A DNA stretch of 44,862 bases from the IMG/VR virus record IMGVR_UViG_3300025122_004783, positions 1 to 44,862 of that record; one strand, 5' to 3'. The stretch is from a virus. This document shows, piece by piece, positions 1 through 44,862 of this stretch. Numbering within the stretch: position 1 is the first letter of the stretch; every line of letters begins with the position of its first letter. Below the pieces are notes generated by a model, which made no database searches, was not told where the DNA came from, and saw only the letters and a list, made by a program, of their open reading frames with translations. The translations under genes and the position numbers were made by a program.

Positions 1-3000
1 GATGGGAAAGTCATTGTACCCAGAGACACCCCTTTTGATTCGAGACGAGAATACTTTCCTCCTTCTAGGAAAAAGTCACCAACTTCGGCAACAAAGTTGC
101 TGGCCATTAGTGTATAGAGGTTGTCAGCAGGTGAGCCTGCGATGCTAGCACTAACATCTGCAAACTGGCCTAGGCTAACTAATGGATTGGGCTCCATATC
201 TGTGCACGATAGTCCATTCATGTGGGCGCCTGGGTTGATAATCGTTTCGAATGGTAAGCGCTTATCCCAAAATGTACCAGACACATAATTATCTGTCCAG
301 CCCGTTGTAGGATACCACGCATAATTTTCACCATCGGCGCCAACGGGGGCGCCAATGCTGCTGCTAAGGTTGGCTCTATAAAGTCGGGCACCATCAGATA
401 CCATCGGCCAATCGCAAGCCATACCAGATTTAATTGAATTATAAAGAATTCCCGGAGCAAAAAGCGGCTGCAGGACCATGCGCAGGGCCGGTGCTCTGGG
501 CTCGAAATTTCCTCGTTGGGCCCAAAATGGATCGATGGCTGCGGCCTCTTTGGTTAATGCTTGGCCATAAGACTTGCTAAATTGTGATACAAGTTGAAGT
601 GTGCGATCAGCCGGATAGAATCCTTTATATGGATTAAACTTAAGAACAGCACGACATGTTAGTTTAATCTGCTTTGCTTCTAAATCTGACATCTTTCGGA
701 CATCTAAAAACTTCTCCATGAAATCAGAGTTTGAGAAGTCTTTATAGAAATTGGCGTCTCTACTGTCAAAGGATGTGCCAGGAATTGAGAGGTCGTTAAA
801 GTCATCGACATCTCCCATAAGATAATTTTCTATTCGCTCGCTAATTCTGAATTCTGGTACAATAGAATAACCACGGTTCTTGTATTTTAGATCTAGATCT
901 TTGAACTTTCCATAATCATTGTACCATGGTTTGGACGCAGCAGTTACAAACTGCAAGGTCTTGATGCCGTTGGGGTTAATATTCCCGGAAAAGTATCCTG
1001 CAGTATCTGGCGCGTCCCACATTGCTTCTCCGGCGCCTAGGCTGGCGGCTTTGAACCCATATGTGGTATGTGGCCTGAGCCCACCAAAAGGCCCTAGATC
1101 GCGTACAGAACATGAAGGATTAGAGAAGTTGGGAGGATTAACTGATAGCGGTGAAGCTAGTGTTTGTTTTCTAGCGTACAATGCTGCTGGAGACGTGCCA
1201 AGCGCAAACACTGCATCACTATATTCAGCATGAGTAGACCATATATTGCCATTTTTTAGATTTGACGCGGTTTGATGCAGCCAACTATATGTGTTTTGTA
1301 GCTCACCAGCTACGCCGGCAGGGTTGGCGCGCCTATTGTCGACCGTGTCGCCATATTGGCCAGTGGTAGATGCGGCGCCGGTCAGCAGTGCTCCGCCTTG
1401 GCGTAGGGTGTTGGTGATCAGCAGCTCTCCGGCGGCGGAGGTCAAGGTGGTAATGACAGGAGATCTAGTTCTAGTTAAGAATCCAAACGGTGCATCAAGA
1501 GGCCAGCAACTTGCGCTTAATGCTTTAGATATACCCATTGAATTCGACAAAATTGTTTTACTACCAAGATTGATGCGGCCGGCCAAAGAGTCCCTCCACA
1601 TTAGATTATCGTAGCCAACTCTCTGTGTAACTGTGCTTGCAAACTCATTCTTTAAGGAGGGGAAGAGGCTTTCTTTATAGTGAACCCAGTTTAATGCTAT
1701 GCCCGACCGGTCTTTTAATGCAATAAGTTGTTCGAACGGGGTGACTTCTCCCTCAAGGTAGGTGGGAATATTAAAATAATCATCTAGAGACCTACTATTA
1801 AAGTAGATAAACTCATTGTTATATGATGTTTTTAGTGTCGCATTTGAAGTTCTGACAATTGTTTCGCTGGCTACGGTATGTTCAGTTTCATAATCGAAGT
1901 TAACAAATACTGGAAGACCTCTGACTGAAACTGGCCGAAGATCGAATTCTTGCGGAGTTCCAGGAGTTAGATATTCGATGCTCAATTTGTTGCGCGCTCT
2001 TTGGTCTTTCAAAATCGGATGGTCATTCAGATGCGTTTGAGCGAAGGTTCCCCAACCATAGATGCCATTGCGTTTGAGAAGTAGAGCGTGGAACATCGCG
2101 CTGCGGCAGCCATCTAGAGAGGGGGGAGTACCGGGCCCGGGCCCAACGGCAGGTACAAGCGTGAAATTTCGGTACTGGGTGTTGGTGGTTTCGTGGGCGT
2201 CCGTTAGTGCGGTGCCCGAGGGATATCCCAGCGTATTCATATAAGAAGCGTTTGAACCCGATGGGCCAGTAGTAGTAATTGGCTCATATACATTCAAATT
2301 TAAGTTACCAAATGCTGTGGGGATAAATGAATCCGCAAATCCAATATCTGCTATAGCTTGCCTGCTGCCTCCCCACCCTCTTTGGCCGCCTTGTTCGAAC
2401 GACCCAAAGTCGCTAGCGCTCATAAACGGGAAAAACGATTCGAAGCCATCTGCGGAACTGGAGTACATTCCCTCTTTCGGGCCTTGCATTGGCATGAAAC
2501 CATAGTACCTCAGATCCGTAGACTGCGACATTGCTCCAGTGATCCAAGCATATTGTCTATCAGACCTAGGAATCTGATGTTGGACATAAAAGTTGTCATA
2601 TAATGAAGAGGAGATAACTGTACCGGCAGATGAGGTGCCGGTCAGGCGCATGCGGGGAAGACTGTTTCTATGAACCTTGTGGAAGCCGGGTAATTGATCT
2701 AACGATGCGCCAGCGAGCGCGTCCGTTACCCATAATGAGTCGCGACCAAAGCGCGCGGTGTGGCGAGCGAGGTGTGAACGAAGGCCATAGTCATAGCCGT
2801 GGATGTCCGCCACTCGGATACCTGGGCCACCAGCGCCTGTGGCCTCTGAAACGGAGCCAGAGGGCCCCTGAGAGGGTTTAATGACGCTTAAATTGCGATA
2901 GATGGTACCATTATATACTGAAAACTCATTTGATCTAACGTCGCGATATCCCGGAGGGCCTACTTCAAGTCCGCCAGGATTAGAGAACTTAGAAACGATG

Positions 3001-6000
3001 ACAGATGATTGTGATGCATTGGCAGATAAATAGCTTATTGAATAAGGCTCCATGAATTCATAATGACCATCATCAGATCGGTGAATATCCAAGAATGTGC
3101 GCGTTATAGTTGAACTAGTTGCTCGCTGATCGCTGAAGAGAAGCGGAAGCGTCGGTTGATTTTTTATAAACTGTCGAGGATTACTATATGCTCCAACCGT
3201 ATGTACAATTTCATAGTTATGTCGATAGTTTCCAAGAATTGTGGAGCCAGATCTCAAACGAATGTTCTTAAAAACATATGGGGTTTTGGCTACAAAGTCT
3301 CTATAATAAACTGCTTTCTGTGAGGCGGTCATTGGATATGGGCGCGCAAACAGTGCGTTTGCCTCTGGCCACGGATAGTCTGCACCAACCATTCCGATAG
3401 CGCCTGTGGTTGCGGCCGCACAAGATCCTAATAATATTTTCCAAGCTTCTGGGCGTGTTGTGTAGTTATCTAAATTATTGTACGCTGGGCCCTTATTGGC
3501 GTCATGTTTGTTGAGTGGGACGTGGCGCGATTGGTGGCCACCGGCAGCATATTCAGACCATGGGCCCTGCATTGGGCGCTCCATATCTTCGCCATATACA
3601 TCATTGTGCAAATTTGTAATTTCAACACTTGCTGTAACTCTATTAATAACATCTTTGTTGTATCCGCTTTTAACCGATGAACTCATGATATTGAACGGGA
3701 AGGAAAGAGTCGACTTGGTAGTTGTGTAACCAACCCCATCTTCATAGTTGCGGCCGGCAACTACTTTAATAACACGTTTAACTTTTTCGTTTGGTTTGCT
3801 TTCTATACGATCAGTTTGTTCCAGCTCTTGTATGTCAACAAGATCTTGAATTTTTGCTAGCAAAACATTTCTAGGAACAAAAACGGCGCCGTCTGTGTTA
3901 ACTGGGCCAGCAGGATACAAAGCATTGTATGTAAAGCCAAGCCTTTTCATAGCATCAAAGTTGGTGCCCCCTTTGATGTTTTTAGTTGTCTTCGCAACAA
4001 AAGTAAACGTACCAGCGAACTGCGAGGCTTGTTTTGGATCAAGTTGATATGTCGTACCATCTACAGACGAGAGTGTTGGCATACTGCTACTCAGAGCCCA
4101 TCGGGACCACATAATATTTTTAAAGGTTTGTCGTTGAGCATCGATGGTTGAATCCCCAGAAGTTATTTCTGGAGCATCTGTTTCGGCCCGGCGGCGCCAA
4201 TATTCCCTTCTAACCTTTGTGCTACGAGGACTTTGTGGCGGGATAACACCGATGCCTTCATCGCCAGTGTACGACGGTGTCGCGGGATTGCCTTGTAATG
4301 CCGCGGCCGGCTCTGGATAAAAGTCTTCAAGCGTTGGATATAATGTCTTGTATTTGTTTCTCTCTAGTACATGGCTCTCAACGGTATTATACGTATCTGA
4401 TACGAAATTCGCAGACGCAGGAACCAGCTGGCCAATTATTATTGATAATGCATCGTCAAACCATTTGTAATATTCTGTAAATCTTTCAACAGTTTGAATA
4501 TTTTGGACTCTATCAAAATATATTTTTCTTAAGTATTCTAATGATTTATAGCGCGCGCGATACCGGTTAACTGGCTGCCCTATCAAGTTATGGAAGTCAA
4601 CTGCACCGGCAAAAAAGTCTAGTATTTCTTCGGTTACTGATGCATACAAACTCTTCTCAATGGTATAAACATAATTGGGCACCTGCTCGACCAGACCAAA
4701 TACTTGATCATCGGTACTCAAAACCTGAACCATATCGGATGATACGACTTGTTCGGGGTCTATGAATTTAAAATAGTTAGTATTAATCCCCGCTATTACG
4801 TCTGAATCGCTAGCACCAAACCCGGCACCCTTTCCGCTGTGCTGATAACCAGCGACATCTGCCATCCAGCCAAAACTGCTTCTAAATTCAGCCGAGCCCG
4901 AACTTAAATCTGTTACGTAGAAGTTCCCTGCGGCATTAGATGATGTTACATTTCCAAAATACCAGTCGAGCGCTAGCGTATTAAAGTTGTGAGTGCGTAA
5001 AGAACCAGAATCTATTGGAGATGGACTCTCGTATGAACCAGAAATACCATAATTTTCTCCGTCAAACAGGTGCTGATTCAAGCTTGTGTCATCAATATAT
5101 TTTGTCCAATACTTTACGGATGACGCCAGTATATCTGTCTTTTGCAGATTGGCGCCAGTTATGTTTGTGTTGCGAGCGCCGACATATATTCTTTTATCAG
5201 ACTTTAGAATATTTTTAGCAGTGTCCAAAGAAACAGAACCAGTTGCTTCAAACGAATTTGCTATTGTTCCCAGATTGTTGTTGACACCCCTGAAAATAAC
5301 ATCATATGTAGAACTGGTGGCCTGGTATACAATATCGTGTAATGGGTAGCCGCTTGGCTTAATTCTAACCGACAAGTTCCATACGCTGTCATCATATACA
5401 TCAAAGAAGGTACTACTAGTAAGTGTTGGGAAAGGGTGTGGATCAATTGAAGATGTTAGTGTAAAGTATACATTCTTGGAATACTCTTCATCTCGTATGG
5501 CGTGTACTTGGAAGTTGGCAACATCTTGTGCGCCGGTAAGAAACGCGGTGTCGGCCCGAGTGAGCGCTGAGCCTGAGTTAACCGTTTGCATTCCAAAAAT
5601 AGAAGCGCTCAAGAAATCACGTGGGAATGTGTCTAAGCCTCTAATAAATCTCGGGAACACAATCGAAGCTTCCGCGGTAAAGCCATATCTGTCTTCGTAA
5701 CCATCTTGTTGGCTACCACTAATATAACCTCTACTAGCCGAAGTGCCGCCAGTAAAGTTTGTTTTAGTCATGCCGGCAGTACCACTATCTGTCAAAGTAA
5801 TAGTTGTGTTGCCGGACGGGCCGGCTGTTGCCTGAGTTACAGTCACAACTGCTCCATCAACAGTGGCAGTAAACCTTGTCCCTGCTGGACCCGATGAAGT
5901 GTTAATGACATTCATCAGGTTAGTTGCTGTTTGATTATTCGAGATCGTGGCTTCAAATGTACCGTTAACAGAACTTTGGTCGCCTTGTGTAAAGTCATAA

Positions 6001-8147
6001 TTAGTGCCATCAGTAGCAACCAAGTTCACCTTGTCGCCGGCGTTGAGTTCGGTGTACGCCGTGATGGTTATTGTCGCAGTTGCTGCAGTCTGGGGATTTT
6101 CTGCATTCGTATGTGGATCGGCAGCCTGATATACAACTGCGGTGATTGCATCACTGTTGTTAAAGTTGGCGTATTTTGTATTCTTTCGTGTCTGCTTAAG
6201 GTTTGTCTTTAGTTCGAACTGTTGATTATTAGAATATACTCTAAATGAAACCAAATTGTCGTCAAGATTGAAACACCTTAAGACATTCCTAATCGCCTTT
6301 TCTGTTCCCTTTGCCTTATAAATCTTAGCGAGGTTATTGTATAAGTTAGAATAAATCAAGTCTTTCGCTTGCTTAACATCTCCTTCGAGCAGTTTTGTGT
6401 CGGTTCTGTTTTTAAACTTCTCTAAAATTGTTGAATCGATGAAGATCTCTGGCGCGTATAGCCCTAAAGATTGTGGCAAATGTTGCGAAAATGGTAGTGG
6501 CTCATGAGAAGCACTCGTATAACTTAGGTTTCTAAACGTCGGCAAAGCACTAATCTGCATGTGTAGCTTGTCGAAATATACACCTAAAATATGACAAATT
6601 CTATCTAGATCGGTTTGATCACTTATTTCGTTGTCTTCTGTAAGCCATGCTGGGACAAGATTTCTTACTAAGCCACTATTTTGAGAGTCGTGATAAGATC
6701 CGGTCGCAAGGAGTTCGCTCTTTAAAGAAATGACATCAGGATGCTCTGAATAGATAATGGGATCTTCATATTCTTTTATTGCGGCGGAGGCAGATAGTAT
6801 TGCAGATCCAGTATTTCTAGAGGCGGCTGTATAGCCTGTCCACGTTCCGTTGCATAAACGACCACCATAGTCCAACACAACACTGTCGACAGAAGTAACC
6901 CCTGTGATACCTTCATTAAACTTGTAGTACATTCCAAGCTCTGTGTTGGCTATGTCAGTGTTAACACCGCCCCTGATTTGATCGAACCAATATTTGCCAA
7001 TCTGGCCGCCATTGCGAGCAACCTTCCAAAACCTAAATTCATCGAGAGAGCCGCTCATCTTGCCGGCGCCGACATATGCAGACGGTAGTGTGCCTCCGAC
7101 TGCGGTGCCAGAAGGTGCGGTTAGTAACGCGCCAAGACGACCAACCATATTCTTTGAGTTGAGTTCATTTAATGTCGTGCCGGTATATGTATTTGTATCA
7201 TTGAGATATCCATTAACATACAATTTGGCAACAAGATCGCTACCGGAGTTTTGTAGAACGAACGCATAGTGTCCCCAGTCGCTTAGGGTACCCGCGAGAT
7301 CCTGACCGATAGAAGATGTAAAGCAGAACTGCGCTGAGGAACTCAATGTTCCAGATTGTGCCGTGATCAAGAATGGACTGCTGGCGCCGCCACCAGTGCC
7401 ACCTGTCAATTCAATTGTAATGCGCCCATAGGCGTCACTTGACGATAGCTCGTTGTTCCACATGTCGAACGCAACTTGTTTAGTCGTGAATCCGGATGTA
7501 TAAGAACCAGTTTTGGTCCAAAACTCAACTGTTACACCGTTATCAAAATCTGACTTAAGGTTGGACTCTCTTGAACCAGAGCCGTAATCGCTTCTTAGGC
7601 CGGCTGTATCATAGATAGCCGTATCATATATGTTGTTGTTTTGGAATTTGCTGGAGAGAGGATCTGGCTCCATGCTTTTAAGACTAGTAAGGGTGCTAGA
7701 TATGTTGGGGCCGCCATAAAATGTTATATCTTCTAGCGTGGACGGCAATCCATAGCCGCTGCTATATCTCTCTGCCGCTAGAGCACCCCAGCCGCCGGTG
7801 CAGAAAGATATATATCCGTTTCTCCGAGGATACAAATTATTAAAAATATGTTTCTCAATCGATAAGGACTTATTATAAAATGCGTTAAGCTCGGCATCGG
7901 AGCCATCATACGGATAAAAATCCAAGATTCTCTCAACTGCCGACTTGTAATACAGATAAGCAGAACCAAATTTAGCAAACGAACTTGGATCAGAATAATC
8001 AACTTGTGGCAAAAACGAGTCCTGCTTGGTTTTTAATTGCTGCAGGTTTTTGGAAGACTCGATTTCTTTAAACGCGGTCTTCTGTTCTTGGTCGGTTAAA
8101 TATTCTCTTGTTTTATCAGTTGAATTAAAAAGTTTCTTAATACTCAT
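1..8147 (-). CDS. Giant virion adhesion/tail protein with LamG-like domain (C-terminus beyond window)
   Basis: An open frame runs without a stop from the ATG at 8147 to the window edge: 2715 codons, C-terminus missing. The start overlaps the stop of the preceding structural gene by 11 nt. Residues about 200-390 read as a concanavalin-A/LamG-like jelly-roll, with a VEFWTKTGS strand, an LYVNGYLND turn and a terminal SGSLDEFRFWKVAR strand. Residues about 686-804 form a separate Thr/Gly/Asn-rich beta module. The rest is rich in Ser, Thr, Gly, Tyr and Asn, lacks signal peptides or membrane segments, and looks like a phage fibre or baseplate surface protein. Its place after the gp25-gp6 wedge genes fits a tail fibre, host-recognition or peripheral baseplate role. 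LamG-like domains commonly bind glycans, so adsorption is the likeliest function, but this is inference. I verified the reading frame at several internal points. Confidence 0.85.
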   Translation of the reverse strand, partial: MSIKKLFNSTDKTREYLTDQEQKTAFKEIESSKNLQQLKTKQDSFLPQVDYSDPSSFAKFGSAYLYYKSAVERILDFYPYDGSDAELNAFYNKSLSIEKHIFNNLYPRRNGYISFCTGGWGALAAERYSSGYGLPSTLEDITFYGGPNISSTLTSLKSMEPDPLSSKFQNNNIYDTAIYDTAGLRSDYGSGSRESNLKSDFDNGVTVEFWTKTGSYTSGFTTKQVAFDMWNNELSSSDAYGRITIELTGGTGGGASSPFLITAQSGTLSSSAQFCFTSSIGQDLAGTLSDWGHYAFVLQNSGSDLVAKLYVNGYLNDTNTYTGTTLNELNSKNMVGRLGALLTAPSGTAVGGTLPSAYVGAGKMSGSLDEFRFWKVARNGGQIGKYWFDQIRGGVNTDIANTELGMYYKFNEGITGVTSVDSVVLDYGGRLCNGTWTGYTAASRNTGSAILSASAAIKEYEDPIIYSEHPDVISLKSELLATGSYHDSQNSGLVRNLVPAWLTEDNEISDQTDLDRICHILGVYFDKLHMQISALPTFRNLSYTSASHEPLPFSQHLPQSLGLYAPEIFIDSTILEKFKNRTDTKLLEGDVKQAKDLIYSNLYNNLAKIYKAKGTEKAIRNVLRCFNLDDNLVSFRVYSNNQQFELKTNLKQTRKNTKYANFNNSDAITAVVYQAADPHTNAENPQTAATATITITAYTELNAGDKVNLVATDGTNYDFTQGDQSSVNGTFEATISNNQTATNLMNVINTSSGPAGTRFTATVDGAVVTVTQATAGPSGNTTITLTDSGTAGMTKTNFTGGTSASRGYISGSQQDGYEDRYGFTAEASIVFPRFIRGLDTFPRDFLSASIFGMQTVNSGSALTRADTAFLTGAQDVANFQVHAIRDEEYSKNVYFTLTSSIDPHPFPTLTSSTFFDVYDDSVWNLSVRIKPSGYPLHDIVYQATSSTYDVIFRGVNNNLGTIANSFEATGSVSLDTAKNILKSDKRIYVGARNTNITGANLQKTDILASSVKYWTKYIDDTSLNQHLFDGENYGISGSYESPSPIDSGSLRTHNFNTLALDWYFGNVTSSNAAGNFYVTDLSSGSAEFRSSFGWMADVAGYQHSGKGAGFGASDSDVIAGINTNYFKFIDPEQVVSSDMVQVLSTDDQVFGLVEQVPNYVYTIEKSLYASVTEEILDFFAGAVDFHNLIGQPVNRYRARYKSLEYLRKIYFDRVQNIQTVERFTEYYKWFDDALSIIIGQLVPASANFVSDTYNTVESHVLERNKYKTLYPTLEDFYPEPAAALQGNPATPSYTGDEGIGVIPPQSPRSTKVRREYWRRRAETDAPEITSGDSTIDAQRQTFKNIMWSRWALSSSMPTLSSVDGTTYQLDPKQASQFAGTFTFVAKTTKNIKGGTNFDAMKRLGFTYNALYPAGPVNTDGAVFVPRNVLLAKIQDLVDIQELEQTDRIESKPNEKVKRVIKVVAGRNYEDGVGYTTTKSTLSFPFNIMSSSVKSGYNKDVINRVTASVEITNLHNDVYGEDMERPMQGPWSEYAAGGHQSRHVPLNKHDANKGPAYNNLDNYTTRPEAWKILLGSCAAATTGAIGMVGADYPWPEANALFARPYPMTASQKAVYYRDFVAKTPYVFKNIRLRSGSTILGNYRHNYEIVHTVGAYSNPRQFIKNQPTLPLLFSDQRATSSTITRTFLDIHRSDDGHYEFMEPYSISYLSANASQSSVIVSKFSNPGGLEVGPPGYRDVRSNEFSVYNGTIYRNLSVIKPSQGPSGSVSEATGAGGPGIRVADIHGYDYGLRSHLARHTARFGRDSLWVTDALAGASLDQLPGFHKVHRNSLPRMRLTGTSSAGTVISSSLYDNFYVQHQIPRSDRQYAWITGAMSQSTDLRYYGFMPMQGPKEGMYSSSADGFESFFPFMSASDFGSFEQGGQRGWGGSRQAIADIGFADSFIPTAFGNLNLNVYEPITTTGPSGSNASYMNTLGYPSGTALTDAHETTNTQYRNFTLVPAVGPGPGTPPSLDGCRSAMFHALLLKRNGIYGWGTFAQTHLNDHPILKDQRARNKLSIEYLTPGTPQEFDLRPVSVRGLPVFVNFDYETEHTVASETIVRTSNATLKTSYNNEFIYFNSRSLDDYFNIPTYLEGEVTPFEQLIALKDRSGIALNWVHYKESLFPSLKNEFASTVTQRVGYDNLMWRDSLAGRINLGSKTILSNSMGISKALSASCWPLDAPFGFLTRTRSPVITTLTSAAGELLITNTLRQGGALLTGAASTTGQYGDTVDNRRANPAGVAGELQNTYSWLHQTASNLKNGNIWSTHAEYSDAVFALGTSPAALYARKQTLASPLSVNPPNFSNPSCSVRDLGPFGGLRPHTTYGFKAASLGAGEAMWDAPDTAGYFSGNINPNGIKTLQFVTAASKPWYNDYGKFKDLDLKYKNRGYSIVPEFRISERIENYLMGDVDDFNDLSIPGTSFDSRDANFYKDFSNSDFMEKFLDVRKMSDLEAKQIKLTCRAVLKFNPYKGFYPADRTLQLVSQFSKSYGQALTKEAAAIDPFWAQRGNFEPRAPALRMVLQPLFAPGILYNSIKSGMACDWPMVSDGARLYRANLSSSIGAPVGADGENYAWYPTTGWTDNYVSGTFWDKRLPFETIINPGAHMNGLSCTDMEPNPLVSLGQFADVSASIAGSPADNLYTLMASNFVAEVGDFFLEGGKYSRLESKGVSLGTMTFP
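5735..6090 (-). other. Self-contained Thr/Gly/Asn-rich beta module inside the giant tail protein
   Basis: This encodes residues about 686-804 of the giant protein. It runs from an ATATITITAY strand through a GDKVNLVATDGTNYDF strand to a TLTDSGTAGMT end. Composition and strand rhythm differ from the flanking text, and both borders look like linkers. From memory, similar modules recur in unrelated structural proteins of marine phages, which would make it a mobile structural insert. I cannot confirm that without a search. Confidence 0.4.
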
Positions 8148-9783
8148 TAGCTATCACTCTAAACTTAAAGGATTTATCTTGTTCGTTCCAGATGCTTAGC
8201 TCCGGATCGTAAAAGGCAAACTTGAGTGCATATTCATATCCGCCCTCAAGCATGCTCATATCTAAGTCAAAATAATTTCCAGATTTGTCAAAAGATAGTC
8301 CGGTACAGTTGTTGCTGCTTGTTCCATGTTCAATCGCCTCATAAGCATCTAGTGTTCTAATAACCCGATAAGATGCGCTCACTATTGATGTAGCCGGCAC
8401 ATTAGCATTAGCTTTTGTGTATATGGTTGGGCTCCAATTTTTATTTCTAACATATAGGTTAAAGCGCGCAGTTTCCTTTGTTGTGTATTTGTTTCTTAGG
8501 TTTGTTATATTGATAAAATATACAGGAGCACGAACGTGGCTAACTGATTCTTGAACTGAACCTGTCGTAATCGGTGTTATTGTCCCAGTAAAGTACTGTG
8601 TCGCAGAAGAAGTTACTTGATCGGTTGCTGTGCCGCTTCCTGTAAACCAAACATCGTATACGGTCATCACCGATGGGCTGCCTGTAAACGCAAAGGAAGC
8701 GGAATATATTCCAGTAGAAACAGCGCCCCCTGTTACAACTGTTGGATCTGCCGATCTAACATAGCCGCTATTGTCTGGAGACAACACCAATGCGGCGCCG
8801 GAAGGATATAAATTATCTGAACTCCCCGAAAATAGACTCACATAAACTCGATTATCTTCACCTAGGTCTGGGATATCTCTCAGGCGGCCGCGCACATAGT
8901 TATATAAATAAATTGTATTCATATTGTCTGCCGCAGGAGCAAGGGAACTACTATAGTAAAAGCTCCCTCTGTTATCTCTCTTGGTAGAATCCCAGCGCGC
9001 TTCAAGAAGCGGTCTTTTATAGTAGTATTGTGAGCTTCTTGCAAAAAACCTCTTAACATAATAATTGGAGGCGACACCGCCAGTAATATCAAGAGTATAT
9101 TCATCGGCCGTTGCTTGAGCAGATGCTATAGAATAATATGCCTCTTGAGAAGATGTAAGCATTATTCCAACGCCATTATTGCCTAAGTCGCCGGCCATCC
9201 AGTGTTCTACAATTCCGGTAATATCAATTTCCAAATTCTCAAGGCCGCTTTCAAAAAGCTGTTTATATGATGGGGGCACACCGCTAGCGTCCCACTGGTT
9301 GGATTGGGTAAGCCAATCGCCGCCAACATGAGTCCACTTGGCCAAGTTTGATGCAGACATCCAATTGGATCCAGTGTTACCGTTTGTTGAATCAGTATAG
9401 TTGGTGTCAAACATTGATATGCCTAAGCCCTCTTGCCAAGAACGCGATAGCGCAAATACAGATAGGGTAAACTGCTTGGGAACAGTTCTGGCGTGTGTCG
9501 AATTAAACATTCTTAAATAAAAGTTTACGCTTCCAGAGGCCGGAATAGTTCCGGCGGTTCGATCCGTAGAAACTGTAGTGATCGGAAACTTAATTAGGGC
9601 GCGTGATAATTCCTGAGAGCCTATGTCGTCTGAACTACTTAATGGATTACGGCCTGCTACAGAAAAGATCTCCAAAACATCCGACTGTCCCATGTTTGAG
9701 CCAGTAGCTCTTATTGTTAAACCCTCTTTAAAGGCGTTTGTAATAGTGTTGTCAGCACTACCGGTATATCTTTTTAAGCCCAT
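8137..9783 (-). CDS. Phage structural protein, baseplate region, DNRLRE-like features
   Basis: This 548-residue protein lies directly after the gp6-like wedge gene and shares one base with its stop (TAATG). It overlaps the next gene by 11 nt. The N-terminal half has long beta strands. One stretch, around residues 185-215, reads LEIDITGIVEHWMAGDLGNN followed by GVGIML, the kind of sequence seen in DNRLRE/disaggregatase-related extracellular beta domains. Before it come a NFYLRMF strand and a W-rich segment. The C-terminal half has Ig-like strand spacing and Ser/Thr-rich linkers. No catalytic motif is visible. By position it may correspond functionally to T4 gp7, gp8 or gp10 (wedge periphery), but I see no specific sequence match. 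Virion structural protein is secure; the exact role is not. Confidence 0.7.
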   Translation of the reverse strand: MGLKRYTGSADNTITNAFKEGLTIRATGSNMGQSDVLEIFSVAGRNPLSSSDDIGSQELSRALIKFPITTVSTDRTAGTIPASGSVNFYLRMFNSTHARTVPKQFTLSVFALSRSWQEGLGISMFDTNYTDSTNGNTGSNWMSASNLAKWTHVGGDWLTQSNQWDASGVPPSYKQLFESGLENLEIDITGIVEHWMAGDLGNNGVGIMLTSSQEAYYSIASAQATADEYTLDITGGVASNYYVKRFFARSSQYYYKRPLLEARWDSTKRDNRGSFYYSSSLAPAADNMNTIYLYNYVRGRLRDIPDLGEDNRVYVSLFSGSSDNLYPSGAALVLSPDNSGYVRSADPTVVTGGAVSTGIYSASFAFTGSPSVMTVYDVWFTGSGTATDQVTSSATQYFTGTITPITTGSVQESVSHVRAPVYFINITNLRNKYTTKETARFNLYVRNKNWSPTIYTKANANVPATSIVSASYRVIRTLDAYEAIEHGTSSNNCTGLSFDKSGNYFDLDMSMLEGGYEYALKFAFYDPELSIWNEQDKSFKFRVIANEY

Positions 9784-11579
9784 TACCTAACCTTCCCTAT
9801 AATGTCTACCTCTGGATATTTTAGCTCTAAGATTGCATTGTTCGGAACAACTATATATGATCCGTCAGCAGACAAATTATCGTTAATGTCAATTGCTGCG
9901 GAGGAGTAGTTCCCTGCCTGTTTGGCGACAACCTTAACCTTGGTAACATCTAAGACGCTGTTAACCCCTTTTAACACTTCATAAATTTGACTAATATATA
10001 GCGGCTCTCCAATAAAGAATGGCTGTGCATAGTGTTCTTGGAGCGCCGCTATACAATCATCTAGCGCTGTATATTTTTCGGCTGCCATTTTCGGTTTAAT
10101 GATAAATTCAATACCAAAGTTAAGAATATATGCATCCAGTATATCAACGGTATCGTTGATCATTCTATAATTATTTATCCAAGTTTTTAAATTATTTTTA
10201 ATTGTTGTATTTGCTGCAATCATTTTGCCGTTGGTATCTTCTGACACAACATACATATTTAAGTTTCTTTTTTGGGAATCGGCATCTCTTTGCACCGAGA
10301 CTCGCTTGATGGCGCCGAACTTAGCATGCATTCTATATGCTATGTTTTCATAATCGGCCTGCGTTACCGCCCTGTTCTGTGTGGGGAACGTATCGTAAAT
10401 TCTTTGTTTTACTTCGTTAGTTGACGGATACGTAACTGCTCCTACGATTTGCTCTTCGTTGGTGACTTCTAGTGATCCTATTACCGTATTAATAAGTGTG
10501 CTGCTCAGATTTTGTCGATTTGTAAAATCAAAGTTAGTGGCCGCTACAGAGTTTAAAGAACCGACTGCAAGATTCGTATTCATGGGATTGGTTGTTCTAA
10601 AGGTAATTGTTAAGGTGGTGTTCGTTGGAACAATTCCAAACGACTCATTTTGTGACAGTCTAGTTGGGTCAAATGATAAATCGGTTACGTATTTCTTACC
10701 GAAAACATTAATTGCTACATTTTGTGGATTAGCGACGATGTCAGATTCACCCAGTTTTCCACTTCCAAATTGAAGTGTAGCTTGATCTCTATTGTGTTCA
10801 ACAACATATTTTCTGGATACCAAAAATGGCTTTATAAGTGACGGAACATTATCGTTTTTAAAATTGGGGTTTGTTATTTCCTTAAAAACCATATCCTGGG
10901 CCAAATAGTCGACTTCAAAATATTGGTTTCCTTCCGAATCATATACAGAAATGATCTCTGAAACATTTGGGGTTGTGAGTGTCGTTCGATAAAATCTTTC
11001 AAATGAGCCAACCTCTACGGTTTCCTGAGAAAGTATTCCAGACACAACGTTGCCGTAAGCTTTCACAGCATAATGTGTTGGTGCACCTGTATCTGTATCA
11101 ACTCTTGCGGCAACAGTCAAATTTCTATTGTCTGCAAAATCAACATTTTCTGTCAAAATAAACTGCGTTCCCACTTCAGATGAAAAGGAGGTGCCTCTTT
11201 TCAATATCGGCAAATAGCTTGTATCGGTACCTATGCCGACACCTGACGCAGGAACAAGGATAAACAAAGCAACGGTACCATATATTGATTCTCGGCCGGT
11301 ATATTTGAAACCCAGAGCGCGGCCATGGCGCACGACATTGCCAAATTGAAACGCCGTATCTAGAAACGATTCATTAACATTATAGTCCAAATAGAACGAA
11401 AGCTGGTCGCCAACATAAGCTACAGCATCAAGCATTAATGCACCAAACGATGCTTCACTGAAATCTTGGAAAGTATCAGGATAAAACCTCTCCGCTATGT
11501 CCATTAAGTCATCACGAATTGTTTCAAATTCGCGATGAGTATAATCAATCGGCATTATTTTTTTCTGTTGTTTCGGCAT
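9783..11579 (-). CDS. Baseplate wedge protein, T4 gp6-like (baseplate J family)
   Basis: This is a 598-residue relative of T4 gp6 (about 660 residues), the dimeric wedge subunit that forms the inner ring of the contractile-tail baseplate. Evidence is the N-terminal block beginning YTHREFETIRDDLMDIAERF and continuing with FSEASFGALMLDAVAYVGDQ, typical of gp6/J-like wedge proteins. The block near residues 390-430 (QADYENIAYRMHAKFGAIKR) is the conserved C-terminal part of the family. It starts at an ATG preceded by a GAGGAA ribosome site and follows the gp25 gene by 16 nt. The gp25-gp6 order is the normal T4-like arrangement. No truncation is apparent. Confidence 0.88.
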   Translation of the reverse strand: MPKQQKKIMPIDYTHREFETIRDDLMDIAERFYPDTFQDFSEASFGALMLDAVAYVGDQLSFYLDYNVNESFLDTAFQFGNVVRHGRALGFKYTGRESIYGTVALFILVPASGVGIGTDTSYLPILKRGTSFSSEVGTQFILTENVDFADNRNLTVAARVDTDTGAPTHYAVKAYGNVVSGILSQETVEVGSFERFYRTTLTTPNVSEIISVYDSEGNQYFEVDYLAQDMVFKEITNPNFKNDNVPSLIKPFLVSRKYVVEHNRDQATLQFGSGKLGESDIVANPQNVAINVFGKKYVTDLSFDPTRLSQNESFGIVPTNTTLTITFRTTNPMNTNLAVGSLNSVAATNFDFTNRQNLSSTLINTVIGSLEVTNEEQIVGAVTYPSTNEVKQRIYDTFPTQNRAVTQADYENIAYRMHAKFGAIKRVSVQRDADSQKRNLNMYVVSEDTNGKMIAANTTIKNNLKTWINNYRMINDTVDILDAYILNFGIEFIIKPKMAAEKYTALDDCIAALQEHYAQPFFIGEPLYISQIYEVLKGVNSVLDVTKVKVVAKQAGNYSSAAIDINDNLSADGSYIVVPNNAILELKYPEVDIIGKVR

Positions 11580-11595
11580 TCAAAAATTCCTCACT

Positions 11596-11964
11596 TTAAA
11601 TAGTGAACTCTAACAAATCTCCAACATTTAGGGACGGAATAGAATACTCAATACTTATATGTAATGTATTAAGATCTATATCCTTAGTTACAAAATTAAT
11701 TTCTTTGATGGCAGCTACTGGCAAATATATAGATACTTGCTCCAGTATCTTTGCTTCAATGGTATTAAATGTAGCCTGATTAAAAGCTGAAAAAAGATAA
11801 GACCGTACACCAACACCAAAACTTGGCTCCATAACTCTTTCGCCAGGGTTAGTTAGCAAAAGCATCTTTAAGTTTTGCTTTATAAGTGTCCGAAAATCTT
11901 TAATCATGGTAAAACCATCGGCACTATCTCTGGTAATCGGCAATTTAACCGCCAATGAAGCCAT
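11596..11964 (-). CDS. Baseplate wedge subunit, gp25/GPW family
   Basis: This 122-residue protein is the gp25/gpW-like baseplate component that nucleates sheath assembly on the wedge. The diagnostic block is LLLTNPGERVMEPSFGVGVR followed by SYLF (residues about 36-60), the hallmark of the family. The C-terminal part is a beta-alpha fold ending LNVGDLLEFTI. Length is normal for the family (about 120-140). It sits between the 2347-residue structural gene and the gp6-like gene, 21 nt and 16 nt away, as expected in a T4-like tail operon. The start is the ATG at 11964, followed by ASLAVKLPITRDSADGF, a standard N-terminus. Confidence 0.92.
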   Translation of the reverse strand: MASLAVKLPITRDSADGFTMIKDFRTLIKQNLKMLLLTNPGERVMEPSFGVGVRSYLFSAFNQATFNTIEAKILEQVSIYLPVAAIKEINFVTKDIDLNTLHISIEYSIPSLNVGDLLEFTI

Positions 11965-11985
11965 TTTTATTCCTCATTATAAATA

Positions 11986-14900
11986 TTACGAATCTTTCTT
12001 TTTGCACATTTCGCCTTCTTCATTAAACGGATTAGATCTTAATCTGTGTGTTTGCCACCATGGCAAAAGTGCCTTTGATGGATCAAATTTAAATCTTTCT
12101 TTCATTTGCATCACGAAATCTTTGGTAAGATTGGCCACTTCATCGTCGGCGCCACCAAAGTCGCGCGACCTGTAGTGCACACGGAAAAGCCTTTTAATTG
12201 CGGCTGCGGAGTGCCTTAAAGGAATCTTGTCCCAGTGATCCCAATTCATGTGACTAAAAAAGGCTGCTTTGTTTTTGCCGCGGTCGCCGACAGCGGCCCA
12301 GCCTGGCGTATATTCTAGTCTGGCGCCGGTGACGGTTGGGACCTGTTCTTCTGTCTCTTGCCCAAGCCAATTTTCACGCTTAACTGTGACTGAAGACATC
12401 TGCAGATTCGCATATGCTCCTGGCTTTCCTTTGGGGTTGCCTGGGTCCCAACTGGCAGCGTCATGAAAAATATCCCCAAAGAGCGCGCCTTCTTCGGCGG
12501 TCACTTCGCCAATAGATGGCATAAAGCCCATATCTTGATAAATAGCCATTATTGCTAGAACTTTTTTGAAGGAAAATGCATAATTCGTAACGAGTTTAAA
12601 CTTCTGATCTTCCTTCAGTTTTGCTAGCAAACAATATAAAATTTTGCTATTGGCTTCGATACCGCTAAAGGCGCTTACCGGAATATCCAACGCATCTATC
12701 TCTATATTTGATATCGGGTATTCGGAATTTCCGAACACCATGCCAAACTCTAAGCCATACCGTACCCCCAACTCTCCACTAATGCCGACCTCTACACCAT
12801 CATCATTCGTTACAACTTTCATTGTTCCAGGGAAACTTAGCGATATAGGCCCGGAGCCGGCGCCTTTGACCTCCGGCACACCTGAGAGATTAGACTTTTT
12901 ATTGCCGTTTATTTTGAGATATTTATATATGTAAAATGGCCTTTCACTGGATATGCCTTCGGAGGCGCCATCTGGAACGTCTCCGAGCGGCGTAAATATC
13001 GTTTCATAGGTTTTCTTACCGGTGTCTGGATCTGGGACATTGCGATCAATTACTTTTTCGGTGCCCACAATTATCTTATTGGCAAACGGTCTCAGCGATT
13101 CTCCAGCATCGGTGTGGTATTCTCCGACCATGTACTCTAAGCTTCCGTCTTGTTCATCTATGTGCGCATGATAATAGCCCACATATGTGCTACCATCAGG
13201 CAACGAAAACTCATTTCCATTAGTGTAGAATGGGCCGGGCCATGACCACCCAAGCCCTGCAGGGTCTGGCTCGTCTTCGGTCGGAAGCCCAACAATACCT
13301 TCTACTATTGGGCCCTGGAGATGAAGCTCCTTGGCGCCGAGGGCAGCAAAATCGGTCATATAATAATAATCTAAGTCGTATATGTCAGGTGCCATATCAA
13401 AACTTTCCATAGCTTTTGTAAATTTATTGCCCATATATTCCAGCTGTTCATTAACAAGCTCTTTAAGAACAAGCTTAGCCTCTTCTTGGGTTCTATATAC
13501 CGCCTCTAAATTTCTGCTTTCTCTATAACTTTTTAAGGTTTCAAATATGCCCGCGTCTCCGGAGTACTTCGCGGTGATCAGATCGTCAAAGAACGGATAG
13601 TCATATGTGCTTTGATAATTGTTTAATCTTTCTAGTGCAACGCGTACATGATGTGGCACATTCTCTTCCTCGATATCGCCGCTATCAATGCGGCGGCCGT
13701 ATGTTTGAACCGATTGTTCTAAAAACGCATACCAAAACTCGTTATCTGAAAACGGGCTATAAAGAGCTGTTGAGTCTTTAAAATCTTCCTCCATGGTTTC
13801 AACAATATAAGAAGAGTATATGTTGCTAAAATTATCTGGGAATTTGGGCGCGAATTTGGTAAACATCGGTAAACCCTTCAAAAAATGTACACTGGAATAT
13901 ATTCTAATAGCGGCTGTGATAATTCCTTCAATTGATGCCTTAGACTGTCTGTGTAAAATTCTATTGTACGGTGTCTCAACCACACAATCTGGGTCCCCTT
14001 TAATACGCTCGTCTTCTGGTATACTTGAATATACTTCGCTTATCTTGTTGGTTATCTCACCAAAGTCCACCGCATTAGTTTGCTTAGGTTCACACGGGCT
14101 CAACTCTGGGAACATCACCTCGATAAGACCCGACCATCCGGACGACTTTTGGGGCTTAACATAAATCGGTGGCTGCATATATGAGCCGCCATATTGAGTC
14201 GGGTTAAGGAAGAACACTCTTGTCTTTTTGGGATGAGTGCCAGCGCGCTCATTAATCCACTGGTTTCTGCTTACACCCAACATCCCATCATCTTCATTGA
14301 TGGGGCGCGATCCTTCGGGTTCGCCATCTGAATTATAGTCTGAAATTTCGACCTCGGAAAACAAGATACCGCTTTTGGATTCTGATGGCTTAGGGACCTT
14401 CGTGCCATCAGCCAAGGAGGTCCCGGCCGCTGCCAAATAATCAAAGTCTGATATGTCTAAATCATCGAATTTCATTCCATATTCCCAGCCCTTTGTGTTG
14501 TTGCCCAATTCTTTGGCAACCTTAGTAAACTGTTCTCCCATAAAAGAATCATATTTTTCTTTAATTTGTGATTTGCTCACTTTGGTGCCAAATAGGTCAT
14601 ACAGCATGTTAACTTGCGGGGCGAATGCAACCTGTCTAGAAAAGCTTTCACTCAAATTGGGGAAATCGGCCATTGACAGAAGCTCGCCTTTATCGGGATC
14701 TGGATCGTATAAAGAATCTAATCCGTTATCGATTCCTATAAATTCAAATTTTCTTGAGCGTATTTCGCTTTCTCCTAAGTTTGTTTCTGGAACCGATGGC
14801 GCGTTTGGGTTCGCGGTTTTGGCCATATCTTTGAGCGGGTCTCCTTGGCCGGGCGCGGATTGATTAAAAAATTCGGTAAGATAAATTCTTACATTGTCAT

Positions 14901-17900
14901 CTGGCCTGTTGGCATATGACCCTGCATGCGGAGCTTCTATCATATCAGAAAAATATGCATTTACTCTAAACTTATAACTCCAACTGGCCTGTCCTCCATT
15001 TAGCCCGAGGCGCAAGCCTCTCGTGTTGTCCTTAAAATCAAGTGCAATATCTGGCTCATCTTTTCGTGGCATCTTTATAAACCATAAGTTCTCTTTATCC
15101 CAGTCTGGCGCAGTCCTTACATTATAGCCCATGTCAGGAACATCTGTTAACTCTACATCTGAAGTGCTAAAAAGAGCGTCGAAACCAAGGTTGCTGAAGC
15201 TGACCGGCCACTTCTTTGTAGCACGTGGGATATTTGTACTACTGAACCCCATGCTTGCTTTAAGATCATCCTCCATTCCTCCAAGCTCCAAGCGATAATC
15301 CACGTTTTCGCCGGCGGCTGTTCTATATTGGTACATCAACCATTCGGCAACATATTGAGGATATGCACCTTCTTGATCTGACAGAGATGCTATTGAGCCG
15401 CCTAGGGCCTTTTCCATTGTGGATGAGTCTGCGGACATATCACCCCCCATACCAAGTGTGACGGCGTTAATAACAAAATCAGCTATGGCTCCCCCAACAC
15501 TGTTTTGAGTATCTAAGTAAAAGTCAACATAGTCTCGGTCGCTAGCGGTGTCTACTTGGTGTCTTGTAAACGGATTGCCAACAGTATCAGACAGAACCAT
15601 ATTTAAGAATCCCCAAGAAGAATCGACGCCGCCAACCAGAAAGCCCAGGAATCCGCCGGACCCTAACATGTCTTGTGCATAAGCCTGTTCAATTTTTTGT
15701 AATTCTCCCCCCAAAGCAGCTTGGGCAGACGCAATTGTGCTTTCTGGCTCATATGGCATTATTCCATTATTACAGCCAGGATCCGAAAGCAAAGGTGGCA
15801 TTGCTTCCATGATTGTGGGCCCAATTCCTTTCTGCATCAAGTTACTAACATCATCTAAATCTTCCAACATGTCTCCGCGCCAGTTATTAAACATTACATC
15901 ACATTGTTCGGGGGTAGCACGACCTTCCAACAAGGTACACCTTAAGTCCTTAAAGTTTTCTAATTGCTCCGGAGTTGCGCAAAGAGATGGATTTGCCGGG
16001 GTGGATGCGGCGGCGGCGCCCAGGGTTTCAAGCGCTATGTTCATTTCTTGTCTCGCGTCGGCAGGTACTAAGAAACCAATATTTTTGAAAAAAGTACCAA
16101 TAGAGCGCATATTTGGAAGAGCATCGCGATATTCTGGATATCCGTTTTCAACAATTTGGTCTGCAATTTGCAAAAACGTCTGTGACGGATCCCCTAAAAC
16201 TGCGGATGTCATTTCAGCTTGTGTGGACGCAGCAGACAAGTCTTCTGCAAATGTTAGTGCCCTTTCAGGATTTGAAAGCGCTTGGCCACCAACACCTAAG
16301 TCGGCAATCAGCTGGACAACTGTGGCTTCTACTTGTTCTTGATCTGTTTCTGCTCCACAAATTGAATCTCTAATTACGTCTGTTAAGGTGGTAGTTCCGG
16401 CAATCTGGCCCGGAATCGATGCCACAATCTCTCCTGTAAGTTCTAGTGCTTTGCAGATCGCGCTGCCAACAAGTTCGCACACTTTGCGAATTATCAGTTT
16501 AAGCCACTCAAATAATAATTCCATAAGCTGGCCCTTGAGCCACTCAAACAATGCAGTCCAGGGGTCCAGCAGAAGAGGCCACCACCAGGTGGGCCACATA
16601 ATTCTCGGTACTGTAATTTCGGCATTGTTTCTACAAAACGGAAGAGCAATGCTCTTTACAAAATCATCTAGGCCAGGATTAAAAATCGGTGGCCTAGGAC
16701 AATCATATGTTGCAATAAGAAATGATATAATTTGGGCGCCCGGAAAATCATTTAATTTGTCCAATAAGGCCAAATAGTTATCTGAATACTCTTGCAACAA
16801 TGCAAGAATATAGGCTTCAAAAATCTTGGTGTCGTCTAGGCCGTCTCTTTTTGCAGCTGCGGCAGGATCTAGTTTCTGCGCTATTGTTCTTCTGGTTGCG
16901 GTCTTTTCACTATCTAATTGCGCTTCTAGTTTAGAGCCTTTGATGGGTACGTCGTTGCCCATTCCATTGATCACAGCCCGATCTTTATTTCTTTTGACTG
17001 CTTCTGCGTCTTCCCAGGGTCTTTGCGTAAATGTAATACTGCCAAAAGTTTTATCACCTTGGCCTGCCGCCTTGGCCGAGGAGAGAATTCCCTCTCTTTG
17101 GGTTACAGAGCCTTGGGCTTTGCCTTGCGAGGCAAAGTCCTGGGCCTGGCCGGGCGGCGGTGCGTCAGAATATGTGTCTGTTAGAGCGGCGAAGGTTTTT
17201 CCTTCTTTTATGTTCTTTCTAACCAGTGCATCAAGTTTTGCTTGTTTATCCGGCGGTAGCCCAACAAATAATTTGCCGAAGTCATCATATGTCATTGCCT
17301 TAAGCGCATTTTTTAGCATTACGGCAAGAGCATCTTGTAAAGAAACGCCTTTAGTTAAGCACTCAATTGCTGATACCAAAAGATCAAACATGCCACAAAC
17401 CTTAATTCTCTCAAGCGGAGTGGCGTATGTGTCATCTATCATGTCTTCTATAGACACGGGACCGTCTCGGCCGTTCATCCATTGCATGCACATGTGAGCA
17501 AATACTTGATCGCGAGGATCTATTTCTTTAAAAGCTTGAACGAAGGCGGCGCTTTTCATATCTTTATATGTGACCTTGGGTTTGCCGGTTTTCTTGTTGT
17601 TTTTTCCTGTTCCTTTTTTCGGATATCCTTCTGGCACATCACTTGAACCTTGCTTTTGGCCTTGCTGTTCCAGGTCTTCTTGGAGTTCTTCTTCAGAGTG
17701 CCGGCATAAATTATCATGGAATTTGGCAGCTACAGCATCCCCCAAGCCAAATATATCATCCATGATATTTTGCCCAAGTTGTTTTCCTTCGTCTACCAAA
17801 GCATTCGCAACACACGAGACCGCCTCACCGAGGCCTTCGCCGGCGGCGGAAGCGCCGTCGCTGGCCAATACTTGGCTGGCGGCGGGGCCGCGGACCATAA

Positions 17901-19029
17901 GTTTGGGGTATGTGAACTCTTGGACCATCTCAAGCCATGGCTGTTCTGTTCGTGCAGAAAGTTTGCCGGCCATTTCATCCAATTGCATTAAATATGCAAC
18001 AGCTGTTGGATCTCGCCATGGCGGCAAAGTAGCTAATGACTCGACTCTATCTTTGCCAAATTCTATCGGCACCTCATTACACATATCAGTCCAAACTTTT
18101 ATTTTCTTAAGTTTATATTTATCTGTTACTGTAATTTCTATCTCTTCAATATTCTGAGAGGTGAAGCCACCCCAAGTGCCTGTATTTGGTAAGTTTACAC
18201 CTTGTTGGTTAAGCCACTTGTCCAATTCCGACTGTGCGGCGCCCACCTGGCCAGTAAGGCCGAGGATGTTCGTGTCGCCATAATCTTCTAGATTAAATAT
18301 TTTTCCTGTTTCAGCAAATACCAGATTGGAGCTTTCTAGCGCTCGGAATACCTTTAAATATCTACTCCACATGGCCAAACCTTTTCCTACTTTTATCTGG
18401 TTCAACACCAAATCTGAAGCTTTGTATTTAACAGTTTTGTCTCCCTCTTCTGCTTCTTCAGAAGTGTCTTTGGGTTCTGCATCCGGCAAATCTTCAAGCA
18501 CACCATGGTCAACTGAATATAATAGTTGTACATATGAACCCGGATTTGGAGCTAAATAATATTCGGTTTTTTCAAGAACATCTTTAATTTTTTGAACCGA
18601 ATCATCTGATGTATCTTTGCCTTTCCAGTCCAAAAGTGCACGAATAGCACCCTTTCGTGGCTTGTTCTTGCGGTGAGAGACTGTGCTTAGCCAATTTGAT
18701 GGCAACGTTCCATTAACATCATTTTCCCACTCATCAGTATAGTGATCCCATATTTTATTTAATCTTTCGTCCGCTTCTTTTTTAGTCAGATCTGGGTAAT
18801 AGCCAAGCGTTTTTTCTTTAGTCAAATATGAAATCTGATATATGCACAGCTTTTCGTTCAAAAAAGGCGACGACTGATTTTTGGTCTTCCAGTCTGGAAC
18901 GGAAGCTAAAGGATTCGGAGAACACGGAAGGCACGCATTTTCTCTAGCGGGAATGTCATCAGGGCATACATCTGGTAACATGTCCCCATTCGTATCTTGC
19001 CATTTTAAAAATTTTGATTCTTCAGCCAT
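11986..19029 (-). CDS. Giant phage structural protein (2347 residues), unknown fold
   Basis: This is a single 2347-residue frame, the second largest protein here, between the spike-like gene and gp25. The N-terminal region (about 1-120) has several cysteines (CPDD, CLPCSPN, LCIY). Around residues 480-520 there is a Lys/Gly-rich linker. Residues about 790-900 are hydrophobic and Trp/Pro-rich (MWPTWWWPLLLDPWTALFEW, then KLIIRKVCELVGSAI). They could form membrane-active or buried helices. The middle and C-terminal parts are mixed alpha/beta with many Asp/Asn turns. Position suggests a baseplate or tail-tip protein, comparable to the very large structural proteins in this part of other marine T4-like phages (cyanophage VrlC-like proteins come to mind, from memory). 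Alternatives are a tape-measure-like or ejected protein. Confidence 0.75.
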   Translation of the reverse strand: MAEESKFLKWQDTNGDMLPDVCPDDIPARENACLPCSPNPLASVPDWKTKNQSSPFLNEKLCIYQISYLTKEKTLGYYPDLTKKEADERLNKIWDHYTDEWENDVNGTLPSNWLSTVSHRKNKPRKGAIRALLDWKGKDTSDDSVQKIKDVLEKTEYYLAPNPGSYVQLLYSVDHGVLEDLPDAEPKDTSEEAEEGDKTVKYKASDLVLNQIKVGKGLAMWSRYLKVFRALESSNLVFAETGKIFNLEDYGDTNILGLTGQVGAAQSELDKWLNQQGVNLPNTGTWGGFTSQNIEEIEITVTDKYKLKKIKVWTDMCNEVPIEFGKDRVESLATLPPWRDPTAVAYLMQLDEMAGKLSARTEQPWLEMVQEFTYPKLMVRGPAASQVLASDGASAAGEGLGEAVSCVANALVDEGKQLGQNIMDDIFGLGDAVAAKFHDNLCRHSEEELQEDLEQQGQKQGSSDVPEGYPKKGTGKNNKKTGKPKVTYKDMKSAAFVQAFKEIDPRDQVFAHMCMQWMNGRDGPVSIEDMIDDTYATPLERIKVCGMFDLLVSAIECLTKGVSLQDALAVMLKNALKAMTYDDFGKLFVGLPPDKQAKLDALVRKNIKEGKTFAALTDTYSDAPPPGQAQDFASQGKAQGSVTQREGILSSAKAAGQGDKTFGSITFTQRPWEDAEAVKRNKDRAVINGMGNDVPIKGSKLEAQLDSEKTATRRTIAQKLDPAAAAKRDGLDDTKIFEAYILALLQEYSDNYLALLDKLNDFPGAQIISFLIATYDCPRPPIFNPGLDDFVKSIALPFCRNNAEITVPRIMWPTWWWPLLLDPWTALFEWLKGQLMELLFEWLKLIIRKVCELVGSAICKALELTGEIVASIPGQIAGTTTLTDVIRDSICGAETDQEQVEATVVQLIADLGVGGQALSNPERALTFAEDLSAASTQAEMTSAVLGDPSQTFLQIADQIVENGYPEYRDALPNMRSIGTFFKNIGFLVPADARQEMNIALETLGAAAASTPANPSLCATPEQLENFKDLRCTLLEGRATPEQCDVMFNNWRGDMLEDLDDVSNLMQKGIGPTIMEAMPPLLSDPGCNNGIMPYEPESTIASAQAALGGELQKIEQAYAQDMLGSGGFLGFLVGGVDSSWGFLNMVLSDTVGNPFTRHQVDTASDRDYVDFYLDTQNSVGGAIADFVINAVTLGMGGDMSADSSTMEKALGGSIASLSDQEGAYPQYVAEWLMYQYRTAAGENVDYRLELGGMEDDLKASMGFSSTNIPRATKKWPVSFSNLGFDALFSTSDVELTDVPDMGYNVRTAPDWDKENLWFIKMPRKDEPDIALDFKDNTRGLRLGLNGGQASWSYKFRVNAYFSDMIEAPHAGSYANRPDDNVRIYLTEFFNQSAPGQGDPLKDMAKTANPNAPSVPETNLGESEIRSRKFEFIGIDNGLDSLYDPDPDKGELLSMADFPNLSESFSRQVAFAPQVNMLYDLFGTKVSKSQIKEKYDSFMGEQFTKVAKELGNNTKGWEYGMKFDDLDISDFDYLAAAGTSLADGTKVPKPSESKSGILFSEVEISDYNSDGEPEGSRPINEDDGMLGVSRNQWINERAGTHPKKTRVFFLNPTQYGGSYMQPPIYVKPQKSSGWSGLIEVMFPELSPCEPKQTNAVDFGEITNKISEVYSSIPEDERIKGDPDCVVETPYNRILHRQSKASIEGIITAAIRIYSSVHFLKGLPMFTKFAPKFPDNFSNIYSSYIVETMEEDFKDSTALYSPFSDNEFWYAFLEQSVQTYGRRIDSGDIEEENVPHHVRVALERLNNYQSTYDYPFFDDLITAKYSGDAGIFETLKSYRESRNLEAVYRTQEEAKLVLKELVNEQLEYMGNKFTKAMESFDMAPDIYDLDYYYMTDFAALGAKELHLQGPIVEGIVGLPTEDEPDPAGLGWSWPGPFYTNGNEFSLPDGSTYVGYYHAHIDEQDGSLEYMVGEYHTDAGESLRPFANKIIVGTEKVIDRNVPDPDTGKKTYETIFTPLGDVPDGASEGISSERPFYIYKYLKINGNKKSNLSGVPEVKGAGSGPISLSFPGTMKVVTNDDGVEVGISGELGVRYGLEFGMVFGNSEYPISNIEIDALDIPVSAFSGIEANSKILYCLLAKLKEDQKFKLVTNYAFSFKKVLAIMAIYQDMGFMPSIGEVTAEEGALFGDIFHDAASWDPGNPKGKPGAYANLQMSSVTVKRENWLGQETEEQVPTVTGARLEYTPGWAAVGDRGKNKAAFFSHMNWDHWDKIPLRHSAAAIKRLFRVHYRSRDFGGADDEVANLTKDFVMQMKERFKFDPSKALLPWWQTHRLRSNPFNEEGEMCKKKDS

Positions 19030-19040
19030 TTATTATCATC

Positions 19041-20207
19041 CTAGTTTGTTTTAACATTTCTGCTCCATATGCACTTATATCCCATGGGGGTTAAATAATT
19101 TACTCGCCACGTATTCAGTTTTCCTCTAAGGTGGTACATAGACATGTTTCCTTGTGTTATAGTTCGTAAAGTCGCCTGTGCAGAAATGGCGCCGAGCGCG
19201 AGGGGATGCTTAACACCAATTGCTGTGACCACGGACACTAGAATCTCAGCTACGGCATTGCATGCGCCTATGGTGTTGTCTACTATGTCGCCCAGTTCAC
19301 GCAAACCGTCTCTAGTGTTGTAACCCAAACAGACACCTTGCAAAGCAGAAATCATTTCTACTTTCGGTGGGTCAAGTCGCCTGGCTTTTCTATTTACAAG
19401 TTTGTTGCCTGCGATAAACTCGATGGCTGGTGCAGGCTGCACGATCTTTGCGCCATGGCTGGTTGTTTCGGGCGGTTCAAAGCCCTGGCCCGGGCCGGTG
19501 ACTATTTTAACGGATTCTCGTCCAATAATTCTTACAGCATCTGCTTTAACAGCTATCCCAGAACGCCCAATAGATTGTGGAGAAACTCCCTGCGCGAGAC
19601 CAAAGTAATGATCGATGTCGGCCATTTGAGAAATATAAATGCGTGCGGCATCAGTTGAAAAAGAATTATTAAGCCAAGTCTGTCCGTGGCCCGGGCCCTG
19701 GGCACCAGTTGGACCTTGACCATTTCTATCGGACGAGTGGCGGCCAACAACGAGATCAATGGAGGCTGCTCTATCTGAGCCCCAGGCACCATAGCCGCTC
19801 TTTACAGAATCTGATCTATCGGTGCCCAACACAATAAACGCACCCATATTGGTCATCATTGTCTCGTTTTGGGCCTTTAAATATTGAATACTTCCACCAC
19901 CATTAACAACTCTGCTGGTATCTTTAAGAACTGAATGATAAAGGCCACTTCCTGGTGGGAGCGACTTAGCATCTTTTATGCGCGGATCAACGCCGTGAAG
20001 ATCGAGACGTTTTCCGGGTGGAACATAGTCACTCTTGCCTACGCCGCGATCTCCAGCCTCCATGCCCAGCTCGGCCTCAGAGAGACGTTCTGCGGCGAAT
20101 GGATCGAATTCATCTTCAAGGTCCAAAGCCTCCCGGGCATCTGCAATGTCTTTGGCGGAGGGGCCCCTAATATTGATTTTCTTTTGTTTGTTTCCGAATA
20201 TTCCCAT
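19041..20207 (-). CDS. Probable baseplate spike/needle-like structural protein
   Basis: This 388-residue protein follows the three tail-tip enzyme genes. It begins MGIFGNKQKK with an acidic, low-complexity region to about residue 100. The middle holds regular short beta repeats, such as ARIYISQMADIDHYFGLA, SGIAVKADAVRIIG and ESVKIVTGPGQG, spaced like a beta-helix or beta-prism. A short collagen-like GPTGAQGPG turn is also present. After it comes LGYNTRDGLRELGDIVDNTI and an alpha-helical C-terminal part. In T4 the gp5 spike combines an OB domain, a lysozyme and a triple-stranded beta-helix. Here the beta-helix-like part could be a separate gene downstream of the lysozyme carriers. That is inference from order and repeat rhythm; virion structural protein is the safe call. 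A good AGGAG site lies 5 nt before the ATG. Confidence 0.55.
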   Translation of the reverse strand: MGIFGNKQKKINIRGPSAKDIADAREALDLEDEFDPFAAERLSEAELGMEAGDRGVGKSDYVPPGKRLDLHGVDPRIKDAKSLPPGSGLYHSVLKDTSRVVNGGGSIQYLKAQNETMMTNMGAFIVLGTDRSDSVKSGYGAWGSDRAASIDLVVGRHSSDRNGQGPTGAQGPGHGQTWLNNSFSTDAARIYISQMADIDHYFGLAQGVSPQSIGRSGIAVKADAVRIIGRESVKIVTGPGQGFEPPETTSHGAKIVQPAPAIEFIAGNKLVNRKARRLDPPKVEMISALQGVCLGYNTRDGLRELGDIVDNTIGACNAVAEILVSVVTAIGVKHPLALGAISAQATLRTITQGNMSMYHLRGKLNTWRVNYLTPMGYKCIWSRNVKTN

Positions 20208-20227
20208 GTATGCTCCTGATAGTAAAT

Positions 20228-20246
20228 ATTATAGTTTATAATTATA
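20228..20246 (-). promoter_or_regulatory. Possible promoter -10 elements upstream of the spike-like gene
   Basis: The 70-nt gap between the M15-peptidase gene and the spike-like gene is very A/T-rich. It holds two perfect TATAAT hexamers on the minus strand (20246-20241 and 20233-20228), followed by an AGGAG ribosome site and the ATG at 20207. No good -35 box lies 17 nt upstream (TTAAAC is the best match). The TATAAACTA between them is a poor match to the T4 late consensus TATAAATA. It may be a real promoter or merely A/T-rich spacer. Confidence 0.3.
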
Positions 20247-20277
20247 GTTTGTTTAAATTATTAGGTTTTTTTATCTT

Positions 20278-21696
20278 TTATGTGCTTTTATATGTATTAT
20301 TTGGGATATCAAACCACCACTTCTTTCCACCTTCGAGGTCTTTACTAGATGCTAATTCTTTTGTTGCGACCGCGTTGCCAGCATCATCCACCCAATACCA
20401 ATTTTTTCCCACGCCCATATCATCATCATCATAGGTAGCCGTGGGGAGAGTCTCCGTGGTAGCAGCTTTATTAGTTATTATGGCATCGCCTGTCCAGCCT
20501 ATAACCGCAACGTTGTCTTTAAAATCTACCGGCCAATTTTTTGCGCCGGCCTTGTCGGCGCCGGCATTGGCTGTATATGTGTTGTTTTTATAGAAGTGTG
20601 CTTTACACTTTGCTAATTGAGTACCGTAGGCTTTCCTGTCTGCGGGAGTTTTTGCTGCCCAGTGTACAGGATCAGCATCGCTTCCATATCCTGTTAAATT
20701 TATATCGGCTGCAGCCGCAATTGGCTGAAGTTCGTTTGGTATGCAGTTATTAGCATATAGACATTTGGTGCCGTCTTGTTTGGTGAATGTAACGTCCATT
20801 GCAAATCCGTATTGGTGTTCTGAATAACATGGCGCAGCGGGCTTCATTCCTCCTAAACACTTGTATGTATACAAAACCCATTGATGTTTGGGACTACGAC
20901 GTACAGAGCCTATGCTTACTTTAAAGCCGGCATTTTTCGCTCTCTCTAAAAACCTATCAAATCTTGGTCTGGCTAAAGGATCCAGCAACGCGGTTCCCAA
21001 GCTCTTATTAAATCTAAAATATGAAGGTATATCTATAGTAACTTTCTGGCCGCCGGCTGGGCCCTTTGTTGAGCATTTACGCGCTGCAGCCATGGCGCCC
21101 CCAGAGCCAACTATTATTTGGGCCGCGGCGCTTGGGCCCGGGAGTCGCCCTGAAGGTGCTTCCCAACCCCCAAGCAGCCCAATAAGAGAAAAACACTCCG
21201 TGTCCGCGGCCGATGCGGGTTTTTCTTGGCTGGTGATGCTAAGAAATCTTCCATATTCAAGATTATACACACGATCCGTTTTGTCCAGTTCGACAAGCAC
21301 AATATCGCCACGTGATACAGGGTTGCCTTCAATAACATTTGTACTAAGAAATGTTGTGTGCATAGCAATTGTTCTATATGTTTGATTTTCGTCAGCAGCA
21401 GCAGACGGATCACATGGATCCGGCAAAAATGAATGAGGCGAATTCTCCCCTATAATACGACCCTTAAAAGCATATCTTATATTGGCACCTCCGGCGCCGC
21501 CGGTAGAACCACCATCAATAGCCATTGAACGATTAGCGGACAACGGAAACATGTCCGTCAAGGCGCGGGCTTTAAACATCGTCTTACCATTATAGGAGTC
21601 TTTTTGCATGGCTCTACGAAAAGATTTGCCAAACAAATCGATTGATCCCCCTTTTTCTGTAAACATTGTCCAATCGTATTTTTCTTTAATTGACAT
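20278..21696 (-). CDS. Tail-tip protein: shared N-domain plus M15/VanY-like peptidase
   Basis: This 472-residue protein has two parts. Residues 1 to about 190 are the domain shared with the next two upstream genes, with the signature block GRIIGENSPHSFLPDPCDP, then AMHTTFLS and SRGDIVLVEL. Residues about 225-400 form an M15-type zinc peptidase: SEHQYGFAMD near residues 291-301 supplies the S-x-H-x6-D zinc motif. DPVHW near 341-346 gives the acid and second His, arranged as in phage L-Ala-D-Glu or DD-peptidases. It would cleave peptide cross-links of peptidoglycan as the tail penetrates. The C-terminal 70 residues (YWVDDAGN, WWFDI) look like a small beta repeat. It lies 70 nt downstream of the lysozyme paralogue. 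The ribosome site before its ATG is weak. Confidence 0.82.
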   Translation of the reverse strand: MSIKEKYDWTMFTEKGGSIDLFGKSFRRAMQKDSYNGKTMFKARALTDMFPLSANRSMAIDGGSTGGAGGANIRYAFKGRIIGENSPHSFLPDPCDPSAAADENQTYRTIAMHTTFLSTNVIEGNPVSRGDIVLVELDKTDRVYNLEYGRFLSITSQEKPASAADTECFSLIGLLGGWEAPSGRLPGPSAAAQIIVGSGGAMAAARKCSTKGPAGGQKVTIDIPSYFRFNKSLGTALLDPLARPRFDRFLERAKNAGFKVSIGSVRRSPKHQWVLYTYKCLGGMKPAAPCYSEHQYGFAMDVTFTKQDGTKCLYANNCIPNELQPIAAAADINLTGYGSDADPVHWAAKTPADRKAYGTQLAKCKAHFYKNNTYTANAGADKAGAKNWPVDFKDNVAVIGWTGDAIITNKAATTETLPTATYDDDDMGVGKNWYWVDDAGNAVATKELASSKDLEGGKKWWFDIPNNTYKST

Positions 21697-21766
21697 ATAC
21701 TTAAATAGTTTTGCGTGTAAAAGGTCTTTTCATTATATAAAATTACACAGATTTTTCTGTAAATGA

Positions 21767-22978
21767 TTATCGAGAGGTGATGGCGGTGGCGGCACCAAAA
21801 ATCTCTTTTGCAAGTGCTCCGCGGGAACGACCCTTCTCATAGTAGTGGGTGGGGCGCTCAAATTTTACAGTTATAATATAGCCCGCAACGTAAGGATCAT
21901 CTTCAGTTTCCCAATTGGGAAATAATTGTTTCATCTTTTGTGCCATGAACCTAAATTGGGTATCTTCGCTTGTAATTGCTGCTTTTGCGCCGGCCTTATC
22001 TGTGACCGGATCGATGCCTAGGGCCTTCAGGATGCTACTTCCGCCGCCGCTCGTCGGACAAATATTCGTTTGCCAGTATGAAAATGAACAATCGCCATCC
22101 AAATTGCGCGCGCGGACCTCTTTTATTTTTTTCAATGAAATTCTCCCATCTGAGTGACCCTTTTCGTACCATTTTAAACTATCACCAGCAGCGGTGCGGC
22201 TAAAGTTGGATTCAGCTTGTGCGTTTGCAGTAATTCCTGCCAAAAGAGCATCACTAAATCCCGCAAAGTGAGGGCTATTTTTTAATTTAGTGAAAAATGC
22301 CGGGGCATTGCCAGACATCTTATAGGATTTTTGGACCGGTTGGCCGGCTTTAAAGGGTATGCAGCGTGCACAGGGTGCAGTCGTACCAAGAGTGCCGACG
22401 GCAGGGGCGACACCGGCGGAGGCGTATCCGCGGCGCAATCCGGGCGCGCCACCCCAGCCACCCATAAGACCCACGAGACTGCTACACGCGGTAGCGCCGG
22501 TCTTAGCCGGGTTTTCATGAGCGCTAATGCTTATGAACCTACCATATTCCAAATCATATGAAAAACCGCTTCTATCTATCTCTACAACAACAATATCCCC
22601 ACGTGTCACATTCTCACCTGAGTCGGCTGCGGTGCTTAAAAACGTCGTATGCATGGCAATTATTCTATATGTCGCGCTCTCATCGGCAGAAAATGCAGGA
22701 TCACAGGGATCTGGCAAAAATGAATGAGGTGAGTTCTCTCCAATTATTCTTGCTTTAAAAGCCCATCTTTTGCTACCGTCAACGTTTGTCGCGCCACCGT
22801 CGATTGCCATAGCGCTAATAGGAGTTAACTCAAACATATCGGTGATTGCCCGGGCTTTGAATCGTGTTTTAGCCATGTATGCATTACTAGACATACTAGT
22901 GCGCAATGTGTTTCCATAAATGTCGAGACTATCTAGATAGTCGCTAAACGTTGTCCAATCGTATTTTTCTCCTGACAT
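21767..22978 (-). CDS. Tail-tip protein: shared N-domain plus phage tail lysozyme
   Basis: This 403-residue protein starts with the shared domain (residues 1 to about 185: YDWTTFSDYLDSLDIYGNTL, GENSPHSFLPDPCDP, TRGDIVVVEID). A Gly/Ala/Pro linker leads to a C-terminal tail-lysozyme domain (about 220-400). That domain shows GITANAQAESNFS, with the likely catalytic Glu near residue 254. It also shows AAGDSLKWYEKG, a CSFSYWQTN substrate-cleft segment and a KFERP segment near the end. Tail lysozymes of this family hydrolyse the glycan strands of peptidoglycan during injection, the role of T4 gp5. It follows the phosphatase paralogue after 21 nt with an AGAGG site upstream. Assignment of the lysozyme domain is by motif layout, not a database match. 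Confidence 0.8.
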   Translation of the reverse strand: MSGEKYDWTTFSDYLDSLDIYGNTLRTSMSSNAYMAKTRFKARAITDMFELTPISAMAIDGGATNVDGSKRWAFKARIIGENSPHSFLPDPCDPAFSADESATYRIIAMHTTFLSTAADSGENVTRGDIVVVEIDRSGFSYDLEYGRFISISAHENPAKTGATACSSLVGLMGGWGGAPGLRRGYASAGVAPAVGTLGTTAPCARCIPFKAGQPVQKSYKMSGNAPAFFTKLKNSPHFAGFSDALLAGITANAQAESNFSRTAAGDSLKWYEKGHSDGRISLKKIKEVRARNLDGDCSFSYWQTNICPTSGGGSSILKALGIDPVTDKAGAKAAITSEDTQFRFMAQKMKQLFPNWETEDDPYVAGYIITVKFERPTHYYEKGRSRGALAKEIFGAATAITSR

Positions 22979-22999
22979 TACACTATCTACCTCTGTTTT

Positions 23000-24334
23000 T
23001 CACTCTCTAAACATCCAATCATATAATACCCAATTAACTCCACCGGTTGTGGCGCGCTTCACGGCATCGGCATCCTTGGGGCAGCTGCCCCCGTTAGCCG
23101 CTTTGACACTGTCCTTGCACCATTTAGCTGTAGATCTCCAGGCGCCACCTTGCTTCTTAGTATATGCAAATATTTCTGCCTTGCATTTATCTTTAGAATC
23201 TGCAGGGCACGCGGCGTCACCCGCTCCCCATTTATTAACGCGTTTCCATTTTGCGGCGATGGCGCCAGTTCGATCAACACCGTGCGCGCAATGAAAGTAG
23301 ACGTTGCCGCTGTTCAGATCGCTGTGGATTCGACTCCATTCTTCGGTGTTCGGGTGTCTGGAGCTATGCATAACCACTTGGTACCACTTCATGTCAAGCT
23401 CTTCGGCCCAATACGCTTCGCAAGGCTTGACACTGGCGTTTCTCTGGCCGCTAGCTTGAGTGCATTTAACGCCGCCGCACTGTTGGGCCGCGTCTACCGC
23501 TAAACTAATAACAATTCTGACTCCAAAGGTGTCACGCATTAACTGCATTTGTTGTTTGCTGGTTACTGTGGCGCCTCGATAATTTCCATTTCCCGGAGCG
23601 ATTTCCATAAAGTGATCCGGTGGTGCATTAGGATTAGCTTTACTTTGACAATTGCTGTTTTCACAGTAGCCTTTGCGATTTGATGGGCACGGAGGAATTG
23701 CTGTGCCTGGCACAAAAGGTGCTAAAGGTACCATTTTACCGTCCCAAGCAGCGCCGGCAGGTCCATCGCCTTGAAGGGAGCCAAGTGGTTTATTGGTTAT
23801 CTGACCAAACAAAGTAACCAAGGCCACACACTCGGCCATGGCGCCGGGGCTAGGATTTTCAACACTGACCAACTCTTCGAAGGTGCCATATTCGAGATTG
23901 TATGCTTGGCCGCTTCTCTGTAAATTGACTAAAACAATATCTCCTCTTGTTACGGGAGTTGATCCTTTCGCTGTTATTGCGCTCAAAAATGTGGTATGCA
24001 TTTCGATGATCCTCCATGTCTCAGACTCGTCTCCGGCCCACGTGGGATCACACGGATTCGGGAGAAAGGAGTGTGGAGAATTCTCCCCTATTATCCTTGC
24101 CTTAAAGGCTACCCGAGGCTCAGAGCCGCCGGTTGCACTAGTTGCTCCTCCATCGATTGCCATGGCTCTATTGGAGGGTAATTCAAATGAGTCTGAAAGG
24201 GCGCGGGCCTTAAAGGTGGTACTATCGCTATATTCCTCGGGAGCTAAACCCCACCGAATCATGTGCCCAAATAAACTTAATGTGCTGCTGCTTTCTGTAA
24301 ACGAGGTCCAGTCATATAATTCTTTATTGGCCAC
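23000..24334 (-). CDS. Tail-tip protein: shared N-domain plus tyrosine/dual-specificity phosphatase-fold domain
   Basis: This 444-residue protein starts with a GTG (GGAG site 9 nt upstream; 11-nt overlap with the preceding gene). Residues 1 to about 190 are the shared domain (GRIIGENSPHSFLPNPCDP, TRGDIVLVNL). After a linker with several cysteines, residues about 255-400 read as a cysteine phosphatase. There is a FGVRIVISLAVDA strand and then VYFHCAHGVDRTG, with nucleophile Cys349 and Arg355 in perfect C-x5-R spacing. The segment before it (MHSSRHPNTEEW) has no Asp at the usual general-acid position. Both the HCxHGxxRTG loop and the missing acid recall RNA 5'-triphosphatases of the capping-enzyme/PIR1/baculovirus type. 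The substrate is unknown: protein, nucleotide, RNA or phosphorylated cell-wall polymer. Phosphatase fold is secure; activity is inferred. Confidence 0.8.
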   Translation of the reverse strand: MANKELYDWTSFTESSSTLSLFGHMIRWGLAPEEYSDSTTFKARALSDSFELPSNRAMAIDGGATSATGGSEPRVAFKARIIGENSPHSFLPNPCDPTWAGDESETWRIIEMHTTFLSAITAKGSTPVTRGDIVLVNLQRSGQAYNLEYGTFEELVSVENPSPGAMAECVALVTLFGQITNKPLGSLQGDGPAGAAWDGKMVPLAPFVPGTAIPPCPSNRKGYCENSNCQSKANPNAPPDHFMEIAPGNGNYRGATVTSKQQMQLMRDTFGVRIVISLAVDAAQQCGGVKCTQASGQRNASVKPCEAYWAEELDMKWYQVVMHSSRHPNTEEWSRIHSDLNSGNVYFHCAHGVDRTGAIAAKWKRVNKWGAGDAACPADSKDKCKAEIFAYTKKQGGAWRSTAKWCKDSVKAANGGSCPKDADAVKRATTGGVNWVLYDWMFRE

Positions 24335-24632
24335 CTTCGTGTTCTCCGGGAACCTGAATTAAATCAAAAAGCTGATTTTTATCTTCTTCCGAAAGCTCGA
24401 TGGATACGTTTTGATTTTTTTGTTGTATTGATATCAGCTTTACCAGTTGCTCATTTGAACGTTGCATCGTTTCAACATGCTTTGCGGCGACTGGACTTAA
24501 GCTTCTGTTTTGGTCTGCATCCATGGCGATTTGGTTAGCAATCTCATTCAAAAATTCTTGTGCAGATTTTCTATCGTTTCGTATATTTTCTAAAGCTTCA
24601 TCAATTAAACCATTTAAACTATTCTTACTCAT
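24324..24632 (-). CDS. Small helical phage protein, unknown function
   Basis: This 102-residue protein is acidic, Gln/Asn-rich and almost entirely helical, with heptad-like hydrophobic spacing in residues 30-80, so a coiled coil is likely. I chose the ATG at 24632: it gives an ATGA overlap with the sigma-factor stop and has a GGAG site 5 nt upstream. An ATG 18 nt earlier lacks these. It overlaps the phosphatase-carrier gene by 11 nt, so it is probably co-translated with the tail-tip genes. It could be a chaperone or a minor structural protein. No family recognised. Confidence 0.65.
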   Translation of the reverse strand: MSKNSLNGLIDEALENIRNDRKSAQEFLNEIANQIAMDADQNRSLSPVAAKHVETMQRSNEQLVKLISIQQKNQNVSIELSEEDKNQLFDLIQVPGEHEGGQ

Positions 24633-25339
24633 AAAGCTCCGTTTTCCCAATTTTGTCTAAAGAATGAATATTTCTTTCGAAATTTCTTAAGAGAATTTAC
24701 AATCTGTTTTGTATTCAGGCCTGTAATCTCTCTCAGGTATAGGTAAATAGCCTTCTTATTGAAAATCTCAATGTCCTCTTTCGATTCAAAAAGAACAAGA
24801 ATCGCCTTGTATACTCTTAAATCGTTTTCTTTCATCTGAGATACGTCCCAAGATTTTATTTCCTCGTAAAACCGATTCCAAAACTCTTCTTCCTCTCTGT
24901 TGGATACATATGATTCGGTTGTTGATAGGTATTCTTCTTCATATGATTTAGAGATGTTGTCATAATCGATCTCGCGTCGATTTCTCTTTTGCTGTTTCTT
25001 AACTTTATGAATAAACCAGTTCTTTGTAATCACCGAAAAATATGAAAACGCCTTGGAACCTTTCGTAGGGTCGAACTTGTCTAAAACAGTCATTAGCCAT
25101 ATTTTACATTCATCGCGCAAATAATCAATGTTTGGCAAATTCGTAAATTTATATGTAAAAACAATTTTATCAACCATTTCATTAAAAGCCGGCTGTATCC
25201 AGTTAATGTATAACTCTGTTCTTTCACGCTTGCAATTTGTTTTACAATAACGAATTATTGCGTTTTCATGGTCTTTCGTAAAATAATGATTTTTTTTACG
25301 CCTCTTTACTGGCGTTGGTTTCCGTTTCAGTATTGTCAA
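24629..25339 (-). CDS. Late-gene sigma factor, T4 gp55-like
   Basis: This 236-residue protein resembles the T4-like late sigma factor gp55, which directs host RNA polymerase to late promoters with the sliding-clamp co-activator. Residues about 70-125 carry the region-2-like block DECKIWLMTVLDKFDPTKGS, then KAFSYFSVITKNWFIHKVKK and a basic run with REIDYDN. The C-terminal helices end KKFRKKYSFFRQNWENGAL. It is longer than T4 gp55 (185). The N-terminus is strongly basic (KRKPTPVKRRKK). The only start in frame is TTG at 25339, giving a 44-nt overlap with the upstream gene; a GGAAG-type site precedes it. It sits immediately before the tail-tip genes, which it would be expected to activate. Confidence 0.78.
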   Translation of the reverse strand: MTILKRKPTPVKRRKKNHYFTKDHENAIIRYCKTNCKRERTELYINWIQPAFNEMVDKIVFTYKFTNLPNIDYLRDECKIWLMTVLDKFDPTKGSKAFSYFSVITKNWFIHKVKKQQKRNRREIDYDNISKSYEEEYLSTTESYVSNREEEEFWNRFYEEIKSWDVSQMKENDLRVYKAILVLFESKEDIEIFNKKAIYLYLREITGLNTKQIVNSLKKFRKKYSFFRQNWENGAL

Positions 25340-25628
25340 CTTCTTCTTCCGTTAGTGTATATATGTGCTCAAATGTTTCTAATTGTTCATTAAAAGAGAT
25401 CGCATGATTCAATAAATTCTCAAGCGTTTGATCTCCATAGAACATCTCAAGTTCGTATACTTGATTAAGGTGTTCTGCAAATGAATCAATCATTTGTTGT
25501 AAATCCCACAGTTCGTCTGCTATTGAAAGAAGACGTACCACTACCGCGCGTGTATACACGAACAAACCAATGTTTAATATTACCGACACAACTAAGATTG
25601 CGGAAAGCACTATTTCAAGCCTTGTCAT
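25296..25628 (-). CDS. Small membrane-anchored phage protein
   Basis: This 110-residue protein begins with one clear transmembrane segment (residues about 5-27, LEIVLSAILVVSVILNIGLF and on). An acidic helical domain follows, probably cytoplasmic or periplasmic, with coiled-coil character (DELWDLQQMIDSFAEHLNQV) and a Glu/Thr-rich tail. Similar small anchored proteins next to gp55-like genes occur, from memory, in marine T4-like phages, but I know of no function. It overlaps the FmdB-like gene by 14 nt upstream and the sigma gene by 44 nt downstream, so the three are translationally linked. Confidence 0.7.
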   Translation of the reverse strand: MTRLEIVLSAILVVSVILNIGLFVYTRAVVVRLLSIADELWDLQQMIDSFAEHLNQVYELEMFYGDQTLENLLNHAISFNEQLETFEHIYTLTEEEVDNTETETNASKEA

Positions 25629-25884
25629 ACTCTTTTCCTTTCATTTCTTTTTTCTGATTCTTTAGAATTTCACGATTTTCTTCTATCTTCGCGTTTGTTA
25701 AATCGCCAATTTGTCGCTCTTCTTCGTTTTGTGCGTCAGGTTTTTGCACGATAGGGACACTTAATAGTTTGCGTAAACTGTTTTTTGTTCCACATACAGC
25801 ACAATCTGTTGCTTTTTCTTTAAGAGTATGAAAAATTATCTCTATACGAGCACATTTTTCACATTCATAACGATATCTTGGCAT
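25615..25884 (-). CDS. FmdB-like zinc-ribbon protein
   Basis: This 89-residue protein starts MPRYRYECEKCARIEIIFHT and continues to DCAVCG near residues 27-32. The two CxxC knuckles spaced about 20 residues apart are the FmdB-type zinc ribbon (one zinc). The C-terminal 45 residues are charged and helical. FmdB-family proteins are proposed regulators in bacteria. Small copies are common in large phages, where their function is unknown. It starts at the ATG at 25884, 5 nt after the upstream gene, and overlaps the membrane-protein gene by 14 nt. Confidence 0.72.
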   Translation of the reverse strand: MPRYRYECEKCARIEIIFHTLKEKATDCAVCGTKNSLRKLLSVPIVQKPDAQNEEERQIGDLTNAKIEENREILKNQKKEMKGKEYDKA

Positions 25885-25889
25885 ATAAA

Positions 25890-26096
25890 TTATTCAACTA
25901 AAGACTTCAAATCTTCATCGTTCACTTTTTCATCATTAGATACTCGGATAGTTGGTGGGTTTTTGACAATTAAGCCGTCTTCTCCACCATCTACCAGTTC
26001 AAATCCCTTCAAAATGGGAACGATATCTGTTTGGACCATCAATGACTCCTGCAGGGCCAACATGATAGCCCCCAGTGCTTGATTTGATAAATGCAT
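25890..26096 (-). CDS. Hypothetical small phage protein
   Basis: This 68-residue acidic protein begins MHLSNQALGAIMLALQESLM and continues with DIVPILKGFEL. The N-terminal half is an amphipathic helix; the rest reads as two short strands and an acidic tail (VNDEDLKSLVE). A GGAG site lies shortly before the ATG. It belongs to the run of tiny genes between the sugar module and the sigma factor. No family is recognised. The clean ribosome site and tight spacing to both neighbours (10 and 5 nt) support a real gene. Confidence 0.65.
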   Translation of the reverse strand: MHLSNQALGAIMLALQESLMVQTDIVPILKGFELVDGGEDGLIVKNPPTIRVSNDEKVNDEDLKSLVE

Positions 26097-26106
26097 TTTT
26101 TCTCCT

Positions 26107-26322
26107 TTATTTATGCTCTGTAAATAAGACTAAGTTTCTTTCTTCAAAGAAAGCTGAATCTCTATGTTTGTTTTTGTATATATGGTAGGACGTGTAATTC
26201 TGATCACACCCTTCAAGCGAGAACTCTTTTGCGCCGAGAATGATTCCGTAACCAGCGTCACTCACAAGGCCGTCGCTATACTCTGAATACCATTTCACTA
26301 AATCGCCTATCTTAAACTTCAT
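26107..26322 (-). CDS. Hypothetical small SH3-like phage protein
   Basis: This 71-residue protein begins [20 protein letters not shown], then GYGIILG and a [11 protein letters not shown] strand. The pattern K-x-G-D-L-V-x-W followed by alternating strands suggests a small SH3-like barrel, a shape common among short phage proteins of unknown function. It overlaps the 3' end of the GDP-mannose dehydratase gene by 11 nt, so it is translated with that operon although it looks like ordinary phage accessory content. Confidence 0.62.
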
Positions 26323-27289
26323 TTCTTATTGCCTTTAGATCTTCATTATACATCATTTTGGCCAATTCTTTAAATTTCACTTTTGGCTCCCAACCTAGCT
26401 TTTCTTTTGCTTTTGAGGGATCTCCCAAAAGAAGCGGGACTTCGTGTGGCCTAAATAGTCGCTCATCAATTTCAACGTGATCTTCTACATTTAAGCCAGC
26501 ATATGTAAACACTTCCTCTAAAAATTCTCTTACAGTGTGTGTCTCACCCGTAGCTATTACATAGTCATCTGGAGTCTCTTGCTGCAACATGAGCCACATG
26601 ACTTCCACATAGTCGCCGGCAAAGCCCCAGTCTCTTTTTGCATCCAGATTCCCAAGGTATAACTTATCTTGTAAGCCCAAGTTAATCTTAGCTGCAGCCT
26701 GTGTAATCTTGCGTGTTACAAACGTTTCGCCGCGGCGGGGTGACTCGTGGTTAAAAAGGATCCCACTAGAAATATGCATATCGTAGCTTTCGCGGTAATT
26801 TCTGCATACGTTGTGGGCGAACACCTTTGAACATGCGTATGGGCTTGCCGGCATCAAACGCGTTGTTTCGCTTTGTGGGTGGGTCGGGTTGTCTCCAAAC
26901 ATTTCTGATGACGATGCTTGATATACCTTGGTATTCGGACAAATGTTTCTAACTGCTTCTAACAGCTTTAAGGTGCCCATAGCAACAATATCGGCTGTTT
27001 CTTCTGGGGTTTCGAAAGAAACTCTGACGTGTGACTGGGCAGCCAAATTATAAATTTCATCTGGTTCGTGTTCAAGCAACAACCTATATATCGCTCCGGA
27101 ATCAGTCATGTTACCATAACAAAGCTCAAAGTTTGGGTGGCTAAATATGTGGTCGATCCTGCCGGTGGATATTGTGGACGTCCTTCTTTTGACTCCTACA
27201 ACTTTATATCCTTTTTCTAATAATAGTTCGGCCAAATAAGAGCCGTCTTGTCCAGTTACCCCTGTAACTAACGCTGTTTTATTCGCCAT
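26312..27289 (-). CDS. gmd: GDP-mannose 4,6-dehydratase
   Basis: This 325-residue short-chain dehydrogenase converts GDP-D-mannose to GDP-4-keto-6-deoxy-D-mannose. The NAD(P) loop [19 protein letters not shown] is the family signature near the N-terminus. VKRRTST and ARIDHIF-like text, the ASSSEMFG motif, the YACSK catalytic Y-x3-K, and [20 protein letters not shown] are all diagnostic of Gmd. I placed the start at 27289 ([10 protein letters not shown]): an upstream in-frame ATG at 27364 would add residues unlike the family, whereas 27289 has an AGAGG site. It overlaps the fucose-synthase gene by 11 nt. Together the two make GDP-L-fucose. Slightly short for the family (about 340-370) but complete. 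Confidence 0.95.
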
Positions 27290-28190
27290 TGATGCCTCTG
27301 TTTTCTTCGTACCATTCGTATGCCTTTTTAACACCCTCAGCAAACGGGGTAAATTCAAAATCACCGATCAGGTTTAACAAATATTCATTGCTGCCGTCTT
27401 TTCTAAATTGGCCGGCCAACTTATCATTAAACCTTATTTGAACGTCTTTATCAAGTTGCTCTCTTAATATATTGATCATTTCTAATATCGAAAAGTTTTC
27501 GTGCGGGCTAACAATTACAGGGACGGCGCTATGATGCTTCTCTAGTAATATTGGAATTATTTTTGCCAGATCATCCACATATATTTCTTGTCTTAATGCC
27601 TTACCTGTTCCCCAAAATTCTAAAACATCTCTGTCGGATGCCTCATAAAACTTTCTAATCAGCGCAGGGACAAAATGTGAACTATCGTAATCAAAGTTGT
27701 CCTCGGGCCCGTAAATATTAGATGGACAAAATGTTGAGTAATCTAGCCCATATTGTTTTCTATACGAATCTATTTGAATATACAAAGAACGCTTAGAGTA
27801 GCCATAGGAAAGGTTGGTCTTTTCCGGCGGACCAGATAAAATATCCTTTTCGGTCAATGGATACTCTTTCGCCACGTTTGGAAACGTGCACGTACTTAAA
27901 GCAGCCAATATTCTTTTGACACCATGAAGGTATCCTTGGTGAACAACATTTGTGTTGATCATTGTATTCAAATAATGAAACTCTGCTGGCCTTGAATTGT
28001 TTGCCTTAATTCCGCCAACTTTGCCGGCCATATGTATAACGGCATCGGGCTGTAACTCTTGATACATTCTTTTGCAGTCTTCGGTTGAAACCAGATCATA
28101 ATCTTTTGATGACAGATATATCCAGTCTGGCTTTATCTTTGCTAGCCTCTTGCCAACAAAACCGGTACCGCCCGTGACAACAACTTTCAT
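27279..28190 (-). CDS. fcl: GDP-L-fucose synthase (epimerase/reductase)
   Basis: This 303-residue protein carries out the 3,5-epimerisation and NADPH reduction of GDP-4-keto-6-deoxymannose to GDP-L-fucose. Evidence includes the [10 protein letters not shown] cofactor loop, the family-specific [19 protein letters not shown] block, the CTFP motif and the YGYSKR catalytic Y-x3-K. It also includes [13 protein letters not shown] and the [10 protein letters not shown] helix with [17 protein letters not shown]. Length is normal. An ATGA overlap with the upstream C-methyltransferase gene and an 11-nt overlap with gmd place all three on one message. Confidence 0.93.
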
Positions 28191-29470
28191 AATTTTGTCT
28201 CTCCATCTTTATGAACGACATGTGGATACGGCATCGGAAAAAGCAGTTTGCCACCATTTAAAATGTATTCTTTTTCTCTGGCTACAATCTCGCTTTTAAA
28301 ATACCATGGTAAAACAAGCATATAGCTGGGGTTTAGTTCTCGGGCGTGTTCTTCTGAGATTAACTCTATGTCGGTGCCGAGGGTTTTTAGGCCAACTTTT
28401 TCAGGGTTACGCTCACTTATGTATGGAATGGTTTCTTTTCCAATTCCAAATAATTGCAAAAGCATGTTTCCCTTCGTTGAAGCGCCTAGGCCGAGAACAG
28501 TGTTCCCGTTTTTAAGTTCAACACCGATGGTGTTCTTAATTTTGTTTTTTAAGCTTAAAATCTCTTCGTGAAAATCGATGTATGTTTCCTTATCAAATAG
28601 ATTCATTTGCTTTTCAATATCTATTAGTTCTTTAAAGCTGTCAGTCTTTTCAATTTTGCGGTCAAGATGTGTGATCATAACACGGACGCTTCCTCCATTA
28701 ACATCATTTTCAGCAGCATCAAAAATTTCTAACCCATTTTGTTTCATTAGGTAATTCAATGTATGCAGAGAATAATACTCCAAATGCTCATTACAAATAT
28801 CGTAAAAGTTTATATTCTTCAACATTAAGGGCAAGTAACTTAACTGAATACACCATACCCCCTCTTCATGGAGCAGCGACTTAACATCAGCTACAAAACT
28901 GTTTGGATCATCTAGGTCATAAAACATCGCACAAGAAGTGAAAATCTTAACTTTCTTATCTTTTAGTGTATCATTTAATACATCTTGTGAAAAATAGTTA
29001 TTAACAATTTTAATGCTTGGGTCCACACCCTCCCAAGAAATGTTTTGGGCTGGCTCGACCCCGATCCGTTTTAAACCGGACGGAAAATATCCAATCATCG
29101 TACAATCGTTTGCACCAATATCAACCACAATATCGTTGTCTTCTAAGTGTACTCTTTCTACAACATCGTCAACAACATTTTTCAAATCTTTGCGCATCGT
29201 ATCACTCACAGAAGAGCGATAAAAATATTCACGATACAAGTAATCAGGCTCTACAGTTTCCTTAAGTTGCAACAAGCCGCAGGCCTCTACATTGTTGCTT
29301 CTATCGCAGAGTACAAGGGTTTGTGGTACTCGTATGTCCGCTAAAGGGTTATTTTCATTGGTCTCAACAAATGTGGGTGATAAGTGTTGTTCTTCAATGC
29401 TTACCACCTCTGTCAAATCCGCTGAACCACACACTCTACAGTGTTGAATATTCTTGTGCACTTTTGTCAT
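28187..29470 (-). CDS. SAM-dependent sugar C-methyltransferase (NDP-hexose type)
   Basis: This 427-residue protein has the three-part layout of NDP-hexose C-methyltransferases such as TylC3. It has an N-terminal zinc domain (CRVCGSADL, later CDRSNNVEACG) and a Rossmann SAM domain with intact motif I VVDIGANDCTMIGYFPSGLK followed by RIGVEP (residues about 110-140). It also has a C-terminal domain with TVLGLGASTKGNMLLQLFGI. These enzymes methylate a carbon of a 4-keto-6-deoxy sugar bound to a nucleotide. In this operon it precedes the GDP-fucose genes, so the substrate could be GDP-linked, or dTDP/CDP-linked from the RmlB/RfbH branch. The position methylated cannot be read from sequence. Confidence 0.85.
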   Translation of the reverse strand: MTKVHKNIQHCRVCGSADLTEVVSIEEQHLSPTFVETNENNPLADIRVPQTLVLCDRSNNVEACGLLQLKETVEPDYLYREYFYRSSVSDTMRKDLKNVVDDVVERVHLEDNDIVVDIGANDCTMIGYFPSGLKRIGVEPAQNISWEGVDPSIKIVNNYFSQDVLNDTLKDKKVKIFTSCAMFYDLDDPNSFVADVKSLLHEEGVWCIQLSYLPLMLKNINFYDICNEHLEYYSLHTLNYLMKQNGLEIFDAAENDVNGGSVRVMITHLDRKIEKTDSFKELIDIEKQMNLFDKETYIDFHEEILSLKNKIKNTIGVELKNGNTVLGLGASTKGNMLLQLFGIGKETIPYISERNPEKVGLKTLGTDIELISEEHARELNPSYMLVLPWYFKSEIVAREKEYILNGGKLLFPMPYPHVVHKDGETKL

Positions 29471-29487
29471 TTACTCACCTTACAAAT

Positions 29488-30654
29488 TTATATAATAAAC
29501 GGTTTTTCAAAAAATTCTCCAGTGTTGCATGTTTCTTTAAAAAACTTTTTAGTCTCACGATTGAACTTATAATATATGTAAGAATTTACCGATTCCATCA
29601 CAGTGAGATCGTCCTTGCTGGCCTCAAGAAGGCCCGAGCCATAATGCCAAACTTTTATTTGTACATTCTGGTCATTATACAACTTTTGATCGACTATTTT
29701 AAATTTCTTTATAGAATCACAATTGCAAATTTCAAAGTCTGGATCATCATATTGATCGCGCACCATGGCTTGAAGCGACCGCTGATCCCAGCTTTTTTTA
29801 CTCCTTACATTATATAAAACAGGTTCGCTTCCTTCTCTGCCGTAGAGTTCTGGAAGCGCGATACGATAGTTCATCAAACTTTCATAACCGTATAAAGCCG
29901 CTTTTTCTCTGTCCTTGTCAACTACGCCAAACCAGCCGGCAATACCTAAACTTAACAAAACATTTAAAGCGCCCTGTTCGTTATAACACGCCCCACACTC
30001 TAGACCAAGGTTTTCCATGTGTTTATGGTCTTCCATATATCTAAAATAAAAGTCATGAAGATCTTGTAAACATTTTGAATTATTAAAACAAACTACATCC
30101 GTATTACAATGTGTGTACTCGGCTGTTGTATATTCAAGCCCCTCTTCATCTAGGGTTTTTCTAATACTATTGATATGATCAAAAAATACACGCCTCTTTT
30201 CATTTGTCAAGGTCACAACAACAGGGGTATGCAGGCCACATACCGGATGTCCTGAAAGAGGTTCTTTTGTTTCAACATCACGAGCCACAAGACCAATTGA
30301 TAGTTGATAGGGTTCGTCTAAAGTCAAAATAGCGTCATCTATGTTATTATCTATGAACTCTGTAAGAGGCGCACAGGTAATTGTGTCAGCGCCTAACATA
30401 ATGATCTTGTCATATTTGTGCTTTTTCATTAGTTCTAAGGCGGCGGCCCATCGAAAGATCTCGTGGCGCCCTTTATATTTTTTGTCAAACTCTTTTGAAA
30501 TTTCAAGTGTATCAAGATTTTCGTTTGTAATATGGTGTAAATTAATATTTGGATGAAATGCTTTGAAACTGCTGCAAGCTGTTTTTGATATGGTTCCATA
30601 TCTATCCAGGCCGCACGCATATATCATGCATCCAATATTTACATTATTTTTCAT
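29488..30654 (-). CDS. Glycosyltransferase, GT8/glycogenin-like, with altered DxD
   Basis: This 388-residue protein begins NIGCMIYACGLDRYG and contains KYDKIIMLGADTITCAPLTE (residues about 80-100), the place where GT8 enzymes have an LDAD-type DxD metal site. The first Asp is replaced by Gly. Downstream are CNTDVVCFNN, YNEQGALNVLL (a Q/D-containing acceptor loop typical of GT8/GT-A enzymes) and KVWHYGSG, matching the C-terminal His that binds the nucleotide. It is likely cytosolic, as no membrane segment is visible. The donor sugar is unknown. It has a strong AAGGAG site. The gene may be partly degenerate given the DxD change. Confidence 0.7.
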   Translation of the reverse strand: MKNNVNIGCMIYACGLDRYGTISKTACSSFKAFHPNINLHHITNENLDTLEISKEFDKKYKGRHEIFRWAAALELMKKHKYDKIIMLGADTITCAPLTEFIDNNIDDAILTLDEPYQLSIGLVARDVETKEPLSGHPVCGLHTPVVVTLTNEKRRVFFDHINSIRKTLDEEGLEYTTAEYTHCNTDVVCFNNSKCLQDLHDFYFRYMEDHKHMENLGLECGACYNEQGALNVLLSLGIAGWFGVVDKDREKAALYGYESLMNYRIALPELYGREGSEPVLYNVRSKKSWDQRSLQAMVRDQYDDPDFEICNCDSIKKFKIVDQKLYNDQNVQIKVWHYGSGLLEASKDDLTVMESVNSYIYYKFNRETKKFFKETCNTGEFFEKPFII

Positions 30655-30727
30655 TTATTCTCCTTAATTTAACATATGGTAATGGCTTACGCACCTGTAT
30701 TGCCGGTGTTATATCCTCTTTTACCAC
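30644..30727 (-). CDS. Candidate 27-residue microprotein between two sugar genes
   Basis: The 66-nt gap between the RmlB-like and GT8-like genes is spanned by a frame beginning at GTG 30727, 8 nt after an AAGGAG site located inside the end of the RmlB-like gene. It encodes MVKEDITPAIQVRKPLPYVK plus 7 residues and stops at 30644, overlapping the start of the glycosyltransferase gene by 11 nt. Tight coupling on both sides matches the rest of the operon. The peptide is basic, with no membrane segment. It may be real, a coupling leader or chance. Confidence 0.35.
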   Translation of the reverse strand: MVKEDITPAIQVRKPLPYVKLRRINEK

Positions 30728-31671
30728 GTAAAGTTCTCCTTATAGTGATCCACTATTTCTTCTATTTCTTCATCAAACAGCTTCTTTGGTTGCCAGCCAA
30801 GATTTTTCAATTTCCTATCATTCAAGGCATATCTTACATCTTGCCCCTCTCTTTGTGTAGTAAAGTTTATATACTGCTCCCATCCATCGAGGGTACCATA
30901 GAAGGCTTTAATGATTTTTTTCACCGTATCAATATTGGTTTGTTCAAAGCCGCCAGCCACATTATAAATTTCATTCACTTTTCCAGATTCAATTATTGTC
31001 ATAACTGCATCGGCCGTGTCAGAAGCGTGTAACCAGTTGCGAATGGGAGTCCCATTATCATGCAGTCTAATTTTCTTACCTCGCATTAAGTTTTTTATAG
31101 AAAGAGGAATTAGTTTTTCTGGGTATTGTCCTATACCATAATTGTTTGTGGGACGTAACATAATATATTCAATTCCATATGTCCTGCTCCAGGCCTTAAT
31201 CAACATATCAGATGATGCTTTAGAGGCAGAATAAGGATTGCTAGGTTTGAGCAAGTCGGTTTCTACATGCGCGCCTGTGGCAGTATCTCCATATACTTCG
31301 TCGGTGCTAATGTGAAAAAACACAGGAAGATCGTTGCAATTTATCGGCTTGAATCTAATGAGGTCTAATACATTTTTAACACCCAAGATATTACTATTAA
31401 TGAATTCATCACTATTAATAATGCTGTTTCCTACATGAGATTCTGCCGCATAGTTGATCACGTAATCACAATCGTTGAGAAACTTTAAATTCTTAATGTC
31501 TCTTTTTATAAATCTAAAATTTTTATACTTATTAAACTCATCCAATAAAGCCGGGTTTGCAGCATATGTGATTTTGTCAACTCCATAAACATGCCACCCA
31601 CGCTCTAAGGCCTTTCGGGTTGCATACGACCCCATAAAGCCGAGACAACCTGTGATATATACTATCTTCAT
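30721..31671 (-). CDS. rmlB: Nucleotide-glucose 4,6-dehydratase, RmlB-like
   Basis: This 316-residue NAD-dependent dehydratase makes the NDP-4-keto-6-deoxy-glucose intermediate. Family marks are the TGCLGFMGSYATRKALERGW cofactor loop, NYAAESHVGNSI, ISTDEVYGD (active-site Thr-Asp-Glu), NPYSASKASSD (Y-x3-K), NNYGIGQYPEKLIPL and IRNWLHASD. These match dTDP-glucose 4,6-dehydratases better than CDP-glucose 4,6-dehydratases, so the carrier nucleotide is most likely dTDP but not certain. The ATG at 31671 follows the stop of the 3-dehydrase gene by one base and gives the standard N-terminus. An ATG 24 nt upstream would overlap and add atypical residues. No RmlA or RfbF-type nucleotidyltransferase is in the window. 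Confidence 0.88.
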   Translation of the reverse strand: MKIVYITGCLGFMGSYATRKALERGWHVYGVDKITYAANPALLDEFNKYKNFRFIKRDIKNLKFLNDCDYVINYAAESHVGNSIINSDEFINSNILGVKNVLDLIRFKPINCNDLPVFFHISTDEVYGDTATGAHVETDLLKPSNPYSASKASSDMLIKAWSRTYGIEYIMLRPTNNYGIGQYPEKLIPLSIKNLMRGKKIRLHDNGTPIRNWLHASDTADAVMTIIESGKVNEIYNVAGGFEQTNIDTVKKIIKAFYGTLDGWEQYINFTTQREGQDVRYALNDRKLKNLGWQPKKLFDEEIEEIVDHYKENFTW

Positions 31672-31672
31672 T

Positions 31673-33013
31673 TCACACTCTTGCGAAAAATTCATTCACT
31701 GTTTTTTCTATATACTTTAGTTTTTCTTCAGTTAGGCCAATATACGTTCCCAAAAAGAATGAGTTAGTTGTCACCAACTGAGCATTGGGGAAGGTCTTGT
31801 TCATATCTCCATATTCGGCTGCCATATGAACATAGCCAGGATGCGCAAGAATATTGCCGGAGAAATAAGAACGCGTTTGAATCTTCGCAGCCTCTAAGTG
31901 GTTCACGATATCAAAACGTGAGAATGGAGCATCTTCCTTAATTGTCAGCAAAAATGCGAACCAACAGGGGTCAGCGTGTTCCGTTGCGACGGGCATGTGA
32001 AAGTATTGCTCATAAGGCGCAAATATGGCCCCTAGCTTGGCCCAGTTCTCTCTACGGGCGGTATCTAGCATTGGAAGCTTCTCAAGCTGCTGTAGGCCCA
32101 TTGCAGCCTGCAAATCAAGGGGTTTTAAATTGTACCCGATTTCGTCAAAAACATATCGATGGTCATAGACCGCTTCGGGGTGTCCTGGGAGCCAGTTCTT
32201 GAACCTCATACCGCATGCAGTGCCGCCGGTAACATTTCCTGGCTTCATAGAGTTACAGTAACACGCGCGTCCCCAGTCACGCATACTCGCGAGAATAGTT
32301 CTTGTCTTCTGGCTATTGGTCGCGACAAAGCCGCCTTCGCCCATAGTCATGTGGTGAGCAGGAAAGAACGAGCATGTTGATAAATCCCCATAAGAGCCAA
32401 GTTTCTTACCATTATAGGTCGAGCCCAAAGCGTCGCATGCATCCTCTAGAAAAACCAAATCATACTTTTCAACCAGAGACATCAGTCTATCCATATCTGG
32501 AGGATTTCCTAACACATGGGCAAACATGATGCCCTTAATATCTGGATCGTTCTTTAAAGCCTCTTCAACCTTGTCTAAGTCCAAGTTGACGCTAGGCAAC
32601 TCCACATCAACAAAGACTGGTACCAAATTGTGTTGTATGAGTGGGTTGATCGTAGTGGGAAAACAGACAACCGGGGTGATAACCTTGTCGCCGTCTTTAA
32701 GTTGCTTATTAAACCTGCGGGATTTTGCGGCCGCCACCATTAAAAGATTGGCTGAACTACCAGAGTTGGTTAGTGAGCCATAGAGCTTCCCCAGCTTCGA
32801 GGGAAATAGATCCTCAAAACGACTGGCATTCTTTCCAAAAATCATCCAGCCGTCAAGCAGCTGCTTGACGGCGGCGAGATATTCTTTTTCGTCAAATATG
32901 GGCCCCGAGTAAGAGACCCAATCTTCGCCGGGAATCCATTTGTTTTCTAATTCTTGCTTTTCATGAACATAATTCTTTACCAAATGTAAAATTTCTTCTA
33001 GTTGTTCATTCAT
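31673..33013 (-). CDS. rfbH: RfbH/E1-type NDP-4-keto-6-deoxyglucose 3-dehydrase, [2Fe-2S], PMP-dependent
   Basis: This 446-residue protein is the E1 enzyme that removes the 3-hydroxyl on the way to 3,6-dideoxy sugars. It belongs to the DegT/DnrJ/EryC1 aminotransferase fold, but the PLP-binding Lys is replaced by His in SFFPAHHMTMGEGG (His220/His221), the hallmark of the dehydrase. Cysteines at CSFF (Cys214), then RACYCNSM and TACGMRF reproduce the C-x-n-C-x-C-x-n-C [2Fe-2S] motif of E1. A reductase partner (E3, ferredoxin-like) is not in the window. I chose the ATG at 33013 because AGAGGA lies 5 nt upstream; an ATG 30 nt earlier lies inside the -10 region of the promoter. Complete, normal length. 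Confidence 0.93.
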   Translation of the reverse strand: MNEQLEEILHLVKNYVHEKQELENKWIPGEDWVSYSGPIFDEKEYLAAVKQLLDGWMIFGKNASRFEDLFPSKLGKLYGSLTNSGSSANLLMVAAAKSRRFNKQLKDGDKVITPVVCFPTTINPLIQHNLVPVFVDVELPSVNLDLDKVEEALKNDPDIKGIMFAHVLGNPPDMDRLMSLVEKYDLVFLEDACDALGSTYNGKKLGSYGDLSTCSFFPAHHMTMGEGGFVATNSQKTRTILASMRDWGRACYCNSMKPGNVTGGTACGMRFKNWLPGHPEAVYDHRYVFDEIGYNLKPLDLQAAMGLQQLEKLPMLDTARRENWAKLGAIFAPYEQYFHMPVATEHADPCWFAFLLTIKEDAPFSRFDIVNHLEAAKIQTRSYFSGNILAHPGYVHMAAEYGDMNKTFPNAQLVTTNSFFLGTYIGLTEEKLKYIEKTVNEFFARV

Positions 33014-33038
33014 ATATTCCTCTATACGCAGTATCCCT

Positions 33039-33067
33039 AACATAACACATATTTAGTCTTACGTCAA
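33039..33067 (-). promoter_or_regulatory. Sigma70-type promoter driving the RfbH operon
   Basis: In the 63-nt gap between the second A-type carrier gene and rfbH, the minus strand has -35 TTGACG (33067-33062), exactly 17 nt, then -10 TATGTT (33044-33039). About 26 nt later comes the ATG at 33013. Five of six and four of six bases match the consensus. This is a host-type promoter, not a T4 late TATAAATA element. It would separate transcription of the RfbH sugar block from the Fe-S genes upstream. Confidence 0.65.
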
Positions 33068-33076
33068 CAAATATTT

Positions 33077-33403
33077 TTAAATTGCAAACGATTCACCACA
33101 GCTGCAAGATCTTTTAGCAGCCGGGTTGTTAAATCGAAATCCTGATTCCATCAGTGTGCTAACATAGTCTATTTCCGACCCATTTAAAAACAAATATGAT
33201 TTCTTATCAATGCATATTTTAATATCGCCAAATTCAAATACCTTATCTGCGGAAGATGGCTCTTTTACCAAGTCATAGTGATAAGAAAAACCTGAACACC
33301 CTCCAGATTTTACACCGATTCTGAAATAATAGTCAGGGGCCTGTCTTTTGGCTTTAATGGAGCTGATCTTGCGGATAGCACCATCAGTCATTGTTATCGA
33401 CAT
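33077..33403 (-). CDS. A-type Fe-S carrier protein (IscA/ErpA/SufA family), copy 2
   Basis: This 108-residue protein has the three conserved cysteines of A-type carriers: Cys36 in SGGCSG and Cys100/Cys102 in SCSCG near the C-terminus. These accept and pass on [2Fe-2S] or [4Fe-4S] clusters. I chose the ATG at 33403, which has a GGAGAGAG site and the usual N-terminus; a longer frame to 33526 lies within iscU. It overlaps iscU by 20 nt and is the last gene before the RfbH promoter. It differs strongly from the other A-type copy at 33780-34133, so the two are not a recent duplication. Confidence 0.9.
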   Translation of the reverse strand: MSITMTDGAIRKISSIKAKRQAPDYYFRIGVKSGGCSGFSYHYDLVKEPSSADKVFEFGDIKICIDKKSYLFLNGSEIDYVSTLMESGFRFNNPAAKRSCSCGESFAI

Positions 33404-33776
33404 TCTTCTCTCTCCAGTCTTCAATTGCTGCTTTGATAGCATCCTCAGCCAATACCGAACAGTGAATCTTAACTGGCGGCAGTGAAAGCTCTTGCGCGAT
33501 ATCTGCATTTGAAATATCAAGTGCAAAATCTACTGATTTTCCTTTTACCATTGTCGTAATCAGAGAACTAGAAGCAATGGCCGACCCACATCCGAATGTT
33601 TTAAACTTTGCGTCCTCAATAACGCCATTGTCGTTAATTTTTAATTGAAGCTTCATTACATCTCCGCATGCCGGTGCACCAACCATTCCGGTGCCGACTT
33701 GTGGATCTTCTTTGTCCAGGCTTCCCACGTTGCAGGGGTTCTCCATGTGGTCGATAACTTTTTCAGAATAAGCCAT
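33384..33776 (-). CDS. iscU: Fe-S cluster assembly scaffold IscU
   Basis: This 130-residue protein is a full IscU. The key residues fall at the E. coli positions: Cys37 and Asp39 (PACGD), Cys63 (FGCGS), LPPVK at 99-103 (the HscA recognition motif), and His105/Cys106 (HCSVLAEDA). It assembles [2Fe-2S] clusters with sulphur from a cysteine desulfurase, which is not in the window and would have to come from the host. Retention of LPPVK implies use of the host HscA/HscB chaperones. A GGAG site lies 9 nt before the ATG, inside the end of the preceding carrier gene. Nothing looks degenerate. Confidence 0.96.
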   Translation of the reverse strand: MAYSEKVIDHMENPCNVGSLDKEDPQVGTGMVGAPACGDVMKLQLKINDNGVIEDAKFKTFGCGSAIASSSLITTMVKGKSVDFALDISNADIAQELSLPPVKIHCSVLAEDAIKAAIEDWREKNVDNND

Positions 33777-33779
33777 CCG

Positions 33780-34133
33780 TTATTCTCCTTCTCCCGTCTT
33801 TGAAGGACAAACTTGTTGCTGTGCGAAAGATGCACCGCAACCACAAGTACCGCTAGCTAAGGCATTTGTAAACTTAAAACCCTCGGAAGCCAAGGTTTCA
33901 ACATAATCAACCACTGTCTGAGAAAGTATTTGGGCACTGATTGGATCCATATGGACATTTACTGTGTCAAACTCTGCGACAATATCGTTTGTTCTCTCTT
34001 CACCATACTCCTCGACCACTAAAGAATATTTATTACCGGAGCACCCGCCAGAAGTTACTTCGACCCGAACATAATCAGTAGGATCTAAAGCTTCTTGAAA
34101 CTTGGCGATGGCGCTCTCAGTAAGAGTGATCAC
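33780..34133 (-). CDS. A-type Fe-S carrier protein (IscA/ErpA family), copy 1
   Basis: This 117-residue protein carries Cys31 (SGGCSG) and Cys97/Cys99 (TCGCG), the complete cluster-binding set. The start is GTG at 34133, two bases after the stop of the radical SAM gene. It gives the family-typical N-terminus MITLTESA, and the ribosome site is weak, suggesting coupling to the upstream gene. The C-terminus has an extra Cys (QVCPSKTGEGE). It is followed 3 nt later by iscU. Its probable role is cluster delivery to the neighbouring radical SAM proteins or to RfbH, which is inference. Confidence 0.92.
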   Translation of the reverse strand: MITLTESAIAKFQEALDPTDYVRVEVTSGGCSGNKYSLVVEEYGEERTNDIVAEFDTVNVHMDPISAQILSQTVVDYVETLASEGFKFTNALASGTCGCGASFAQQQVCPSKTGEGE

Positions 34134-34135
34134 GA

Positions 34136-35500
34136 TCAGGTGCCGCCCTTGGTGGCTTCTTCGATTGGATCAAATCGCTTAACCTTCTTGCCCTTGAGGG
34201 TAATGAGAGGCGCTTCTTTCCATGTTTGAACCTCTTTGCCTTTGCCGCTATCGGCCTTAACAGTACCAAGGTTCGAGGGATTAATGAAGTCGTCACTAGT
34301 GAATACTTTATCATACCTCACTGGCACTTCTGAGTCACCATATGTGGGAGAAATGACATCTTGAATAAATCCCTTGTCAACACCACAAATACAGGGCATG
34401 TTCTTCATTGGATCAAACCACTTGATATTAAGACTACGCCCAAGGATATCGGATAGGGGCTCTTCAAAAAAGTTGCCCAAAGAGACATGCTGGTATGGAC
34501 ACGGCATAAGATCTCCGTAACGCGACATTGACACCATTCTCTTCACCGCAATACACCCAATATCTCTTCCATAAGATGGAGACATATGAGTAAAAATATC
34601 ATATTCCTTTTCAAATTGTTCCAGAATCTTGTTTTCCTTTTCGGTCATCATCTGATCCGTTGTTCCCTCAAAAGCGCCCACGGGCTTGGCGAAAACAACA
34701 TATGTGCCAATTTCGGTTTCCTTTGCCCAGTCTAAGAACTTCTGCCATTCCTCGGTGTAAATCCTATCTTTCCAGATTACCGTCGAGAGAATGACGTGTA
34801 AATCATTGTTTTTGCATGCATCGATGGCGCGCATAACTCTTTCCCAGGAGCCCGGAGCACGGCGAAAAGTGTCGTGGCTTTTCGCGTCAACACCGTCCAA
34901 ACTAAGTTGCATTTTATCTACACCAATTGATTTAATGTGCTTTGCCCTCTTGTCGTCCAAGAGCCAACCATTGGAGTCGCATGCAATAAAGAATTTATCT
35001 GGATCAATTGCTGCAACTAATTGATCGTATTCCTTAAGCATGAGTGGCTCACCACCAGTAATAACAAAGTTTCCTAAGCCATACTCATCTGCCTCCTTCG
35101 AGAGACGACGTACGTCTTCTAACTCAAACTTACGGCGGCCGCTGGCCTTTTCCCAAGATTTGGGAACATAAAATTTATCAATGCTGCAATGTTCACAGTC
35201 AAAGTTACAGTTATAGTCATACTGAAACTGAATAATTGCGATGCTTTCGCCGCGAGCTAATTTCTCAGGGTACTTCATCATCTTGTCGTAAACGTGTGGC
35301 TTCTTCTTTTGTAGCCAGTTCTGGCGGGCCTGTACCACCTCTCCTTCATACCCAACTTGAGTATTTCGAAGATCTATATCTTTGCCATCTTTAATCGCTT
35401 GTGCGCGGCGTACAATTTCCTCATTTGAGAGGCCCGGTTGAGGGTCATATTTGTTCCCCTCTAAAATGTTTTGAAACATGTCATTGTGTGAATTAGCCAT
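34136..35500 (-). CDS. Radical SAM protein with SPASM-like C-terminal cysteines
   Basis: This 454-residue protein has the radical SAM motif CNFDCEHC (C-x3-C-x2-C) near residue 97, which binds a [4Fe-4S] cluster. The GGEP motif (FVITGGEPLML) and SLDGVDAKSHD belong to the AdoMet barrel. The C-terminal part has CIAVKR, DLMPCPYQHVSLGNF and PCICGVDKG, a SPASM/twitch-like set of cysteines for one or two auxiliary clusters. The N-terminal 90 residues are an unfamiliar charged helical extension. Similar SPASM enzymes modify peptides or sugars; the substrate here is unknown. The gene directly precedes the Fe-S assembly genes (2 nt), suggesting they serve it. Confidence 0.85.
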   Translation of the reverse strand: MANSHNDMFQNILEGNKYDPQPGLSNEEIVRRAQAIKDGKDIDLRNTQVGYEGEVVQARQNWLQKKKPHVYDKMMKYPEKLARGESIAIIQFQYDYNCNFDCEHCSIDKFYVPKSWEKASGRRKFELEDVRRLSKEADEYGLGNFVITGGEPLMLKEYDQLVAAIDPDKFFIACDSNGWLLDDKRAKHIKSIGVDKMQLSLDGVDAKSHDTFRRAPGSWERVMRAIDACKNNDLHVILSTVIWKDRIYTEEWQKFLDWAKETEIGTYVVFAKPVGAFEGTTDQMMTEKENKILEQFEKEYDIFTHMSPSYGRDIGCIAVKRMVSMSRYGDLMPCPYQHVSLGNFFEEPLSDILGRSLNIKWFDPMKNMPCICGVDKGFIQDVISPTYGDSEVPVRYDKVFTSDDFINPSNLGTVKADSGKGKEVQTWKEAPLITLKGKKVKRFDPIEEATKGGT

Positions 35501-35518
35501 TGTTCTTTTTTTGCTCCT

Positions 35519-35950
35519 TTATTCTTTTTCTTTAATTTCATCATCAGTAGATTTTGGTGGCGTCTGATAGCGCTTGGGGAGCACAGTCTTGTCTTGCTCC
35601 TCGCCGTCTATGCGCACACCGCCTCTATAAATAGGTGTTGTTTCGGGGTTCTTCTCGCTGTTTTTTTGTTCGTTTTCTTCTTGCTGCGGAAACTCTATGT
35701 TGTGTGCTCCCACAAACCAAATCTTACCATTTTCATCTCTAACTCGATATTGGGGCTTAATTCTCCCACGAATATCGTCAACGATCACTTTAGTGCCAGC
35801 TTTCAAAGTAATTGTGGTGTTGTGCTTCGCATGGTGTGTTTCATCCTCCATGACAATTCCAACCTTGTTAATTACCCGCTTCCATTGTTTAAGGTACTCT
35901 TTTTTCCATTCTTCTCCAGTAACATTGGATACGAATTCTTTTTTAGCCAT
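35519..35950 (-). CDS. Hypothetical charged protein beside FKBP and radical SAM genes
   Basis: This 143-residue protein has no recognised family. Residues about 40-90 form a small beta domain (TTITLKAGTKVIVDDIRGRI, then YRVRDENGKIWFVGAHNI), reading like an SH3 or KOW-type barrel. The C-terminal 50 residues are a Glu/Pro/Lys-rich disordered tail. The start overlaps the FKBP stop by 8 nt and the gene ends 18 nt before the radical SAM gene. It could be a phage-specific partner of either neighbour. Confidence 0.6.
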   Translation of the reverse strand: MAKKEFVSNVTGEEWKKEYLKQWKRVINKVGIVMEDETHHAKHNTTITLKAGTKVIVDDIRGRIKPQYRVRDENGKIWFVGAHNIEFPQQEENEQKNSEKNPETTPIYRGGVRIDGEEQDKTVLPKRYQTPPKSTDDEIKEKE

Positions 35951-36407
35951 TATTCTCCCCCTCTTTTATATTTATCAATTCAACTATAATATCCAAACCT
36001 CTGTTTGGCGGTGTCCGGTAGCCGTGAAAGGCGTGGAAACTGCTGGCGCCCAAATCTCCATAAGCCATCTCGGGGGGAATGAAAAGACGTTTTTTATCTC
36101 CAACCTTCATTTCTAACAGTGCGGTATCTAATCCTTCTATTGAGTCTCCGTTCTCATAAAGTGCGTCTTGCTTGGTTCTCTTTCCAATGGTTATCTCAAT
36201 CGGATCTCCAGAAAAGGGGCCGGGCTCATACGTGCTGTCAATTAGCTCATCGACGTAACATCCGTTATCATAGTCGTAGTTGGATGAGCTAACCCCGTCA
36301 CCCAAATACAAGATATAGTGCATTAGAACCGTGTCACCAGTATTTGGAGTGGGGCCATGGCCACCTACAAGGGTTTCTGCTTTTGATTTATTCTCGCTCA
36401 TAATCAT
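35943..36407 (-). CDS. FKBP-type peptidyl-prolyl cis-trans isomerase
   Basis: This 154-residue protein has the FKBP fold marks: GDTVLMHYILYLGDG, IEGLDTALLEMKVGDKKRLF, IPPEMAYGDLG and the terminal strand LDIIVELINI. Between the first two is a longer, Tyr/Asp-rich insert (SSNYDYDNGCYVDELIDSTY) than in minimal FKBPs. FKBPs speed proline isomerisation and often act as folding helpers; no signal peptide is present, so it is cytosolic. I chose the ATG at 36407, 5 nt after AGGA; the longer frame to 36461 lies in the preceding gene. FKBPs are rare in phages. A likely job is folding of virion proteins or of the adjacent enzymes. Confidence 0.85.
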   Translation of the reverse strand: MIMSENKSKAETLVGGHGPTPNTGDTVLMHYILYLGDGVSSSNYDYDNGCYVDELIDSTYEPGPFSGDPIEITIGKRTKQDALYENGDSIEGLDTALLEMKVGDKKRLFIPPEMAYGDLGASSFHAFHGYRTPPNRGLDIIVELINIKEGENNG

Positions 36408-36414
36408 ATTATTC

Positions 36415-37467
36415 CTAAATGTCATCCAAAATTTGTAATGTTGCTTTTTCAATAAGAGCAATAGTTGGTTTTGGATTTAAGTTTAATTCCTCTATTCTCT
36501 TTAGCACACTCTTATATTGCCAGCCAACAACTATTATTATAGCATCTACTGGTTTGTTTTTTAACTCTTCGCACGGTAAAATTAACTTATGCGAGACATG
36601 CGTGTATTTATATTGTTTTGGCTCAAAGTCATCAACGACATAAGGCACCTTGTCCAAGCTATTCATCATGGTTAGGAACATTAGAGTTTGATGGCCGGCT
36701 CCCCAAATGGTGGCTGAATCAAACTTGTTTATAAAGTTGTCCATATCTTCAATCAATTCTTTCTGATTGTCCTTAAATGGATCTGCTGTGAGGGGTTCGC
36801 GCTTCTTCACGACTGCCGATAGGCTAGCGCCGTTCCAAATCTCTTCTATTCGCACAACATCAAAGCCGCTAGCTTCGCATACAAACCTTAATGTCTTCTC
36901 TGTGAAATAAAACAGGTGGTCAATGATAAACTCACCAAAAATACGATCTCGGATAATCTCGTCAAAATTGGGCACCTCGATAATTCCAACACCAGAGCCC
37001 TCTAGATTGTTGCGTATTTGCGTTAGGGTCTCTCTGGGATCAGGAAAGTGCTCCAGATAATTGAACATTAAAAACGCATCATACTTATCCGGGTCCGGGC
37101 GCCGATCAACATGAACAATCCTCTTCCCATGAAGTCCAAATTCCTCAACAAGATCCTCATATTGCTTCTGTCTAAACGGATCTAAATCCCAATCTGGCGA
37201 GCGAATCGCTTCTTCATAATAATCTACCGGATCCGACGGAATTTGGACCGTGCCGCAACCGTCGCATTGAAACACTTCAAGAGGAATTCCCAAATCATAA
37301 GGAATTGTTTGTTCATCTGGGAAATGCTGGGCTCGGGATGGTTGTTGATTATATGCGATAAGTGTCTCAAGATTATCTCCGCAAATTCTACAACCCTGCT
37401 CTGCTAAAGAAAGCCTGTCTTTTGTGTCGGTGGCCTCATCGGCGAGGTGCTTTGTTGCTATCATCAT
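36415..37467 (-). CDS. Sugar C-methyltransferase-like protein lacking the SAM-binding loop
   Basis: This 350-residue protein has the N-terminal zinc knuckles CRICG and CDGC and the middle block FNYLEHFPDPRETLTQIRNN. The block EVPNFDEIIRDRIFGEFIID follows, then HLFYFTEKTLRF. It also has the C-terminal domain (SATIWGAGHQTLMF, PYVVDDFEPKQ) of C-methyltransferases. Where the family has motif I (a glycine-rich SAM loop) and about 45-50 following residues, this protein passes directly from GKRIV to HVDRRPDPDKYDAF. The deletion is in frame and no stop occurs. Without that loop it should not bind SAM normally. It may be a non-catalytic relative, a different enzyme or a decaying gene. The start is the first of two adjacent ATGs, with GGAG 5 nt upstream and an ATGA overlap with the radical SAM gene. 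Confidence 0.72.
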   Translation of the reverse strand: MMIATKHLADEATDTKDRLSLAEQGCRICGDNLETLIAYNQQPSRAQHFPDEQTIPYDLGIPLEVFQCDGCGTVQIPSDPVDYYEEAIRSPDWDLDPFRQKQYEDLVEEFGLHGKRIVHVDRRPDPDKYDAFLMFNYLEHFPDPRETLTQIRNNLEGSGVGIIEVPNFDEIIRDRIFGEFIIDHLFYFTEKTLRFVCEASGFDVVRIEEIWNGASLSAVVKKREPLTADPFKDNQKELIEDMDNFINKFDSATIWGAGHQTLMFLTMMNSLDKVPYVVDDFEPKQYKYTHVSHKLILPCEELKNKPVDAIIIVVGWQYKSVLKRIEELNLNPKPTIALIEKATLQILDDI

Positions 37468-38453
37468 ACTATCTCCAATTGGTTTATTAATGCGTCTATA
37501 TTGTCTGGCTCGCTGTAATCATTCATGGTACAGCCGGCGCACGGTCTGATTTTTTCTTTGTTGCCCTTGAGGTGCTCATTCTGTAAGTCTTTGAGTAGGT
37601 GGCCCATCCATATTTCATCTAAAGGTGTAGTGTTGATATTTCCAAGCAAATTTATCCGCTCCCAATCAACGCAACAGGGCACAACATCCCCATTTGCACA
37701 AACCTGTACTCCTTTGAATATCTGAACACACACCAGTCTTTCTTGAAAATCTTTATCCCATCTAGATTTTTTTCCTAAAAGTGGAACTAATTTATTTGAA
37801 ATATTCATCTCTGGCCACAGAGGCACAATATGTTCAATGTTCATTTCATCGGAGATGTTCTCAAATGTTTTAAAAAATGTTTCCTTTTCTTCCTCTGATT
37901 CAACCGATATACTCGGAATCTTTACGTGAACTGTACAGCTACCTTTATTATTATACATTTGAGTCACGTTGGCAACTATTTTAGAGAATTTAATTTCAGA
38001 GCCAACAAGTTTTTGGTATCCCTCGCCGTCTAAAGCCTCTACAGATATTACCACGCGAGTCACATATTTTGAAATGTAATTTATTATTTTTTCTTTCAGC
38101 AGGGAACCATTGGTGATTAATTCTATCTTTTCTGTTACACCACTTTCGTGCAAATATTTAACATATTCACCCAATTTTCGGTTTATTAAGGGCTCACCTT
38201 GACCACAAATTCTTACTAGCTTCACCTTGTTATCAAACTTTTTCAAATCTGCAACAAGTTTTTCTATCGTGTCGAACGACATCAGTGATGCCAATTCTTT
38301 CATCTTTTCTTCTTCTTCATATTGGTGGCAAAATTTACACTTAAAATTACAATACCCAGAAGGCTCAATATAAACAACATATGGAGTCTCCAGGGGAATT
38401 TTTTCTTTTAAATCAAGTTTGCCTTTGTATGGTGTGGAAGTAAGATCTTTCAT
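37464..38453 (-). CDS. Radical SAM/SPASM protein in the glycan module
   Basis: This 329-residue protein has the radical SAM motif CNFKCKFCHQYE (about residues 36-43) and GQGEPL in the GGEP position. A SPASM tail follows: CANGDVVPCCVDWERINLLG and then CAGCTM, with auxiliary-cluster cysteines. It needs two or more [4Fe-4S] clusters. SPASM proteins in surface-polysaccharide loci often act on sugars or sugar nucleotides (for instance as dehydrogenases or epimerases), or on peptides; the substrate is not readable here. The ATG at 38453 has a GAG-containing site and follows the preceding stop by 7 nt. An ATG 24 nt upstream overlaps that gene and lacks a ribosome site. Confidence 0.83.
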   Translation of the reverse strand: MKDLTSTPYKGKLDLKEKIPLETPYVVYIEPSGYCNFKCKFCHQYEEEEKMKELASLMSFDTIEKLVADLKKFDNKVKLVRICGQGEPLINRKLGEYVKYLHESGVTEKIELITNGSLLKEKIINYISKYVTRVVISVEALDGEGYQKLVGSEIKFSKIVANVTQMYNNKGSCTVHVKIPSISVESEEEKETFFKTFENISDEMNIEHIVPLWPEMNISNKLVPLLGKKSRWDKDFQERLVCVQIFKGVQVCANGDVVPCCVDWERINLLGNINTTPLDEIWMGHLLKDLQNEHLKGNKEKIRPCAGCTMNDYSEPDNIDALINQLEIV

Positions 38454-38460
38454 TTTTATC

Positions 38461-39309
38461 TCAATATACGAACTCATTTGGATCGGGCTTGTTTTGTTTG
38501 TAGAACTCTATTAGTTCTTTAATCCCTTGTCGCATCGAGGTCAATTCAAGTGGGAGAGATTTTACAAAGTCAGATTGACCATAGTAGTTCTCTGTGCTGC
38601 TCTTAGAGCGGCTCACCGTAGGACTAACTTCGTCATGATAAGTGACGTCCCTAACTGGTGATATCTCCTTGATACATTCGATTATATCTTCCGCAGAAAG
38701 AACATCTCCCGAACAGATGTCTGGGTTCCTTGGCAACCCGTCAAATTTTTCAACATAATGCTCTACAATCTTGCAAAGATCATTTATGTTTAAGTAGTCG
38801 CATTTGCCAATGCGAGGTATTTTTATTGGCATATCAAGAGCAATTTTAGCACTTGCATTATTTATAAATCTATATCTCCAATCTGTTCCAACTCCATAAA
38901 CACTGTATAATCTTAAATTGTAAATATTTTTCTTATTCTGCGTGATCTGATCCATTGCATATTTCGATAGTCCGTATGGTTTTTCTCGTCTCCATTCGGC
39001 ACCAGAGCCAAAATAGATCATTGCATCATAGTCCTCTTCACATTGTGCTATATTATCAAACATGCGTAAATTATATTCTAATACTTTGTCTGGGTTGTTC
39101 GGAGAAAATTCAGGTGCCGCGTCGTATATTGCCGTGTGTATTACTACGTTGAATTTCTCTCTTATTAAAAAATTGCTAACCGCTTCTCTGTCTAAAAGAT
39201 CTAATTCTTTCCGCGTACAAGCTGTAACATCATATTTCGAACTCAGTGAGCGACAAAGATTTCTGCCGACAAATCCGTTAGCTCCGGTAATAAGAATTTT
39301 TTTAGTCAT
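38461..39309 (-). CDS. NAD-dependent epimerase/reductase of the extended SDR family
   Basis: This 282-residue protein shows TGANGFVGRNLCRSL (NAD-binding loop), TAIYDAAPEF, the catalytic Y-x3-K in KPYGLSKYAMDQ, and RLYSVYGVGTDWRYRF. It belongs to the epimerase/reductase families that act on NDP-4-keto sugars. By position directly after the thiamine enzyme it could reduce the branched 4-keto or acyl product, as YerK-type reductases do in yersiniose synthesis; that is inference. The start overlaps the stop of the thiamine enzyme by 8 nt. Slightly short but all core motifs are present. Confidence 0.82.
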   Translation of the reverse strand: MTKKILITGANGFVGRNLCRSLSSKYDVTACTRKELDLLDREAVSNFLIREKFNVVIHTAIYDAAPEFSPNNPDKVLEYNLRMFDNIAQCEEDYDAMIYFGSGAEWRREKPYGLSKYAMDQITQNKKNIYNLRLYSVYGVGTDWRYRFINNASAKIALDMPIKIPRIGKCDYLNINDLCKIVEHYVEKFDGLPRNPDICSGDVLSAEDIIECIKEISPVRDVTYHDEVSPTVSRSKSSTENYYGQSDFVKSLPLELTSMRQGIKELIEFYKQNKPDPNEFVY

Positions 39310-41092
39310 CCACTATCTCTACAATCATATTCTCTTTAAACTCTTCTCTGTCTAGAAACGGCGCCAAATCTTCCATCGGCCGAGCAGAGAAACTGCCATC
39401 TTCTTTTTTGTACACGGACGTCTTGGGGGCGGTTACGTGAGTCGACGGCAATATGATTTCGCACACCACGGGACCTTCGATAGCCAAAATACCATTTAAT
39501 TTACCGTGAAGATTGAGAGGGTTATCGAGGCGGGCGAAAGGAATACCATATGCATATGCTTGCTTTTCGATTGGAGGCAATGTGAGGCCCGAATCCTTGC
39601 CGCTGGCTACCAAATTGCCTGAAAAATGGGTATTCTGTGTGTTTCGAATGGAAACATATCCATTGTTATTTAGCACAAAAAACTTAATTGGCAAGTTTAG
39701 GCGCTTTACAACTTCTAATTCTTGAATATTCATTATAAAGCCCCCGTCGCCATCAATACAAACCGTCTCTTGACCAGATGCTGCGATACAACCTCCGATT
39801 GCTGCAGGAATCCCAAATCCCATTGGACCTAAGCCTTCGCTATTGAACATGCGCTGGCCGCTCTTCATCCTAAATGCCTGCATCGTCACCTCGCTGCAGC
39901 CGCCAGAACTACCAGGCACAATCAGGGCGCCCTCGGGTAAAACATCAGAGAGGGCGTCGATAAATACATAATTATTAACATACTCTTTCTGTCCCCAATA
40001 TTCAGGCAATACAACTGGATATTTTTCTTGCCAACTCTTACACTGATTTAACCATTTGCCGTGGCTTATATTAATTTTTTCCTTCTGTCTCAACATTTCT
40101 TCAATAAATTCCCCCGCATCAATAACCATCGGATGGGCAATATCCATTTCTAGCTTGTTTATTTCATGTTCATCAATGTCCACAATCACCTTGGTAGCTT
40201 CGCGGGCAAAGAACTTGTGTTGATATGCTGTCTGACCATGGTCAAGTCGGGCGCCGATGCTGATAAAGAAGTCTGAATTCTGTTGCGTAAAATTAGCACC
40301 TCGTTGGCCGACTCCGCCTGGTCGACCAGCAAACAACGGATGCTGTTCTTCCATAAAATCTATTGCTTTCCAGGTAAGCAGTACTGGGATCTCTAGAATT
40401 GCCGCTAATTCTCTAAATTTATCAATACTCTTGGATAACCTCACCCCATTCCCAGCAAGGATCACGGGCCTTTTCGAGGTGTTGAGTTCTTTAATAATAT
40501 TAGACACTTGAGCTTTTATATCAGGGGTCAGCTCTTCTTCGGGTTCATAGGCGATCAAGTCGTTTTCGTCATCACTAAGGAGCGCGGCCTGCACATCAAG
40601 TGGAATGTCCACCCACACCGGGCCTGGGCGCCCTGTTGTTGCAAGATGTACGGCCTTCTCCATATGATATCGTATCGTTAAAGGATCAGTGATGGTAACG
40701 GCATATTTGGTAATTGGCTTGACTATGTTGACTACATCAATTTCCTGAAAGCCAATCTGGCGTGTGTTGCGCCCATTAATCATATCTTTCTTTTGTACCT
40801 GGCCAGACAACACCAACATGGGAGTCGAGTCAAGCCACGCCGCGGCAACTCCCGTTGTCGCATTTGTGCTGCCCGGGCCAGTAGTTACCAAGCACACCCC
40901 TATATCATTTGTATACTGCCCGTATGCGTCGGCAGCAATGCTTGACGCTTGTTCGTGTAAATTACACACAAAGTTAACGTCACTCTTCCCTATAGAATCA
41001 ACCAGGTGAATACAACCGCCGCCGGGTAAAAGGAAAATATCTTTTATGCCGCGGCGCTCGATGAACTGCACTACATAATCAGATAGTTTCAC
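39302..41092 (-). CDS. Thiamine-diphosphate enzyme, acetolactate synthase/YerE-like
   Basis: This 596-residue protein has all three ThDP-enzyme domains. The N-terminal domain holds the catalytic Glu47 in LHEQASSIAADAYGQ and TGPGSTNATTGVA. The central domain has PVILAGNGVRLSKS. The C-terminal domain has the cofactor motif CIDGDGGFIMNIQELEVVK and then the NNNGY end. Housekeeping acetolactate synthases look similar, but the sugar setting favours a YerE-like role: transfer of a two-carbon unit from pyruvate to a 4-keto-3,6-dideoxy sugar, giving a branched sugar of the yersiniose type. The start is GTG at 41092, directly after the NeuB stop; the encoded N-terminus MKLSDYVVQF is normal. Decarboxylase or synthase activity cannot be separated by eye. 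Confidence 0.85.
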   Translation of the reverse strand: MKLSDYVVQFIERRGIKDIFLLPGGGCIHLVDSIGKSDVNFVCNLHEQASSIAADAYGQYTNDIGVCLVTTGPGSTNATTGVAAAWLDSTPMLVLSGQVQKKDMINGRNTRQIGFQEIDVVNIVKPITKYAVTITDPLTIRYHMEKAVHLATTGRPGPVWVDIPLDVQAALLSDDENDLIAYEPEEELTPDIKAQVSNIIKELNTSKRPVILAGNGVRLSKSIDKFRELAAILEIPVLLTWKAIDFMEEQHPLFAGRPGGVGQRGANFTQQNSDFFISIGARLDHGQTAYQHKFFAREATKVIVDIDEHEINKLEMDIAHPMVIDAGEFIEEMLRQKEKINISHGKWLNQCKSWQEKYPVVLPEYWGQKEYVNNYVFIDALSDVLPEGALIVPGSSGGCSEVTMQAFRMKSGQRMFNSEGLGPMGFGIPAAIGGCIAASGQETVCIDGDGGFIMNIQELEVVKRLNLPIKFFVLNNNGYVSIRNTQNTHFSGNLVASGKDSGLTLPPIEKQAYAYGIPFARLDNPLNLHGKLNGILAIEGPVVCEIILPSTHVTAPKTSVYKKEDGSFSARPMEDLAPFLDREEFKENMIVEIVDD

Positions 41093-42586
41093 TTACGTTA
41101 TCCAGTGTGGTATAAATGTTTTTCTATTTTGGTTCTGCGTGATCACTGGGTCGATGTAATAAGAGTCATCCACATAATGTGTAGACGAAACCTCTTCTAT
41201 AACACACCCGCTATGTGTTTCAAACCTGTGTTTTACTTCCGGCTCTATCGTCACCACATCGCCCTTTTTGAGACTTCGGGGCTCATCATTTAGGTGCAGC
41301 GTAACATCACCGTGAAGAATGACAAAGGTTTCTTCCTTTTTCTTGTGATATTGTTCCGGGTGTGTTTGCCCGGGAAGGGCAATTATTAGCTTCTTGCAAT
41401 ACTCGCGATTAACCACTGTTATCATCGTAATGCCTGTTTCATAGAAATTATCTATCCCGTAATGGTGAGACAATTCTAGATTGGCGTCGCGGGGGAACAC
41501 CACGTCGGCAGTGTTTAAAAATGATTTTACATTTTGAACAATGCCGTATATTTGTTCTCTCAGATTCTCTATGCTAACGGAGGCCATTTGAACTGGCTCG
41601 TTTACTACAAAATCTCTATCTGCTGTGTATTTGGTGTACTTCGACATGTCGTTGGCCAGGACTTGTCCTTCTTGGCATGGGAACGCATAAAATACATCCT
41701 TTCTGTGGATTATATCGCCCTTCTTTACATCCCTCTTCATAAAGACACCTCGCTTGAATCGTCTGAGATCAGATAATTCCTTTTCTGATGCCGGCGGCCG
41801 TGTAGTAGATTCACCACAAATGTGAAAAGCGGTTTTGGCAGCCGATAACCATGCAGCAGACTGTGCCGGGGTGGCTGAATAAGCATTTTTCGCATATTCG
41901 TCTGTTTCGACCGCCACGTGCTTCTCAAAAACAACAGCGCCCATAGCAACCGCCAAGGGCACAATGTTGGGGTCCGCGGGGTCTTCGTGGGTAGAGTAGC
42001 CGATTTTCACCTTTGGGTGGCGTGCTTTCAAAAGAGCAATTTGGTTAAGTTGCAAATTGGTTGTTTCGGTGGGATATTCTCCAACACAGTGCATGATCGT
42101 AAGATCTTTGTCCCTATTGGTGAAGAAAGCGACGACATTGTCTATCTCTTCTAATGTTGAGCCTGCCGTTGAGGCAATAATCGGCAGATTTGTCTCTGCG
42201 ATTCTGTTCAAAAGCGGCCAGTCAGTAAAGGAGCAACTCGCAATTTTGATAATTTGGAAATCCATCTCTTCAATAAGGCCGATGGAATCTTCATCAAAAC
42301 CAGTACAAACAGAAACAAATCCAAGCTTCTCTGCTTCAGATTTCATTGTTGCAAACTGCTCACTCGTTAAACGAGTCTCGGTAAACCTCTTAACGTACTT
42401 AAGATCCATTCGGTCTTTGTAATCCGGATGGATAAAGGTGTCGATGTTTCTAAACTGAAACTTGAAGGCAAAGTCGAACTCTTTATATTCTTCTTTCACC
42501 TTTGCGAATTCACGAATTACACGTAGGCCGTGGGCTAGATCACCCATATGATTGTTGGCCATTTCAAAAATGAATAATGGTTTCAT
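41093..42586 (-). CDS. neuB: NeuB-type nonulosonic acid synthase fused to a cupin domain
   Basis: This 497-residue fusion has two parts. Residues 1 to about 265 are the NeuB TIM barrel (FEMANNHMGDL, KFQFRN, STAGSTLEEID, MHCVGEYPTE, GYSTHEDPADP, FEKHVAVE). It condenses phosphoenolpyruvate with an N-acylated hexosamine to give a sialic-, legionaminic- or pseudaminic-type acid. Residues about 270-335 are an SAF antifreeze-like domain (RRFKRGVFMKRDVKKGDIIH). Residues about 335-495 are a cupin, with HPEQYHKKKEETFVILHGDV supplying the metal-binding His/Glu set, resembling D-lyxose-isomerase-type cupins. The barrel normally ends with SAF (about 340 residues), so the cupin is an addition that may process the sugar substrate or product. 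AGAGGG lies 5 nt before the ATG. Confidence 0.87.
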   Translation of the reverse strand: MKPLFIFEMANNHMGDLAHGLRVIREFAKVKEEYKEFDFAFKFQFRNIDTFIHPDYKDRMDLKYVKRFTETRLTSEQFATMKSEAEKLGFVSVCTGFDEDSIGLIEEMDFQIIKIASCSFTDWPLLNRIAETNLPIIASTAGSTLEEIDNVVAFFTNRDKDLTIMHCVGEYPTETTNLQLNQIALLKARHPKVKIGYSTHEDPADPNIVPLAVAMGAVVFEKHVAVETDEYAKNAYSATPAQSAAWLSAAKTAFHICGESTTRPPASEKELSDLRRFKRGVFMKRDVKKGDIIHRKDVFYAFPCQEGQVLANDMSKYTKYTADRDFVVNEPVQMASVSIENLREQIYGIVQNVKSFLNTADVVFPRDANLELSHHYGIDNFYETGITMITVVNREYCKKLIIALPGQTHPEQYHKKKEETFVILHGDVTLHLNDEPRSLKKGDVVTIEPEVKHRFETHSGCVIEEVSSTHYVDDSYYIDPVITQNQNRKTFIPHWIT

Positions 42587-42612
42587 TGTTTCCCTCTTGT
42601 GATATTATTAAT

Positions 42613-42641
42613 AATATAACACACGCGTCTTATAAAGTCCA
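42613..42641 (-). promoter_or_regulatory. Candidate sigma70-type promoter upstream of the NeuB gene
   Basis: On the minus strand, -35 TGGACT (42641-42636, partly inside the 3' end of the GT2 gene) is separated by exactly 17 nt from -10 TATATT (42618-42613). The NeuB ATG at 42586 lies 27 nt beyond. Four of six and five of six bases match the consensus. Spacing and distance to the start mirror the stronger promoter before rfbH. Confidence 0.5.
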
Positions 42642-43385
42642 CTTCTTTTTCCAATATTTTTGAATTATTTCATCGTAATTCGTTTTTTTCTTTTCTTCTA
42701 TTACACTCCATGTGCACTGGTTCTCATGCCAGCGATAGTAGTAGCCCAAGAATTTAGGAACCGGATAAATGAACACGCCATTATCGGCAAAATTGCAGAA
42801 CGTGTCGTAGTCGCCGGCCCCAGCTTCTTTTAAATCTGCTTCCCTGTGTGCGGGGCCGCCGTGTGGGGACCAGTTCATTAGTGGGTATAAGTTTTTATTA
42901 TATACAACAGTCGGACTCATAACTGGACTCTTTTCCATACAAAGCCTTTTAAACTCGTCTATGCTTCTATAAAAATGGCCATGTGGCGCATTGTACTGCT
43001 GTTCGTGGAACCCTATTATTTGACTTTGAATACATCTAATTTTTTCAGAATCATGCGATATTATTTGCATGCAATTTTTTAAATAATCTTCGTGTAGGTG
43101 ATCATCAGCGCACAGAAACGTAATGTAATCTGTATCTATATTCTGAAAGGCATCGTCAACTGCTTCTCGAAAAGAGTTCTTATATATATTGGGAACCTCG
43201 TGTAAGGTAAAGTTCTCATTAGTTTCTTCCATATACCGCAGAAAGTCCAAACTACCATCTGTACTACCATTATCATATGCATGAATATCATAATTTTCGT
43301 AGTTTTGTTGTGTGGCTGATAATGCACTTTGTTCGACAAACTCTCCAGAGTTGTAGCATGGGAGCAGTATAGTTATTTTTTTCAT
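42630..43385 (-). CDS. Family 2 glycosyltransferase
   Basis: This 251-residue enzyme has the GT2 core: ILLPCYNSGEFVEQS, YDNGSTDGS (nucleotide-binding Asp) and the DxD equivalent in FLCADDHLHEDY (about residues 90-100). Further on come SPTVVYNKNLY and a YYRWHENQCTW segment. It transfers one sugar from a nucleotide donor; no transmembrane segment follows, so it is peripheral or cytosolic. I chose the ATG at 43385, which gives an ATGA overlap with the HAD gene and has AGAGGA 7 nt upstream. The frame can be extended only to a TTG two codons earlier. Confidence 0.88.
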   Translation of the reverse strand: MKKITILLPCYNSGEFVEQSALSATQQNYENYDIHAYDNGSTDGSLDFLRYMEETNENFTLHEVPNIYKNSFREAVDDAFQNIDTDYITFLCADDHLHEDYLKNCMQIISHDSEKIRCIQSQIIGFHEQQYNAPHGHFYRSIDEFKRLCMEKSPVMSPTVVYNKNLYPLMNWSPHGGPAHREADLKEAGAGDYDTFCNFADNGVFIYPVPKFLGYYYRWHENQCTWSVIEEKKKTNYDEIIQKYWKKKWTL

Positions 43386-43675
43386 CGCCAATCCTCTGTG
43401 TTCATGTTCTTGTCATCGATAAACAAATCATAATAAGGTTTTCCTAATTTGAGGTCGTGGAATTTAACACCCCACTCTGTTAGCTGATCGAACGTTGTCT
43501 GTTGCCAGTCAATCCCGCTTACTGTGCCCCGGGCAGTCCAATAAATGATGGTGTTGCCCTCATCATATAATTTATTTGCCTTTTCTATATTTTGCTCAAT
43601 CGGTGAAGCCAGTGAATAGTCTCGGCTCTCAGGCGTCTCGCATATTGTTTCGTCGATATCGATATAAATAATCAT
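43382..43675 (-). CDS. Small HAD-superfamily phosphatase-like protein
   Basis: This 97-residue protein starts MIIYIDIDETICETPESRDY, containing the HAD motif I D-x-D-x-T/V with the nucleophile Asp. It continues with IIYWTARGTVSG (motif II Thr) and GKPYYDLFIDDKN (motifs III/IV). Very small HAD proteins like this occur in capsule and phage loci and are thought to dephosphorylate sugar phosphates; some accompany nonulosonic-acid or polysaccharide genes. A strong AGAGGAAAAA site precedes the ATG, and the end overlaps the GT2 gene by 4 nt. A sugar-phosphate substrate is inference. Confidence 0.85.
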   Translation of the reverse strand: MIIYIDIDETICETPESRDYSLASPIEQNIEKANKLYDEGNTIIYWTARGTVSGIDWQQTTFDQLTEWGVKFHDLKLGKPYYDLFIDDKNMNTEDWR

Positions 43676-43683
43676 TTTTTCCT

Positions 43684-44655
43684 CTATAAGTCTAACATTT
43701 GCTGTACCCGATTAGTATAGCAGTGATTTTCTAAAATGTTTTGTTTGTTTTCTTCTTTTATATCATTTAACTCTTTTTCTGTCAATGACAAATAGTCCTT
43801 GGTGATTTGCACCAACTCATCTGAGTCCAGCGATGTCTTTACATTCGGAAATATACTATTCAATTGCCTGACCGTATCTGATACCAAAAGACCATTCAAA
43901 CCCAGAGATTTGAAAGATCTTTCATTCGTATCGTTTCCTAACACTCGCTGGTATGTGTCATGAATATTAAGTGTGATTTTGCTGTTGCATAAAACTTCAC
44001 ACTCTTGTTGATGAGTCAGGTTTCTTCCCACAAAAAAACCACAGTTTAGTCCGGAGTTCATAAACTTAGAGAAAATATCAATCATTATAGGTCTTTTTTC
44101 GTTAAATCCGTTATCAACCCAGCCGCCCACAAAAGAAATGTCATATTTTTTATAGGCATCATTGTTAGCTGCCTTATATCCAATTGAATCAAATGCTAAG
44201 GGTATTGTATGCACTTTTTTCCATTTGCTGTGGTATTCGCCTACTTCTCCAAATGTCCACAAATGAACCTTGTCTATTTCATTTAACTTTTCAATTTTTT
44301 CATCTTCGCATAAACAAACAAAGTTTGGGTGACCCCCCCAAGGATCCGGAAAGGAGTTTGGTTGCGCAAAAAGAAACGTCTTGTGGCTACGCTCAATTGA
44401 TTCTAAAAAAGATTCGGATTTGACGGCCCCATCAACTGCCATTATAATATATTCCTCACTCATTGATTCTTCATCGGACGGAAAAGGAGCAGCAACAGAA
44501 AAGTGTTCATATCCAGCAGCGTCTCGGGCGCCCGCTGCGGTGCGGGTGGCCTCATTAAACGCCAAGTCATACCCTAACTCTTTCCAAGCACGCTGATATC
44601 CTCTGTAAATCCAGTGGCCGGCGTGATGTGAATATTCTGGTACGTATATTTTCAT
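43684..44655 (-). CDS. CgeB-like glycosyltransferase (family 1/GT-B)
   Basis: This 323-residue protein has the CgeB/GT-B layout. There is an N-terminal Rossmann-like half (YVPEYSHHAGHWIYRGYQRA, later TIPLAFD). The C-terminal nucleotide-sugar half has ISFVGGWVDNGFNEKRP, FFVGRNLTHQQECEVLCNSK, ITLNIHD, then RSFKSLGLNGLLVSD (residues about 165-275). The donor-binding Glu/Arg region near NERSFKS is intact. It starts at an ATG 2 nt after the stop of the gene upstream, with AGGAG 11 nt before. It is presumably part of an assembly line with the neighbouring glycosyltransferases. Confidence 0.8.
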   Translation of the reverse strand: MKIYVPEYSHHAGHWIYRGYQRAWKELGYDLAFNEATRTAAGARDAAGYEHFSVAAPFPSDEESMSEEYIIMAVDGAVKSESFLESIERSHKTFLFAQPNSFPDPWGGHPNFVCLCEDEKIEKLNEIDKVHLWTFGEVGEYHSKWKKVHTIPLAFDSIGYKAANNDAYKKYDISFVGGWVDNGFNEKRPIMIDIFSKFMNSGLNCGFFVGRNLTHQQECEVLCNSKITLNIHDTYQRVLGNDTNERSFKSLGLNGLLVSDTVRQLNSIFPNVKTSLDSDELVQITKDYLSLTEKELNDIKEENKQNILENHCYTNRVQQMLDL

Positions 44656-44657
44656 TG

Positions 44658-44862
44658 TTATGTTCTCCTTATTTGTGATAGCAAGCTTGCTAGTCTAATT
44701 TTTGAATCGTGTTCAGCAAGAAACCTTTTGTGGCCGGCCGCAGCTGTGCTCTCAACAAGCTGCGGGTTCTTTAATAAAACTTTGCTTTTTTCAGATAGTT
44801 CTTCGGTGTCTCTAAACGTGAAAATTTCTTTATCGATCTCAAAAAAGTTCTCTATGCCATCA
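44658..44862 (-). CDS. Partial CDS, C-terminal end of a probable glycosyltransferase
   Basis: Translation from the window edge (44861) gives 67 residues ending at the TAA at 44660-44658, two bases before the next ATG. The text includes FRDTEELSEKSKVLLKNPQL, AAAGHKRFLAEHDSKIR and LLSQIRRT. The 'E-L ... A-x-A/G-H-x-R-F-L-x-E-H-x-x-x-x-R' ending is the usual C-terminal pattern of GT-B/CgeB-like glycosyltransferases. Only the tail is visible, so the family call is tentative, but the close coupling to the CgeB-like gene supports it. Confidence 0.6.
   Translation of the reverse strand, partial: DGIENFFEIDKEIFTFRDTEELSEKSKVLLKNPQLVESTAAAGHKRFLAEHDSKIRLASLLSQIRRT

Follow-up and report, generated by a model that had tools for sequence, protein, structure and literature searches.

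In the textbook view, the hub of a phage tail is a homotrimer that carries a single lysozyme. In T4, the trimeric tail lysozyme gp5 of the hub is present in three copies per tail and adjoins gp27, and contraction drives it into the periplasm (PMC3004832). In Anabaena phage A-1(L), the homotrimeric hub protein gp15 combines an active endoglucanase and peptidase with a lysozyme-like domain in one chain (PMC10966104). Outside phages, VgrG1-3 of V. cholerae, two of which bear C-terminal effectors, were reported to be mutually required as a heterotrimer, while a later study of an Aeromonas type VI secretion system (T6SS) attributed the heterotrimer requirement to effector loading rather than hetero-assembly (PMC8668125), and VgrG1 and VgrG2 of another T6SS do not mix (PMC8668125, PMC4924876). 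Neither a phage hub heterotrimer, nor a three-paralogue tail-tip carrier set, nor a tail-borne phosphatase was found in the open-access literature, as anticipated by an earlier sequence-only reading of the locus described here, which knew of no such set with a phosphatase among its payloads.

Here, we describe three neighboring genes in a 44.9-kb IMG/VR virus record (hereafter the window, that is, the whole stretch of 44,862 nucleotides analyzed), the source of which is an uncultured T4-like phage. We propose, with about even confidence, that these genes encode three dedicated versions of a tail-tip carrier at the site of T4 gp5, most likely assembled as a heterotrimer with several enzymes per tip.

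Organization of the carrier locus

The three consecutive carrier genes encode proteins of 444 aa (slot 1, 23000..24334), 403 aa (slot 2, 21767..22978), and 472 aa (slot 3, 20278..21696), and they lie on the minus strand together with all of the conserved neighbors given below. Each begins with an N-domain of ∼180 residues, located at 23801..24334 (residues about 1 to 178) in slot 1, 22451..22978 in slot 2, and 21163..21696 in slot 3. Pairwise BLASTP of the N-terminal 190 to 220 residues gave 48 to 55% identity (E values of 4e-58 to 6e-72), with 56 to 63% DNA identity across the same region, while the C-terminal parts were mutually unrelated and no further N-domain copy was found in the window record. 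These results agree in coordinates, lengths, and homology with the sequence-only reading, and by sequence the three genes are paralogues in their N-domains.

Upstream, the set is bounded by a gene for a conserved 108-aa protein (24324..24650), preceded by a conserved gp55-like late sigma factor (24629..25339; phrog_234, E value of 3.8e-6). Directly downstream are a 388-aa protein (P4, 19041..20207), single copy in every case, a conserved 2347-aa protein (P5, 11986..19029), the baseplate wedge protein gp25 (11596..11964), and a gp6-like baseplate wedge protein (9783..11579). P5 belongs to no curated family, though it is conserved in related contigs, and is one of two giant structural-looking proteins encoded on the minus strand of the window, the other being >2715 aa in length (3-8147).

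Two other gene sets were noted on the minus strand of the window. An Fe-S cluster set (33077-34133) comprises a NifU_N/IscU scaffold (E value of 3.8e-51) between two A-type carriers (E values of 8e-20 and 1.5e-17) and adjoins a radical SAM gene (34136-35500). A sugar-pathway island (26312-43391) contains epimerases, a DegT aminotransferase, a NeuB-type synthase fused to a cupin, a TPP enzyme, glycosyltransferase-like genes, two radical SAM genes, and an FKBP isomerase, and possibly serves cell-surface sugar remodeling.

Payload enzymes

The payload names proposed from sequence alone (a C-x5-R phosphatase, a tail lysozyme, and an M15 peptidase) proved right on the basis of Pfam, fold, and motif evidence. 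The slot-2 payload (residues 239 to 394, 21797..22264) was assigned to Phage_lysozyme2 (PF18013) with 32.5 bits against a cut-off of 28.2. The slot-3 payload (residues 238 to 308, 20773..20985) matched VanY in Pfam with an E value of 2.5e-5 and 24.5 bits, just below the cut-off of 25, and the M15 motifs S-x-H-x2-G-x3-D (SEHQYGFAMD) and H-x-H/VHW (zinc motif, here VHW) were readable.

For the slot-1 payload, the Pfam matches (PTP-NADK, E value of 4.6e-5, and Y_phosphatase3) were weak and below the cut-offs, as were the PDB sequence matches in strength (capping-enzyme triphosphatase, E value of 0.0065; TpbA, 0.014). The predicted structure of residues 233 to 444 (23003..23638), compared by VIA, matched Siw14 (6byf) with a Z score of 13.0 and an rmsd of 2.7 over 137 aligned residues, followed by the plant phosphatase PFA-DSP1 (Z score of 12.7) and by PTPMT1, SsoPTP, and TpbA. 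The P-loop HCAHGVDRTG (C349 and R355; 23264..23293) recurs as HC(A/T)HG(V/A)DRTG in five homologous phosphatase payloads, those of the window and of the related contigs L007, L008, L009, and L012. Within the model, the assignment of slot 1 as a dual-specificity phosphatase fold with a C-x5-R P-loop is therefore confirmed. Judging from motifs that read as intact, all three payloads look catalytic.

TpbA is a periplasmic phosphatase, so that periplasmic action of a slot-1-type phosphatase domain is possible. The enzyme could dephosphorylate an envelope component or a host target once delivered, neither of which is favored.

None of the carriers matched Gp5_C in Pfam, and they have no C-terminal beta-helix of their own, the C terminus being formed by the payload or by a short tail. 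A short tryptophan-rich tail of this kind was observed behind different enzymes in the window (20278-20500), L007, L008, L011, and L012. In addition, the C-terminal 400 aa of the last L012 carrier (L012:2302-4107) include a hydrophobic helical segment and resemble no recognizable enzyme family, the only match being FlgN (E value of 0.0075).

Relatives, conserved gene order, and copy number

A profile search with the N-domain alone, which the earlier reading had expected to bring up other payloads, retrieved 21 related viral contigs (designated by L numbers), and M23 and muramidase-like enzymes were indeed among their payloads. Two more scans with diverged N-domain subsets added no new contigs, and GTDB genome contigs gave no N-domain match. 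Moreover, tblastn of the slot-1 and slot-2 carriers and of the 388-aa and 2347-aa proteins against 50,697 phage records returned no match, while distant carriers matched these records only through their M23 or muramidase payloads and, with their N-domains alone, not at all. Among predicted viral structures, BFVD entry A0A1B1IUT8 (440 aa) matched the whole slot-1 model (E value of 4e-15), and two entries with close accessions, A0A1B1IUR3 and A0A1B1IUR4 (456 and 472 aa), matched it more weakly; these three unnamed proteins may come from a public genome that already contains such a set.

The block order, namely late sigma factor, 108-aa protein, carrier(s), 388-aa protein, protein of ∼2,100 to 2,350 aa, gp25, and gp6, is kept in the window and in every relative whose contig reaches far enough. 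Copy numbers were counted where both edges of the carrier set were visible, L021 and L027 being cut. The majority, ten or so lineages (L013 to L020 and L023 to L026), have one carrier, and four lineages (the window, L007, L008/L009, and L011) have exactly three; a set of four was seen nowhere. Chimeric assembly as an origin of the three-gene order was ruled out by its recurrence in these four diverged lineages. In L012, two complete carriers follow a truncated gene, the end of which encodes a weakly lysozyme-like domain (E value of 0.085), so that the count is probably three. In L022, where the end of the 108-aa gene lies just upstream, the set consists of two genes, one for an M15 carrier and one for a 222-aa copy that lacks a payload, indicating that three is not obligatory outside the clade of the window. 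The payload-free L022 copy (L022:148-813) is a possible structural-only subunit.

This distribution bears on whether the carriers are virion proteins at all. They could instead be enzymes of late lysis or host manipulation, united by a common interaction domain and located in the baseplate operon by chance, and M15, M23, and lysozyme payloads are endolysin types too. We consider this highly improbable, as the genes keep a constant place between the late sigma factor and the baseplate genes, the N-domain is conserved in all of them, and the slot-2 payload belongs to the Pfam family of phage tail lysozymes.

The shared N-domain

The sequence-only reading had further compared the N-domain with that of T4 gp5. 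No such relation was detectable at the sequence level, where hhalign of the N-domain profile against T4 gp5, P2 gpV, and Mu gp45 returned probabilities of 0.1 to 0.2%. Among 27 N-domains, no Pfam match to Gp5_OB or Phage_base_V was obtained, and Pfam, PHROGs, and PDB contained no sequence relative of the domain. Identity with gp53 was rejected as well (hhalign probability of 0.3%). In the whole-chain AlphaFold model of slot 1, the mean pLDDT was 63.6, with higher values within the two domains, and the N-domain, modeled with five main strands, reached a pLDDT of mostly about 75 to 90 from residue 41 on. Since the lists from VIA-align and Foldseek with the whole slot-1 chain were filled by phosphatase relatives, they were silent on the N-domain; among the weak viral structure matches of the whole chain were a few OB-type proteins (SSB and S1-like), with aligned ranges not given, which is compatible with an OB barrel but no proof of one.

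The missing link to gp5 in sequence and the missing beta-helix would fit carriers that are virion enzymes docked away from the central hub, for example, at a sixfold site holding two copies per carrier, or on the 388-aa or the 2347-aa protein, with a copy number untied to a trimer. Such docking is judged unlikely, considering that the genes are placed just before the gp25/gp6 block, that the layout of N-domain plus hydrolase is that of gp5, and that no other gp5-like gene was found in seven contigs. In the same seven contigs, one of which is 194 kb long with a T4-type capsid gene, no relatives of gp27, Gp5_OB, or Phage_base_V were detected, which is weak evidence as these families are diverged. 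The 388-aa protein might serve as a spike of its own or as a partner in docking. Its model was unreliable (mean pLDDT of 47), and its identification with the gp5 beta-helix was rejected (hhalign probability of 0.1%).

Slot orthology and payload swapping

Phylogenetic analysis of P5 grouped L012 and the triple clade together, with the single-copy contig L026 as their sister (100/100) and the remaining single-copy phages outside, indicating that one copy is probably ancestral and that one to three is the likely direction of change. In the N-domain tree of the triple clade, slot 1 was recovered with support of 100/99, while the clades of slot 2 (62/79) and slot 3 (70/67) were weakly supported, which counts against our proposal, as do the undetectable sequence relation to gp5, gpV, and gp45, the two copies in L022, and the effector-loading explanation given for a T6SS (PMC8668125). 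All three slot labels required only 2 changes on this tree, the lowest number possible, and none of 200 shuffles was as low. In a smaller N-domain tree, slot 1 was again recovered (99/98), and slot 3 was not recovered, yet not rejected either (p-AU of 0.41). N-domain identity was 52 to 72% within a slot versus 48 to 64% between the slots of one genome. Because the N-domains sort by slot, the triplication is older than the split of the four triple-carrier lineages.

The two L012 copies were mutual sisters (100/100), and their placement in any of the slot clades tested was rejected (p-AU of 0.0003 to 0.0012), reflecting either an independent expansion or homogenization by gene conversion. The L022 copies were also sisters on the N-domain tree, so carrier expansion probably occurred more than once.

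All-against-all BLASTP of the C-terminal parts revealed that the payloads do not follow the slots. The M15 payload in slot 1 of L011 matched the slot-3 M15 payloads of the window (40% identity, 4.6e-61) and of L007 (1.0e-48), and the phosphatase of the L012 middle gene matched that in slot 1 of L008 (1.0e-47). The slot-2 payload of L007 matched the payload of L021 (1.4e-43), that of L008 matched those of L026 (4.4e-24) and L019, and M23 payloads occurred in L011 slot 2, L018, and L023. A recent swap was observed between L018:9992-11197 and L019:9992-11341, the N-domains of which are closely similar while the enzymes differ. Pfam identified M23 in L018, and the L019 enzyme is muramidase-like, as judged by its similarity to that of L026. 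The slot-conserved N-domains and swapped payloads point to the N-domain as a fixed docking module and to the enzyme as a replaceable tool. The sequence-only reading had suggested just such a duplicated docking-type domain with interchangeable enzymes, and the fixed place by gp25 and gp6 also accords with it.

That reading left two assemblies side by side, a heterotrimer and alternative carriers. In the latter, the N-domains would be interchangeable, and homotrimers or random mixtures would form, a population-level bet hedging on host wall chemistry. Across the 12 N-domain copies of the triple clade, 44 positions are invariant and a single strict slot-specific position was found; together with the 48 to 64% identity within a genome, the invariant positions make a common docking surface plausible. 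This similarity and the existence of two-copy L022 would suit alternative or random loading. Such loading predicts loss, gain, and mixing, however, whereas four lineages retain exactly three carriers that are orthologous slot by slot, above all in slot 1. We thus regard it as improbable, and the heterotrimer is the part of the earlier suggestion that was strengthened, both by these four lineages and by single-copy relatives at the same place.

Proposed model and significance

In the heterotrimer that we prefer, the N-domain would dock each carrier at the baseplate center, the place filled by gp5 in T4, and the C-terminal enzyme would reach the cell envelope upon sheath contraction. A single ancestral gene may have supplied every subunit of what was probably a threefold site. 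In the clade of the window, this gene would have triplicated, each copy specializing for one position, after which the enzymes would have diversified and been swapped between positions. Each virion would then deliver, presumably at 1:1:1 stoichiometry, a phosphatase, an enzyme cutting glycans, and one cutting peptides, versus three copies of one lysozyme, and the phosphatase might act on phosphate of the envelope or host. A lone gene for a presumed threefold site in most lineages, and in one clade a set of exactly three genes, each specific to its slot, are the trace expected of a transition from homotrimer to heterotrimer. The stricter version, in which the tail hub is an obligate heterotrimer of slot-specific paralogues including a protein-type phosphatase, derived from a single-gene homotrimer by at least one triplication and perhaps, in view of the L012 copies, by two, is more tentative, and we put it somewhat short of even.

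If this is correct, the cell-puncturing tip of a phage has lost its symmetry and become a three-slot tool holder. As extant single-copy relatives would show the starting state, the step from homo- to hetero-oligomer would become testable in a small system. The carriers would also provide a natural modular scaffold for enzyme delivery and raise the question of which role a phosphatase plays as infection begins.

Comparison with known systems

Among phosphatases, the slot-1 payload resembles the PFA-DSP/Siw14, PTPMT1, and TpbA types in fold (Z scores of 10 to 13) and in the C-x5-R loop, and differs from them in its weak sequence matches and its fusion to a phage tail-type carrier. Similar to gp15 of A-1(L), several wall-degrading domains would be gathered at one hub, provided that the carriers are hub proteins; unlike gp15, the carriers distribute their enzymes over three paralogues, with a single enzyme on each chain. 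By the sequence features tested, the carriers do not belong to the gp5 or VgrG families. Compared with T4 gp5, a homotrimer (PMC3004832), the window has three paralogues, each bearing an enzyme unrelated to the other two, and the carriers have neither sequence similarity to gp5 nor a same-chain beta-helix. They share with gp5 the placement of a wall hydrolase (Phage_lysozyme2, VanY, or M23) behind an N-terminal domain, a gene near gp6, and, in most members of the family, one gene per genome. Evolved VgrG sets belong to a secretion system rather than a phage baseplate, and no Phage_base_V/VgrG signal was found in the carriers by Pfam or genome search. These sets are nevertheless the closest working analogue of the carriers, as both consist of paralogues that combine a common N-terminal part with different C-terminal effectors and that are proposed to assemble with one another.
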